Both the position numbers and the translations under genes were made by a program. A DNA stretch of 64,000 nucleotides from Gracilaria domingensis. Its lineage: Eukaryota; Rhodophyta; Florideophyceae; Gracilariales; Gracilariaceae. Positions 1-64,000 of this stretch are shown piece by piece. The stretch is from assembly GCA_022539475.1 (NCBI GenBank), contig VCMS01000169.1:1-64000 (forward strand), in the 5' to 3' direction. The notes under the pieces are model-generated. The model was not told the origin of the DNA. It searched no databases and worked only from the letters and a program-made list of their open reading frames with translations. Positions within the stretch are counted from its first letter, which is position 1. Each line of letters begins with the position of its first letter.

Positions 1-39
1 AGCACCAAGTCAAAAGGTGTTGTCCCGGTGTCTGATGGA

Positions 40-505
40 CCTGGGAGTTGTACGCGAAGACGCAAGGGATGGACGAAATCATTCATGTCTCAGCTTTGGT
101 GGCTCATGACCGTAATGCCTAAGGCGTCCGACAAGGGTTCAATTTAAAACGCTCCGCCTGTCCGTTAGTCTGCGGGTGGTAGGCCGCCGTCAGCAAATGA
201 CGCAAACCTAGATCCTCGCAAAGGCTTCGAAGAATTTCGCGACGAACTGCGGTCCGATATCGGTCAGCAAGTACTGGGGTGCCCCATATGGGAATACCCA
301 GTGCTCCATGAAGGCAAGCGCGATATTGTTAGCTTCTGTAGCCCGTAAGGTAATAGCGAGAGCCAGCTTGGAAAAGCGGTCAGTAATGACCAAGATAAAG
401 CGATTCTCATGTGTGGTCTTCGTGAGTGGGCCGACTATGTCCATAGCGACAAATTCGAGAGGACCCGCTGCGAGAAATAGCTTCAGATACTTCTGATGCT
501 TGTGC
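40..505 (-). pseudogene. Integrase catalytic core, frameshifted and truncated (element 1)
   Basis: The integrase core inserts retroelement cDNA into the host chromosome. The first catalytic Asp is in AMDIVGPL, the second in LLTDIGPQF, both in the frame spanning 208-444. That frame stops at FARI; the next frame (about 40-207) continues with HLLTAAYHPQTNGQAERF, which carries the third catalytic residue, Glu. A one-base frameshift near 208 separates them, and the reading soon stops again (near 58). The zinc-binding N-terminus upstream is not clear. D,D,E identity is certain from motifs; activity is not expected. Confidence 0.85.
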
Positions 506-684
506 TACGTACCTCGCGTCGCAGCGCATGACCGACAATTCTTGAGGGTCCCATATACGTCATTCGCCATGAATGGCTAATAGAAGTCCCGTCTGAGGGT
601 CGCCTACATTTTCTTCCCTCCAGGGACCAGCCAATCTGGGATAATGCGATAGATAGAGTACGCGGTCCCACAGGGTTGGAGGGA

Positions 685-1602
685 TCAGGCGCTAAATTGC
701 ACCGTCCAGAGGTGAGGTCCTTGAGTGGAAGCCATGATGGTCGTATCCGAAGCGAAACTGGTCTGTCCAACGGATTCAGCGATACCCTTACACCACGGGT
801 CTTTCGCTTGCTCCGCCAGAAGTTCACCGGTTGGAATAGGCAGTACTTCCGTTTGCTCCGTGTCCACGGCCAGTACATCATCATCCCCTGTGGGTTCGCT
901 CGCGCTGTCAGAGTCCTCCCAATCAATGAGGACGTTCTCGAAAAGGGTCTCCCCTTCTTGGACTGTAGCCACGAGGCAATCACAGTCCCAGTCGGGTTCC
1001 ATTGCAAAGCAGGGTATGTCGTCCTCAAGAGGCCCTTCATCGAGACCCTCGGTCTCTAAACGGGACAGTGCGTCAGCAGCTTGGTGTTTGACACCCGCGC
1101 GGTGCACCACGTCAAAGTCAAACTCTGACAAGCATAGGCACCAGCGTGCGAGTCGTCCGGTACAGTCGGCTAAATTGAGGATCCACCTCAGCGAGTGGTG
1201 GTCAGTCCTCACGGTGAATCTTTCACCTTCCAGATATGGCCTTAAAAGGAGCATTGACCAAACAACCGCGAGGCATTCCTTCTCGGTGGTCGTGTACTTC
1301 CGCTCCGCTCGCGAGAGGGAACGGCTCTAATACCCAACGGGTTTATACTTCTTCCCATCCGGTTGTTGTTGGAGTAAAGTACAGCCAACCTGGACATCGC
1401 ACGCGTCGATGTCCCGCAGGTACGGACGTCCCGGTACGGGTAAGGCCAAAACTGGTGATGAGATCAGTCTATCTCGTAACTCATGAAAGGCCTCGTACTC
1501 TTCGTCGCTCAGTATCCCAAAATTATCTGGTTGTCCCTTCTCATGTTTCCTGTTGAAAGGTGCAGCAATGCGAGCGAAGTTAGGGACAAATCTTTGAAAC
1601 AC
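685..1602 (-). pseudogene. RT connection and RNase H domain (element 1)
   Basis: Two minus-strand frames share this part. 1327-1602 reads MFQRFVPNFARIAAPFNR..., the standard Ty3/gypsy segment between reverse transcriptase and RNase H, and then LPVPGRPYLRDIDACD, the RNase H start. 685-1254 reads RPYLEGERFTVRTDHHSLRW and VVHRAGVKHQAADALSR, the RNase H core (FxVxTDHxSLxW and ADALSR signatures). RNase H degrades the RNA strand of the RNA/DNA hybrid during reverse transcription. The break between frames near 1254-1327 marks decay. The acidic region downstream (DEGPLEDDIPCF) matches the linker to integrase seen in element 2. Confidence 0.85.
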
Positions 1603-2635
1603 ATTGCACAGTCCTACAAAGGAGCGGATTCCCGTCTGGGTCGTGGGCGGTTAGCCTGCCTAATGCATCGCACGTCCTCTGGTAAACCTGTAGTTTTCCG
1701 GGCCGGACTACGTGTCCAAGGTAGTGTAGAGAGGCCTGGAAGAAGAAGCATTTCTTCAGCTTCAGAGTGACTCCAGCATCCCGTAAAAGGGTCAACACGT
1801 GGCGAACGTGCCCGAAGTGCTCCTCCACAGAGCGGGAGTAGATGATGACGTCATCCAAGTACACCAGAGCGTACTGCCACTTGACCTTATTAAGAATGAT
1901 ATCCAGCGCCCTCTGAAAGGTAGCGGGCGCATTCTTCAACCCGAAGGGCATTCGCATGAAGCGGTACAAACCCATATAGGATGCAAATGTCGTCTTGTCG
2001 CGATCTTCTTCCGCAATCTCAACCTGTCGATACCCACTATTGGTGTCGAGGGTTGAGAAGATGGTGGCTTCCCCAAGGGAATCAATACACTCACCCATAC
2101 GTGGGATGGGGTATGCGTTCCGAGGAGTCACGGCGTTGAGCGGGCGGTAGTCAATATAGAACCGCCAGCTACCGTCCTTCTTCTGGGCAAACACTACAGG
2201 GCTTGCCCATTCAGCTTTTGAAGGTTCAATGACGCCCGAGTCCAACATACGTTGAACCTCGAGGCCTTCCATTGCTCTGGCCTTGTGCCCAGCCCTGTAA
2301 GGAACTTGACAAACCGGTTGTGAACCCGGTTCGAATGCAATCCTGTGTAAGGCCGCGTCTATGTGACCGGGGCGGCCCGAACACATATCTTCAAAGTCCT
2401 GTTGAAGGTCGATAATTTGGCCCTTGTGGGAAGAGAATTCTTCACCAATCTGGGCTAGTTCGCGCCAGTCTTTCGCTGCCTGCGGGTCATTCTTCTCAAC
2501 CGAGTCGTCGTGTTCGAGGCCCTCGCTGGGTGTACCCTCCCCTTCTTTAAGACGAGACCCACTGGGACCGTCTTCAAGTATCATTAGCAAGCGAGGGGCT
2601 GGTAAAGCGAGTCCAATGACCATATTCTTGGGCAT
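1580..2635 (-). pseudogene. Reverse transcriptase domain (element 1)
   Basis: A 351-codon frame holds fingers and palm of a Ty3/gypsy reverse transcriptase. Visible in order: the primer-grip side motif SGVIEPSKAEWASPVV, the FYIDYRPLNAVT block, FSTLDTNSGYRQV with the first catalytic Asp, MPFGLKNAPATFQ, and the intact catalytic YLDD in ALVYLDDVIIYSRS, followed by the HVRHVL thumb region. The upstream part (about 2340-2635) is the linker between protease and RT. The palm itself looks intact, unlike the one in element 2, but gag, protease and integrase around it are frameshifted. Confidence 0.93.
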
Positions 2636-2804
2636 GCGAACTTCCCGATGGGAGAAATTGCTGACGAGTACCCTAAAGGACGGATCGGAATGATGTCCAA
2701 GACACCGTTGGCCATGAGCAAATGATCTCGTGAGACCGTTTTCGGGTGTTTCTGCAAGAAAACCAATCCTGGTGTCTCACACGTGACTAGCACTTCCCGT
2801 TGGG

Positions 2805-3240
2805 TCATAGAGGGTATGGAAAGCGTTGAGCGAGGCGGACCTTGTTGGATACAGTGTTCCGAGGTAATTGGTCTAACACCTTCTTATCCCCAAGGGGTCC
2901 TCGAGAAGCACTGACAATGGCTACAGGTGATGTACCATAAAAAACAACCTTGCGCTCGCGCGGATATATGGCACGGACGTGGCGGTCGATGAATGAAGTT
3001 CCCAACAGGGCATCGACTGCCAGATTCGTGGCGACTAGGAATGGTACGCGCTGCTCCAAATTTCCCAGTCGGGTCGGAAGCACGATGGTTCCCAGTATAT
3101 TCATGGGTTTTTTCGACGCGTTGAAAACCCGAGGGGTCCGTTTGCGGTTTAGAAACCGTTCGTACCCAGGTGGAGATTCTTCGCATGTATGATGCTTGGG
3201 CCAGCGCCAGTGTCTAGAATACCCAAAAGGGTTTTGGTCG
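2805..3240 (-). pseudogene. Retropepsin-like aspartic protease, frameshifted (element 1)
   Basis: The active-site motif LDTGAGPS reads on the minus strand at about 3190-3215. The C-terminal half (LLGTSFIDRHVRAIYP, the second conserved block of Ty3/gypsy proteases) lies in another frame at 2805-3104. The enzyme would process the Gag-Pol polyprotein. The change of frame between the two halves makes it a broken copy. Confidence 0.75.
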
Positions 3241-3437
3241 TGCGCTTCGTAAGTCCCGCTTCCATGTGGACTTTATAGTTCTCTCGGGTCATAATAAATA
3301 CTTCACCCATATCGGGGCCGTCGTTCTCATCAGACCCAAGGGATTATTACTGTGGACGTCCTCAGAATCCCATAGTGGGTTGGATTCTGCGTCAGCCCGG
3401 GGGGTGAGGCTCGTACCTCGGGAGGAAAGCGTGGCCC

Positions 3438-5489
3438 CTATGCTTCCTCCGTCTCGTTTCCCTTCGGGTGTGCGCTGTCCTCGCTAGGACTTTCCTCAGA
3501 AGAGAGGATTTGATTGACCCGTTGAGGGCTCCGCGAAGATGCAGGAGCACGTCCCACGGGGTTCGCTCTCGCTTGCGGGTAACGGTCCCGCGCTGCAGCC
3601 TGACCTGAGGGCAAGTGCCCACTTGGGTTTTGAGGAGGCGCCTGTCCCTGGCGGGGCTTATAGTACCCTTCGGCGACACGTTGGTGATAAATCGCTTCGC
3701 GAACTTGCACCAACGTGTTCCGGTATTCGGGCGGGAGCCATTTGCAGCAAGGCCGAGAGGTATACAGACAGATACGACAGGGAGTCGTTCTGTTGTCCGA
3801 ATTCGGTACCGTGCGATACGGTGGTGGCGCCTGACGCAGGCAAAACTCCTTAAAGGAAAACTAAAAGGGTTTTCAGTAGACTCGCAGACAAGATGACTGG
3901 TGTGGTAAGGTAATATGGCCAACGTCATTGAGAAATAAGTAAGTTTTTCTTTCACTGACATTTCCATGAGCGTGATTTTTTGAAAAAATTAAATCCTTCG
4001 AAAGTGCCCTTACATTTTATTGAAAGGCATCAATTTTATTTACCGCCGCAGGATGATTTCATGACAATGGGTTTTGATAGGGTGAGGGGGCGTTACTGGA
4101 TTAACCCTGGGGGACGCGTAGTTAAAGTCCCGTCGGGGTTGTATCGCAGACGGAGAGGAAGTACCCGTAGAAGAGAAGGAAGGAGTAGACGGGGGCGCCG
4201 CTGTTTGAACAGCAAGGGCCAGGGCGTCCTCGTCTTCAAAATTCACGCCCAAGTCGGGTTCATCAGTGTCAGTTGAGACACTCAGCGAAGCCTTCGATGA
4301 GATCCTTCGGGTTTGTGCGCTCTTCGCCGCCTCCAGTGTTTTAAAGTACATCTTGCCTCCCCGATGGGTATCACCCAGCCCTTCAGCATTGCTGACGAGC
4401 TGGCGGAAAACCACTTTGGGATGCGTTGACGAGTACATGCGTACACCGGCCCTGATTGCGGGAAGCAATCTCTCGACGAAAAGGGCCTTGAGGCGACCCT
4501 CAGGGAAGATGTTTCCGCATCGGAGGTTCTTCGTCCACAATTGGTCAGCGAATTCGCGTTCAGACACCGATGAGCTCTGGCGGTGTGTGATGAAGTCGTG
4601 ATAGGCCTCCGATAGGGCATCTTCCGTCGCGTAAACCTCAAAGAGGTAGTTGACCACCTCGGGGTAGGACGAGAGGAGCTCAGAACTCTTCTCGACCACG
4701 GCCCCGGGTTCGCCAGTGTCTTGGCGGTTACTGTGTCCCTAGCGGGTTGCTCCAGAAAGAAGCGAAACAGCCAGAGGGCTGCTCCTTCGTGTACACCATT
4801 CTGGTCACACACATTCCGGAACGCGGCTAAGAACTGTAAGACCAAAATTGGATCTTTGCCCGAAAACTTCAAGGGCATTTGCAGTTGCATGCGTTTCGCA
4901 TGCTTCGCAACTGCGCGAGCGACCGAAGCGTTGTAACGCCTACTCCCGTCGTTCGAGCGATAGTGCTTGAAGCTAAGCACTTTAGAAAAGTCCCCATTGT
5001 TGGGTCGAATGCGGCGCAAATGCGAAACGTCCACTTCGGGGTCGGAGTCGTCCGAGTCGACCGCGTCTGACCTGTCTGAGTCAGACTGCGTGTCGTCCGA
5101 GTCGGAAAAGCCACGACCCATGCGGGATGACTTTCTCCTGTTCCGACGTCGGCTTGTAGACTTCTGGGTTCTCCCTTATCACGACCCACGTGGGAATCGC
5201 GACCGGTACTCTTATGCTTCCCTGGGAGGGGAATGCCCAAGTCGGGTCTATCAATATTGGGGTCCCTGCCGGGTCTGGAATCTGCTTCATGTTCGGCAGG
5301 GATAGTAGTCGGTTGCCATATCGAGACGGCCGGCTGACGGTTGACAGGTTGCTCATACCCAATAGGAGCGAGCTGGAGACGGCGCTGCACCTCAATTTGC
5401 ACACTGGTGGCAATAGCGCCGTCCAGAATTCCGGTGACGGTCATCTTAGAAGCCACCCGCTGGACAAGGTTATCCAGCAGGCCTTCCAC
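3438..5489 (-). pseudogene. Gag-like protein in three frames (element 1)
   Basis: Three overlapping minus-strand frames make up one Gag. 4869-5489 carries the N-terminus (MEGLLDNLVQRVASKM). 4282-5121 carries an Asp/Ser-rich acidic stretch and the core FSGKDPILVLQFLAAF. 4040-4699 carries the helical continuation (VNYLFEVYATEDALSEAYHDF, FADQLW). The core matches the Gag of element 2 (FDGEDPILVLDFLARF), which supports the call. 3438-3967 holds low-complexity Pro/Gln/Arg-rich sequence in two frames, the usual place of the nucleic-acid-binding tail; I saw no CCHC zinc knuckle. Start chosen at the Met of 5489. Confidence 0.75.
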
Positions 5490-5510
5490 TCAGCACTAAC
5501 CCTGTGAGGA

Positions 5511-6098
5511 ATACGGCGTCCGACCTCGAGTATCACCATGGACTCCACGAGTGGCCTCAGGGCTACGTCTGTCTCTTGCAGATGCTAGTTTTTGGCGAGG
5601 GTCGTCCAGAAAGTGGCAAGGGTCGTCGAGTAAATTTTTTGAAAAAGTATCGAGATCAATTATTTCAAAATTTGAAGATAATTGCTTGGGTCGTCCAGAA
5701 TCGCTGTGCAGCAAATACTGGTGGGTTTTTCAGTTGTGCTAGTTCTTTAGTCGAGGGCTACCTGAACTATATTTCGCGAAGTCTAGGTTCAGTTTCCATT
5801 AAGGTGCACATTACATGATACCTTCTGCGGAATGATACCCTGCAACGCATGGAATACTGTTGCTAGTACAGATGATGCCCATTATGAAATCATACCGTTT
5901 TATTCGTATCTATTCTTCTATCGACCGCTTTTGCTAACCACTACTTCGCTATATTACATGTACCATTTCCCCAAGATGAAGCGGGTGTAGGCGCAATCTG
6001 CGGCAGATGCCGCAGAGGGCACCTGCACCAAATTGCGCTATCGGTAGAACAAATACGCACTCCGAGAGGATGAGGCGCGAAGCGCCTCATTCTCTCCG
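5511..6098. other. Non-coding stretch upstream of element 1 gag
   Basis: No gene seen. The phrase GGGTCGTCCAGA recurs (about 5600 and 5688, with a variant near 5625), which may be part of the degraded 5' leader or LTR of element 1. Around 6000-6050 short self-complementary GC-rich segments begin. Confidence 0.4.
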
Positions 6099-6149
6099 TT
6101 CCTCATGTAGGGAACCATGCCCAGATGCATGGTTCCCTACTTGAGGAAC
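6098..6149. repeat. Hairpin, 23-bp arms
   Basis: Arms 6098-6120 and 6127-6149 are complementary with one mismatch; the core is TAGGGAACCATGC / GCATGGTTCCCTA around a six-base loop. A second small dyad (GAGGCGC-GAA-GCGCCTC) lies just left. Could be a small fold-back element or a terminator-like structure. Confidence 0.8.
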
Positions 6150-6240
6150 CTGCACCTGCAACTCTTGAGCTACGTCCGCATCAAAAGTCATTTACCTGTA
6201 TACGCAAGCAGAAAGTATCCATAAGTTAGTCAATGATCCG

Positions 6241-6573
6241 TTGGATACATTTGAAATGCGATGGAACGTACCATTGATAAAACAAAAGAGAAACTTTGCG
6301 CTAGAAAAGTCGAGGGACCTAGTAACTCGCAAAAGGAAGAAGAAGCAGGAAAGGGATCGGTTAGATTACCAGCAATCCATTCATCATAAACCGCGAAAGG
6401 TCTCGAAGCGAGGACTCACAAGCAACGACACTGAGAATGCCCATGCAGCAAAAATACCCCAAGATGCGATAAACGAGAGAGCAGCCTATGTCCCAACCAA
6501 ACCAGAATCGTCTATCCTGAACACTCAGAGATCCAAGATCGCCAAGAAACCAACTTGGTTTGTTGCGCAATAG
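6241..6573 (+). CDS. Possible small basic protein, unrecognised
   Basis: A 110-codon frame beginning MDTFEMRWNVPLIKQKRNF, rich in Lys/Arg with runs such as RKRKKKQERDR (nuclear-localisation-like). It starts with ATG but its last codons run into the hairpin at 6558-6656. I recognise no domain, and no second copy is present for comparison. It may be a relic of a larger gene or chance coding. Confidence 0.25.
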   Translation: MDTFEMRWNVPLIKQKRNFALEKSRDLVTRKRKKKQERDRLDYQQSIHHKPRKVSKRGLTSNDTENAHAAKIPQDAINERAAYVPTKPESSILNTQRSKIAKKPTWFVAQ

Positions 6574-6656
6574 GCTTTAGCTTCTCGCGTCTTGCGCTAC
6601 TTTTGAAAAGTAGCGCAAGAAGCGAAGCTAGAACCTATGGCGCAACGAAATGAACC
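6558..6656. repeat. Large imperfect hairpin, about 43-bp arms
   Basis: Left arm 6562-6604 and right arm 6606-6646 are inverted copies with a few mismatches; the inner part AGTAGCGCAAGA pairs with TCTTGCGCTACT around a one-base centre. The whole could extrude as a cruciform. A fold-back (MITE-like) origin is plausible; no clear target-site duplication was seen. Confidence 0.85.
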
Positions 6657-7247
6657 ATTGTTCGCGTACTTACAGTCGTCGCTTTGGGTTACCGGGTTCC
6701 CGTTTTCACCCTTCAACTCGTTCTATATCTTGAAGAAATAGAAGAAATTGAAGGTGATTAGCTTATTTCCTGCCGTTTACATGTCGCAGAGCGCGAAGAA
6801 ACGCGGTGAGGATTGGTTAGTTTAGAGCAAAGATACGTGGAAGGATATGGAAGAACGTACGAATAGACTGCACGGAATACATCCGTGAGATACGGATGAC
6901 TCCGTCCTACTTTTTTCCGCCCTCTACTTTAAGGAGCCTCCATAAAGTAGAGGGAGGAAAAAAGAAGGACGGAGCGGAGTATAACGCGAGGATGTGGATG
7001 GCACGGATCACGACGGTAACGGAAGGTCGGACATCGGAGGCGCGGCGGCGGCGGCGGAGGGAAGAGATTTATTTTTCTGTGCGAGATTGGACAGGTGTAC
7101 AGCGTACAACGTTGCGAAACCACAGGTTTATAACCAGTGGTAGATAATACGAGAAGTACACCCTTCTGTTGAGGTCGACGTGTACCTACGTTCCTTTTTG
7201 AACGAAAGCACGTGATTTAAACTCAAAATATATTCTCCGTTCTCAGC
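6657..7247. other. Intergenic, with hairpin at 6899-6975
   Basis: No protein gene supported. 6899-6931 and 6943-6975 are inverted copies (TCCGTCCT...CCCTCTACTTTA and complement) with a short loop. It lies about 270 bases upstream of the transposase-like gene and could be part of that element's 5' end or an independent fold-back. Confidence 0.6.
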
Positions 7248-10034
7248 ATGACGTCGATCTTGACTGTCGCTCGACCTCCTTCTCCCTTCGGACGACCTTC
7301 CCTTGCAGTCTTTGTCGTCGTTTCTCGTTCATTTCTTCTTCCCATGGTCTACTACTGTACACATAAGAAGCGTGGGTGCCCCTTTGTTACTGGCCGAGGA
7401 GTCTCATCTCTTCAACAGCATGTCAACCATTGCCCATTTCGTCTTAAAGCAGCGCTGGAAGACGACAATAGGCGGCCCATTCGGAGAAGCAAGCGTCTCA
7501 AGCTTTCCGCGCCCGCGGCTGCATCTTCCGAAACGGTCACTGCCTCTTGTCGCCTTCCCGAGCCTCCGGTGTCCGAGGAAATCGTTGACCCCACTCCGTG
7601 CGCCACTCCTATTCCGGACACTTCGCATTGTGTCTCTCCTTCCCCGGGTCCCGCGTCATTAGAGCGAGAACACGGAACCAGTTCCCGCCCAGTGCCTTCT
7701 GAGGAGGCCCTCGGTGATTTGCATGTGGATTATCTATCGGTTTGTCTGGCTTCAGTAGCTTCCAACCTTGGTCATCATGAGGCAGACGAGCTAATTGGGC
7801 TACTTCGGGACCCGCGATTCTCGCAGAAGCGATTCAAAGAGACCATAACAAGTTCCAAGCGCTGTACAGAACTGAAGAACTCCATTTTCGAACGATACGC
7901 CTCAAAGGACGGTTTCAATCGAAGAACTGTCTCGCCAGAAGGATGTAAGTTCAGCGCCACCCTCTACACGAGAGACCCCGTTCAGACACTTTTGAAACAG
8001 CTCCAGTTGGCTAACAACGAAAACACATTCTTCCACCCTATACCTCAGACCCACTCCACGAAAATATCTCACCCCATGTCCGGCTCTCTCGCAAGAGACG
8101 CCACCTCAAAACTTAAGGAAATGGTCATGGGCTCTTTGGATAGTAGAAAAGTGTGGTACTCCCAAGAAATAAGTTACAGTGAATCTTTCGTAGGTCTTCT
8201 GCAGGTATACACCAATAAGTCTTCAACAACTCTAAAGCAAACATCGGTGACCGTCTATCCTCTTCACCTCATATTTCTCAACTTCTCCTATGAGGTACGT
8301 CGTAAGTGCATCCGTGATGACCTCACAGTAGCGGCATACTTCCCTACCACACTGATCGAGATTTCCGCATCTGAAGCAGACGCAATGCCATTCGTTTCTA
8401 GCAAGTCTCTACGCGAGTCCAGGATGCAAATCCTTCAAAAATCTCTTCGTTAAGTCCTGGAGCCCATTCTAAATCTCACGCAGAAAGGTTTTCAATTCAT
8501 CAGCGAAGACAAACTAAGTCGAGTGTGCCATCCTCTGCTTGCAAGTTATTGTGCGGATATTACTGAGGCTAAGGACATTCTGTCCATTCTTCATGGGACC
8601 AAAACGGAAAGCCCGTGTCATAGATGCAAAGCCCCTCGCTCATCTTTATGCAGTCCTATTCCCACCTCATTCAACGGACGTTCTCAAAAGCACACGAAAA
8701 GCATCCGAAAGACATACACAGCTATCTTGCAACATGCACAAAAAGACGAGGCGGAAAGACGTCCACGTCGTGCGAGGGAGAGGAGATCTCAAGCGGATAC
8801 TCGGATGCGTTCAAATTCCATATCTCTCATTCCTTCGTTCCTCGAAACTTCCGTAAGCCTTGGAATGATCCCGGGATTGTCTCCATACAGTATGTTCTCA
8901 TTCGAACCATTACACAACTTGCATCTCGGCATCTCGAAGCTGATAAAAATGACCACAATCGAGAGACTGCAGTCAGACACCCTGTGCATCGCAATTGGAA
9001 CATCTGCATCGCGTTCATTCCGAACGATACGTACCCAACTTCTCAATCATTCAAACGCAATTCTAGCTGCCATAGAACGCGATTCTCCTGCCAAAGGTTT
9101 ACATCTCGATTTCTCTACGCAGGAGAAAAGCAAATCTTTGAATGGTATCTTCACGAAAGACGGTCTCCGTGGAATGCTGGAGGCCAAAAACTACGAAGCT
9201 CTTGAAATGGTCTTCCCCTTCATAGGAGCATTCTTTGACAAATGCTGTAGAGCACAGGACGTTGCCCCAATCACCACCATTTTTTCTCAGTACCCGGACT
9301 TGCTTTCGACTTTATTCAGATACAGTCGTGACCCGTATTGGACTGAAAGCTCTCTCCTGTGTCTTAGTTCGGAGATTGAAGCCTTCAAGCGTTCCGCAAC
9401 AAAGACTCTGGCGGATTTTCATCCCTCCAGACTGGGAACTCTGAAGTTTCATCTTCTCGATCATCTCGTGGACAATATTCGCCGTCTGGGAAGTATCAAG
9501 TACTACGACGCAGGCATATACGAACATGCACACCTGCTATTTAAGAGACAGTACAAAAAGACGTCCAGAAGAACAGCAACGGCTGTAGAGAAAACTATTC
9601 GCTCCATTGAGCACGGACATGTTAGAAAGCAATGGAATCGCAATACTCCTTACCAGCGTAATCCAGGTTTACCAGGAACTTCCACACAGCTTCCTCGGTT
9701 TGCAATGAGAGGGCGTTCTTTCACTTTACGAGCTCTTCAACATTGTGTTTCAAGTATGTCCAGTTCAAAAACATGGACTGCTGTTAGAGAGATGTTCTCA
9801 AGTACGGACACAAGGTCGATTCTTGACCAAATTGGTGAACAGGCCCTTCCTCCTTTCCTCAGTCTCGTGAAAGAAACACTGGATGAGCACTCAATTACAT
9901 ACTTGATATATGTGCACGGCGTGTGCAGCGAAATCACTGCCGGAAGTGTTGAGAGGAGTGTTTTGGGAGGTCTCCGGAGGGTGCCAGAATGTGGTCAGAA
10001 CGTGCCCGTGGGCGGGGGGGTCCGGTCGTGTTAG
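7248..10034 (+). pseudogene. KDZ/Plavaka-like transposase, single in-frame stop
   Basis: Two long frames (7248-8453 and 8523-10034) are in the same reading frame, and the bases between them are open; only a TAA at 8451-8453 interrupts about 925 codons. The N-terminus (YYCTHKKRGCPF...LQQHVNHCPF) fits a C2HC/C2H2 zinc finger, then Ser/Pro-rich sequence. The second half carries HGTKTESPCHRCKAP, a Cys pair as in Plavaka-type proteins, and FEPLHNLHLGISKLIK, resembling their LH...G block. Such proteins cut and insert large DNA transposons. Start is the ATG at 7248; a later Met precedes the zinc finger (MVYYCTHKK). The C-terminus runs into the fold-back element at 9953, so the true end is lost or interrupted. 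Family assignment is by resemblance and moderately sure. Confidence 0.6.
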
Positions 10035-10280
10035 GGTAGGTACCCTAACACGACCGGAGCCCCCCGCCCGCGGGCATAAAATCGCACATTTTTGCAAAAA
10101 TCGCCCAAAACGTGCCCGCGGGCGGGGGGATCCGGTCGTGTTAGGGTAGGTACCCTAACAGGACCGGAACCTCCCGCCCGCGGGCATAAAATCGCACATT
10201 TTTCAAAAACTCGCCCAAAACGTGCCCCCGGGGGGGGGGGGGTCCGGTCGTGTTAGGGTACCTACCCTAACACGACCGAC
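10022..10280. repeat. Palindrome array, left arm (three units)
   Basis: Palindromes at 10022-10057, 10132-10167 and 10245-10280. Each is the arm GGTCGTGTTAGGGTA, a two-base GG or CC centre, and its complement. Between them stand GCCCGCGGGC blocks, runs of G or C, and the linker ATAAAATCGCACATTTTT. Confidence 0.9.
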
Positions 10281-10828
10281 CCCCCCCCCGCCCACGGGCA
10301 CGTTCTGGCCACATTCTGGCACCGTCCGGAGACCTCCCAAAACACTCCTCCCAGCACTGCCGGCACCCACCGCGTCACCTCAGTGCACCATCCCGTCTTC
10401 TCCATCTCTCAAACGCTCCCTAATTCCCACGCGCACCACACCTACCCCCTAGTAAAGATTAATTTACTGAAAGTTACAAGTTGTTTCATATTTTACCACT
10501 AGACTACGAAAGATCGATGGCGCTCTTAAGGATTGCTGCGCCAGGGGCGGCCGCCGGGCCATCGGCGTTGCATCTAGTATATCAGCCCCGTCGTGGAACA
10601 CGGCGCAGACGTCAGAGAGTCCCCCACATCATTAACACTCGACACCATCCTCTTCTCTAGAGTAGGTGTGGTGCGCGTGGAAATTAGGGAGTGTCTGGAG
10701 GGTGGAGAAGACGGGATGGTGCACTGAGGTGACGCAGTGGGTACAGGAAGTGCCGGGGGGGGGTGTCTTGGGAGGTCTCCGGAAGGCGCCAGAATGTGGC
10801 CAGAACGTGCCCGCAGGCGGGCGGGGGG

Positions 10829-11090
10829 TCGGTCGTGTTAGGGTAGGTACCCTAAAACGACCGGATCCTCCCGCCCGCGGGCACGTTTTGGGCAATGTTT
10901 TGAAAAATGTGCGATTTTATGCCCGCGGGCGGGGGGTTCCGGTGGTGTTAGGGTACCTACCCTAACACGACCGGACCCCCCCCCCCCCGCCCGCGGGCAC
11001 GTTTTGGGCGATTTTTGGAAAAATGTGCGATTTTATGCCCGCGGGCGGGAGGGTGCGGTCGTGTTAGGGTACCTACCCTAACACGACCGA
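10829..11090. repeat. Palindrome array, right arm (three units)
   Basis: Palindromes at 10829-10864, 10939-10974 and 11055-11090, the same unit as in the left arm, with point differences (for example CTAAAACGACC in the first and GGTGGTG in the second) showing that the copies have drifted apart. Confidence 0.9.
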
Positions 11091-11159
11091 ACCCCCCGCC
11101 CGCGGGCACGTTCTGGTCACATTCCGGCGCCTTCCCGGGACCTCCCAAAACACGCCGCC

Positions 11160-11290
11160 CCGCAGTGGAAGAAGACGAAGTGGTCGTGGAGATTGGTGTG
11201 GAAGCGGAGGCCGGTAGAACTGAAGTGCTCGAGAGTAGTAGTGATGACGATTTGCCAATAATGAGGCTGCGAGCGCCTCGAAGTGGATGA
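11160..11290 (+). pseudogene. Acidic C-terminal coding relic
   Basis: After the fold-back element an open frame reads VEEDEVVVEIGVEAEAG then ESSSDDDLPIMRLRAPRSG and a stop. Its acidic, compositionally protein-like nature suggests the true C-terminus of a gene, possibly the transposase cut at 9953, but frame continuity across the insertion cannot be shown from this copy. Confidence 0.3.
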
Positions 11291-11433
11291 GAATGAGATG
11301 ATTAGTAAATTATGTGTGTCTTGCGAGTATTAAGAGTAGTATACTATTACAAGGCTATACATATGAACATAGAAAAGGTGCGGCAGGCTGGTAATTGAAC
11401 AAATGTCATACTTCTTTGGTCCAGTTGCGTCTA

Positions 11434-12273
11434 ATGGCAGAGGAACAGAGAGACTTGGCGGAAATTTCACCCAATACCTTGTCTAAGTTCATATATGCCA
11501 TTGGTTACGGTATATTAAGTTCCGTTGATGGAACGTTGAGAAGAGAAGGAGAGTCAATTCCAGAAGACGTTGTGAAGTGTATGAGGTTCATTGACGAACG
11601 TGTTGGTTTCGGACTTGTCACAGGGGGTGATGTGGGCGACGTGGAGGGGAAAATGGAAGGACTCGGAGACTATAAGTTTGGTGTCTCGGCGAATCATGGA
11701 GCTTTCCTCCGTTTCTCTGACGAGAGGGAAATTAAGGCTGCATTCAATGATCACACCCTTGACCACACTGTTGACGGACTACTGTTCCTGGCAAGGGATT
11801 TGAATAGGAGGCATGGTAATGTGAATGATGATGAGAAATGGTTCGTGGAGACCAGAAGTGATAGTGGCCTTCCCAATTTCGTGTACAACAAACTGTGGCA
11901 GTGGAGAGAAGAAGTGTATTCTGCTATTGGGGACCTGTTGCAGAAGATGGATGCGTTTGTTATCTATCCCGGCGATAAAAGTTGCGAAATTGTGGACAAA
12001 CCATACACAAAAGGAAGTGGAGGAGCAAATCTTGTGGATAATGAACCGAGATTTATTGATACGGATGACGTCGTGACGTTCGGAAGTGCTTTGAGCGACG
12101 GGCCTTTGCATGAGGTAGGCTTGTACGGCGTTCACGTCAAAGAAGATTGTATCCCGGGTGGAGTACACAACCTGTTCGAAAGCATGGAGGATATAAATTC
12201 GACAATTATGCTGGTGGCTCTGTTGTACGGCTATGAGGAAAAGCAGCACGATAAAAACCACCATGAATCATAA
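11434..12273 (+). CDS. HAD-superfamily phosphatase paralogue lacking the catalytic Asp
   Basis: 279 residues, resembling HAD class IIB phosphatases (sugar-phosphatase/Cof-like fold). It aligns over its whole length with the minus-strand gene at 12333-13196. Motif I reads SSVDGTLRR: residue 30, the phosphoryl-accepting Asp, is Ser, while Asp32 stays. Other motif positions also differ from the paralogue: TGGD for TGRD, SANHGA for SGNQGA, and LSDGPLHE for SNDGPLYE in motif IV. Known chemistry needs the first Asp, so phosphatase activity is unlikely; a binding or regulatory role, or slow decay, is possible. No stop or frameshift breaks it. Start: the ATG at 11434 aligns with the paralogue's ATG; the upstream codons begin with TTG only. 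Converges with its paralogue, 59 bp between stops. Confidence 0.75.
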   Translation: MAEEQRDLAEISPNTLSKFIYAIGYGILSSVDGTLRREGESIPEDVVKCMRFIDERVGFGLVTGGDVGDVEGKMEGLGDYKFGVSANHGAFLRFSDEREIKAAFNDHTLDHTVDGLLFLARDLNRRHGNVNDDEKWFVETRSDSGLPNFVYNKLWQWREEVYSAIGDLLQKMDAFVIYPGDKSCEIVDKPYTKGSGGANLVDNEPRFIDTDDVVTFGSALSDGPLHEVGLYGVHVKEDCIPGGVHNLFESMEDINSTIMLVALLYGYEEKQHDKNHHES

Positions 12274-12332
12274 AAGGGTATTGAGATATATACGACACTT
12301 TTATTACTGAGATCTCATATCCTAGCTAAGTA

Positions 12333-13196
12333 TTACAGGCATCGTAGCACTTGACAAATTCCAAGAGCATTTCTAAACCATTGACACTTGCATTTTCTGT
12401 ACCCGTACAGTTCTGCCACCCTTCTGATGGTCTCATGCACGTCCTCCACCCCATCAACAATATATGTTACCGCTGCTGGATGGTCGTCTCCCTTCACATG
12501 AACTGCCAGGGTTGCCATTTCATATAGAGGGCCATCATTGGAAGCATTCACGAAAGCAACGATTAAATGTGTGTCGAACTGGGGGTCGTTTCCAACCAAG
12601 GCTAGCGCCCCACTATTTTTCGTGAAACGATTGTCCCCTATGTCACAGTTTTCATCTTGAGGGTACGCAACTAGGTTCGGAAAGGATGTCAACACTTTTG
12701 AAATACCGGAGTTAACTTCTGTTTTCCACTTCGACAGTCCATTATACGTGAAGTTAGGGAGTCCACTGTCTTTTCTAGTGCTAACAACTGCTTGTTGACG
12801 CTCTTCGTTAAGTCCGTGCGATTCATTTAAGGAGAGTGCAAGTCTCTCAAGTTCGGCTGCACATCTTTCGTAGCCTTCCCTGTCAAGGTCCTGATCAATT
12901 TCGGTACCACTGGATAATCTCACCCGTGCGCCTTGGTTTCCAGAGATGCCAAAAGTGTAGCCACCCAGGTGCTCTATGAAACTCTCGGCATCCTCTATAT
13001 CTCGCCCAGTAGCAATTCCGAAACCAACGTGTGCATTGATGTACCTCATGCATTTGACTGTTTCGGCAGGAATGTTCTCCCCAGCTCTTTTCAGAGTACC
13101 GTCAATATCACTAATCACGGCGTAGCCATTTTCGAATATTTCGTTAGCCAGCTGCTGAGGAGTTACTTCTTGGGCTCTAACTTCTGAGTTATACAT
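12333..13196 (-). CDS. HAD-superfamily (class IIB-like) phosphatase
   Basis: 287 residues. Motif I is intact as SDIDGTLKR (nucleophile Asp30, acid/base Asp32); TGRD follows at the end of the next strand; FTKNSGA supplies the motif III Lys; ASNDGPLYEMA resembles motif IV with its Mg-binding acids. The insertion between motifs I and III is the large cap typical of class IIB enzymes, which hydrolyse sugar phosphates and similar substrates in the cytosol. Substrate unknown. An upstream in-frame Met at 13274 would add 26 residues (MNINHILLIRIPTLIC...); I chose 13196 because it aligns with the paralogue's start. The two genes form an inverted duplicate, tail to tail. Confidence 0.82.
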   Translation of the reverse strand: MYNSEVRAQEVTPQQLANEIFENGYAVISDIDGTLKRAGENIPAETVKCMRYINAHVGFGIATGRDIEDAESFIEHLGGYTFGISGNQGARVRLSSGTEIDQDLDREGYERCAAELERLALSLNESHGLNEERQQAVVSTRKDSGLPNFTYNGLSKWKTEVNSGISKVLTSFPNLVAYPQDENCDIGDNRFTKNSGALALVGNDPQFDTHLIVAFVNASNDGPLYEMATLAVHVKGDDHPAAVTYIVDGVEDVHETIRRVAELYGYRKCKCQWFRNALGICQVLRCL

Positions 13197-13822
13197 GTTT
13201 TGAAAGCTTTCGAAAGGTTTCGTTTTGCAAATGAGTGTGGGTATACGAATGAGAAGGATGTGATTGATGTTCACAAGGTGTTTCGTAGTATAAAAAGAGT
13301 CTAGGAACGCCCATATACGGGTATTGCAGTACTGTTTTAAAACGTTGCTACAACGAGAAGCTTTTGCATCGATTTGCAGTAAAGAAAGGATGATTTAGTC
13401 ATAAATAATATGTACGGGTTCAAGTGGGTAAAGAAAACTATGAATATCTTCAACACGAGCTTAGAAATCAAGGTCAGTAAAACAACCTCCATTAAGGGTT
13501 GAAACCCATAAAAGGTTTACCTTACTTTATACGGTTGCCCCAAGTATTGCAAAGGCTTAGTTCTTCAGAAATATCACAATTTTGTACTTGTTTCCTTACT
13601 AGTATCGTGCACTTTAATGATGTGGAATGACCCTTTTCCATCTAGCAAAAACTTAGCCAGGTATCAGTGATAAGGGATGTAGGATTTAATGGGGCATATT
13701 TGAACCACAGAAGGACGAACAACATAAGTAATGTAATAGGAACAGGTCATTTCGATAAAGTAACTTTTATGTTTAACTATCTCTAAAAGATTTACAACAC
13801 CGAAAAGTCATGTGTTCTAACC
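13197..13822. other. Intergenic, no feature seen
   Basis: Ordinary AT-richer sequence between the HAD gene's start and the end of the reductase-like gene. No gene, hairpin of note or repeat recognised. Confidence 0.5.
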
Positions 13823-14725
13823 TCAAAGCTGGGGGAATGGGGAGGGGGATAACTTTTCCTTAACAACGTTGACGTAGTTTGTATGAAAAGAAGCGGGGTC
13901 ACCACCTACGATGTCTCTTTCTTGGCGGGAAAGGTCGTAGAAGTACGCGTTCCTAAACTGAAAGTCGGAGAAAGAAGTAGGGAAGCCAACGAGAGTCTTT
14001 CCATATGCAAAAGTCGTCCAACGGTCTCTTCCAGGTTGAAAGTAGTACCTCTCTTAAGCGAAACTATCTTCAACAGCTCTTTCATTATTGTGAGCACAAC
14101 CGTACTGCACTCCGTAGTGACTACGTCCATAGGAATGAAACCTCTTGAGGCCCTGACGATGTTGAACGCTGATAGCCACACGAGCCTTCTCATAATAGCT
14201 TACGAGAAATGTGTCTTCGTCGACAACCCCGCAAGTGAGACCCATAGACCTAAACCTGTCTGCAACGTTGGAGGCCCACTTTCCTGTTGCGACAGTGAGA
14301 CTATCCGGAATTTGAGGAGTGACACCATCCTGCCGAGCTGCGTTCCTTGAGGGGACACCAACGTATAGGACAACTTCTGAACATTTGTCCACACCGAGCT
14401 TCGAAACCAATGGTATGATGTCTCCATTCTGGAAGAAAACGAGATTCTCTCTGAGCGAATAAGGGCAAGCCTGAATTACGGTCTCCAGGGTGTTCGTTCT
14501 TCCACAAACTAGTATCGGTACATCAGAAAGATGAGAGGTAGCAGCCATGCTGCAAAATTCGTGTGCGGAAATGACCATATCTTCTTCGTTCGCCAGCATG
14601 GTACCTATACGCCCCCTTCCAACAATAACGGCCCGAGTCCTTCGGGCGGGAGATGAGACCTGAGGGACGTCAGAGTATCTGGGACTCGGAGGCGGAGTGG
14701 GAGGCATGTCGGACTGGGAGTTCAT
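13823..14725 (-). pseudogene. Ketopantoate-reductase-like (ApbA/PanE family) oxidoreductase, two frameshifts
   Basis: Starts at the ATG at 14725 (MNSQSDMPPTPPPSPRY). After a Pro/Ser-rich leader comes a Rossmann NAD(P)-binding start, RAVIVGRGRIGTML, then ILVCGRTNTLETV, ENLVFFQNGD and GKWASNVADRF, as in a plant/algal family related to ketopantoate reductase. At about 14186 the frame changes: DTFLVSYYEK must continue as LVWLSAFNIVRASRGFIP in the next frame. At about 14010 it changes again: the end reads AYGKTLVGFPTSFSDFQFRNAYF, the family's conserved C-terminus, up to the TGA at 13823-13825. Two single-base shifts restore about 300 codons. Either a young pseudogene or sequencing errors. Product would reduce a keto acid or similar; substrate not known. 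Confidence 0.7.
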
Positions 14726-15122
14726 TGCACGTGTTCGAATGTTTTTGTGTGACGATAGAAATGGAAGATGAGGCGGAGAACTGCTGGGGTAAAGAGTGAT
14801 ACTTAAGTAAAAACGGTTGGGAAGCGCAGAACGGGAACATGGTTCACTTTGTGAAAGTGAGCGAAATGTATGATATGTGATTGTACTGAATGAATGATAG
14901 GGCTTGTATGAGACGACAAGCCACAAAGTGTGATGATGTTTTATGAAAGGTAGGTGGAAGAGTAGAAAGTGTGCAATGAATGAAACTGATTTCGAACCTG
15001 AGTTGTAAAGTAGTTGTAAAGTACGAGTTACGGGGAGCTTGAATACAGGATGAAAGGAGCCATTTTGGCTTCATAAATGACGTGAACGGGTTCTATAGCT
15101 TCACTTGGATTGCCATAATTAA
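14726..15122. other. Intergenic between reductase-like gene and epimerase fragment
   Basis: An open minus frame continues upstream of 14725 but has no protein-like motif. Nothing resembling the missing N-terminal half of ribulose-phosphate epimerase was found here. Confidence 0.45.
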
Positions 15123-15431
15123 AAGGATGGAGTTGGATTGCGCCCGAATACGTCTATAAAGGTCGTAGAAGCACTTATGAAGGAAGGAGTTGTAGACATG
15201 TTATTGTTGATGACGGTGGAGCCAGGGTTTGGAGGACAGGCGTTTATGGAGGGTGTTCTTGATAAGGTGCGACATGCAAGGGAGTTGTACCCAAGAATAG
15301 GGATACAAGTGGATGGGGGTATTGGACTGAGTACTGTGAAAGGAGTAGTGAAGGCCGGTGCAAACATTTCAGTTGCAGGATCTGCCATCTTTGGCTCGAG
15401 TAATTCAGCTCATGTCATAGCTGGTTTTTGA
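15123..15431 (+). pseudogene. Ribulose-phosphate 3-epimerase, C-terminal half only
   Basis: Reads GLRPNTSIK, then VDMLLLMTVEPGFGGQAFME, IGIQVDGGIG and AGANISVAGSAIFGS, the conserved beta-strands 6-8 of the TIM barrel, with the metal-binding Asp in QVDGG. The enzyme interconverts ribulose-5-P and xylulose-5-P in the pentose phosphate or Calvin pathway. Only about 100 of the usual 220 or so residues are present; a TAA at 15120-15122 precedes the open frame. The AG just after it could in principle be a splice acceptor, but no N-terminal exon is visible in the 400 bases upstream. Likely a gene fragment; a distant exon cannot be excluded. Confidence 0.7.
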
Positions 15432-15515
15432 AAGGTTGGTCACAGATAGTAGCGTAAATTTATTGTTTATTACATTGTTACCTTTACGTGTTATCACGAC
15501 TATATTCTCCGTCTC

Positions 15516-16315
15516 CATTGGAGATGTATTTCTCTTGTATCACAACCGGGAAAGGATGTGAGAGAACATCATTATATCCCCAGTGGACGCTGAGAGGGAG
15601 GATGAACTACTCTACGTCCCAGAGAGGTGAATTGATGTCCGGATGATATCCTCCAGATGACCCATATTAGAATTACGAAACCTGAAGATGTCCATTTGAT
15701 CTCCTTAAGATGTTCATATGATATACGTAAATGATGCTCAGATGATGCATGAAGTATATCCAAATGATAACCGCCTGATACGCATATGATGCACGAAGAG
15801 ATGTCCATTGGATTTTGTGATGTCCAAATGATGCACAGCGGATTTCCGGACATCCATGGGACATATCTTCGTGCATCATATGAATATCTTTGGAACAGTT
15901 TTTGTACATCCAAAGGACATGTAAAGGGCATCAATTAGGCGCATCCGACGTGGTAATTCGGCGTATCATTCGGATATCCTGGATGCGCAGAAGATATCCA
16001 ACTGATATCCCATAGATGTCCCAATTTTTTATCCGATGGACATCCATTGCGCATCAATTTTTCTCACAGGGCGTGCTATCATTGTTATCCATCCGGTGTC
16101 GAGTGGTGACATATTCTTTTTTTGTCACAACCCACACAGGATGTGATGGAAGAAGAAGATGCCCCCAGTCGAGACAGAGGGTGAGCTACTCTAAGTACAA
16201 TCACTAGTCCCTAGCTTGCCTCCACTGGCAATATCTTCCTGTTTTGCTATAACCATCGAGTGAGGTTATGGTGGAAGAGAAAAATATCGCCGATCGAGGC
16301 GAGGAGGGTGGGGAT
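15516..16315. repeat. Three diverged about 90-bp repeats and short-motif field
   Basis: Three related segments lie at about 15516-15618, 16105-16200 and 16219-16315. Each has a T-rich start, a central RTCACAACC... or CTATAACC... part, a GAGGNTGTGRTGGAAGA-like part and an ending rich in GAG/GGA. Between them (15620-16080) the sequence is crowded with variants of GATGTCC, GATGATGC and GATATCC. 15783-15806 and 15859-15882 form an inverted repeat (GATGCACGAAGA core, 23 of 24 matching). Confidence 0.55.
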
Positions 16316-16365
16316 TATGTGAGAGCGAAAGAGGAGAAAGAGAGGTGGCGCTAAAATAGTGGAAG

Positions 16366-17356
16366 GTGCGGAGGTGTACAGTAGATGTTTTGGCGGGAAA
16401 TGGGATGAGGACAACAGGGACAATCATGATGCTGGATATGGCCCGTGTGGTTGGAGAGTGGGGGTGGACAGCACAGTTTAGCTCGATTGCACTGTATCGC
16501 AGCGGAAACTTCGATCCAACTACTACTTCTTCTTCTGAAGATATCGAACGGATACGTGAAGGATGAGGAGCTGTTGGCGCTGTTGGAGGGGAAGGAGGTA
16601 CCGCCGACGCCGTCACCAAAGCGGGAAGAGGACGTGATTACGGCGGCTGGTCGGATGTCGCAGAAGAAGGAAGTGGCAGATGATGGAAAGAAGTGTGAGG
16701 CGAGGAGAGGGGATGGTGATGAGGTGGAGGGGGTCGCAATGGAGAGAAGGAGTGCGGTGCATCTGAGTTAGTTAGAGGTTGGAGACCAGACAGAGAGTGG
16801 GGGCGGAGAGGGTGACAGGGAGATGCGGTTTGTGGGGGAGATGAAGGCGAGGGTGGGGATGTTGGGGTTGGTGATGAAAGAGCAACTAGACGATGGAATT
16901 GTGGAGATTGTAACGGAAATGGGCGGTGTGGTGCTGAGTGGGGGTGGTAGTGGTGTTTCGGTTGAGGCGATTTCGAGCCTGCGGAATTCGTTGTCGGTAT
17001 TGGGAGTGGAGATGAGAAATCATGTGTATGGGATAGTGGAGTGTGCGGGAAGGGAGGTTAGAGAGTTGCGGGAGGAGAATGGGGTTCTGAACGAGAGGTT
17101 GGACGTACTGGAGAAGGAGGTGAAGGAGCTGGGCAAGAGGCAAAGATTGGTGGAAGAGGAGACGGTGAAAGAAGGTGTGGGGGGAAAGACGGAGAAGGGA
17201 AGTGTGGGAAGTGTGGTGGTGCAGAAGAGGTCCCCCGTGACACCGAAGACAAAGAGTGCTGGGGTTGGGGATGGGAAGCGCCGTCTGAAGAAGAGGCGTA
17301 AGGAGATGAAACAGGACCGGCGTGTCCATGAGAAGATCTCGGTGGGGTGGCCATAA
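16366..17356 (+). pseudogene. Broken coiled-coil gene, unrecognised family
   Basis: Frame 16445-16771 (DEELLALLEGKEVPPTPSPK...) and frame 16823-17356 are in the same phase, separated only by a TAG at 16769-16771; the 5' part (16366-16566, ending SSSEDIERIREG) is in a shifted frame. The C-terminal part has a clear heptad-like coiled coil (REVRELREENGVLNERL, DVLEKEVKELGKRQRL), then a basic tail (GKRRLKKRRKEMKQDRR) like a nuclear signal. About 300 residues in all if intact. It ends about 70 bases before LTR-leader sequence. Function unknown; could belong to a transposon. Confidence 0.4.
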
Positions 17357-17419
17357 AGGTAGGCGGAAAGAAATTTTCGTCGGGCTTGCAAAAAAATGAA
17401 CCCAAATCGGGCACGTTGG

Positions 17420-17990
17420 AGAAAACTCTAGAAGGAAAATGAAACGGCGCGGTGAAACCAAATGATCCGCAACGGTTCGGAAAGGCCCGAGAGAGAAGAA
17501 ATGATTCGAGAGCGACGAAGCGAATCCCGTGAGGATCGCAGTAACCAGAAAAGACCCGAGAGGGTAATTCTAGGTCGGGAGACCAGTTGTAGTACAGCCA
17601 CAGGCCGTGACGACGTACTATACCCTGATAAAGGAACAAATTGCGCAGCACCCAAGCGTGGACGAAGGAGCACTCAACGGACGCTAACAACGGGGCGCGA
17701 GATAGGTGCGCAGCACCGGTAGTGACGGTAGGATGACCCTTGTGCGAAAACTAGACGATGGAAGAATCGGCTAGGGGGTGCTTGAGGTTTACCACGATGA
17801 GCTCTGCCCGGCGGAAGATGCTTAAGTGCACCTCCCACGGGCGCAAGTCACGTGTCGAAAATAATAAACTATCTAACTATAAGGGGGGTCCCGAAAGGCG
17901 ACATGACAACTGTCACAACCCTACACGTGTGGGACTTCGAGATGCACCCTGTGCACACTAACTAAATAAACTAATACTATGCACCCGGGG
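17420..17990 (-). mobile_element. LTR and leader remnant of a minus-strand retroelement
   Basis: 17568-17585 is the same 18-base primer-binding sequence as in element 2 (ttctaggtcgggagacca on the plus strand), followed at 17588 by TGTAG, the LTR edge. The leader left of it (GAAGCGAATCC..., CCGAGAGGG) resembles element 2's leader. Rightward, LTR-like sequence with ACTATCTAACTATA and CTACACGTGTGG corresponds, inverted, to parts of the LTR at 21272-21690. No coding region is attached, so this is an isolated 5' end. Confidence 0.6.
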
Positions 17991-18000
17991 GACGGTGCCT

Positions 18001-18646
18001 CTCACTGCAGTACAGAAAACACCGCAACAGTGGGGTCGAATGCGGAAAATACACGTTTTCCGCAGCCGGAGCCAGACAACGCGAGCGCAAATGCATCAAG
18101 GAAAGCCGGAAGTCCGGGGGAAAAGTTATTCGAAAGAGACCGTGCTGTTACGGCAGACCCGACGTCGGGAGATTTTATTGAAGCATCGAGTGATGAAGGA
18201 GTTTAGAAAACGCAGGAAACGGCCGATATGGCGAGCCGATACGCCACAGTAAGTGGGAAGCAGCACAGTGCTGCACACGTGCACAAAACGAGCCAAGTGT
18301 CTGGATTCGCCCCACATCCCCATCCAGTGGAGGATAACAGCACTCCAGCCGGGCACGTGCCCGCTGTAAGGCTCGCGGCCGCTGAAAACGGATATTCCGA
18401 ATTTGAATCGGCAGCGCACAGCCGTGCAACGGCACAGGCCCCATCACTAGCAGTGAGTGGCGAAACGCTGCCACGGCGCGCCCCACAGCACCACTCGCTG
18501 GCGCACCGCAATGCGGACTGTTCACCCTCACGACGGGAGATCTTACCGGAACGCCGGAAGCTCGCTATTCGAGAAGACCGAAGCAAGGACACAGCCCGAC
18601 AACACGGGAAGGAAAGCCAGAAACCTGGAAGCCTGAATTTCAGGAA
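18001..18646. other. Unassigned sequence left of element 3
   Basis: Several plus-strand frames are open (for example 17979-18206 and 18228-18689) with Ser/Pro/Arg-rich, low-information translations. This could be the decayed variable tail between integrase and chromodomain of element 3, which is equally Pro/Thr/Ser-rich in element 2. No integrase motif was found. Confidence 0.35.
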
Positions 18647-18699
18647 AACACAATCGTCACCAGGACCACCTGCCAGGTGGTCCTGGTGACGATTGTGTT
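18647..18699. repeat. Perfect 53-nt palindrome
   Basis: Arms 18647-18672 and 18674-18699 are exact complements (26 bp, core ATCGTCACCAGGACCACCTG) around a single C. Perfect conservation inside an otherwise decayed element stands out. Confidence 0.95.
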
Positions 18700-18736
18700 A
18701 CACACCAGTGGCGTGTAGAACGCACTGCCGTCAGGA

Positions 18737-19039
18737 TGGAAGCCATTTGGCAACGACGCCCACGACAAGAACGCCAGCAACGACACCTCAGAAGAGAATA
18801 CAATAACCAAACTGCGCACTGAGCGACGTGTCCTTGACAGGGAGTACGTTATGGACTGTCTGATCAGTCACGGCTACGCCTTTTATAGAGAGCTATTGTA
18901 TCGAGTCCGTTGGTACGGGTGCCCCTCGTCGAAGGAAACACTCGAGCCTATCAAGAAGTTTCATCGCCCTAAGGCACTACAACACCGTCGAACACGGAGG
19001 CTGATACCGGCTACGCTAGACAAGGCCCAAGTGGGTTGA
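18737..19039 (+). pseudogene. Chromodomain (element 3)
   Basis: The open frame reads RRVLDREYVMDCLISHGYAF, then RELLYRVRWYG, SSKETLEPIKKF and RTRRLIPATLDKAQVG before the stop. The YxVRWxG and ETLEPxxxF signatures are those of chromodomains, which bind methylated histone H3 and steer chromoviral integration into heterochromatin. The first aromatic-cage position is Tyr (EYVMD). In chromoviruses it is the C-terminus of integrase; here the integrase core is absent. Confidence 0.8.
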
Positions 19040-19413
19040 CCACCAACGCCAGATTGTACCCAGCCGTCTTAAACAGACTAAGCCGACCATCGCGGACGCT
19101 ACTGAAGAGCAGCACCCTTACCGCATACTCGGAAGCCACCGTACAGTAGATAATCAGATTACAAAAATGAAGCCAGGAAACTGGAAAAGAAGACTAGCTA
19201 CAGCGGCCTCTGCGGTCACCCCCAATCGAAAGGCTCAGTGCAACAGCCTCGACCGAGGTACTGCCCACCGAGAAGGGGGAGAATAAGAAGACACAAAACT
19301 ATGAGCCAAGCCAGCAAGGCTGGAGAAGTTTACCTCTAACTATTGCGTTTGCCCCTCATCATCGGGGTCTACTAAGGACTACCTTAGCCCGTCAAGGATT
19401 TCGAGCCGGAAAT

Positions 19414-21218
19414 TTACGTGCCGGAAGGCTCAGCACCTGGGGTGCTCCCACTACCGGGAGCTCCGGAGAAGCGCTGTGCCGCTTTTGATTGCAATTCCGA
19501 CTCGTGGGTCACCGTATCAGGAACGGCCACTCGCACGCTTTGAAGGAAGTCGCGAATGACCGCCGTTCGCGCAGTGAGACTGGAGCTGCCGCCCCCGGCG
19601 GATGCCACTTCCTGAGCCCAAGGACCGGTTGGGGCGGGAACCGCTAGAGCGGATGGGTCAACAACTACGACTTCGTCATCTTCTTTCATCGCTTCGGGCT
19701 CCTGTGCGTCCTCCGCACTCTCTAGACTCCCCTCATCCATGGGGCTTTCTCCCTCAGCAGGGTCATCACCGTCGTCATCGACGTATATAAACCCACGTGG
19801 GTGCCCTTCCAGGATATGTTGCTCCTCTCGGCTGCGACCAGGCGCCTCAGTGGGTCCAAGTATCTCCCAGATCCATGGGTTAAAGTATACGAAGTCGCCG
19901 GCATTGACGCTCCGTCCCGGAAGAGGGTCCGACTGCCGACGAACCCTGTCGGATACCTGGCTAGCAGAAACCTCGTTCCAGTCAATCTGGTCAAGGACGT
20001 CCACAAACGCTGTGGCTTCGGGCTTATTGCGGACCGAGCCGAGTACCTCGGGAGGGTCCAATGGTCGGATTGCTTGCCGGATGAGTTCCGGGATGAACCA
20101 CAACCGGTAGGAGTCATATGCCTCGATGAGAAGGAAAGCCGCTACGCGCACAGTCCATTCTGTCGCAAAGATGCTCTAAAGACTGCGAGGCATATAAGTC
20201 ATGAACTATGAGCCTATGTAAGTTGGACAGGGCGGCAGCTCAACGTGACATCCTCGTGTTACTTCAACCGCAAACCAGAATAATGGCAGCAGCAGATAAC
20301 GCCCGCTATGGGAATGTCGCGCGATGCGCTCAACCTCCGTACACTGATACGGCACCATTTCACCGAAGCGAGAGCGCCATTTTCCCTCGAATCGGAGGCC
20401 TTCATGGAACTGAGACCGTGCAGGACGGCGAAGATACCGAAATTCGTCACGAAGAATAGGCCGAGCCCACAGATTCAACTTCTGCTGAGACGGAACGGTG
20501 TCCGAATATCGGTCGATCTCGTCCAACGCATTGCCTAGATGGTCTCCATAGCTGACCTCGCCAAAAGTTTGGTAACGTTCCACGTCATACTGGTACTCTG
20601 TCGGCACCTGATGCTCGTTCGGAGCTCGGAAGTGTCGCCCGTACCCAATGCCGTCCATCTCATTGCGAGCAAATTGTCTCGTCTCGTTTCGACCTACGAA
20701 CAGGCAACTCGGTATGACCGTAACGCGGGCGATCCAGTCCCAAGAACGAGTGACGTCAGCAGGAAGCCCACCAGGGAGTGGAACATCGACAGCATACGAG
20801 TCGACGAGCTATGTATCCCGAACGGCTTCGGCATCAAGCCAAGGAGCCTGGGCGAAAAGGAAACTATGCCGGTGCAGATCCCGGATGCGCAACGCGCCTG
20901 CAGTGGGCCATCCGCCCAGCGTAGCTGGCATTTCAACGTTGAACCAATCCTAAATGGGCGCGGGGCCACCGTGACCTGGAGCGTGATCTTGTCCGGAGGA
21001 ACCCGGCTGAGAGGCAACCGCCTACTGCGGAAAAGCACAGACCGGAATGGCGGGCTGGAGACTTGCATGCGTGCCTTCGAAGACTGGTGAGAGTTGGGTG
21101 TGTTGGACATCGTGGGAGAGCTCGATGTAGCGAGGTACGCTATTGGGACCGGAGGTGTTGGTGGTTCTGAACAGTTCTCGGCAGACCCGTCCTGGGAGAC
21201 ATCCGTATATACCTCCAT
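19414..21218 (-). pseudogene. Antisense accessory ORF of element 3, about 600 codons, broken
   Basis: Homologous along its length to the antisense ORF of element 2. C-terminal half (frame 19414-20151): RVAAFLLIEAYDSYRLW, IDWNEVSASQVSD, NAGDFVYFNPW, HPRGFIYVDDD, acidic stretch, end near 19414. Middle (20206-20658): YQTFGEVSYGDHLG, RPILRDEFRYLRRP, RFEGKWRSRFGEMVPYQ. These two are in one frame, split by TAGs at 20206-20208 and about 20172. The N-terminus (ATG at 21218, MEVYTDVSQDG) is in shifted frames between about 20660 and 21100 (WDWIARVTVIPSCLFVGRNE aligns with element 2). No known domain recognised; no membrane segment. It lies between chromodomain and 3' LTR, on the strand opposite to pol. 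Confidence 0.7.
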
Positions 21219-21271
21219 CGCGACGCGCGTCTAGCCGACGAGGTCGGTGTCTCAGCCTGAGAAGGGGGAGA

Positions 21272-21690
21272 TGTAGAGCAAAACGCCCTGGAGAGGGATG
21301 CACTCAGGTTCTTTTCATATTTCGTTGATCCGTTACCGGCTTCGACACCTCATGTTATGAGAGGCTACTATGATAATGGCCCCATTTTAGGGTATGCCTT
21401 AGAAGGTTGGTGTTTCTGCACACGTGTGCCGGGTTGGTCCGATGTCGGGTGCGCCGTGGCAAGCCTGCCACGGTTTCACACGTGTAGAGTGTTGGTCGGC
21501 AGCGTCAGATAGTTAGATATTTTAGTTGATAATTTCAAGTGCCCTATGTAGGCGGCGGCACCTGCCGCCACTGTACTGGAAGTAAATCTCAAGGAGGCTT
21601 CTGGCTCTGACTTTCTTGCCGCTTGCGAACGGTCTTCGTCCCTAACCGGGCAAACCGCCGCAACGCTGGGCTATTCATCCAACCTCTACA
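21272..21690 (+). repeat. 3' LTR of element 3
   Basis: Begins TGTAGAGCAAAACG right after the purine tract GAGAAGGGGGAGA, the same edge as element 2's LTR read on its coding strand, and appears to end CTACA at 21690. It is about half the length of element 2's LTR; the right boundary is judged only from the TGTAG...CTACA ends. Confidence 0.65.
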
Positions 21691-21829
21691 ACTAAAGAGT
21701 TCTGGGCCGTCGTTACCTCATCTTTTCTACTGTTTCATTGTTATTAATTCCGTCATACGGCTCGTATCACTCTGCCCTGTTATACAGGTTTGGCCCACAT
21801 TTACTGGGAATATTTGCCGATCTCCCTAA

Positions 21830-22755
21830 TCAGTGCACCGCTGCGCGGCTCGTTTGTTGTCCTTTTTGCCCGACACCGTTGGCCTGGATATCTCCACTGG
21901 CTGTGGCACGCCGGAACATCCGGATACCTACGCCGAATTTTCCCCGGTTCTTTTCCGCGGCGCGGCTGTTATTTCCCGGCACGCGGGTTTGCACCACATG
22001 TTTCTCGTCTTTTCCGTTCTCGTTTTGCCTTCTGTGCTCTGGACTCTTGCGCTCTCGACAACGTACGGTCCGCCCTTTCGTCCGTTGTAAGTACTCTCTT
22101 GGACATTTCATGCTTGCATTCGTTTCATCGTTAGACCCAGTACCGTGCAGTTTTGCGTTTAAACGTCGCTGACGTTTGACTCCATACTTCTCCTGAGCCA
22201 AGCGTCTTTTTGTCACCATATCTTGACCAATTCCACGAATGCATTTCTTAGCTGCTGGATAATATTCGCCATCCTCAGCTCTCAGCGGATTCATTTTTAT
22301 ACGCGCATTAGCTAACGCAGCACATACCATAAAAATAGAATCGTATAATTTCTCCCACCAACGATACTTCACAGCCATAATTGTACACAGTGATCTCAAT
22401 CGTCCAAACCAATTTTCCACAATAATCCTATCAGAAGAAATTAATTTATTCTGATTTAAATCGTCTAGAGACAGACGACTGACCCGAGAATTCTTCTTAA
22501 GATGAAGAGCACGAATAAAATCCCTTGCACATTGGTAACCGTAATCGACGAGAACAGCCAATGTACTGGAAATTCCTCACATAAAATCCCAGTGTCAGTT
22601 ATTTTCATCTCGTTTTCAAATTTCTGCAGTGCATCTTTATAAAAATTCTCAAAGGTTTCATGAAAAGTATCAATATCGGCCTTGGATCCAAAATAGTGGG
22701 GCGTTACGAACACAGCCATTCCGTTAGGTAAAACAGAAACTTCCCTTTTGTATCT
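21830..22755 (-). pseudogene. PIF/Harbinger-like DDE transposase fragment
   Basis: C-terminal part of a DDE_Tnp_4-type transposase. Visible: VTPHYFGSKADIDTFHETF (22600-22720), then WAVLVDYGYQ with the second catalytic Asp, and SSDRIIVENWFGRLRSL with the catalytic Glu, then AALANARIKMNPLRAEDGEYY and a Lys/Arg-rich tail. The frame changes at about 22560 (HW | AVLVDYGYQ). Reading rightward toward its N-terminus it is open (KREVSVLPNGMAVFV) up to 22755, where the LTR of element 2 starts, so the LTR cut the gene. The first catalytic Asp is lost. I could not find the missing half beyond the other LTR. Confidence 0.75.
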
Positions 22756-23726
22756 TGTAGAGCAAAACCCCAGCGATGGGATCGTCTCTCAAGGCGTTCG
22801 AGTCCTTGCCCTCTAGACGAGGTGAACTCAGTGGTGAGCCCTCCGAACACGGATAGTGCTGGTGTAAGACGGCCCTTGGTACGGGATATATCTACGGAGG
22901 TTGAGGGGTGAACGGGTCTTATCCAGGAATCGGGCGAAAAGTGACGGAATGGCCAGGAGGAAAGGTACCGTAGAGCGGTGTGAGCCCTAGGTAGAAGGGG
23001 GAAAAAGAAGGGAAAAACAAAGGAGGAACGCTTGGCGGGGCGTGCGACAAGCGGCAACAGACCCGGCGACGGGAGACAAGGGTTGTGTATTAAGCCCATG
23101 CGGCAGTAACTCTGTACAGAGACGGAAAAACCCCCTGACACAGGTAAGCAGTAATCTGCAAGAAAAGAAGAGTAAAACAACGGTCCGAAGACGGAAATAA
23201 GCCCGAGGGCAACAGCTGTGTAGGTCAGTAGTGCCTGAATGATCCCGAGGGATGAATTCAGTCCGTACCGTACGCGGTGACTCTCCTGAGGGAGTTGTGC
23301 ACTTCGCGCAGGCGAACTTGGTTCAGAGCCGAACTCGGTTACCCTTTACTGAAGGAGGAGGTGACCGGGAGGTCACCTCTTATATCGTAACCGATAAATT
23401 AGCTAAACTAAATTGAATAATCTAATGCACACCTAAGCAGGTCCACACACGTGGTGCACGTGACAACCGGCGGCAGCGGCCAGTAAAATATCCGACAATC
23501 ATAACAAATCATGTGTGTACACACCCATTCCTATACACGCGTACACGCGACCAATACTCATCTGCGCCACGTCATGGCCGACCCCTCAGGGTGCCATACC
23601 TCAATACTGCCAAAAAGTAACCCATCCGTGGGCCAATACTCATACCTTCCGAATACCCGGAATCATCCTTACCAGGAGTTTATGAAAACCATCCCCGTGT
23701 ACCGGGCCAGCACGTTTTGCTCTACA
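22756..23726 (-). repeat. 3' LTR of element 2
   Basis: 971 bp with 13-bp inverted ends (TGTAGAGCAAAAC / GTTTTGCTCTACA). Includes the dyad GGTGACCGGGAGGTCACC near 23360. The adjoining internal bases 23727-23740, read on the minus strand, give AAGTAGGGGGATA, the polypurine tract that primes plus-strand DNA. Confidence 0.93.
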
Positions 23727-23806
23727 TATCCCCCTACTTAGCGCAGAAAACATCCAGTTTGCAAGCGGAGACTCATCAGCGAGCGAGTATATAAGCGTGG
23801 TCCGCC

Positions 23807-25621
23807 ATGGACATATCCGAGATTCCGGTTCCTCGTCACAACGAGACACACGCGCAAGCGCACTCAACTTCTCTGCACTCAGACGATTCAGTACTTGAAG
23901 TTTCTTCTGCGGTCGACGATTCGATGAACCCTCACCAGGGCGACGAGCAGCATTCCCAAGCCGGGGTTCCGAACGTTTCGGGTCCCGCAACTCCTGAGAC
24001 AGGGTATCTCGGCGGTTTCGCCTCCGCTACTCTGCCTCAAAGTCAACATCACACGACTACACCGAATCCGGTCGACGTCGCGGCGTGGAATTCCGCCCAG
24101 GCGGTGCCCTCGCTGGCGACTCCAGCTGGCTGGATAGCGCGTGAATCGCTCCTTGTTCAAGATCCGACTACCGGAGGAAGCTGGGCCTATTCCAGAGCGC
24201 CCTGGTTTCAACCGACAGCGGTTCGCAACAGTGCGTTGATGGATTCATATACCGAGAACGGTATGCTGCCTGGCGGCCTACACCGAGATATGGTGGATTC
24301 CTTGGATTGGAGACACCGCGTGGCGGTCGCACCTCACGTGTTGTCACGGAAACGGCGCGGCCGTGGACACGAAACGCTGGATGAAGCGCGTGCGGCTATG
24401 GCGCGATTGGCATACTTTCGGAAGGACCGAGCCTCGTTCCCCGACAGGATTCTCGAGTCATACGGGTTCGACCTTTTCCGGTTCCGAACTTACGGAGAGA
24501 TCAAATATGGCGCGAACCTCGCGGACTTTCAAGGGGCGGAAAACTTCCCGGAGTCGATGCCGGCGGACCTTCTCCTGTTCAAAAGGCCTATCCTGCGAGC
24601 GGAGTTCCGATATCTACATCGCCCTTCGGGAGAGGGAAGCTTCTTCGACCGACTGCGAAACGAACGCAAATGGCGATCCCGGTTCGGGTATCTGATTCCA
24701 CACCAGAACATGGAGGTTGAACGTTTGCGTCCGGATGCACTAGCGGATCGATTCGCTCCACTCCCATCGTGGTGGGCTCACTATGAGGTACCACGCGGGT
24801 GTTTCCCGGAATTGCCTTCGTGCATCTCCTATGTGAGGTCACGCATGATTGCCAATCCGCACTCGGAGTATTGGATGCTCTTCATGGCCGAATAGGCCCC
24901 TCGCGTTGCCGCGTTTATGCTATGGGAAGCATACGACCAGAAGCGTGTTTGGTGTTTGTCTCCGAGGTTACGGAATGTGATTAGATCACTGGACTTATAC
25001 ACCGCGCTCTGTTAGGGCGACAACGTCAGAGAGGTCATCAGCCTTATAGATCTCACTATTCCATTGATTGGAGTACCGTTCCGGCAGAAAACGTCCCCAG
25101 GGGCACTCGTTCGCACTACGACCGTTCGCGAGGGCGAAGACATCGGGGGTGCCGGTGACTTCGTGTATTACGATCCCTGGGAGGGCGTGACCGTCCCGAA
25201 GGAGCGGGCTCTCGTCCTACGCGGAATTTCTCGAGTGGTTCCGAGCGATCACCCTATTGGGTTTATGTTTTCCGACAACTATTACTCCGTAGCAGAGGAG
25301 GACGATCCAATGGTGGATGATACTGTGGAAGACCCAGCAATGGGAGGTCCGTCGGCGGTTTTCGCAGGGGTTCTGGTTGTCGGAGGGGCGGCTGCGCCAG
25401 TTGCTCCTATCGATTGGAGGGTTGGCCCTTCGCAGGGGAATATCGATCGTCGCGTGATAGCGATGCGCAACCAACTCATCGAACTTTGGGTGCCGGTTCC
25501 ACCGGATATGTACGACCTCGGCCAGCTGTTGGCCTTGGGCGCGCAGGCTTTCGCGAGTCAGCCTCCCCAAGCGGGGCCGTCCAACCCTGGAGATGCCGGT
25601 CCTTCGACAGGATGGCAGTGA
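23807..25621 (+). pseudogene. Antisense accessory ORF of element 2, 605 codons, two internal stops
   Basis: One frame from the ATG at 23807 (MDISEIPVPRHNETHAQ) to the TGA at 25619-25621, broken by TAG at 24893-24895 and TAG at 25013-25015, plus a short frame disturbance near 25050-25120. Regions: Ser/His/Pro-rich N-terminus; LDWRHRVAVAPHVLSRKRRG; FRTYGEIKYG; RPILRAEFRYLHRP; RNERKWRSRFGYLIPHQNME; then after the first stop PRVAAFMLWEAYDQKRVW; GGAGDFVYYDPW; HPIGFMFSDN; acidic patch; Gly/Pro tail. The first 362 codons are fully open. At the first TAG element 3 has TGG (Trp), so the stop is a point change. A TATATAAG lies at 23788-23795, very close to the ATG. I recognise no known domain, signal peptide or membrane span; a nuclear or capsid-associated role is only a guess. 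Confidence 0.75.
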
Positions 25622-25986
25622 TCCCAACGGTGGGTTCCCTCCATGATGGGCTGTGGTAGGCTCTGCGACCAACGGACTGCGCAATAGCTAGCGGTACAAC
25701 TTCTCCTTAGAATAAAATCGACTTCGACATCAGTTCCTTCATAACCGGATTACGGTTCAATGCCTTTGGCGCACCATCGTTCCAATACGATTCTCCATTA
25801 CGCGTGTAGCTTCACGACATATTCACACGGACCGTCAGACGGTAGTTCGCTTCTTTCCGATAAATCGGCGTCCGTTACACGGAATTCGTCTTTCTTCTCT
25901 TATCCCTTTAATACTTCCTTCCGTAGGAACAACCCACATCTCTTGGTAGTTCCATCAATAATTCTCCCACAAGTGGGCCCGTCGGT

Positions 25987-26223
25987 TCACCTCACGGCAC
26001 AGTAGTACTGCCACCCTACCTGGGCTGCGTCCAAGTTTGGAGGTGGCGGTAGGCGCTTGCGCCGGTAGTAGGCGAGAACCTTCGATCGAGGCAGATGTTC
26101 GATCGGCTCGAAAGTATCCTCCTCAGGGAAGTATCCGTACCAACGGACTTGGTATACAGTCTCCCCATCGCGGTTCACGACGTCACTCACGATGCGTTCG
26201 ATAACGAATTCCTGTGGGAACAC
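25987..26223 (-). CDS. Chromodomain (element 2)
   Basis: MFPQEFVIERIVSDVVNRDG, VYQVRWYGYFPEEDTFEPIE, then SKVLAYYRRKRLPPPP and LDAAQVGWQYYCAVR. The cage residues are recognisable: Phe in EFVIERI, then Trp and Tyr in VRWYGY. It would read a histone methyl mark and direct integration. Unusually, about 815 bases without an open frame separate it from the integrase frame ending at 27039, whereas chromoviral chromodomains are normally fused to integrase. A TAA stands four codons before the Met. Confidence 0.82.
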   Translation of the reverse strand: MFPQEFVIERIVSDVVNRDGETVYQVRWYGYFPEEDTFEPIEHLPRSKVLAYYRRKRLPPPPNLDAAQVGWQYYCAVR

Positions 26224-27038
26224 TTCCCGTTAGCTGGCTTCCATGGCGTATGGGCCACTCCTGCTGACGCAGTTTCACCTGGAGAGGTTCTGTAGCTGCC
26301 TAAAATCACGCAGGTGAAGCTTTCCAAGTGTTGGAGACGGGCTTACTTCCGCAGTTTTCCACGCATTCCGGTGCGGCGGCCGTACTGTAACTCGCGTGCT
26401 ACGCCTTCTATCCTCTAGCTAGAGGGATAGTTGCAAAGCTCTCGAACAGACGAGTCCAACGATATCGCGTTATTCGCCGACAGTCGAGAGACCGAAAAAC
26501 GGTAATACTTCCGGTTGACGACTCTCCCGGCCTTCATCGGGATAACCGTTTCGGTGACGGAATTGCGTACGGCACTCCCTTGACAGGGCGGTGGTTTGTC
26601 CGGCCACGGGGCGTGTGACACGAGCTCTGATTGGCTCTACGTCACAGATTGGCCACCACGACAATCATGCGCATGCCGTGCTCGGCCACCCGTTCGCGAA
26701 AGGTCGCCTACCGCTCATTAGGGCTTTCCACGTTGTAACGTGCATCGCGTGGCACGCGCCTGGTGCTGTCAGGCCCCGTGTCACGGATATTGCACGGGTG
26801 CAGTGGCGATGGAATGCCAGGGCTCCCGGAGCCACTCCACGCACAAAGTGGTGCACACCGTAGAGTGTAGGCTTCCATGATATCGTTCAAAATCCCACAA
26901 GGTAATCCATAATGAGTGGTAATATTCAGCACAACTCGTTCACGAGGCTTCCCCTTTCAGGGTTGCAGCGCTATTCTTCCGCGTATGGCGGCTGGTCCGG
27001 ATCAGCAGAAACTGTCTTCACAGTTCGGCTGTCATTCC
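26224..27038. other. Non-coding gap between integrase and chromodomain (element 2)
   Basis: No minus-strand frame connects integrase to the chromodomain here. Possible explanations: decayed hinge, an insertion, or an intron; I saw no convincing splice pair or terminal repeats. Confidence 0.4.
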
Positions 27039-28547
27039 CTACGCGGTTACGCGACTTCGAGCAGTTAGCAATCCATGATGGGTAGCTGCTTCTGCGGCGG
27101 CGTCGCGTCTGTCGCGCGCACGTTCCGTGGTAACGGAGACCGATACGGCGGAGTCCTCACGGTTGGGGTGCGACAAGGCAACTGAGGCACTAGATTCTTC
27201 TACGGGAGCGACTGGATTGTCAGTGTGGATAACATTTCCCGTGGTTGGGGAACCGGGCGACACCGGAGCGTCAACGCCATTCGCAGCAGCTGCGGCATCC
27301 TCCCCCTCTTTAGGTGGCGCCACGGACTCCATCAGAAGATAGGGTGGGGGGGTTACTCTTGTAAATACTCGTGAAGAGTCGTTGGAATTCGTCCAAGTAG
27401 TAGAAAGTTCAGTTCTGTGGTCAGAAGTACCTACTGTAGGTAGATCAATTAATCCTCGGCCCGGGTGCGGAAGAATCGCCGGGCGCGACCGTAGTGTAGC
27501 GGCTGTTGACGGTTCTGCCTCCTGTTGAGGATCCTCTGACTGGTTATTGGTTGAGGTGGGCCCGGTTGCGGTGGGTGGCGTCTTGGCGGGCACACCGTGG
27601 TCACGCGAGATTCGTTCATGACGTCCGTCAATGTCGAGTACGACGGTATCCGGATTGACTGAAATGACTCGATATGGTCCATCAGCGATGGGGGAGAGCT
27701 TATGTCCCTTTTCCTTGTCAGGATTGTAATACTCCTTCCGAAGGAACACAAAGCTGTTGGGCTCTACCACCACTGGTGTACCGCGAAGTCGGCGATCGAA
27801 ATTGAGCTTGTACGTAAGCTGTGTCTTGTCCATGGCCTTCCGGGCTACCGGTACCATCTTGGTCAACCAATTTTTCCAGGTGTCCTTGTACATCCGTGGT
27901 GACGGGAAAAACGCTAGCGTCGGTTGTGATTCGATTGCTACCGGTGGCGGTATCCTCGAAAGAACGAGTGCAAACGGCGAAAGCTTCGTTACCCGATGCA
28001 CCTGGGTGTTATACGCGTACGTAATAGCATCGGTGCACAAGTACCAATCCTTTGGGTGATCCGCAAGATAGGATCGTAATGCGTTAAGCATTGTACGATT
28101 AAATCGTTCCACCTGCCCATTACACTGGGAATGATAGGTTGTTGTAAACAAATTCTTGACATCCAAGATACGGCATACGTCCATAAAGAACTTTGACGCA
28201 AACTGCGAGCCATTTTCTGAAAGCAGATTAACGGGTGGCCCGTAAGTGAAGACCCAATGCGTCACAAATGCTTGTGCAACTGCTGCTGCAGTGATCCACT
28301 TCAACGGAACCGTTCGCATTAACTTCGAAAACTTGTCCGTAATAACCAGGAGATACCTGTGACCGCGTGCGGTTCGAATTAATTCGCCCAGAATGTCGAT
28401 AGCGACGAACTCCAAAAGAATCCGAGCTGGGAACAGCGTCATCGACTTCGAATTTCGTCGGAGTTTGAGGTTGTTCTTGGCGCATTCCGTGCATGAACGG
28501 CGTACTGCGTAGCAGTCGAATGCCATAGCTGGTCAATAAAAGTCTCT
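27039..28547 (-). pseudogene. Integrase with variable Pro/Thr/Ser-rich tail (element 2)
   Basis: Same frame as the upstream pol but preceded by two TGA codons (near 28530 and 28548). The zinc-binding half spans the stops: HISHYAKIGGHSGG, then RSCTECAKNN. Core: VAIDILGELIRT with catalytic Asp; NLLSENGSQF, where the second catalytic Asp is Glu (SEN instead of SDN); SQCNGQVERFNRTM with the catalytic Glu. The GPY/F-like module is GPYRVISVNPDTVVLDIDG. After about residue 300 the tail is disordered (Pro, Thr, Ser, Asn) to the stop at 27039. Asp-to-Glu at the catalytic site normally abolishes strand transfer. Confidence 0.9.
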
Positions 28548-29366
28548 TCAGAGAGTTAGATACAACTTCCTGCCACCAGAGTGTCCCCCAATCTTTGCAT
28601 AGTGGGATATATGGAGAGCCCTCCATTGTAGGGAGTGTGGAACCACAATTTGAGGGCGTGGCCCAAAAATCCTGACAAGGAATCCCTGATCGTTGGTTAG
28701 AAAGGGTATCTTGAAACCCCCGTTGAGTCGGGCCCTTATCTGAGTACAGAAAGGATCCCCGTGTTGTTCACGTATTACCTCTTCAGCGGTAATGGGTTCA
28801 AATGAGCCAGGCGGTGGCTTGGCCGTTTCTGCGGCGAGAATATCGTCACAGACGTCATCCGTAATTTCGGAGTCTTCCTCCCATTCTTCCACCAAGAAGC
28901 ATGGTATGTGATCGTCGTCGACAGGTTCTGCTTCACGAGACGTTCCTAAACGGGAAAGCGCGTCAGCCTGCATATTCAGGATTCCCCGTTTGTACCGGAC
29001 GTCAAAATCGAATTCCGATAAGCGGAGACGCCAACACATAAGGCGACCCGACGGCTTGGAGATCTCCATAAGCCAGCGGAGAGCCGAATAATCGGTATGT
29101 ACCTGAAAATGGGTTCCCATGAGATAGGGTCTTAAGGTAGACAGCGCCCAAACGACGGCGAGACACTCTTTCTCAGAGACTGAGTAATTACGCTCATCCA
29201 CGTTCAATGAACGAGACCAGTGTCCAACTGGACGTCGCTCGCCTTCCTTCGAGACTTGAAACAATGCACACCCCACTTGGTGGTCACTGGAATCAGTATC
29301 AAATTCATATTGAAGCCCTGGAGTGGCCAACGCCAAAATCGGCGGAGACGTAACAGCGTCGATTCA
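28548..29366 (-). pseudogene. RNase H domain and linker (element 2)
   Basis: Continues the pol frame after a TGA at 29364-29366 (AFSS-stop-IDAVTSPPILAL; Arg would be expected). Features: YEFDTDSSDHQVG with catalytic Asp, NYSVSEKECLAVVWAL with catalytic Glu, FQVHTDYSALRWL with catalytic Asp, MQADALSRLG with the last acid. An acidic linker (DDDHIPCFLVEEWEED) follows, as in element 1. It removes the RNA template during reverse transcription. Confidence 0.92.
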
Positions 29367-31523
29367 CGACGAAAAGGCGGATGCTTCCGCATCGCCGAAT
29401 GTTTCCAGATTAACTGGCTGTCCTTTCCTGAGAAGGGAGTTGAGAGGAGCTGCAGCATCAGCGAAATTCGGGACGAACCGACGGTAAACATTACACAAAC
29501 CGAGAAATGATCGGAGTTTCGTTTGAGTTGTCGGATGTTTCGCTTCTTTCAGCGACTTCACCCTTACCTCGTCAACCGAGAGTTTCCTTGGGCGGATAAT
29601 GTGGCCCAGGTATTGCACCGAGTCGGTAAAAAATTCGCATTTCTTGAGCTTCAAGGTAACACCTGCGTCACGCAGAACCTGCATCACTTCCCTCACATGG
29701 GACATATGTTCATCCATACTGTTGGAAAATACGACAATGTCGACCAAGTACACAAGACAAGTCTTCCACTTGAATCTGGCCAACAGAATGTCAATCGCGC
29801 GCTGAAACGTAGCCAGAGCATTCGTTACCCCGAAGGGCATCCGTCTGAAACAGTACAGTCCTTGGTGACATACAAACGCGGTCTTGTCGCGATCTTCCTT
29901 TCGAATTGGAACCTGCCAGTAACCCCAATTGGCGTCAAGGGCGGTAAATACTCTGGCGCTTCCCAGCGAGTCGATGTACTCATCCATCGGTGGAATCGGA
30001 TACACGTCTTTCATGGTAACGGCGTTGAGTCGCCTGTAATCGATGCAAAAACGCCACGATCCATCCGACTTCGGAACAAGTACAACGGGCGATGCCCATG
30101 ACGACTGAGTTGGCTCAATTACGTCGGCACGTAGCATCTTCTCGACTTGAGACTTTTCTTCTTCCCGCGCTTTCGGGCTTGCCCGATACGGGTGTTGCGC
30201 GATTGGGCGAGTATCTGGGAGCAGATCAATACGGTGCTCCGTAATTCCAATTGTTCCAAGGAAACCGTCCCACATGGGAGTAGATTCTCTGAGCATGTCT
30301 CGCAACTTCTCGCGATGAGACGCTGGGACATGGTCCAGATTCAACTTTTCTAATTCCTCAACAGGATTAGTCTGTTCTGTGCCAGGGGGTAGCGCTGATT
30401 TAACCGGAATGAACGTTCGTTCATGACCCGAACTAACTAGATTCACCTCTTCAGTAGCGACTGCTTCCGGTACGGCGGAGTTTCCATATCTGGAGGAATC
30501 CGACAAAACGGAGTTTCCAGGACGCACCTCTCCCTCCTTGGCTTCGGGCACACCGAGGACCTCGGACATTGGGATTCTCGTCTGTACGAGCGCCTTCGGA
30601 TGCGGCAGGACCGAACCCAGTACCTGGTGCTTGACTAGCCACTGAGTGGTTTTGCAAAAGTTAGCAACCAGTACCTCGAAAGGTTGATCGGGCTCGATAG
30701 AAACAACAACATTAGCTAAAGCGAGCTGTCGCTGATCGTATAAAGATGAAGACCGTTGAACTAGTCGAATTCCATGTTGTTTCGAGACGCACTGCACCCA
30801 CATCTGAGATTCCGGCGGGATTGAAACGGATTTCGCTATGCGAAGCTTTGTTGATTTCGGATCAACGTCTGGAACCTCCTGAGCCACAGGTAGTGGAACG
30901 CGCTTCCGGATTGCGCGCCTCAACGGCTTCCGAACAATTGGAATGGTTGTACCGTCTTCCATTTCCACGGTTTTCGCCCTCGGGCGTACCGCTTCGACAA
31001 AGCGGTCGCAAAATTCACAACCGAGTATAACCGGTGCAGCGAGTGAATCGCAGACAACAAATTCAAGTTTCACCACGTAGGTGCCAAGTCTCACTGTGAG
31101 AGTTAAGTAACCAATCGTGCGCAACAGGTTATTGTTCGCGTCAGCGATATCCAAGTCTGGACCATAGCGAATGAATTCCCGAAGTGCCGGGGGCACTAAC
31201 GAAGAGTGAATGAGATTGGGCGCAGCGCCCGTGTCTAACACAGACAGTTGACGAACCATAAACTGGTGTGATAAGACGAGGTAGGCGTAAACCTTATAAT
31301 TCCTCTTGGCCATCACAAGGACTGTATCCGGGTTACAGAAATTTCGGGACCGTACCCACGGACGACGGAGAACCGTTAAAAGCTCTGAGTCTACGTCAGA
31401 TTGAGCCATCTTCCTCGTAAGGATCTTCCTCGCAAGGAAAGTGACCTGGGAGCGAAGCGGCGGCGCCTCGGGCGTCTCCGACTTCGGCTCAGGAGACGCC
31501 CCTCCCGCAGGGGGAACTCCCAA
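29367..31523 (-). pseudogene. Protease and reverse transcriptase (element 2), RT active site mutated
   Basis: 719-codon open frame. Protease: VLDTGAAPNLIHSS (about residues 95-110) and VILGCEFCDRFV. RT: EPTQSSWASPVVLVPK, FCIDYRRLNAVTMKD, FTALDANWGYWQV with the first catalytic Asp, MPFGVTNALATFQ, and VYLVDIVVFSNS where YxDD is expected: the codon for the first Asp of the pair is GTC (Val). That single change should kill polymerase activity. The thumb, connection and FVPNFADAAAPLN follow. The frame is given from its open start; the true processing site with Gag is unknown, and the first codon is not ATG. Confidence 0.93.
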
Positions 31524-31724
31524 GTTTAGTTTTTCTGGGCGGAGTTGGCCGGCGACGGCAAACTCTGCTCAGATTGGGAAACAGAATTCCCGGGTTCGGG
31601 GTTGGTCACAGCTACCTGTTCAGCCTGGTTCCGAGGTTGCTCAGTTCGAACGTTCTGTCCTGCAACAGGATTGCCAAACTTGGCCCTTTGCTCTTCATAA
31701 TTCTTACTCGGAACACGAGCACGG

Positions 31725-33632
31725 TCAGCTGGTGACAAGGACTCCTACCACCCGATAATTTTCGGTAACTCCCGAGCGGGCAACCATGCACACAGGTGCA
31801 ATATGACCGGGTCGGTAACAAATATGACAGATGGTCGTCACCGACTTATCGAAAGATCGATTACCATCTGGCCGTCGTTGCGGTTGCGCATTCACCCATC
31901 CTGGGCGTGAGAAACGGCTGCCGTTGGTCGCGTAAGCGAGTGGAGCGGCCTGTACCCGTGGTACTCCCATATAGAGTGCGGGGTCACCTTCCGAAGTCGG
32001 AGTCAACGACGACGGAATGTCAGAAGACCCATACGAGTCGGGAGCACTTCCAACGAAGTGGACGTTATCCAGATCCGGGTTCACGGAGTTTCCACGTTCC
32101 AAGGAAAGAGATGGAGATGACTCGTTGACGAGCAACGCTCTTGAGCGACGGGGTTTCGGCCGGCGCCGAGCACGGAGGACTTCGCCTTCAGCCTGGGCGT
32201 ACTGGACCAATTCCAGATACGTAAGCCTACTTTTCTCTTCGCGATATCACGCCACCGAAGCCTTGATAGAAGGGTCCAACCCATCCACGAACATCGTGAA
32301 TCTCTCCTGAGCGGAGTACACATTTCCACAGCGATGAAACGCTTTGTTCAACCGAGTTGAGTAAACCGCCTCGGTCTCTTCAGTCTTCTGTTTAGTATCT
32401 CGCAGAGCGAGCGTCGCGTTGTGAATCGCGCTTCCTGTTGCATAGGACCTCAGGAGGTATTGGACCGCTTCCGGCCAACAACTGACACCTCCCTCAGATG
32501 CACGGGACGACCCTCGGACCGAGTTAAACTGATCTTCAGCCATCCCTGACAGAAAATAGGGTAAAGCGAGAAACGCTTGCGCCTCGTTCATACCGAGAAT
32601 GTCGGCTTCCTGCACAAAGCGGGCCAGGAAGTCCAATACCAGAATCGGATCTTCGCCATCGAATTTCTTCGTAAAGACGATATTCAGTCTTCTGATGTGA
32701 TCCTTCACCTTGCCGGTGCTTCGCGAGGTGCGACATGATGATGAATCGTCTATTCGGTAATAACGATACGATAACAGCTTCCTGTAGAAGGGACTCGTTG
32801 GTTTCAACTCCTTGAGTCCAAGATGACGTCTACCTTTCTCGCGAGAGCGAATCACTCCTTGAGTGGCATATGTCGCCTTCGACTTCGTTCTGCGGGCTCG
32901 ACTCCCATACCGTTCTCGGTCTTCCTCACTGTCCGAAGAACTGGATGAAGTAGATTTCGCAGAGCGAACGCTAGAATTGGAACTAGACGAATCCAAGTCG
33001 TAACGGAGTTCCTTTTTGGATCGTCGATTTCCGTGATACGGAGACTGGCGTGCCGAGCGCTTAGAGGCTTCTTCCTTAGCATTCTTCGCATCAGATGCGT
33101 TATCCATCCGGATGATCTCTTCGACAGTAGACAACCGAGTGGTTAGGCGATCGATTTCAGCTCGATGCTCCTGAATAGAGGAATAGTAAGCTTGAACAAA
33201 AGCGGCTGGTGCACCCAGACTTTCCAAAATGGAATTCACGTCTTGACGTAAGACACGAATTTCATTGGTCGGATCTCCGATTTCAGCATGGTCAAGCTTC
33301 CGTATGAGATACTGCAGATCCTCGAACAACGAGTTTTGCGCGAGCTGACTGACACGCAGTTGAGACTCGACGTACGAGTATCCAGGAGTTTCAACCACAT
33401 CGTCTGGTCTCTCCGTGGCCGGAGTACCCGTAACGGGCGGAGCTCCTGCCGTAGAAGCGGCCATCGGACCCGACGTGACTGACAAAGCTCTCCGGGGTTC
33501 CGGGACCTGTTCATTGTCAGGCGACCTTGCAGGTACGGAGGCGCGAGAACGCGGAGGTCTAGGCGGAGGCACACCAGCATCCCTGGCCACACCGTTTCGA
33601 GAGTTCGGCGCGGGGGCGCCATACCGGGCCAC
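31725..33632 (-). pseudogene. Gag with CCHC zinc knuckle (element 2)
   Basis: 33632 is an ATG (MARYGAPAPNSRNGVARDAG). Pro/Arg/Ala-rich start, helical part (LRVSQLAQNSLFEDLQYLIRK), a Ser/Lys-rich basic stretch, then the Gag core FDGEDPILVLDFLARF and YLLRSYATGSAIHNATLALR, end near 32247. The next frame (31725-32210) holds the knuckle CHICYRPGHIAPVC (C-x2-C-x4-H-x4-C), which binds the genomic RNA. The change of frame near 32230 is either decay or a programmed shift; one copy cannot tell. Gag forms the virus-like particle in the cytoplasm. Confidence 0.88.
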
Positions 33633-33819
33633 GGTGTACCGAACTGCGGTAAGATCAGATTAACAACGAGAGGTCTCGATACTCCAAAGAGTAAGTAACG
33701 AACAACAAATAAAACACTCTAGACAGTCCACTGTTCCACAGTAGCTTCCCAAAAACCAATTTATCACTAATTGTGAGACTCCTCGACAAGAACGAGAACG
33801 AAAGAAAGAATCCAACCCG
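33633..33819 (-). other. 5' leader of element 2
   Basis: Untranslated leader between primer-binding site and gag ATG. It resembles the leader remnant at 17460-17567. Confidence 0.6.
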
Positions 33820-33837
33820 TTCTAGGTCGGGAGACCA
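33820..33837 (-). promoter_or_regulatory. tRNA primer-binding site of element 2
   Basis: On the minus strand TGGTCTCCCGACCTAGAA starts two bases after the 5' LTR. It begins with TGG, complementary to a tRNA CCA end. The same 18 bases occur at 17568-17585, so it is a lineage trait. I could not match it to a specific tRNA. Confidence 0.8.
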
Positions 33838-33839
33838 CT

Positions 33840-34819
33840 TGTAGAGCAAAACCCCAGCGATGGGATCGTCTCTCAAGGCGTTCGAGTCCTTGCCCTCTAG
33901 ACGAGGTGAACTCAGTGGTGAGCCCTCCCAACACGGATAGTGCGGGTGTAAGACCGCCCGTGGTACGGGATATACCTACGGAGGTTGAGGGGTGAACGGG
34001 CCTGATCCAGGAAGCCGGCGAGAAGTGACGGAATGGTCGGAAGGAAAGGTACCGTAGAGCGGTGTAAGCCCTAGACAAAAGGGGAAAAAGAAGGGAAAAC
34101 CAAGGGAGGAAAGGAGAGGAATCCCGCGGCGGGACGTGCGGCAAGCGGCAACAGACCCGGAGCGGGGAAACGACAATGTGTATTAAGCCCACGCGGCACA
34201 ACTCTATACAGAGACGGAAACGCTACTAATTGTGGTAAAAGCAGTACAACTGCACAGTAAAAGAAACAGAAATTCCGAAGACACGGAATAAATAAGCCCG
34301 AGGGCAAGGCCACAATGGTCAGTATTGCCTGAGTGATCCCGAGGGATGAATTCAGTCCGTACCGTAAGCGGTGACCCTCCTAAAGGAGTTGTGCACTTCG
34401 CGCAGGCGAACGTGGTCCAGGGCCGGACTCGGTTACCCTTTACTGAAGGAGGAGGTGACCGGGAGGTCACCTCTTATATCGTAACCGATAAATTAGCTAA
34501 ACTAAATTAAATAATCTAATGCACACCTAAGCAGGTCCACAAACGTGGTGCACGTGACAACCCGCGGCAGCGGCCAGTAAAATATCCGACAATCATACAA
34601 GAAATGTGTGAACACACCCATTCCTACACACGCGTACACGCGACCAAGACTCATCTCCGCCACGTCATGGGCGACCCCTCAGGGTGCCATAACTCAATAC
34701 TGCCAAAACGTAACCCATCCGTGGGCCAATACTCATACCTTCCGAGTACCCGGAATCATCCCTACCAGGGGTTTATGAAATTCTTCCCCGTATACCGGGC
34801 GAGCACGTTATGCTCTACA
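33840..34819 (-). repeat. 5' LTR of element 2
   Basis: 980 bp, direct copy of 22756-23726 with scattered substitutions and small indels; ends TGTAGAGCA / TGCTCTACA. It should contain the promoter for the minus-strand transcript. Confidence 0.93.
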
Positions 34820-36012
34820 CGGAGTCAGAATTAACACTTGCTTGGTGCGTTTACTTGCCTAGTGTGGGTCGAGCTCACCTACCTAAGTAGGGTGGCCGAC
34901 CCCACTGTCATGGTGAAAATTAGTAGAATATTCTAAATATCTAAAACGTTAGAAATTATACTAGTTATGTCTATGAATGAACGTGACAAGCACTACATGT
35001 CTGCGAAAAATCCAGCAAAGCTGTGTAAACGACCGGGACCAATTTCCATTGTGATCATTCCCAAGTAATTGGCGAATCCGCGTACAACTCATAAAGAGCT
35101 ACACTTCACCTCCGTACCGGAGCGATTAGTATGAATCTCATAAGCCGAATAGTTCCGCGAAACGCGTTGCTCTACAAAATGTTTTAATTGCTTACCTTTA
35201 TTGTATGCAGATATAAATGTAACTACCATTCTATCAAAAGTTTGAAACCTACAGATTTTTACTATTTATCTCGTACCTCATTATGTCATTTTTACTAAAA
35301 TAATAGAATATTATATTTTCATTCTTTTTTGTAAACGTGGTAGCATTTAGCAGATTACGATTTAAAATACTATGTTTCTATACAAAAAGAAAATTAAATT
35401 TTGTTATGATTATACATGAGCTGTAATATTATCTTATCGTCGAATTGTAATGTATAGAATTTTTCTTTAGAAAGAGTAGTTGAGATGAGACAATGAAATT
35501 CAAAATTGAAAGCAGTCAAATAATGTCAAGCAAGTTTCCTGTCCTAATTTTGTTATTTATATCATTGTTTTTGTTTTGGTCTGCATGTGGGCTTTGTTTT
35601 TCTATGCACTAGAAATTTGTTTTAAGTAAGCAAATACGGAAGTTTGAACATTGACTTGAAATGTTATGTGCATAGCAATGATTAGATCTAGAAGTAAAAG
35701 AAGTTTTGTCAAAGTATGAAGTAAGTGGGAAACTTGTGGGAATAGAACCAGATGTAGAGCAAACGATTAGATGAATTTCAAGAATGATATCAAGAGATAT
35801 TTGCTTTTAAGCAGTGATTACAATACAGTTTCATAAATCACAAAGTTCCCTTGCCTAACGTAGAAAGGGCCCCACTACTGTAATGATAGAGCCACAGCAT
35901 TTGCCTGAAAACAGTCAATTGACAAAGAGGGTTTTGAATTTGAAAGTAGTTCAGATTTATTAAATTATTTATATTTTGGGTGCAGATTACAGACAAAGTT
36001 TAACTGTACTAC
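34820..36012. other. AT-rich intergenic region
   Basis: No open frame of note. Composition shifts to clearly AT-rich right after the LTR. The missing N-terminal half of the Harbinger-like transposase, expected here if element 2 had simply inserted, is not visible. Confidence 0.5.
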
Positions 36013-36699
36013 CAGGCCCGTATTTTCGACTCCACGACTACGCCAGATATTGTAATGACTATGACTACATGACTACAACAATTCTGTAGTAGTCACTTAA
36101 AATAGTCATAGACTTTCTCCTGGTCTTTCACTGATACATAAGACAACCTGCACGCACCATGACATGATCTATAGAAATAAAAGCTCTGCAGAGCAAACAA
36201 TTAGACCCGTCGCCGACTACAACATAGATACATGTAACAGAGTTAATCTTTGCCGACTTTTTCAAGTTTTACTTAGTTAGCCCAGTTCCACTGAATGGGG
36301 TAGCAAGAGCTGCATTATCTGCCCAGGCTTCTTCTGCTTTCTCTGAAAGGCTTTTCAGTGATTCAGGTTGCCTCGAAGGCAATCAAAGGCAATCACTACT
36401 CTCCGGAACCCTAGAAATGACGGAGACTATCCACTTTTGTTCATTCTGAGACACAAAGGCATAGGGTATCACAGCAAACTTTGATGCATCTTAGAGCTAC
36501 AGCATTTCGCTGGACAGTCATTAAAGTAGCTCGCAAAATTTTGGAGAGCTCTCTGTCCGAAACTGAGTAAAGTACCATTGACCTTTGTCTCGATGCTTCT
36601 TGTGACTACTTTTCGACTACAAGAGGGTGACTACAGCCAAATTAGCATGACTACTTGACTTCCTAGCCGGTCAATATCGTAGTCGAAAATACGGCCCTG
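36013..36699. mobile_element. Non-autonomous hAT-like element
   Basis: 687 bp with terminal inverted repeats starting CAGGCCCGTATTTTCGACT (right end complement: CAGGGCCGTATTTTCGACT). Flanks TGTACTAC (36005-36012) and GGTACTAC (36700-36707) fit an 8-bp target duplication with one mismatch, as expected for hAT. GACTAC or its complement recurs near both ends, like the subterminal sites bound by hAT transposases. It encodes no protein. Confidence 0.75.
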
Positions 36700-36707
36700 G
36701 GTACTAC

Positions 36708-37144
36708 TGAGTTTGGGTATAGGGTACATTTGATATCGTATATCCTTTTTGGAGGCGTATCAGGATATGGTGCGCCATGGCGCCAACACCATAACATGGT
36801 CACGTGTCACTCATTTCCAACGGCGCGTTTCCCGGTTCCTAGAACCACAGCCACTTCTCCCGATGATTTGGGTACACCTACAGTAATACCTCGAAAAGCA
36901 TATCTACCAGGTAGTGAGAACTTATCATCGGCCTAGCAATCAGATCAGGTTGTAGCGATGAGAAGAACAACATCAGACTGATCCGGGTTTGTGGCACGAA
37001 ATGAAGACAATTTATGAAACTACAGTACCCTTGATATATATATCTTGATTCAACTTCAGGTCAGGACAATGACTGTGTAGTACAGTCTTGATCATCACAT
37101 GATGTACAGTGCTCCAAGAAGTGCAGCCCATGGAGTTCTCATCA
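36708..37144. other. Intergenic, no gene seen
   Basis: 3' flank of the hydrolase gene. A TATATATATC stretch lies near 37035. No other feature recognised. Confidence 0.45.
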
Positions 37145-38350
37145 TTAGGTAATTGTCAAAGTCTCGACTCGGGGGTAAGCCCCAGGCATGCTTGTCAGTA
37201 TCTTTTCGTCGCGACCTTTGGAAAAGACAAGGTAGCTACGGCTAACAATTGTGGCGATAGTTGAAATAACCGTGCGCTGAGTCCGATAATCTGTACGGAA
37301 CATAGCCTCAGGAGGTCGAGGAAGAGCGCAGCGAGGTATCATGGTTGCGTTTGTGAAATCGTTTGGTCCGTGGTGGTTGGCTTCTGAAATGAGAGCTTCG
37401 ACTAGGTTTCCGTTTGGCTGCAGAATGGCCTCGGTGTCAGTAACGTCAAACTGAGAATCCAGGACTGAGATAAACAAGTCGGACGGAATCGGGAATTTGA
37501 ATGGCGTGAAGATGGGTCTGTTGATTGAAAATGTAGATAGTGCAATGGTTAGTATGAAAAATGAAGCTACTTCCGTACCGGTGTCGGTATGACGATGAGG
37601 AATTCAATTGGAGTTTTCACTTACAATCCTTCATATAAGGCTAATCCGACTATGCGGGCCGGGGGTGGTAGAGGAGCAACTTGTTCACACAGGAAACTAA
37701 AGGGAGACAAGTCCAGTGGATTGAAAGTCGCACATTGTCCTGATACAAAGAAGAACGCAGCACTTCCGCCGATGCTATGTCCAAATACAACGGTACGGTC
37801 CACAATGATTTTACGCAGAAGCCAGTGCGACTGTGCATCACGGGACACATAGGTGAGGAAGCTGGTTCACAAGTGTTGAAGAGAGACACTGTTAGTTGTG
37901 CCAAGTAGGACATGAAAAAAACAAGAGGATTACTGCTTACCTTGAAATAAGAGCAGCAGATGGAAACTGTCCATTGGCTGGGCACGGCGGTTTTAAGGTC
38001 GAGGTGAAGTTGAGGTGAGCTAGTATTTCCGGGTGTGTGAGAGTTGCTGGCGGTGGACGTTGGTCATACTGAGGGATAGCCACAATGAAACCTCGGTAAG
38101 CAAGAGCAGATGACAGAAGTTCATAGTCGGAGGCGAGAATGAGTCCACCTGGGAGAATGATAATTAGGGGCCTGTTGCGAACTGGTGTGCGGGCATACAG
38201 CGTGAACGGCACTGTCGTTTTGCGGGTGGTGTTTTCATTCAAGTCGAATAATTGATGTGGCACGTGAACTGTCTTCGTTATGATGTGCGTACCAGTGGTC
38301 GAAACAAACCAACACAGGAAGACAAGAAGGAAGGAGAAGTTGGGACACAT
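37145..38350 (-). CDS. Secreted alpha/beta-hydrolase, three exons
   Basis: Exons 38350-37941, 37861-37625 and 37517-37145; introns 79 nt (GTAAGC...CCAG) and 107 nt (GTAAGT...ACAG). The joined frame is open: 1020 nt, 339 residues. N-terminus MCPNFSFLLVFLCWFVSTTG is a signal peptide; an upstream in-frame Met exists at 38452 but would bury it. LIIILPGG supplies the oxyanion region, YRGFIVAIPQYDQRPPP the next strand, VVFGHSIGGSAAFFF the nucleophile elbow (Ser166), SVLDSQFDV a likely acid, and SEANHHGPNDF the likely catalytic His. It resembles chlorophyllase/PAF-acetylhydrolase-like esterases. Substrate unknown; acts outside the cell or in the secretory path or a plastid reached through it. No breaks seen. 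Confidence 0.82.
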
Positions 38351-38548
38351 GTTGCAAATGAGTTTGGACGATGGTCGAACGAGCTTGTAACTGCATGCAC
38401 GCGGATATTCGTCAAGCTCATTGTTCTTCAACGCGAGAGCATGAGTGACCACGAACGGAAAGATACAACGTGAATTTCACATGACGTGCACACAGGAAAG
38501 CATTTCCTTTTTTGCGACTTCATTGGCCGGAGCACAAGACGAATACAA

Positions 38549-38897
38549 GAGTAAGACATATGTGTAACTACGGTAGAAGAAAGGAAACTACTACTCAGTA
38601 TATCCAAACAAGCGTAGTGTAACTTCTCGCATATGCAGTGTGCCGTGCGATTATCTTGATTCAAGATGTATTAGGCACGATGTTTTTCCTCGCAGATGAT
38701 CCAATCCGGGCATGCACTACCTTCAGTTACAGAGAGTAAGACATATGTGTAACAACGGTAGATATAAGAAAACGAACTAGTGTAACATCTCGCACCTGCA
38801 GTGTGCCGTGCTATCATCTTGATTCAACATGTATGAGGCACGGCGTTGTTCCCTCGCAGATGATCCAGTCCGGGCATGCGCTAGCTTCAGTTACAGA
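38549..38897. repeat. Diverged tandem duplication
   Basis: Unit 1 (38549-38733) and unit 2 (38734-38897) share GAGTAAGACATATGTGTAAC at the start, TGCAGTGTGCCGTG in the middle and CTTCAGTTACAGA at the end. Unit 2 has lost about 20 bases. It stands upstream of the hydrolase gene (minus strand), so it could hold duplicated promoter sequence. Confidence 0.8.
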
Positions 38898-39223
38898 AAC
38901 ATCTATTGGCGAGGGCATGGGTGCACTCGTTAGATCGGGGATGTATCCGCCTTCTGGGATGTTTCCCGTCTTCACATGTGCACGTGTTGGGCGCGCTACG
39001 AGTGGCAAATTGGAAGAAGAACACTTGCCTGTTCAACCGTCTTTTTCGTCGCTCTCAAAGAGAGAAGGTCTGGCAAGCTCTTGACGCAACAGAGTGCTGG
39101 TGGAGAAAACATAACATAGCTCGACTTTCGGTTCGATTGACAATCTAGAAACTAGCCAGAATCAAAGAAGCGTGAGTGATAATTAAAATAGTTTAAATAC
39201 ATTGAGATCGCCCCTTCGTTGCC

Positions 39224-39343
39224 ACATTCGGCCACATCAAGTTGACATGCGCCGCATCCCATCCCGAACTGCGAAGCTAAGCCACTTTGAGCTGGGCTAG
39301 TACTGACATGAGGGATCGGTCTGGAATCCCCAGTGCCGAATGT
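39224..39343 (+). rRNA. 5S ribosomal RNA
   Basis: 120 nt, the usual eukaryotic length. The ends pair as helix I (ACATTCGG with CCGAATGT). Conserved parts: GGCCACATC, CGCATCCCATCCCGAACTG, GAAGCTAAGCC (internal control region) and GGGCTAGTACTGACATGAGG, then GGAATCCCCAGTGCCG. TTTTGTTTTC right after the 3' end is an RNA polymerase III terminator. A single copy stands alone among non-ribosomal sequence; no 5S tandem array is present here. Confidence 0.93.
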
Positions 39344-40169
39344 TTTGTTTTCTTCCACAATATTATTGTTGGTAGATTCCAATGCCAAGAAGAAAGGAAG
39401 GTCGACCTTCTAGCTGTTGAAGTTTGAAGTTTCAACCTTGCACATTGAACACAACCGACTAATAACATTAAGCATTGTTCGCGAATGAACCGGTCCTTGC
39501 TTTCAACCCAGATGGAGGAAAGGTTGTAAGACAACATCCCAACATCCCGTCAATGCAAAAAAGAGAAAGAAGACCGGGTTCATGAATTCCAGACAAACTG
39601 CATGCATGAAAAGTAAAAAACAGCGTAGGTGATCATCTTGCAAGGGCGACGTCAACCTAAGAAAAGCAATATGATGATAACTGATTGTAAAATGATCCAT
39701 TCCTAGAACGTGACATCTGTTTCTAGAGACAATAAGCTTAGTGTAACATAACTGCGTACGATTGTAAAGTTTGTAAACAAAGAAGATATTGCCTAAGACA
39801 TTCACAAATACTTCTTCCGTATTATTGAGGAAGGTTGTACGCTGTCCCACTCTACTCAGGACAACATATCAAAAGAAGAATACGAAGACATGCATCGGAT
39901 ATTAGGGCCATGAATGCAGTGTGTGGGGCCCGTTTGAGACATGTGCAAAATTCAGTGCTGTTGATAAGGCCATCCAGACTTGCTACAAGACATCAATGAA
40001 TTCAATGGTTGGTCGGTTGATGCTCCTTTTCGAAACTTTTCAACGGCAGGGTAGGCGCGAGTTTCTGTTTCATTTAAGTTAAAGGTTTCGAATGAAACAG
40101 AAGACTTAAGAGAGAGAGATTGTCTGTAAACAAATCCAGGAAAGAACAAGTAGACGTTTGTTTCAAGGA
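39344..40169. other. Intergenic, no gene seen
   Basis: Begins with the pol III T-run. Only short frames without protein-like character. No repeats recognised. Confidence 0.45.
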
Positions 40170-40706
40170 ATGGAAATGGATACGAAAGCTGAATTCTTTC
40201 AGTTGATCACTATTTTTCTTTCGTTCGCTTTCGATCCCGTTTTTGCAAGAATAACGGCGAGCAATAAACAAGTTCAAGCATGGGTGGTTGAGAACGCAAA
40301 CACACTTACATGTCTCATCTTCCTTGTTATATTGACAGTAATATTGTTCTGGTCTCGGAGTGCAAGATTGTTGGTGACATCTTTTCTAGACATCCCGGAA
40401 TATCTAGTTTTGCTTTGTAACTGGATTCTATTTGGAATATCAATTGGATTGAGTGATTCTGTTCATGTCGTGCAGTACCTTGGCTTAGTAGAGATTACAA
40501 ATGATGGCTATGTACCGGTTAAGTCTCCGGAAAAGATAGCTTCTCTGTATGCGAAGTACGGCAGTCCTCCAGACGGTTTCTTTTTCCAACTATCCGCCGT
40601 GATTTCTCTAGTGTTTTTTGCGTTCGCCGCGAATAGTGGCTACCGATGGTTCAAGGGAGAGAACACTCCGAATTATCTCGGGGACAACTACCAATCCATT
40701 GTGTAA
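40170..40706 (+). CDS. Membrane protein, unrecognised family
   Basis: 178 residues from ATG 40170 (MEMDTKAEFFQLITIFLSFAF). Four hydrophobic segments are likely: about 9-27 (FQLITIFLSFAFDPVFA), 48-66 (TLTCLIFLVILTVILFW), 76-100 (LDIPEYLVLLCNWILFGISIGL) and 145-162 (FFFQLSAVISLVFFAFAA). A hydrophilic stretch (DGYVPVKSPEKIASLYAKYG) lies between segments 3 and 4. The tail NTPNYLGDNYQSIV is polar. The frame has no breaks and good coding appearance. I do not recognise the family; an additional exon upstream cannot be excluded. Confidence 0.6.
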   Translation: MEMDTKAEFFQLITIFLSFAFDPVFARITASNKQVQAWVVENANTLTCLIFLVILTVILFWSRSARLLVTSFLDIPEYLVLLCNWILFGISIGLSDSVHVVQYLGLVEITNDGYVPVKSPEKIASLYAKYGSPPDGFFFQLSAVISLVFFAFAANSGYRWFKGENTPNYLGDNYQSIV

Positions 40707-41693
40707 ATCAAGACCGCACTGCACAAGCGAACAAAACAAGAACGATCGCAACTTGCCTATCTTTATTGTCGTATATGCATGTGCGCTATTAACACCCCTT
40801 TTGACCTCCCATGTACTATTATCATGGTGCGAAAGAAGCTTTGCACAAGGAACAATGATTTTCCTTCGTCTGCATTACGCTCATAACAACCCAAGTATGA
40901 CGCTCCACGGTTCCTATCGCGAGAAACTGTTGCAATAATAATGAACCATCTTCCGTCAAAGGCGTTGAGCACGAGTTTGCAACGATCAGACTAGGCACAC
41001 ATGTGGAGCAAACGAGTATGGTCTCATTCATTCACCATATGCACTGTCTCTGTTAGAACTTGGACGGATCCAGCTGTTCCAGCAATGTGGTGGCAACCAA
41101 CGAATTGATCTTCGCAACACAGCTTCACAGAACCGACAGCAATCGAAGAAAGCACAACAGAAATCCTCCTAACGGGAAGCGGTTGCTGACAAGGTAGAAG
41201 AATTCACGAGGACAGTCAACGATACGAAAGTAACATCCAAGAAGCCGTACAACGATTGGAAAAGCCAGGATTAGGCCACGGGTTTCGGCTTGTTCGCTCA
41301 TTTTGCAAGTGGGAAACAGGCAGAGAAGATGTGAATGTAATAGGCGCGCGGTACGCTTAACTATTACGACAGTACCTAACGTCGCTATTCGTATCCCGTC
41401 GGTAAGATGCCGTAATTGCAGCTCTTTGGCCCACCTGGGGGTGGTTTAAAACTGATGGGTGCCACCCTGAAGGATGCGGACTTCGCATTGAGGAGTTCGC
41501 CCAGGCAAACGCGCAGTGCTGTCGTAGGGTATTTGGCCAATATGCGCGCTTCGCTTCGCTTCGCTTCGCGAACTGTAATGGGAACTTGCCCTTCGGAAAG
41601 CATACCAAGGGGAGAAGGCTAGGAAGGCTAACATGTGGCCCCTTGGTGAGCCGGCTCAAGTGCCGAAGGATAGCTACCGTCGGTATCCAGCTA
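40707..41693. other. Intergenic
   Basis: No gene supported. 41555-41575 has a short CGCTT tandem (GCTTCGCTTCGCTTCGC). A TACCGTCGGTA site lies at 41675-41685, just before the mariner-like element. Confidence 0.45.
41675..41685. repeat. TACCGTCGGTA palindromic site 1
   Basis: 11-bp odd palindrome, one of five in the right third of the window. Confidence 0.8.
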
Positions 41694-42151
41694 CACCCAG
41701 TGACTGCAATTAATGTGGGTTCAAAAATAGTGTGGTAACAGAATTAATGTGGCCCACATTAAAACAGGTTTTTGGCCTGGTCAAGCTACTTAACTAATTT
41801 TAGAATATTGTCTAATATGATATTCCAATGACTCCGAAAGATATTTTTCAGGCTTCGTTATATGATTAGATGCTAACGCAACTTTTTCTGTAGAAGTTTT
41901 GTGCCATATGAGTAAAAACTATGTTTGTCTTCAAGCTTACTTTCTCCCTATGTATTTTTTTAATTAAATTTAAGCAGCCAGAAGCCCACATTATTTTTGC
42001 CGGTTTTAATTAGTGTGGTCCACATTATTTAAGTTTGAACCTTAAATAATGTGGTACCCAATTTTTTGTGGGCCACATTAATACCAGTTTCCTGCTCCTG
42101 AAAATAGTGTGCGAAAATAATGTAGCCCACATTAATTGCAGTCACTGGGTG
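41694..42151. mobile_element. Non-autonomous mariner-like element (Stowaway-type MITE)
   Basis: 458 bp. Both ends read inward CACCCAGTGACTGCAATTAA, perfect over at least 26 bp, and are flanked by TA on each side (41692-41693, 42152-42153), the target duplication of Tc1/mariner elements. Further inside, AATGTGG/CCACATT repeats recur on both sides. No coding capacity. Confidence 0.88.
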
Positions 42152-42416
42152 TAGAATCGAGATGCCGTTTTTTAGACACACCAACAGTCCCGACTTGCGA
42201 TGGCGTGGACGTAGCCCGATCATCGTCTTAAAAAAACGTCTGGCCTCTCAACGAGCTGCCGGGCTTTTGATCTCTGCAGACAAGCGATAGTCCAGACTTG
42301 CCTCAAGTTTTTGCTTCATATGAGAACGAAGAACGGCCCATCAGCAGTCGTTCGCGTCTCCCTTGTGACTCACTTGATCCCTTCCGAGAAGAATCATCAC
42401 AACTTCACCCAGGAAG

Positions 42417-42602
42417 ATGGGTGCCGGTCTGAGTAAGGATTCATCTGCCTACGCGCAGGATCACAGGCACGGGCAGCTTAAGAAATCGGCGGTCTCCTCT
42501 GGCTCGAGCGGCGTGGTCGACGATAGCGGAGGTGGTGCTCAGAAAAGTGGAGACTGTGGCCGTGGCGAGGGAGGTGGGTGCTTCGGAGCATGCGGGGCAT
42601 AA
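42417..42602 (+). CDS. Small Gly/Ser-rich protein, putative N-myristoylation (MG-LSK family)
   Basis: 61 residues, MGAGLSKDSSAYAQDHRHG, then Ser/Gly-rich sequence ending GGGCFGACGA. The start MGAGLSK fits the N-myristoylation consensus (Gly2, small residue at 6), which would anchor it to membranes. It matches the gene at 44598 at both ends: MGxxLSKxxxAYxxxHR and a C-terminal G-C-F-G. ATG context is AAGATGG. No domain known to me. Confidence 0.55.
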   Translation: MGAGLSKDSSAYAQDHRHGQLKKSAVSSGSSGVVDDSGGGAQKSGDCGRGEGGGCFGACGA

Positions 42603-43658
42603 CTTGCCCTGGCTCCGGTTTGATGTTGTTCGTGCGTTTTTCATGGGAAATTGCCTTCGTGTTTCCTCTTGTTTCCATTGGTAGGTCTGTCGTTCTTTAG
42701 CCGCTTGAATAACGTCTGTTCCCATGCGAGTGTAAGGATACCACCTAGCATGTTGTTGTATCCATCTTTAATATGAATTCACGCAGCTGTTTGCTAATGC
42801 CATGACACATGCCGCGGACATGTGCTTACTCATCTCTGCTTCATTTTGCTTATGTGTGAGTGTCTACTTGGACGTACATGCATGAATATTGCTAAGTTTG
42901 ATGTCCGCAAAACTAGCCCCCGTTTCTTGTCTCCTAAGCATGTGCTTCTGGCCAAAGGGATAAAGGCAGAAAGCTTTGTTTTGCGTGTTTTACGTCTTGG
43001 ATAGAACATAGAACTGTGAGTCCAAATTGACGTGATATCTGCTCTCGTATTGTCCAGTTTCTGCGGAATCTTGCTCAGCGAGGATGAGCATCACTCATGT
43101 GCCAGACGTATCGTCCGTGTCATACCCAATGTTGTGCAATCCCCAGCTGAGCAGTACATGAAATTGCTTCTTCAAACTCCGCTGATGTCATGAGACGAAG
43201 AAGGTTCTAATCTAATGGTCTAGGTTGCCTAAAGTGTAGTACTGCTACTGATTAGTGGTTACTGGCAGCGATGATAAGGTATTGTGTGAGTCGTTGGGTC
43301 TTTGGGAAACCCGTGATTAGAAGTACATCAACCTCGCTGTTTCCTGACCAGAGAGAAAGTTGTGAAAGACTCCGCAATGAAACCGTTTATCATCGAAGTT
43401 GGGGGGCTATCCCGTAGGGTGAGATGATCTCTCCCCCAATGTGCTGGGAAAGTATGCGCTGCACGATATTGCTTCCAAAGAGACAGGATCTCTTTCTTCT
43501 CTTCTTCGTCTCTACAAGTACTACGTCATTGCAACTACATACTGCTCTATTCAGCGAGAGTTTTTGGGAACATAACTGACATCCAGAAAGGTGTTTATGC
43601 ACCTCGCACATGTAGGCATCCGAAAATGGCCATAAAGAGTGCTAGTCTACCTAGTGAG

Positions 43659-43686
43659 AGAGCGTTTCTTTCAACCGAGACACTCT
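43659..43686 (+). repeat. AGAGCGTTTC hairpin module, copy 1
   Basis: AGAGCGTTTC, 8-base loop, GAGACACTCT, then GCAACAC and, 20 bases on, TTGTACC. Confidence 0.7.
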
Positions 43687-43755
43687 GCAACACATAGTTC
43701 ATGCGTTGTACCCGTAAATAATAGAGAGAGAGAGCCTTCCCTTTGTTGCCCTTAA

Positions 43756-43766
43756 TACCGACGGTA
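43756..43766. repeat. TACCGACGGTA palindromic site 2
   Basis: Same 11-bp site with A in the centre. Confidence 0.8.
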
Positions 43767-44597
43767 CATTTCTGACCAAATCAATTACAATAGACATATT
43801 CGTTTCTTCTCGAAACTCCTGTTGCGCTCCTTCCCTCTCTCTCTCTGCCATATGGGCTCGGCTGCCCAAATTTTGAAGCAGCATTAAGGCTGCTGTTGTC
43901 TTCTTTCTTCTTTAGTTAGTCCTCTACCCCTTATTTCGAAGTAGCGGTAGGGCTGTCCCTATTGCATGTAGCTCTCTCTCGCAATAAAGACCAAAAACTT
44001 TGACGGTCACTGCTCAATCATTTATATCCAAGGCTGTTGTTCGATGATAACTTTTCGAAAGTACCCCTCCCTTCTAGAGAAGGCCAGAAACTTAGACGGC
44101 CACTTCACTGTAATCGCTCCTTCATTACGTACAACAGTTCTCTATTCCAACATACTGGCAATAGGGCCCTGAGGTGAGCAATCCCTGAGAAACGAAAGGT
44201 GGTATAATATGCCCTTAAAGAAATATGCTTTGCTTCGCCCGACCTGAAGTCTTGTGTCTAGCCGAACGCACAGCTTTCTGAAGACTTCAGTTGTGGCCCA
44301 TCAGGCTTTTTATTCTTTGATGAAGTGAAGGTTTAGGGTTTCTCTTCCTCTCTCTCTCCTGCAAGTTGCATTTCGATGCATGGCCCTTGAAGAAGAAACA
44401 GCATAGCTGTGACCACTCGCCAAGCCATTCTCTCGATACCTTGGTACAAGAACATTAGAGAAGGGGCGGGGCAATCTTTGCCTCGTTTGAACTCAGTGTG
44501 TACTTTGAAGCCATATATGACATGTTGGACGATTTAGTTAAACCCATAGATACCAATTCCTTCATGTCCCCATTCGGAGCATCACACCTTCGCGGAG

Positions 44598-45011
44598 ATG
44601 GGGGGCTGCCTGAGCAAGAGTGCAAATGCCTACATGAAACATCGGTCGCAGAAGAAGAAGAAGAACCCTAACCTGTTCTCTGGCTTCAGGTACTTACATC
44701 GAGCGTTCGGAGGAGAGGAGGAAGGGGGAGCAGGTCTCGCAGAGGCTGCAGGAGCTTTTGGAGAGGCTGGAGGTTTCGAGGAGGCTGCAGGAGCCTTTGG
44801 AGAGGCTGGAGGTTTCGAGGCGGTTGGAGGTATGGCGGAGGCGGCAGGAGGCTTTGGAGACGCGGCACTTTCCGAGGCGGTTGGATGTCTCGGGCAGGCT
44901 GCAGGAGTTGACATTGGCTGCTTTGGAGACGCGGTTGGATGTCTCGGGGAGGCTGCAGGAGTTGACATTGGCTGCCTTGATTGCGGCTGCTTCGGTGGAG
45001 AACAAGAATGA
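44598..45011 (+). CDS. Gly/Ala/Glu repeat protein, putative N-myristoylation and palmitoylation (MG-LSK family)
   Basis: 137 residues. MGGCLSKSANAYMKHRS has a myristoylation consensus with Cys4 next to it, the usual dual-acylation pattern. A basic patch (RSQKKKKNP) follows, as in proteins held at acidic membranes. Then repeats: AGAFGEAGGFEEA and its copies, and GCLGQAAGVDIGCFGDAV / GCLGEAAGVDIGCLDC, ending CGCFGGEQE. The head matches the 42417 gene, so they are paralogues on the same strand, 2 kb apart. Most likely a peripheral membrane protein; function unknown. The internal repeats arose by duplication at DNA level (about 44740-44840 and 44880-44980). Confidence 0.65.
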   Translation: MGGCLSKSANAYMKHRSQKKKKNPNLFSGFRYLHRAFGGEEEGGAGLAEAAGAFGEAGGFEEAAGAFGEAGGFEAVGGMAEAAGGFGDAALSEAVGCLGQAAGVDIGCFGDAVGCLGEAAGVDIGCLDCGCFGGEQE

Positions 45012-45439
45012 AGCTTTGATCATCAATACCATGATGGTAGTTTCGGAACGGGATAAAATGGTTTCTTTCTTCTTCTAGGGGCTTAGGCAAATCCTTAAAC
45101 ACTTAACAAAAGCGTTCGAGTACTGCTGCCTACTGCATCTGCAACATGCACATCACTCCCTAGGGGTGAATATTCTCAACAACGATAGAAATTGGGTAAA
45201 TCTCTTATTCCAACGACTACACATGTTCCCTTCCTGAACAAACTCCTCCTTTCGTAACTTGGGCAACAGCTGGAAAAAGCTTAAGCTTTTTGTAGTCAAT
45301 CGCAATGGCTTTTCCAGCACATCGCTGTCTTTCGCCTTGCTTCCTCTTTCGTACGACATTGACTGTTTTTCTCACCGCAAAGTGTGATTCGTCCTGGTGC
45401 ACATGCCTGCTCGTCTTTGGAAAGCATGGAGCGACCCGA

Positions 45440-45650
45440 AAGGCTGAAGTGGCAATGGCGCAATTCTTTACGGGACATGTACCATCACTTCATCCTGTTG
45501 CTTCTTATTTGAACCATAGAACGTTGCGGTTCACTTGTGGTACAAACGTCAAGAAAGACTGCGAGTGTTTGGTCCTACGAGGTCCGCTATTGAACATCTC
45601 TCGACGATTCCTCTTCGCTGGACAGCCACATGAGCAAAATCATCAGTGCA
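45440..45650 (+). pseudogene. Non-LTR retrotransposon ORF2 tail, copy A
   Basis: Reads AMAQFFTGHVPSLHPVASYL, RFTCGTNVKKDCECLVLRG and NISRR. This is the pattern found after the RNase H domain of non-LTR element polyproteins: TGH...YL...C.CG...ET.EH.L..C...R. The expected His before the last Cys is missing. No RT domain is nearby. A paralogous copy lies at 46157. Confidence 0.5.
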
Positions 45651-46156
45651 GTATCTGATAAGACACAATTCACAGAACGTCTTGGCGTTTTTACAGAGAG
45701 AGAATCTCCTCTGAGGCTCTGCTGCAGTTTCGCAGTAAGCAACTACTGGGGTCAAGGCGCAAATGGTCGGGGAGAATCTCGTATTCCATGTGGTCTAGTA
45801 GAGTACGACGGTAAGGGTTACCAGCCGGCTGCTTTACCCGCATCGCGCTGTGATCGTCATGACACATTGTGTCTTTTCTTCCTTTTTTCAGGCAGCCATG
45901 GAGTTTTTGATCTTTGTTCTCAGGTGGCGAAATCCCCTACGGGTTCTGCCGTTAGGGCACTGGATGTGAAAGTGTCTCCGCGAGTCCCTAGAACTGTGCG
46001 GGCATGTGCAGAAGGGTTGGACACACGCAACTCGCCTTCACGTGGTGTGTCTGACTCCGATCTGATGAACACAGAACGGAGCGAAATGAGTTTGCGAGCG
46101 GGACTCCAACGGCGGCCAACGACTTTACGGTCAATGTCAAAATCTCCCTACCAGAC

Positions 46157-46459
46157 TTGGTGAAGAGCGATGCCGAAATTCGCGACGCGGAAGTGCAACT
46201 TGCACCGTTTGCTACTGGACATGTTCGGGAGTTACATCCTGTTGCCTCTCATCTAGATAAGAAGGTCTCAATATGCGCATGCGGAACAGGAGTTGCGAAA
46301 AGCGTAGAGCACATTGCTCCACGCTGCGCCTTAACAAACGCGTCGCGAAGGGAGGAATTAGCAACGCAGAAAGAACAAGCAAAATCTTTCTTGCCAATGA
46401 TTAAACAGTGGCCCCAAAAATGTTTGGCCTTCTTGAAGAGAGAGAATTATCCAGAATAG
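46157..46459 (+). pseudogene. Non-LTR retrotransposon ORF2 tail, copy B
   Basis: Reads VQLAPFATGHVRELHPVASHL, ICACGTGVAKSVEHIAPRC and NASRREELATQK, keeping the CxCG...VEH...C pattern, then a basic C-terminus and a stop at 46457-46459. Better preserved than copy A. Only the tail survives. Confidence 0.6.
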
Positions 46460-47385
46460 ATAGCTCTCGCTTAGTTTTGGAATAGGGAACTTTGGACCTC
46501 AGTCACGAAGAAGAAGAAGTGCGGAGGGGTTGCTGGTTGGAGGGGTACGATGGGATTGAAGATGATTTGCTTACCGTCGTTTTTTTTGGTTTCTGTATGT
46601 GGAGCACAAGAGTGCGGTTTTCATCTGGACCAGAATCTGGCTTTCCCTTCGCGAAGGGTTTCTGAAGACTCGGGTTGTTGTCCACACGCTAAGCTACGAT
46701 TAAAGCTTTAAAAACTGTAACATTTAACCTACCCACACTCTTAGGAGAGCACCTTCGTCACGTGGTCCCGTCACCCCTCTTGCGACTGACGAGTCAAGAT
46801 ACCATTCATTGAACAAGGTGGCACAAAGTCTTGAGGTAAGGAAAACATGAGGCGCCGCTCTTCTCTTCGTTCGTCCGTAGCGGATACTGTCGTCACGAGA
46901 AAATGCAGACCAAGGTATGGAAAGCATCGCAGCGATCTATCGAGGCTGGGATGGATCTCTGCCGCAAATGGGACTCGACATGAGTGCACTTCAGTCACAA
47001 CAGTATAGCACTACGGACTGGTTCTTGCACCTGGTTTCGCCGATGATATGAGGATTGGGTGGAAGAACGTCGCTCATGGTGTCTTGAGTGGCAAACGTGG
47101 TACATGCGGAGCGCCTTGTCGTGATGTGCCCCTCTGCCGACGGTCTCTAGGGGATGAATGAGGAGATGAGTGGAAGAAGGCGGTAAGCGTCGGTAGCAAA
47201 ACGCTCCTGCGGTCGGAAACACCTAAGATATCTAATACTTGGGTATCGTCGCCCAGTGAGTGTTGTACAGCTACTGTGCAGCAGTAGTTTGTGGTTACCA
47301 TGTAGAGGTATTATAGGTCGTTGGGTCTTTAGCAAACCCGCGCTGTGAAGTCCTGTTTTGATTCACAGTTCCATAAACAGAGAGT

Positions 47386-47414
47386 GAAAGCGGTTCTTTG
47401 ATTCGAAACGCTCT
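47386..47414 (+). repeat. AGAGCGTTTC hairpin module, copy 2
   Basis: GAAAGCGGTTC, loop, GAAACGCTCT then GCAACAAGC; one arm has drifted. Confidence 0.6.
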
Positions 47415-47479
47415 GCAACAAGCAATTGAACTGTTGCACTGCAAAAGAGAGAGAGCAACGTTTTGATCTTGCTCGTGAG

Positions 47480-47507
47480 AGAACATTTCTTTCAAAAGAA
47501 ACGTTCT
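47480..47507 (+). repeat. AGAGCGTTTC hairpin module, copy 3
   Basis: AGAACATTTC, 8-base loop, GAAACGTTCT then GTAGCACGC; it lies about 90 bases after copy 2. Confidence 0.7.
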
Positions 47508-48290
47508 GTAGCACGCCGGAATTAGGCTGTTACACCCATAAAGAAAGAGAAAGAGAGAGAGAGAGAGGGAGAGTAAGAAGTGCGAGCTGCTCCCTCCTCA
47601 AACTGGACATTTGGACTCTTCACACTCATTTGGCGTGAGGCGCGTGAAGCGCGTTTTCAGCAACGTGCGCTCGGGTGTCGTCGAGAACCGGCCAGAATAT
47701 GTCACACAGAAACATGACAGAGTGGGCGGAAGGGCGCTTGGATCAGAAGAGCATGACAAAAGCTGCAAGTGTTTGCCGTCATGCAAAAGCAAGGTGTCAA
47801 AAGTGATTGGCAGGACAGCGTTTTCGGAGGCATGTGCGGTGTTGTCCATGACAAGCAATCAATCGCGAGCAAGGGAATGGCTAGGATTTGAAGTGGACGC
47901 GGAAAACCAAAAGGGCTGAGCGCGCGAGATGGCGTGCTTCTCAGCAAAGCGCAGGTTTGGGCTGAAGGTGACGCGGCCGTCGCTGTTGGAGCTGCACAAG
48001 GGGAAGGAATACACGCGGGAGGAAAACGCGTGACACGATCCGTTATAAAAAGGAACGCATGGTTTAGCGCGCTCACCCGGGAACTGCAGGCATTGGCATT
48101 ATAGCGTGATGCACCGCGGCAGTCATCAGCAAGACATGGACGAGCGCTTTGCTCACACACTCCGCAGCGATCTGGCGCGGAAGCGGGGCGATCACGTCGA
48201 TCAACTACTACTTGTGTGTTTACCACCACATGCGCTAAACTGAAAAAGATTGCTCATGAGAAAGAGCGCACAGCGCGTGTGCGGCTGGCT

Positions 48291-49253
48291 CTACAGCGAG
48301 CACACATCGCGGCCGACGCGGAACGCAACGAGCTCAAACTTGGCGTCCTCGGGAACATCCTCCGTTAAGGGCACCCTTGCAAACGCGCCGTTGGCCACCA
48401 GCAAGGTGCCGCCGCCCAGCGCGGCGGTGGTGGGGTTTTCAAACAAGGACGACGTGACGTTGCGCTCAAAGTCCAAGGTGACGAAGTCTCCGCCCGTACT
48501 GGCGCGCCACACGGACAGCATGTTGAGCGAGTTTTGCACGACGTACAGCGTGGCGAGCGTGTCGTCGGCGCTGTCGACACGAATCTCCAGCCCGTCGGCG
48601 CCGGGCACGGCGCCGTCCGGCAGCAGGCGCTGCACGGCGCGGGTGCGCAGGTCGACGAAGAAGATGGAGCCCATGCCGACGTTGGCCACGATGAGCCCCG
48701 ACGCAAACTTGACAATGCCGTTGGTGGTAAACGCGCCGCCGCCCTCCGGGAAGCTGTCCCTCGGCAGCTCGATGGTGTCAAACAGGCACTTTTCGCTGTC
48801 CACCGGCAGCGCGTAAATGTTGCCCAAGAAGGTGTCGGTAAAGTACGCAAAGCGCTCGTCCACCACCACGTCGTTGATCAAAGCGCCCATCGGCGCGTCG
48901 CACGCGCGCAGCGTCTCGCCCGTCTGCGCGTCGTACACAAACATGCGCGGCAGCGCGCGCAGCGCGCCCAGCAGGCCGACGCCCGCGACGTACAGGCGGC
49001 CGGCGCGGAACGCCAGCCCGGCGGCGCGGCGGTCGAACGCGGGCGGCACGACGGTGGTGACCAAGCGCGAGTCGGTGTCCACCAGCAGCACGCCGCCCGT
49101 GCGGAACTGCGCGGCGAAGAACAGCGCGCCCGACGCGTGCGCCACGCCCTCCACCTGCACGCCCGGCGGCAGCGCGAGCGTCTGCGCGCGCGCGCGCGCG
49201 AGCAGCAGCGCGAGCGCGACGAGCAGCGCGGCGAGCGGGGCGCGCGCGGGCAT
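48291..49253 (-). CDS. Secreted SMP-30/strictosidine-synthase-like beta-propeller protein
   Basis: 320 residues. ATG 49253 gives MPARAPLAALLVALALLLAR, a signal peptide with a likely cut after ARAQ; the frame is open further upstream but only with Arg/Pro-rich chance sequence. Propeller-type repeats follow: VEGVAHASGALFFAAQF, GGVLLVDTDSRLV, RLYVAGVGLLG, MFVYDAQTGE, LINDVVVDERFAYFTDTFLG, IYALPVDSEK, TTNGIVKFASGLIVANVG, FVDLRTRAVQRL, GADGLEIRVDS and GGTLLVANGAF. NDVVVD...AYFTDT is the signature blade of SMP-30/gluconolactonase-like proteins. Extracellular or secretory location inferred. Catalytic residues cannot be assigned, so it may be a non-enzymatic propeller. Confidence 0.78.
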   Translation of the reverse strand: MPARAPLAALLVALALLLARARAQTLALPPGVQVEGVAHASGALFFAAQFRTGGVLLVDTDSRLVTTVVPPAFDRRAAGLAFRAGRLYVAGVGLLGALRALPRMFVYDAQTGETLRACDAPMGALINDVVVDERFAYFTDTFLGNIYALPVDSEKCLFDTIELPRDSFPEGGGAFTTNGIVKFASGLIVANVGMGSIFFVDLRTRAVQRLLPDGAVPGADGLEIRVDSADDTLATLYVVQNSLNMLSVWRASTGGDFVTLDFERNVTSSLFENPTTAALGGGTLLVANGAFARVPLTEDVPEDAKFELVAFRVGRDVCSL

Positions 49254-50633
49254 TGTCGGAGGCGGGGGCGGCGCGCGGGGCGGCGCGGCGGCGCGCGACG
49301 GCGCAGATCTCGCGCGCGTCGGGCGCTTAAGGGCGCGGCGCGCGCGCGGGCGGCGGCGGGCTACGCGGCGTCGAAACGAACAGCGGCGCGGGGGTGATTG
49401 GCTGCGTCGCGGCGGCGCGCGGTATACAGCGAGGGTCGTGTTGCTGTTTCGCGTCAGGCGCGGAGAAAATGGCGCCACTGGCGGCGGTGGCGGCGGCGGT
49501 GGGCGCCGCGCGGCGGCGCTCCGGCGGCGGCGGGCGCGGCGGCGGCGGTGGGCGCCGCGCGGCGGCGCTCCGGCGGCGACGCGCGCGGAGCCTCCGCGCG
49601 CATCGCGGGCGCGCGCGCGCGCGACGGCGCGCGCGGCAGTCGCGGCGGTCGCGGCGCGCGGCGCGGGGAGGGGGGGGTCACGGCGTGCGCATCAAGGCGC
49701 GAGGATGTCGCGCGCGCGCGGCGGATGGCAGGGAGATGGCACAGAGATGGCACAGAGATGGCACAGAGCTGGCAGCGAAGCGAGCGAGCGCGCGAGCGCG
49801 CGAGCGAGCGGCGCGCGGCGGTTCAGTTCAAGTTTGAACGGCGCGCGCGCGCGCGCGCAACTGTAAATGGCGCGCGCGCGCCTACGCAACGGCGCGAAGG
49901 GGGGGGAGGGGGGGGGGGCGCGCGGGGGGGACAGGCGGGGACGGGAGACGGCGATTAACGCGCGCGCGCCACTTGCGCCGGCGCGGCGACGCGCGCGAGG
50001 TGCGGCGCCACTGTAACAGCGCTTTCCTGCGCGCGCCGCCAGGCGCGGCGGCGGCGGCGGCGCGGTGTAAGCGGGGGGGGGGCGCGGCGCGCGGGCGGCG
50101 CGACTTGGCGCGGCGCGGCGGCGCGGCGGCGCGGCGGCGCGGCGGCGCGCGCGCGCTACGTGGCCGGCGGCGGCGGCGGCGGCGGCGCGCGGCGCGCGGC
50201 GCGCGTGACGGCGCGCGCGCGGCGGCGGCACGGCGGCGCGCGCGGGGCCGCGCGCGCGCCGTTCGTTTGTTGTTGCCGGCGGCGCGGCGCGCGCCGCATG
50301 TGAATTGCTTGCGCGCGCGCGGCATCGCGCGCGAGCCAAGTCATACGTTGCAAACTTTTTAAGCAAAAAAAAACGGCGCAACACTCTCGCATCAGCAGCG
50401 CGCGGCACGCGTCCCCGGAAAAAAAAAAAGCACACAACACTCACACGCGCGCACGCGCACCAAACACGCACATGACGCCGCACACGCGCCGCGCGCGCCA
50501 CTTGGCCGCCGCGCCATGCCGCGCGCCGCAGCCTGACGCCGCACACAGAGCGAGCGAGCGAGCGAGCGAGCGAGAGAGAGAGGGAGAGAGCCGCGCCGCC
50601 GCCGCCGCCGCCGCCGCCGCAGGCGCCCGGGCG
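49254..50633. other. GC-rich intergenic region
   Basis: Between the propeller gene's start and the PH gene's end. Contains a duplicated block at about 49485-49580 (GGGCGCCGCGCGGCGGCGCT twice), GGCACAGAGAT three times at 49738-49768, GCGAGCGA repeats and AAAAAAAAAC-type A runs near 50365 and 50420, and (GCC)n at 50591-50620. Confidence 0.6.
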
Positions 50634-51566
50634 CTACTCGTACGCCCACGCGCCGGCGTCGTCGGCGCCCTCCGTCGAGCAGCTGGACGCGCTGAGGCAC
50701 GGCTGCGACGCGTCCACCAGCGCCGTGGTCCAGCAGCGCAGCTCGTGCATGTCGGCCGCCACCAGCTGCAGCCGGCGCTCCGCGCTGTCCCACACCGTGA
50801 TCATGCGCTTCTTGAGGTCGGTGCCGACCACCGCGCCGCCCATGGGCAGCCGCCACGTCGGCTGGCTGCCGGCGTCGCGAAAGTTGTACAGCGTGTCGCC
50901 GCTCAGCACAAAGTGCCGGTTCACCAGCCGCCGCGTCAGCCGCGTGCGCTTGCGCAGCACGCCGGCCATCGTGCGCGCGCGGCCCGCGCCGCCGTCGCCG
51001 CCGTCGCCGTCGCCGCCGTCGACGCCGCGCGCCTCGCGGCCCGTGGACGACGCCGCCGACGACGACGAGAACGACGGCACCGACGAGCACGCGTGGCCGC
51101 CGCCGCCGCCGCCGCCGCCGCCGCGCGCATCGGCGCCCAGCACGGCGTCGGAGCTGACGGGCGACGTGGGGATGTCGCGCCGCCGCGCGCCGCCGCCGCC
51201 GCCCACGGACGAGCAGCTGCGCGCGGCGCGCTGCCGCGCGGCGCGCTTGCGCGCCTCATGCAGCGCGGCGCTCTCGAGGCGCGGCGCGCCGGCGCCGGGA
51301 TCGGCGCCGGGATCGGAGCCGGCGCGCACCGCGCGGTGCGCCGTGCGCGCGCGCGCGGCGCGCACGGACGGCTGCGACGTGGTGGTGGAGAACGACAGGT
51401 TGGACGACTGGCGGCGCGCCGCCGCGAACGCGGGCAGGTGCAGGTTGTGCCAGGAGGACGGCCCGTCCAGCGACGCCGGCTCCTTGAGCAGGTTGGCCGC
51501 CAGATCCACCGACAGCGTGTGCAGGTGCACCACCGAGTTGAGCGCCAGGTTGGACGGCAGCGACAT
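50634..51566 (-). CDS. PH-domain protein
   Basis: 310 residues from ATG 51566 (MSLPSNLALNSVVHLHTLSV). Residues 1-195 are largely disordered: Ser/Ala/Arg-rich, with poly-Gly (GGGGGGGG) and Asp/Gly runs encoded by GCC/GGC triplets. Residues about 200-287 form a pleckstrin-homology domain: MAGVLRKRTRLTRRLVNRHF, FVLSGDTLYNFRD, PMGGAVVGTDLKKRMITVWD, RLQLVAADMHELRCWTTAL, with the invariant Trp at about 279 in the C-terminal helix. The LRKR...R lysine/arginine cluster fits phosphoinositide binding. Probably a membrane-recruited adaptor. The frame stays open to 52664 upstream, but that extension is low-complexity and overlaps a CpG-rich promoter. Confidence 0.75.
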   Translation of the reverse strand: MSLPSNLALNSVVHLHTLSVDLAANLLKEPASLDGPSSWHNLHLPAFAAARRQSSNLSFSTTTSQPSVRAARARTAHRAVRAGSDPGADPGAGAPRLESAALHEARKRAARQRAARSCSSVGGGGGARRRDIPTSPVSSDAVLGADARGGGGGGGGGHACSSVPSFSSSSAASSTGREARGVDGGDGDGGDGGAGRARTMAGVLRKRTRLTRRLVNRHFVLSGDTLYNFRDAGSQPTWRLPMGGAVVGTDLKKRMITVWDSAERRLQLVAADMHELRCWTTALVDASQPCLSASSCSTEGADDAGAWAYE

Positions 51567-52111
51567 GGCGCGGAGCGGGGCGGGCGCGAGCGCGGGCAAA
51601 CAAAATGGGGGGGGGGAGGTGGGCTCGGCGGTTGGGGAAGATGGCGGGGGCGGGGGGCGGGGTGGGGGAGGCGGCGGTGTTGACGGGGGGCGAGCGGTGG
51701 GCGGCGGCTCGGCGCCGCTGGGCAGTTTTGTGTGTGTGTGTGCGAGCGCGCGCGGCGGCGCGCTGGGTGGCACGGCTGCCGCCGCGCGCGGCGCCTTTTG
51801 TGCTGCGCTTCGCGCGGCGCGCGCGTCACGCGCCGCGTCACGCCGGCCGCCACGCGCCGCGCGCGCGTGTCGCGCGCGCGCCGCCCGCTCCACGTGGCAC
51901 GGCGCGCGCGCGCGTCGCGCGAGCGCGCACGCGCGCTCGCGAGACGGCGCGAGCGCGCGGGAGCGCGGGCGGCGCGTGCGCGCGCGCGCGCGCGAGCGGC
52001 GGCGGCGGGCTGCTGGGGGGGTGGGCGCGAGAGCGCCGCGCGCCGCGATAAGGCCGCCGCCGCGCGGCGCGGCGCGGCGCGGCGGCGGCGCGGCGGCGAG
52101 CGGCGGCGGCG
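51567..52111. other. Divergent GC-rich promoter region
   Basis: Between the PH gene (minus) and the small plus-strand gene. Contains a (GT)n run at 51728-51740 and many GCGCGC blocks. No TATA box seen. Confidence 0.4.
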
Positions 52112-52474
52112 ATGGAGCAGGCGTCGGGCGCGCGCGCGGCGCGCGAGCCGCACGCGCACCGGCGCGATCTGGCGCTGCGGCGCGCGCTGGCGGCGCTGCG
52201 GCGCGCGCTGGCGGTGCGCGCGGGCGTGGCGCGCGTGGTGCGGCGCGCGGGCGCGCCGCCGCGCTGGACGGGCGGGCGCGCCGCCGCGCTGCGCGCGCTG
52301 CGCGACGCGGCGCGCGCGGTGGCGGCCGGCGGGCGCGCGCGCCGCGCCGACCGCGACGCGCTGCGCCGCGCGCAGGCGCTGCTGCTGCAGGTGCTGCGCC
52401 TCGCCGAGTGGGCGGTGCACGCGCGGCGCGCGGCGCGCTGCGCGTCGATGGTGGCGCTGTTGCGCGCGCGCTGA
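52112..52474 (+). CDS. Possible small Ala/Arg-rich helical protein
   Basis: 120 residues, MEQASGARAAREPHAHRRDL, then strongly helical sequence (LALRRALAALRRALAVRAGV, DRDALRRAQALLLQVLRLAE) and a stop. ATG and stop are well placed and the helix periodicity looks real, but in a region of this composition such frames arise by chance. No domain recognised. Confidence 0.35.
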   Translation: MEQASGARAAREPHAHRRDLALRRALAALRRALAVRAGVARVVRRAGAPPRWTGGRAAALRALRDAARAVAAGGRARRADRDALRRAQALLLQVLRLAEWAVHARRAARCASMVALLRAR

Positions 52475-53333
52475 GCGCGCGGCGGCGGGGGGCGGCCTGG
52501 TTTGTGGGGCGGGGGGGGGGGGAGCGCAGGAGCGGGGTCGGGTTGCGTGGCGTGGTTGCGTACACGGGTGACGGCGTCAGCAACGCGCGTAGAGTGCGCA
52601 CACATGTGGCCGCTGGTGGACGCAAGCGGCTGCTTTCGCGCGTCGCAGCGCTCGCTTCGTACACGTGCAGGCCGCCGCTCTACACCAGAAGCAGCGCGCT
52701 TGGGCGCGCATCCGCAAGCGTGGGGATACAGTGCGCGTTTCCGCGCCGTTCGCGGACGTTTTGGGCGGCGCTGCCGCTTGCGCCGGCCGCACCGCGCCCC
52801 GTGTACACGTGCAGCGGCGCGGCTTTACGAGAAGCTGCTTGGTACGGTAACGAGTCAGGGCGCCCTCAGGCGCGCGACGCCCAAGCGAGGGCGCAACGAT
52901 AGCCTTGCTCGCGCAGCGCATCGCGTCAACTCCGCCGCGCGCGGCTGCCAGCGCCGCGCCGCGCCGCGCGAGGCGCCCGCGCGCCGCCGCTGCGCCCCGC
53001 TTGCCGCCGCTTGTGCGCGCGCCCTGCGGCGCGTTTGAGCGTGCAGGTTGGTGGTTGCGCAGCTGCGGCGCGCGCCTTTTGCGACTCGTGCTTACGTAAG
53101 GAGCTGCACACACACACGCACACGCAAGTTTCCGCAACAAGTTGCTCGCACAGCTTTGTCGAGTCGGCGCCACACTGCTCTACTACTACAAGTTGCGGCA
53201 CCGCCGCCCAAAGTGCTCGCGCGTCGATGGAGCTGTTTCTGTTTCTTCGCTCTGCTTGCTTTTTGTACAAGTGGGGCGGGGTGCTTTACAAGAGTGGTTT
53301 ATCCGGGAACGAGAAATGGAAAGTAAACGACGA

Positions 53334-53372
<39 letters not shown>

Positions 53373-53492
53373 AAGTCAAGTTAAGTTGCTCTCACACGTG
53401 GTTATCAAAAAGTCATCGACAGGTTAATCTAACAGAGAAAAAAAAAGTTGCTCAACGCCGCCCAAAAAGGTTCTCACGCGCACGCGCGCGCG
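52475..53492. other. GC-rich intergenic region with (ACG)n
   Basis: No gene supported. GC drops locally near 53.15-53.4 kb. An (ACG)n microsatellite lies at 53334-53372 and a (CA)n run near 53108. Confidence 0.5.
53334..53372. repeat. (ACG)n microsatellite
   Basis: About 13 uninterrupted ACG/GAC triplets. Confidence 0.95.
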
Positions 53493-54125
53493 CTAGCGCG
53501 CGCCGCGGTCGTAGTCGTGCGCGCGGTACGGGCGCCCAAAATCCTGCAGCGGCTGCTCGGGGTGATCCTCGGCCGACGGCACGTTGGCGCCCAGCTGAAA
53601 GCCGGGCATTGGCGGCAGCGCCGGCGCCGGCGCCGGCGGCGTCGGCAGCGGCGTGCGCGTGGTGACGGTGGACGTGTTTGTGGGCGGCGTGCGATACGTG
53701 GCGTGCGCGCCGTGCGGCGGCGAGTAGGAGCCGCCGTGCGGCGGCGTGCGCTGGGAGGAGTAGGGCGCGGGCTGCGGGGGGGTGCGCTGCGTGGAGTAAG
53801 GTGCGGGCTGCGGGGGGGTGCGGTGGTGCGTGCGGTAGGCTGCCGGCTGCGGCGGGGTACGATAAGTGCGGTATGGGGCGGCGGGCTGCTGCGGCGCTTG
53901 CTGCTGCGAGGGCGGCGCCGACGGCGGCGTGCGGCTGGTGGGGGTGCGGCGGCGGCGCCCGTGGCGGGAGGAGGGCGGCGTGCCGCCCATGGGGCGACGT
54001 GGCGGCGACGGAGCGGGCTGGCGACTGGTGGTGCTTGGATGGAAAGACTGCTTGGACGAGGACGGCGCGCGCGAGCGATGCGACGCCGGCGAGCGTTTCG
54101 GGCGGTTGATGAGCGGGAACTGCAT
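53493..54125 (-). CDS. Proline-rich protein with RTPPQP repeats
   Basis: From ATG 54125: MQFPLINRPKRSPASHRSRA, 210 residues (an upstream in-frame ATG at 54230 would add 35). Disordered throughout. Central repeats: YRTYRTPPQPAAYRTHHRTP, PQPAPYSTQRTPPQPAPYSS and QRTPPHGGSYSPPHGAHATY, that is, a Y-x-T/S-x-R-T-P-P period of about 12. Many TP and SP sites suit proline-directed kinases; the RPKRSP and GRRRR patches are basic. The C-terminus is acidic/polar (SAEDHPEQPLQDFGRPYRAH). Likely a scaffold or cytoskeletal/nuclear phosphoprotein; no family recognised. The repeat period shared at protein level argues that the frame is real. Confidence 0.6.
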   Translation of the reverse strand: MQFPLINRPKRSPASHRSRAPSSSKQSFHPSTTSRQPAPSPPRRPMGGTPPSSRHGRRRRTPTSRTPPSAPPSQQQAPQQPAAPYRTYRTPPQPAAYRTHHRTPPQPAPYSTQRTPPQPAPYSSQRTPPHGGSYSPPHGAHATYRTPPTNTSTVTTRTPLPTPPAPAPALPPMPGFQLGANVPSAEDHPEQPLQDFGRPYRAHDYDRGAR

Positions 54126-55681
54126 GTTAGGCGAGCTGTATTCGGCGGCTGGGGCGGCGGTGGGGAGGGACGGAGGAATTGGAGGGCAGGACGACGACGG
54201 GAGAGAGGGCGCGGCCCAATGCGCGTGCATCTCCGCTTAAGTAAACCTTTAACGCGTGCTCGGGCGCGCGCGCAGGGGCTATCGCGCAGCGGTTGGAAGC
54301 TGTTGCATGCCTGTGGACAGGCGGCGCGAGCGGCGCGGAACAGCGGTTGACGCGCGGCGCCGCGGCGCGCCGATTGGGCGCGGCTGCTGCGCTGGCGGGT
54401 GTAGAAATTAGCCGCCCTTGCTGGCGCGGCTGTTGACGCCCACGTCGCTGTTGACGCCGCGCCGCGCCCAGTGGACGCCGGCGCGCAAACGCGCTGTCGG
54501 CGCGCGCATTGGCCGGCGCGCGCGCGGGAGCACCGCGCGCGGCAGGTGGTGCCACAGCCGTCAACACGCCGCGGCCGTTGCCGCGCTGCTGGAGCCCTGC
54601 GCCGCCGCACCGCACCAGCAGGGTTTCACAGTTGGCGCGCGCGCGCGCCGCCGCCGCCGCCGCGCGCGCGCGCCGCGCCTTTCATACGCGCCGCCGCGTT
54701 TGAAACCGCGCGGCGGCGCCGGCGCTGACGTGGATACCGCCTGAAGCGGGACTGGCGGCGCGCGAGCTGTTCGTGTATAATCGTCTGACGGGCGCGCGCT
54801 GTGGCGCAAAGCAGATCGCCGTGGCGCGCGCACGGCGAACGCGCGTTAGCGCTACGCAAAGCATTTAAAGGCGCTGCCGCTGCCGCCGCGTCGTCTCTCT
54901 GCGCGCGCCGCCGCCGCCGCTCCCCGCGCGCTGCGCCGGCGCGCGCGCGCGCGCGCCGGCGCAGCGCGGGGACGAAGAGCGTGTCGGCAGCGTGCTGCGC
55001 CGCGCTGCGAAGTTGCCGCCGCCTGCTTCCTGACGTCAGCGCGCGCGCCGGCCGCCGCGCGCCGCAGCTCATTGTCGGCGCCGCCCGCTGTCGGCCGCGC
55101 GCGCGCGCAGCCGTCACGTGGCGCGGGCGCGCCTGACGGACGCCGCGTCCTCGGCGCACAAGCGGCGCGGCATGGCTCCCCGCCGGCGCAAGCGCAGCAA
55201 GGAGGATCTGCTCGCCGGTGTGATGGCCGCGCCGGCCGGGCGCGGCGGGTGGAGGACGCGCTCCGCGCCGTCGCACGCGCGCCATTCGCCCGCGTTGGCG
55301 CGACCGACGTCGCTGCACGCGCTGCCGCTTTCGCTCGCGCGTGTGTGTTCGCGGTCTGCCGCAAAATGGGCGCGACTTGCGACGCGCGCCGCGGCCGCAG
55401 CGCGCCGATGCGGGCGGAGGACGGGCTGCGGCGGCCGCACACGCAGCCACAGTACTGTTACCTGGCGGGGCGGCGCCAGGGCGCGCAGCGGCGTCGGCTG
55501 CAGGCGTCGCGCAGGCGCGGCGCTGAGCGGGCGCGGCGCGGCGGTGGCGGCGGCGGCGCTGCCGCGGCGCGGCGGTGGACGAGCGCGGCGGCCGAGCGCG
55601 GCGCGGCGAATGGAGTCCGTTGCGCTCTCACGTTTACAGTACTGGAGTGGCATGCCAAAAAGAGCAAAGAGCAAAAAGCAA
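54126..55681. other. GC-rich region between proline-rich gene and tRNA-Thr
   Basis: Many overlapping open frames on both strands; none trusted. A plus frame from ATG 55172 (MAPRRRKRSKEDLLAG) has a natural-looking start with a basic signal but reads on into the tRNA gene, so at best it is a first exon. Near-perfect palindrome at 54921-54972. Confidence 0.4.
54921..54972. repeat. Near-perfect 52-nt GC palindrome
   Basis: TCCCCGCG...CTGCGCCGGCGCG and its complement around a (GC)n centre, with a 2-base asymmetry. Confidence 0.85.
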
Positions 55682-55754
55682 AGCCACCACCGAGATTTGA
55701 ACTCGAGACCTCTTGATTACTAGTCAAGCGCTCTACCAACTGAGCTATAGCGGC
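55682..55754 (-). tRNA. tRNA-Thr (anticodon AGT)
   Basis: 73 nt on the minus strand, no intron. Acceptor GCCGCTA pairs with TGGTGGC (two wobbles), D-arm GCTCAGTTGGTAGAGC (A box), anticodon stem CTTGA/TCAAG with loop CTAGTAA (anticodon AGT), T arm GAGTTCAAATCTC (B box), discriminator T. CCA is not encoded, as in nuclear genes. AGT is converted to IGT in eukaryotes and reads ACU/ACC/ACA. It sits exactly where the GC island ends. Confidence 0.95.
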
Positions 55755-57088
55755 ACTCGTCGGACGCAGCGTAGAATTTGCTCTGTACTTCAACGCTGGC
55801 CTAACCGAGTTTGGCCCGCTTCGTTGCTTTGCTTCTCCAACAATTAAAGCTCCGAGTGTGCTCCCGCCATCAATGTCGTCAATGCAAAGTAAGGTTAGCA
55901 GCGTTATTGCCCTTCTCATCAGTCACAAAAAAGCAACCAAGCCGCCCTTCTTCCCCCCCTCCCTTCACCCCCGCCAACAGCAAACTGCAAAAACGCACAC
56001 CACCACTGTCTGCCCGCGACAGCCATGCTATCATAACCGCTGCGTCAGCATTCCGTCGCTCTCCCCCGACCAACAATCACTGTTAGCACGTTAGCTTTTT
56101 CGTTCTGCCCAAGGTAGCCCGGCTCTTCAATCACGCGCGTCGTGCGCTTACATTTCCGCCACAAATCAAAGAGCAGCGGCGCCAACTTTCGACGGCGCTG
56201 AGCGCTTTCACGCTCCACTCTTCGCGCGCGCGCGCGCCATGATAGCGCCTTGGTCTTCTTGCACAGCGCCTTATTCGCCTCAGCACCATTGCGTTTGCCA
56301 ACTGTCAGAGAGCGCCACAGCGTACAATAAGACAACCTTTCCAAAGCACCGCAGAGTGGAAACATCTGCCACCACCCAAAGCGCCATCGCGAACGATTCC
56401 TACCAGCAACGCATACATGGCGGACGTGGCTGCAGCAGTCGCACCACCCAGTGCCATGGCGCCGCCTAGTGAAAGCTGTCAGAGAGCGAGCCGTGTGTGT
56501 GACAACGCCGTCGTTTTGGATGCTGCTTGTTGAATGCGATACGTCGCACGTGGCACAGCTTCTTGCTCGCAACAAGCATTAGAAGGCTAACACGAGAGCG
56601 GGCGATGCAAAGTTGGAGAGAGCTCTCCGGGCCATCACGGGACGTTCCACGCATGTTTTCGCCCGCCAGTGAGGAGCGCTTGGCTCGTTACGACGCACGT
56701 TGGCCGAAATCGAAGCGATTCGGTCAGGCTTCTCAGGAAGAGTACAACGTTCAAGCCAATGCGAGGAATCGAACGTCGCCCAACACAAAATCTTCAGCTC
56801 ACAGAGAGCAAGAGTCGCGTCCGAGCCCGGGTGACATTGCGGATCGAATCAAGCTGCGCCGGGGCGGCGACGCAGCCGGTAGTCAAGCCAACGATTGGTC
56901 GGAAGGGCGGCGGAAAACCTGAATAATCACCTCTGATTTTCAGCGCGCCCGCATCGCGCGCTTCTGCGCTGGCGCAATCCAACTCGGAGGTGTCTCTGGC
57001 CTGGAGCCGAGCCGGCAGCGCCCCGTGAGAAGCGCCCGGCGACGCCCCGCGGAGCTCCCCCCGACAGCCGCTCGGCCTCGTTCACCCA
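55755..57088. other. Intergenic
   Basis: Several open frames on both strands (for example minus 56045-56575, plus 56527-56922) lack protein-like features. No repeat or RNA gene recognised. Confidence 0.4.
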
Positions 57089-57775
57089 ATGCATCCCACT
57101 TTCAGCCCGCCCCCCTCGAAAGCGCTAACCCCCGCACTCACCGTCAGCCCTCGCCTGACTACGCCCATTCCGCCCCCGTCTCGCGCCGCCGTTCGGTTTT
57201 CTCCTCGCACCGTGTCCCCGTCTGTGTCGCGGGTTGCGCCATGCGTGCAGCCGGCCCACACTGCTCTTCTGCGCGCCACGGTTGTGTACGCGGACTACCT
57301 TGGCGATCTCTGCGTGTTTGATCTCATTCATGATGTGCGCCTGTTGCAACCCGACTCGCACCCCGCAGCTATTGCCTTGGTGTTGTTTGGAATTGTCTTG
57401 GGAGCCCAGTTGGCAGCCGTTTTGACAGTTATTGTGTACCACCTGGACGCTGCTTTTGTACGACTTTCCACAAACCTTCGCACGAAGACCTCATCCCAGT
57501 CAGATCAATGCGCACAAAATGAACAGCCCAACACCATTCGCGTTGCTCAGGCTCACGATTCACCGCTTTCACCGCCCGATATTTTTGCCCGCCTTTATCA
57601 ATCTTGTTTTGTGGCGATGATACCGCTTACCCTTCTTTCTTGCTGGAGCGCCAATGCCTCCGGTATCGAAGTTATCTTTTTGGAGAGCTTGTCTATTTCT
57701 ACTTTATCGTTGTTCGCGCTTTCCCCCGTGTTCAGACGTGTTGCTTGGGCACCCAGATTTGAAACCTCTTTATGA
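57089..57775 (+). CDS. Membrane protein, unrecognised
   Basis: 228 residues from ATG 57089 (MHPTFSPPPSKALTPALTVS). A long Pro/Ser/Thr/Arg N-terminus, about 55 residues, resembles a transit peptide or disordered region. The hydrophobic AIALVLFGIVLGAQLAAVLT (about 93-115) is a clear membrane span. After a polar loop (STNLRTKTSSQSDQCAQNEQ), CFVAMIPLTLLSCW and IEVIFLESLSISTLSLFALS are two further candidates. The frame ends at 57775. No family recognised; more exons may exist. Confidence 0.5.
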   Translation: MHPTFSPPPSKALTPALTVSPRLTTPIPPPSRAAVRFSPRTVSPSVSRVAPCVQPAHTALLRATVVYADYLGDLCVFDLIHDVRLLQPDSHPAAIALVLFGIVLGAQLAAVLTVIVYHLDAAFVRLSTNLRTKTSSQSDQCAQNEQPNTIRVAQAHDSPLSPPDIFARLYQSCFVAMIPLTLLSCWSANASGIEVIFLESLSISTLSLFALSPVFRRVAWAPRFETSL

Positions 57776-58064
57776 GCTTAGCTCTCGTTTCTTTGGCGGC
57801 GCTGATAAAGTCGGGTAGCCTCACGTTATTCTTCCCACACGACCGAAAGAATGCGAGTTTTGGAAACGCCCTCCCACCATCAAGTCCTTGTGTCGCTTGT
57901 CTGTTTGATTTTGCAACCTGTGAAAAGAATTACATGCTCCTGGTTAGAATTGAATCCGATACAGCCTCAAAGCACACCGCGACAGCACGCCCACAATCCA
58001 CGAAAAGCAGCGCACAGCCCGTTACTAATGACTCGTGGTATTTATGTGACTACTCTTTGAGAGC

Positions 58065-58075
58065 TACCGTCGGTA
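58065..58075. repeat. TACCGTCGGTA palindromic site 3
   Basis: 11-bp palindrome followed at once by CCGTAC, extending partial symmetry. Confidence 0.8.
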
Positions 58076-60036
58076 CCGTACTCATTGCAAGGGTATGTCG
58101 ATCAATATGGTTTTGTCTTCGCAGCTGAAAACACCAGTCAAACTTCGAGGGCGAAAATCACAACGCGGCATTGAGTTCGTGTGACGATTCGCAGATACTG
58201 GGGAACTGTGCCGATGGCACTAGACTCTACCCCTGGGTAGTAGACTGTCAGGGATTTGTTGCGGGGCTGGTCACGACGTGTTTGACTATGGCCCAGCACT
58301 CCTTGCCAGTATCTTTTGTGTGACTCTGTACGATTTGTCAGCTGTTGTGGCGTTTACCCTGCCGATTTTACATCGCTGTAGTTTTCCGCGCCGTGTATGC
58401 AGGCAGACATAAGGACGTGCCTTCGTTGTTGACGAACCTTATATATGGCTAGAGTGTGCTTGCTGCGGGCGAAGGCTGTTTTTGCCCAAGAGAGTCCCTG
58501 GTTTGCTCAAACCTAATTGGGATTGGTCTATGAATGTCTGCTCGCATGTGGATAGAGGTAGTAAGGTTAATTCTCGCTGGATTCTGAGTTTTTGTCGTTT
58601 GCGTATGAACGTTTTTCGTTAATGGGACTGTAAGTGCGATACGCAAACTGTGATGGAACCTGTAGCCTTTTCTCGAGTTAGTCTGAGTTCGATACGAATT
58701 GAACGTGGCGCACATATGGTGGATGCTGATGATGTTATGGACGGTATTTGTCACAGCAGTAAACGTCGATAGTACAGAATGGAAGTCATCGGGCACGGTA
58801 CAGTAAGAGATGCAACTAGTTAATCCCTGTTGACGTTTGTATATGAAAAAAAAAAAGTTTAGAAGGACGTGACTTCATCGCTGCCTCTTTCTTGGACAAA
58901 AGGTCTAAGGAGAGGGAAGAAAAACAAGCAAAGCAATATAAATGGCAATCTTACAGTTTCTGGGTGACCCTCGTCAGAGAATGCGGCGTTGACGACTGCA
59001 GATGGACAAAATGTTGTGTCACATAGCTTCCGCTTTTAGTGTAGGCCAACCTGTAGTGTGGCTCTAGATCAATGACGCACTTTCGGAAACCAGACAAAGT
59101 CGCTGGTCACCGCTCATTTCGTTCGTAGCGTTTTGGGTCACAGAGTTATAGCGTAACGTTCTCTACGATGTCGATGGTAATGTATGTCAGGCAATTCACG
59201 TTCTTAGTGGCAGAGGCACCGTGCCCTCCCACACGACAGATAATCGTTTTGTTGGGCATCGGAGTGACGAATGGAATGATGCGTATGGTATTGAAGTGCG
59301 CAAAAGCATCACGTATCTGATGTAATTCTTATCTCGATCAACCATCTATATGTGTGTGCGTGTGTGTGTTGCAGGGATGAACACACTCGCAAAACACATA
59401 CAGCTTCGTTTCTCGAATGACATGTAACAGTGCGGTTGAACAAAACGTCTGACTGCGAGCGTTTGTATCGGCAGGTAGTCGCGTAACGGCGTGCATTCGC
59501 AAGCTGCCAGACGTTGGTCTAGTTTACAGAGTACTCAACTGAGAACCGTTCACGTCACGCTAAACGAAGCGGGGGGCCCAAGTGGGGTTCTGTCTGCTGA
59601 CGCAGATGATGCCGTGAAACGTTCCGCCTATGTCGGAATGTATCGATAGTCCGCGTTGCGTTGCGTTCAACGCCAGTTGCCGAGCGTTTGCACCGATGGC
59701 TTCCACCTGGTCGAATTTCGACACAGCAAGGCGATGGGCGAGACAAGCATCGCATGACGAGCGCAGATGCTCGGTCAGGGGTTGTGTCACGCCAGCTTCT
59801 ACCGTTCGGAGCGGCCCTTCTGAATCGCGATGTCACTGCTTATCGAAGAAGTGTTGCCTCACAGTTGGTGCTGCTACGAGCATTCCTGAGTTGGAACTGG
59901 GAAAGAGTCGAGTGGAGTACCGCCGTAGGCCGCAACCTGGGCTGGCTTACCTAAGGGGATAACGTCTGTCTCCCAGTCAGGACCATGGTCTGTGGTGGGC
60001 AAGTTGCTGATGTATGGTGGGCGCGGCATTTTCGTC

Positions 60037-60105
60037 GTTTCATGTGCGAAGGGTAGCAAAAAGTATGGATGTGAATATCAGTTTGCTACCCTTGGCACAT
60101 GAAAC
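60037..60105. promoter_or_regulatory. Hairpin upstream of the PurE-PurC gene
   Basis: Arms 60037-60060 and 60082-60105 (GTTTCATGTGC.AAGGGTAGC and complement, 23 of 24 pairs), loop 21 bases. It ends 184 bases before the ATG; it might be a cis-regulatory structure, a paired binding site or a small fold-back element. Confidence 0.6.
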
Positions 60106-60289
60106 GAGAAATTGAAAACTTATCCTGATCTCTCGGCACAGCAGATCTCTCCCCGTCGATCCTCAACGCCGTCGATCGGCGGCCCACCGTGCTGAACCGG
60201 TCAACTCTGAAGAGTTCCCCACAGCCCGGAACTCCTTCGTCATCGCCGATACAACCGCCGCCTCCGAACAGATCTCCATCGTCTCCAAA

Positions 60290-61966
60290 ATGCCCGCTTT
60301 CATAACTTCTCTGCCGCTAACACTCCACAAACGCTCCACCTTCGTTTGTCCCCGCTTATACAATCCTATCCAACCGTTGCGTCCGCACCATGTGTCGCTT
60401 CCCAAGTCCGTCTCCGCTCCTTGCATGTCTGCACAGTCCTCTTCTGCCCCGCTTGTTCCAATCCTTATGGGTTCCGCTTCGGATTCAACCTTCTGCAAGA
60501 AGATAGCCGCCGCCCTGACCAACCTGGGCATCGAATCTGAACTGCGCATTGCGTCCGCTCATAAGGTGCCGCGTCGCCTCCTCGACGTATTAGAGCAGTA
60601 CGAAGCGTTGGAGCGGCCTAAAGTTTACATCGCTGTCGCTGGTCGATCGAATGCCTTGTCTGGAGTTTTGGATTGTGCCGTCTCTTCTCCCGTTGTTTCT
60701 TGCCCACCGTATTCAGACGCGTTTGGAGGCGCTGATGTGTTTTCCAGCATCCGCATGCCGTCAGGAGTTGCGCCCATGTTAGTTCTCGATGCTGGCGGTG
60801 CTGCGTTGGCTGCGGCAAAGATTTTGGCGCTGGGTGATGAACAGATTCGTCTTCGGGTTGATGCGTTGCAACGTGCGAACAGAGATCGATTGTACGTGGA
60901 CGACGCTCAGCTCATGTCGGAGAGCTATCGCGATGCCATTGCCGAAGTTAGACTGAACGGTCAGACCGTGGTTGAAACTGATGCTCCACAGTTATTTGGC
61001 ACCGCTAAGAAAGATGCTGTCACTTCTTCGAGAAAGGGCAAGGTTCGCGATCAATACGCTTTCGACGGCGTCATCAATGGTGCGACGCAACCTCTTCTGG
61101 CCTTGGTTACCACTGATCGACAAAGCGCTTTCGATCGCATTCTCGCAGCGATTCCGTTCAAGGGCGCAGTCCTTAACAAGACCGCTGCGTTTTGGTTTGA
61201 GAGTACCAAGCACATTGTCCCGAGCCACGTTCTCAGCGTCCCTCACCCGAATGTGACCATTGCACGAAGATGCAAACCGTTCCCGATTGAGTTTGTCGTC
61301 AGAGGATACATTACAGGGAGCACGTCCACGTCGTTATGGAAGAACTACTCCAATGGCGTGAGGAACTACTGTGGTATTCAGTTTCCCGAAGGTTTGGTGA
61401 AGAATCAGAAGTTAGAACGCAACGTGATAACGCCTACCACGAAGGAGGAAGCTGGTGATCGGCCAATCTCGCCGACCGATGTAGTTAAGGAACAGTTTAT
61501 GACACAGGATGATTGGGACTACTGCGCCGACAAAGCTCTCAAGCTGTTTGAATACGGACAGAAGGTGGCCGGCGAAAATGGCCTGATCCTTGTCGATACA
61601 AAGTATGAGTTTGGACGGGACGAAGATGGTACTATTCGGTTGATAGATGAGATTCATACGCCGGATTCTTCGAGATACTGGCTTGCGACGTCGTACGGAA
61701 AACGGTTTGCAGAAGGGAAGGAACCAGAGAATGTCGATAAGGAGTTCCTCAGGCTGTGGTTCACGGAGAATTGTGACCCGTATGATAAGAGCAAACCGCT
61801 CCCCGAAGCTCCTGCCGATTTAGTGGATGAGCTCAGTAGGCGATATGTCATGCTTTATGAGCTCATCACCGGTGGCTCTTTTGAGGACCTGACGGACGGA
61901 GGTGTGACGAACGTGACTGACTCTCTGGCGCAGTTCGTTGCTGAGTTCTCTGCTGCGGCTCGGTGA
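60290..61966 (+). CDS. Bifunctional AIR carboxylase (class II PurE) - SAICAR synthetase (PurC)
   Basis: 558 residues, single exon. It catalyses two consecutive steps of purine synthesis: AIR + CO2 to CAIR, then CAIR + Asp + ATP to SAICAR. Residues 1-50 are Ser/Pro/basic and could be an organelle transit peptide; ATG 60425 (MSAQSSS) would be the mature or cytosolic start. PurE at 55-205: MGSASD (61-65), RIASAHKVP, VYIAVAGRSNALSG, SPVVSCPP, DVFSSIRMPSG. AGRSN...SCPP and SAHK are features of the CO2-using animal-type class II enzyme. PurC at 245-550: SSRKGKVRDQY, VTTDRQSAFDR, VVRGYITGST, NYCGIQFPEGLVKNQKL, TPTTKEE, LILVDTKYEFGRD, LIDEIHTPDSSRYW, ENVDKEFLRLWF, close to plant PUR7. Domain order is the reverse of animal PAICS. 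No PurK domain. No breaks. Confidence 0.95.
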   Translation: MPAFITSLPLTLHKRSTFVCPRLYNPIQPLRPHHVSLPKSVSAPCMSAQSSSAPLVPILMGSASDSTFCKKIAAALTNLGIESELRIASAHKVPRRLLDVLEQYEALERPKVYIAVAGRSNALSGVLDCAVSSPVVSCPPYSDAFGGADVFSSIRMPSGVAPMLVLDAGGAALAAAKILALGDEQIRLRVDALQRANRDRLYVDDAQLMSESYRDAIAEVRLNGQTVVETDAPQLFGTAKKDAVTSSRKGKVRDQYAFDGVINGATQPLLALVTTDRQSAFDRILAAIPFKGAVLNKTAAFWFESTKHIVPSHVLSVPHPNVTIARRCKPFPIEFVVRGYITGSTSTSLWKNYSNGVRNYCGIQFPEGLVKNQKLERNVITPTTKEEAGDRPISPTDVVKEQFMTQDDWDYCADKALKLFEYGQKVAGENGLILVDTKYEFGRDEDGTIRLIDEIHTPDSSRYWLATSYGKRFAEGKEPENVDKEFLRLWFTENCDPYDKSKPLPEAPADLVDELSRRYVMLYELITGGSFEDLTDGGVTNVTDSLAQFVAEFSAAAR

Positions 61967-62185
61967 TGAGGAGGAACGAGTAGGAAAAAACATGGTTTAC
62001 CAAGACTGAAATCCCAACAGAACGAGTAGTAGATATCTTAGGGTATAACATGATGAAGCTGTTGTTGAAGTCTTTTGTCGCCATCGACACTCTCCCCGCA
62101 GAAGGTAGGCGACTAGAAGCAGCAGAGATCAGGAGCCCTCGCTAATAACAAGAGCCAAGAAAAAAGGTGCACAGCGGTAATAAAT
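61967..62185. other. Short gap after the PurE-PurC gene
   Basis: 3' flank; the next gene converges. No terminator-like structure recognised. Confidence 0.4.
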
Positions 62186-62413
62186 CTACGCGCATGACCG
62201 TTTCGAAGAAGGAGCGGACTCATCTTGTTCAGTGCCTGCTTCCCCCACCGTGCGTTTACCTTTGGCAGCTCGAACCAAAGCTTCTTGCTGTTCCTGCGCG
62301 GACTGCCTTTCTGCAATTATTTCAGATAAAGGACGATCGAATTTGTCCTTGAAGCTCTTCCACGAAGGCGGATGTTGGTCGCTCGAATCTGACGGATTGT
62401 TCGGTATCATCAT
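62186..62413 (-). CDS. Small disordered protein or terminal exon, unrecognised
   Basis: 75 residues: MMIPNNPSDSSDQHPPSWKS, FKDKFDRPLSEIIAERQSAQ, then EQQEALVRAAKGKRTVG and a polar end SSKRSC. The amphipathic helix with Glu/Gln and the basic ends look like true protein rather than chance. It converges with the PurE-PurC gene, 220 bases between stops. It may be a complete small protein or the last exon of a gene extending right. Confidence 0.45.
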   Translation of the reverse strand: MMIPNNPSDSSDQHPPSWKSFKDKFDRPLSEIIAERQSAQEQQEALVRAAKGKRTVGEAGTEQDESAPSSKRSCA

Positions 62414-62556
62414 TGGGATGTTTGTATTACGAACTGAACGTTTGCCAGAGCTGAAAGAATTGAAACAGAGAGCGGCAAGATCTGGACCTCAAGTGTTGAG
62501 CAAGAGTTCAATTGTTACCTCAGACAGAAGACGTCGCGAACGAGTCGATAGATATG

Positions 62557-62567
62557 TACCGACGGTA
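62557..62567. repeat. TACCGACGGTA palindromic site 4
   Basis: Lies 25 bases before site 5, with AGAG next to it facing CTCT next to site 5, making a larger interrupted dyad. Confidence 0.8.
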
Positions 62568-62592
62568 AGAGGGCTAGGCTTCTATCTCTTGG

Positions 62593-62603
62593 TACCGTCG
62601 GTA
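62593..62603. repeat. TACCGTCGGTA palindromic site 5
   Basis: Partner of site 4. Confidence 0.8.
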
Positions 62604-63343
62604 CTTTGGGTCCAAGGCCCTTGGGCTCTCTCTGAAAACTGGGGCGTTCTTTGCTGCTACAGCAAGCCCAATGGAATAGGCGGCTCCAATTGCTTCGCCG
62701 GAATTTTGTACCGCAAACGCGGCCTTTTTGAAAGCGAGAGAATTTGTTACGTTTCACTGCCCATGCAACCCGCAGCTCTGGACTCGGGACTCCCGAGACT
62801 GGACTAACTTCTTCCGAGCTAAGGGCTTATCCACATAAAGTCTACTGAAACGACTACCGGAAACGCGCAGTTGTATGAGGATGTCGGTACCGGGTTTTAC
62901 TTGACACCCCACGAGGGATACCGATCTCCCCCACTACCCTCTGGAAGGTTAAGAAGGTTAACCTTTTAACCTCAACCATTCGTCTGCCTCTGTTGTAAGC
63001 TCCGCACAAGCCATGCCTCTTATTCTTCTTTTTTTCGGACAACCTAGGTCGAAGGAGAACTTTCGTTAAGGGAAGTTCTCTCTCATCAGAAGGGCCAACA
63101 ATCTATGTGAGTGTTGTCTAATCAGTTCTTGGAGACTCAATTTTGTCGTGCAGTTCATGGAGGGAGCGTTTCTCGGCGAGAGGCGTTAGTCAGAGGGCAT
63201 GCAAGCCATACCTCCCTCTCGATCTGCAGCTTAGCCGACTACATAAATGCAAGTGGGTTCAAATGCAAGATTCCATGCTAGACGACATGAGCGTTACTAG
63301 CTTCCACGTTCGAAAGAGAATTCTTCTTGGGTTTCTTGGTGGT

Positions 63344-63371
63344 AGAGCGTTTCTTTGATCTGAAACGCTCT
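63344..63371 (+). repeat. AGAGCGTTTC hairpin module, copy 4
   Basis: Perfect arms AGAGCGTTTC and GAAACGCTCT around TTTGATCT, then GCAGCACGC and later TTGTACC. Best-preserved copy. Confidence 0.8.
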
Positions 63372-64000
63372 GCAGCACGCAGAAACTGAGCCATTGTACC
63401 TGCTGTACCAAGGACACCCGTCGACAGGACATATCAGGGAATTCTCAAATGGTCCAATTTGCACACTTGACTTTGCGATATCTCTCTCTCTCTGTTTATT
63501 AGGATGTTGATGGAAACGGTGGAGCAATTTAGCTTCTACATGTGGGTTTGATCAAGGCCGAACGACCTATGACACCTCGTAATCACAGCCACTGACCACT
63601 GGTCGGTACCCGCACCACGCTTACCGAGCTAAGATGAGAAAGCTTAGGTATCTTGGGGGTTTCCAAATGCAAAGTGTTTCGTCACCGACGCTAATCGCCC
63701 TCGTCTTTATAAGAAGCTAGGGGACGGGGAAGCGTGACAGAGAGAGCGGTAACAGAAAAGAACCGTAGAAAGGTTTACAAGAAAGTGGAACTTGGTATCG
63801 GGCTCGTTAGCCTCTTCTTCTTCCTTAATAGAGACAGACGCCCCCAATTACAGGACTAACGTAGAACTATCTACAGATAGTTTTCTCTCTCTAAGAAGGC
63901 AGAGAACTGATGAGGATGTTCTCTAATCAACGTTTGCAAATCCAATTCTCGTTGTTTGGCTAAAACAAGGATCGTGTGTCTTCGAGACGAGTTCGTCAAA

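Follow-up and report, generated by a model that had tools for sequence, protein, structure and literature searches.

An antisense protein-coding gene beside the 3' LTR of chromoviruses in the red alga Gracilaria domingensis

The antisense gene of HTLV is named HBZ, and Zhao et al. (2011), to go by the title of their study, reportedly described an antisense gene of Boty-like elements. In plants, the Retand elements of the Tat lineage carry antisense ORFs, known as aORF-3R, with the TRP28 domain (PF04195); according to the sections of the published account used here, the antisense ORF is found in nearly all recent copies in many species, and its function is unknown (PMC11963269). In maize, a promoter lying upstream of gene23 drives transcription of this Grande gene, the GENE23 protein is nuclear, and antisense transcription in HTLV starts from a promoter within the 3' LTR, as stated in sections of a second account, in which the function of antisense genes adjoining the 3' LTR is described as still open (PMC7264820). 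As to red algae, the literature that we searched gave no pointer to an antisense gene of such elements, and publications in it that touch upon red-algal elements did not contain the word "antisense".

We analyzed a stretch of 64,000 nucleotides from the red alga Gracilaria domingensis (contig VCMS01000169.1, positions 1 to 64,000 of the forward strand; hereafter, the window), the relevant features of which are collected in Table 1. An earlier note, made from these letters alone, had proposed that two chromodomain Ty3/gypsy elements of the window, elements 2 and 3, each hold a homologous reading frame on the strand opposite to pol. The two frames are real and homologous, the antisense ORF of another family, D, matching both of them, at 20925-19480 on the minus strand (37%) and at 23816-25435 on the plus strand (43%), but neither is a single open frame: the one in element 2 has two internal stops and a local frame disturbance judged by eye, and the one in element 3, read as a single frame, has 12 stops, its open pieces being 19414-20175, 20206-20808 and 20694-21230. 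Element 2, a member of family A, is whole in outline; its LTRs show 110 differences in 964 aligned bases, its polypurine tract is pyrimidine-rich when read on the plus strand, and its integrase gives an rve match slightly under the Pfam cut-off. Element 3 is a truncated copy from a different family, E; it keeps its chromodomain and the last part of pol, no PR, RT, RH or INT having been found in the searched portion of the window (12501-22500). The description of the hosts as chromodomain elements is borne out by relatives from families A, D and E, in which the chromodomain (PF00385) scores above the Pfam cut-off.

Table 1. Features of elements 2 and 3 in the window
Feature	Position	Strand	Remark
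Antisense ORF, element 2 (family A), decayed	23807..25621	+	Close relatives intact
Conserved Met (MNP...), codon 40 of the element 2 antisense ORF	23924..23926	+	Likely translation start
TATA-like motif TATATAAG, antisense strand, 62 bp from the 3' LTR edge of element 2	23788..23795	+	
Polypurine tract, element 2, adjoining the 3' LTR	23727..23741	-	Labelled from position and composition
3' LTR, element 2	22756..23726	-	
5' LTR, element 2	33840..34819	-	
Chromodomain, element 2, past the open pol frame	26014..26220	-	
pol, element 2, split into three open pieces (RT, RNase H, integrase)	27039..31523	-	
gag-like stretch, element 2	31785..32306	-	57% to family D gag
Antisense ORF remnant, element 3 (family E), disrupted by frameshifts and stops	19414..21218	-	
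Chromodomain remnant, element 3	18833..19036	+	
Surviving 3' end of pol, element 3	18017..19097	+	75% to family E DNA
3' LTR, element 3	21272..21945	+	Exact start; approximate end, taken from how far the family E match reaches

The host elements are Ty3/gypsy chromoviruses: the pol of one relative (L026) matches PF00078, PF17917/PF17919, PF17921 and PF00665 in this order, that is, RT, RNase H and integrase, and a C-terminal chromodomain is present, which in families A and D sits past in-frame stops. The sense strand also carries a gag with a zinc knuckle, a motif recognized by eye. Like aORF-3R of Retand, as presented in the sections used of PMC11963269, the algal antisense ORF lies between pol and the 3' LTR. 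Unlike in Retand, a non-chromovirus lineage of flowering plants, pol here ends in a chromodomain, the named homologues of the antisense protein are red-algal (Gracilariopsis chorda and Agarophyton chilense), and TRP28 was not found in the antisense proteins by hmmscan up to E 1. With Grande gene23 and the antisense ORF of rice RIRE2, as far as the sections used of PMC7264820 go, the algal gene shares its place adjoining the 3' LTR, and with brtn of the Boty-like elements of Botrytis cinerea, according to the same sections, it shares the status of an extra antisense gene in a non-plant LTR element. The likeness to gene23, to the fungal brtn and to HTLV is one of description; the promoter here, unlike that of gene23, is a motif only, and the TATA-like motif of the algal elements, unlike the HTLV promoter, is outside the LTR. 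The chromovirus clade with the antisense gene is probably red-algal. The architecture is already known from plant aORF-3R and fungal brtn, the protein family and the host group appear to be new, and the occurrence of antisense genes beside the 3' LTR is extended to red algae.

In the genome of 78 Mb, the matches listed include at least hundreds of relatives of the antisense ORF, and the intact frames that were read encode 599-629 amino acids, so that the proposed kept length of about 600 codons stands. The interior was free of stops at 51 of 71 family-D places and at 57 of 77 family-E core places among the matches listed, a listing that favours intact copies. The number of copies, along with the relatives in other species, disposes of the idea of a captured gene present in the two window copies only. 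Place and orientation are kept as well. In all eight families or lineages having the ORF (A-E and G-I), it lies beyond the chromodomain and opposite to pol, the LTR edge itself having been read in families A-E. A listed antisense ORF was found 1-7 kb downstream of 43 of the 95 listed RT matches, on the opposite strand in every case (43/43) and mostly (34/43) at a spacing of 3,249-3,304 bases; the list of antisense ORFs used for this pairing was incomplete, consisting of 71 family-D matches, of which 38 were paired with a listed RT match, and 37 hand-picked ones. For the other RT matches (52/95), we considered an element type devoid of the ORF and rejected it on the six of these 52 that were read, a non-random choice: all six carry the ORF, each of them split over at least two aligned pieces and showing frame breaks or an insert. 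In one of the six (L037), the first 112 ORF residues are missing from the stretch examined. At another RT match without a listed antisense ORF (C334), the contig stops short of the expected ORF place.

The location between pol and the 3' LTR would suit an envelope-like protein, and a protein in the env position was among the earlier suggestions. This is disfavoured by the antisense orientation in every copy checked (all 43 pairs) and by simple hydropathy, which shows no clear signal-like or membrane stretch. Among nine proteins (with those of B, C and H being pieces without their own first residues), 19-residue means did not exceed 0.97 over the first 40 residues, and a value above the usual 1.6 was reached in one protein only, that of lineage H (1.81), in a conserved stretch with E and W. 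An envelope is unlikely, and we give this reading hardly any credence.

In lineages G, H and I, the pol of which is 45-53% identical to that of families A-E, the ORF is found at the same place and on the same strand. An HMM detected these ORFs at E values of 1.8e-10, 2.3e-7 and 9.2e-21, respectively, in a small set of ORFs from four loci, and a profile-profile comparison supports the deep homology (probability 99.0, E 2.7e-18). The distances between pol sequences and between ORFs agree (Mantel r 0.94), which indicates that these elements have carried the gene for a long time. The antisense gene is homologous throughout, and co-inherited with pol, in the lineages having the ORF, and its protein is under purifying selection. 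In family F, represented in the window by element 1, no ORF relative was found in two partial copies, one on a contig that ends early, the other in a stretch of only 4 kb; the absence of the ORF from this family may be real.

Past selection on the protein, as originally surmised, is upheld by dN/dS ratios well below 1 between families, which, together with the intact relatives, contradict the alternative of a frame that is not conserved or evolves at a dN/dS near 1. Between families A and B, the sole unsaturated pol pair among six, dN/dS is 0.128 for the ORF versus 0.129 for pol, and the further ratios for the ORF are 0.233 (A-C), 0.244 (A-D), 0.172 (B-D) and 0.240 (D-C), the between-family ratios being rough because dS exceeds 1 (the A-E and D-E pairs are saturated). 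Values of 0.195 and 0.240 were obtained for E_L029 versus two other E copies, 0.277 for the D pair, and 0.107, 0.110 and 0.203 for the I pairs. Higher within-family ratios (A-A, 0.468 and 0.522; E_L031-E_L032, 0.612) fit what is expected after insertion and do not support selection.

Could the frame stay open without any protein function, as a by-product of sense coding or RNA structure, or owing to a recent capture of a host gene? Both window copies are broken, and in family E an open stretch of 343 codons on the sense strand runs across part of the ORF, as might be anticipated in such a case. Against this, the other five frames all carry stops (5-26), and four of them have pN/pS of 0.68-2.60, mostly about 1 or above. 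Frame -1 has a pN/pS of 0.24-0.84, yet contains 11-26 stops; its low values are explained by its third positions facing the third positions of the antisense ORF. The antisense frame, which shows an excess of substitutions at codon phase 3, alone combines openness with constraint, and it is present in five families as well as in three deeper lineages, inherited along with pol. Sense-strand coding as the source of the open frame is ruled out by the frame tests, and the absence of a protein function is refuted for A-E and I by these tests and dN/dS; overall, such an absence is barely conceivable. The ORF represents a genuine protein-coding gene, located opposite to gag-pol in the segment from the chromodomain to the 3' LTR.

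A TATA-like motif lies at +61/+62 from the 3' LTR edge in four of the five families (A, B, C and E); in family D a weak form of the motif was recognized by eye, whereas none was seen in lineage G. The TATA score, when set against 2000 shuffles with one copy per family, gave 10 for B, 4 for E, 257 for A, 375 for C and 416 for D, and clearly beats the shuffles in two families only (B and E). Such a motif suggests that the gene is transcribed from a TATA-type promoter of its own near the 3' LTR edge, independently of the LTR promoter. Translation would probably begin at the conserved internal Met: the first 42 codons of the ORF are weakly constrained, strong constraint sets in near this Met, some 40 codons from the start of the frame, and the homologue P0001 starts there. 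Evidence to the contrary comes from an IPxPR motif shortly behind the first ATG, which is kept in A-C and nearly so in D, and from residues near the first ATG that family E and the Gracilariopsis gene model P0002 have in common.

The protein contains no recognizable domain, just as the earlier note had it. Pfam gave no match at the cut-off (best weak E 0.022), NCBIfam no match and PHROGs a single one of no meaningful E value (0.093), the latter two for six antisense proteins; the PDB sequence search gave no match for one protein, one at E 0.82 for profile A2 and none for profile A3. No relatives were found in the viral contigs and prokaryote genomes scanned. We consider it rather probable that the whole is a coding antisense gene, with its own promoter, for a soluble nuclear accessory factor of this chromovirus clade, probably a regulatory one. 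Such a factor might target the DNA or RNA of the element itself, or its pre-integration complex, possibly in transcription, silencing escape or integration; analogy, the GENE23 protein of Grande being nuclear, and composition hint at the nuclear role, and the mode of action could be like that of plant aORF-3R and the retroviral antisense genes, to which no sequence relation was found.

A more specific suggestion would be that the antisense protein releases the element from silencing by the host, the separate promoter allowing the protein to be made when the LTR promoter is inactive in the heterochromatin that a chromodomain integrase would favour. The placement of the TATA-like motif outside the LTR and the presence of a chromodomain would be compatible with this. 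So would the rate of change: the constraint on the ORF is like that on pol for A-B, but between more distant families the ORF changes faster than pol (A-D identity, 49% versus 81% for pol), as expected under conflict with the host. However, the antisense proteins resemble no Pfam family and hence no known anti-silencing protein there, and antisense transcription could itself feed silencing via double-stranded RNA, a point made in the sections used of PMC7264820; as a whole, this suggestion appears doubtful. It is a tentative possibility, slightly less doubtful, that an antisense gene with a promoter of its own, the product of which has a new fold and counters host silencing, arose independently in an old red-algal chromovirus clade. 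Were this the case, flowering-plant, fungal, retroviral and red-algal lineages would have evolved such genes separately, and the strand and place beside the 3' LTR would be a preferred niche for genes directed against the host. One small genome with a large set of recent copies, several diverged families and clean protein selection provides material to test the role.

As for the composition of the putative accessory factor, the antisense protein has a conserved core and low-complexity ends; RG-rich tails in H and I would suit the nuclear role, and the calculated pI of 4.9-6.7 speaks rather against it. The core, ends and tails, as well as the A-B constraint equal to that of pol, might alternatively point to a cofactor that becomes part of the virus-like particle or pre-integration complex and assists integration or entry into the nucleus. 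A structural protein encoded on the opposite strand, however, needs a separate mRNA and would be awkward to make in quantity, and the zinc-knuckle gag is already there on the sense strand; we hold a cofactor of this kind to be quite improbable, and the capsid-associated protein suggested earlier finds no support. The gene models P0002 and P0006 of Gracilariopsis and P0017 and P0018 of Agarophyton are probably proteins of such elements, not host genes.

The frame of about 600 codons that lies between the chromodomain and the 3' LTR of these Ty3/gypsy chromoviruses, on the strand opposite to pol, is a protein-coding gene kept by selection, a conclusion of which we are highly confident. Nei-Gojobori estimates were obtained for 13 pairs among ten of these ORFs, and pairs of family I and of pol were computed too. 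Between families, the dN/dS of the ORF is 0.128 for A-B, 0.233 for A-C, 0.244 for A-D, 0.172 for B-D and 0.240 for D-C; within family E, locus L029 yields 0.195 with L031 and 0.240 with L032, a pair of D copies yields 0.277, and the family I pairs 0.107, 0.110 and 0.203. Saturation was reached in the pairs A-E and D-E (pN/pS 0.56 and 0.57) and in five of the pol pairs, the remaining one, A-B, having a dN/dS of 0.129. Higher values, namely 0.468 and 0.522 in the A-A pairs and 0.612 between L031 and L032, are expected with copies drifting after insertion. Variation is greatest at third codon positions (A-B: 0.215, 0.140 and 0.504), and the other five frames of the same alignments contain 5 to 26 stops and show pN/pS of 0.68 to 2.60, except for the frame whose third positions face those of the ORF (0.24-0.84). 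The past selection on the antisense protein that the earlier note had proposed from the sequence is thereby borne out.

As to the window itself, elements 2 (family A) and 3 do carry the homologous antisense ORFs ascribed to them, but neither frame is unbroken: stops interrupt that of element 2 (see the table), and frameshifts and stops that of element 3. The latter element belongs to a different family, E, by its DNA match to L029 (83% over the stretch with the ORF, 75% over the end of pol); PR, RT, RH and INT were looked for in it and none was found.

Features of the window, with positions, strands and remarks
Feature	Position	Strand	Remarks
Element 1	94-3301	-	RT 61% identical to family D; runs off contig end
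Tandem and inverted repeat block	9938-11167		Arms of up to 498 bases, 89% alike; palindromic TTAGGGTACCTACCCTAA core inside
HAD-like hydrolase	12333-13274	-	Pfam Hydrolase_3, E 1.2e-10; likely a host gene
Transposase fragment	21830-22561	-	Pfam DDE_Tnp_4, E 1.3e-8; between the ORFs of elements 2 and 3
Element 2 LTRs	33840-34819 and 22756-23726	-	110 differences over 964 aligned bases
Element 2 pol	between the two LTRs	-	Split into three open pieces; domains: RT, RNase H, integrase
Element 2 chromodomain	26014-26220	-	After pol
Element 2 antisense ORF	23807-25621	+	Start 81 bases inside 3' LTR edge; two internal stops

Was the ORF, then, a captured gene confined to these two copies, or one not conserved in their relatives? 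The scan of the genome (77.9 Mb, 680 contigs) speaks otherwise, even though all its counts are lower bounds from a match ranking that favours intact copies. The family D ORF found at least 71 places, 51 of these 71 without an internal stop; the homologous protein P0002 found at least 77 core places (57 of the 77 stop-free), and the ORF of element 2 at least 113 scored matches (18 of family D, and some being pieces of one copy). For the family I ORF, 83 candidates were scored and contained at least 87 matches, of which several lie in open frames some 935 aa long. The loci read were long ones of 20 copies, four of family E (two long, two short) and four from deeper lineages; pol and ORF lie on opposite strands in every one that shows both. 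Among the matches listed, 43 of 95 RT/RNase H matches have an ORF match 1-7 kb downstream, always (43/43) on the opposite strand, the orientation also given in the earlier note; six of the other 52 were inspected, and all six also have the ORF, though in each case it is interrupted, carries inserts or lacks its start. Species names are attached to four of the 18 homologous proteins found: P0002, to which the family E ORF is 66-72% identical, and P0006 are from Gracilariopsis chorda, and P0017 and P0018 from the red alga Agarophyton chilense (Gracilariaceae). Gracilariopsis is also a member of the Gracilariaceae, and these names point to a host of the same family.

The antisense gene probably predates the split of these lineages, judging from comparisons of pol and ORF sequences. 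Only 45-53% of RNase H-integrase residues are shared between lineages G, H and I and families A-E; even so, all three have an antisense ORF beyond the chromodomain, of 628 codons in G and, in the copies read, of two open pieces separated by a stop in H (213 and 576 codons) and I (522 and 374). The profile of the antisense proteins matches all three (E 1.8e-10, 2.3e-7 and 9.2e-21 in G, H and I; small ORF set, four loci), and hhalign between the two ORF groups gives a probability of 99.0 (E 2.7e-18, 249 columns). Pol and ORF distances among nine elements correlate at r 0.94, a value reached by 1 of 9999 permutations, and the two trees agree except on how C and D are ordered, where pol support is weak (0.473). 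No relative of the ORF was seen in two other partial copies of family F, to which element 1 belongs; this family may be an exception.

A separate promoter for the antisense gene is suggested by the bases next to the LTR edge. In one copy each of A, B, C and E, a TATA-like motif stands at +61 or +62 from this edge, and roughly at this position D shows a weaker variant (by eye). A pyrimidine-rich block, which is the polypurine tract of the sense strand, adjoins the edge in all five families (by eye), and the bases between block and motif differ widely among families. Compared with shuffled versions of the 130 bases, the score of the motif stands out in B (10/2000) and E (4/2000), and does not in A (257/2000), C (375/2000) and D (416/2000); the common position carries more weight. 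Inspection by eye showed TATAAG about 38 bases before the first ATG in H and TTTTATA nearby in I, and no TATA-like motif was seen in G. Transcripts typically start 25-32 bases downstream of a TATA motif; since the first ATG follows the motif by only 15-19 bases in A-C, such a transcript would miss it, and in E the first ATG even precedes the motif. Consistently, constraint on the first 42 codons is weak, with little third-position excess (A-B: pN 0.35, pS 0.58; 17, 14 and 20 differences), the rest being for the most part more constrained, and the homologue P0001 begins at the conserved Met. An IPxPR motif close to the first ATG, which A-C retain and D almost does, speaks against an internal start.

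The protein itself, in which the earlier note recognised no domain, indeed gave no clear match in the collections searched: none of 16 aligned members and eight further antisense proteins matched a Pfam family above cut-off, six proteins gave no NCBIfam match and a single PHROGs match (E 0.093), and PDB sequence searches returned nothing meaningful. Invariant core residues include the R/E/Y set of "RTxGExxYG", EFR, "ERxxR" and "EV(P)xG"; the ends are of low complexity, with an RG-rich tail in H and I, and the calculated pI is 4.9-6.7. Among the matches listed, many stop-free copies of the family I ORF, about 935 aa long, have an extra proline- and RG-rich tail, which at L041:2697-5387 was read as the 374 codons after the stop. 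Hydropathy alone revealed no clear signal-like N-terminus in nine pieces, three of them without their own start.

The architecture as such is already known. In the sections available of the respective sources, antisense genes are described for the plant elements Retand (PMC11963269) and Grande, RIRE2 and PvRetro13 (PMC7264820), and brtn of Boty is known from a title cited in PMC8365987. Unlike the Retand protein, which contains TRP28 (PF04195), the antisense protein here has no TRP28 match. The available text of the Gracilariopsis lemaneiformis genome paper names Gypsy once and antisense never (PMC5970526), that of PMC3605345 mentions red-algal chromoviruses without the word antisense, and no red-algal report of such a gene was found in the literature searched, outside which many subscription papers lie. 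Hence, we see here a variant of a known architecture, the new part, within these sources, being the protein without a TRP28 match and the red-algal host. GENE23, the antisense product of Grande, is nuclear according to the part available of PMC7264820. By likeness to it and to retroviral antisense genes, and given the RG tails and the lack of clear membrane features, a nuclear accessory role would be our best guess. That a selected antisense gene with its own TATA-type promoter just internal to the 3' LTR edge encodes a soluble nuclear accessory protein seems, as one joint reading, somewhat more probable than its failure in any part; escape from silencing as the specific task is an unlikely proposal.

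The sense strand of the same region offers an observation of its own. The chromodomain of families A and D shares the frame of pol but is separated from it by some 700 bases with several in-frame stops (L026:3513-4448 in a young D copy, the same place in loci L009 and L017, and window 26014-27039), whereas that of the E locus L029 is included in a single pol frame of 1737 codons. This difference suggests that A and D reach their chromodomain by splicing out an intron or by reading through stops.
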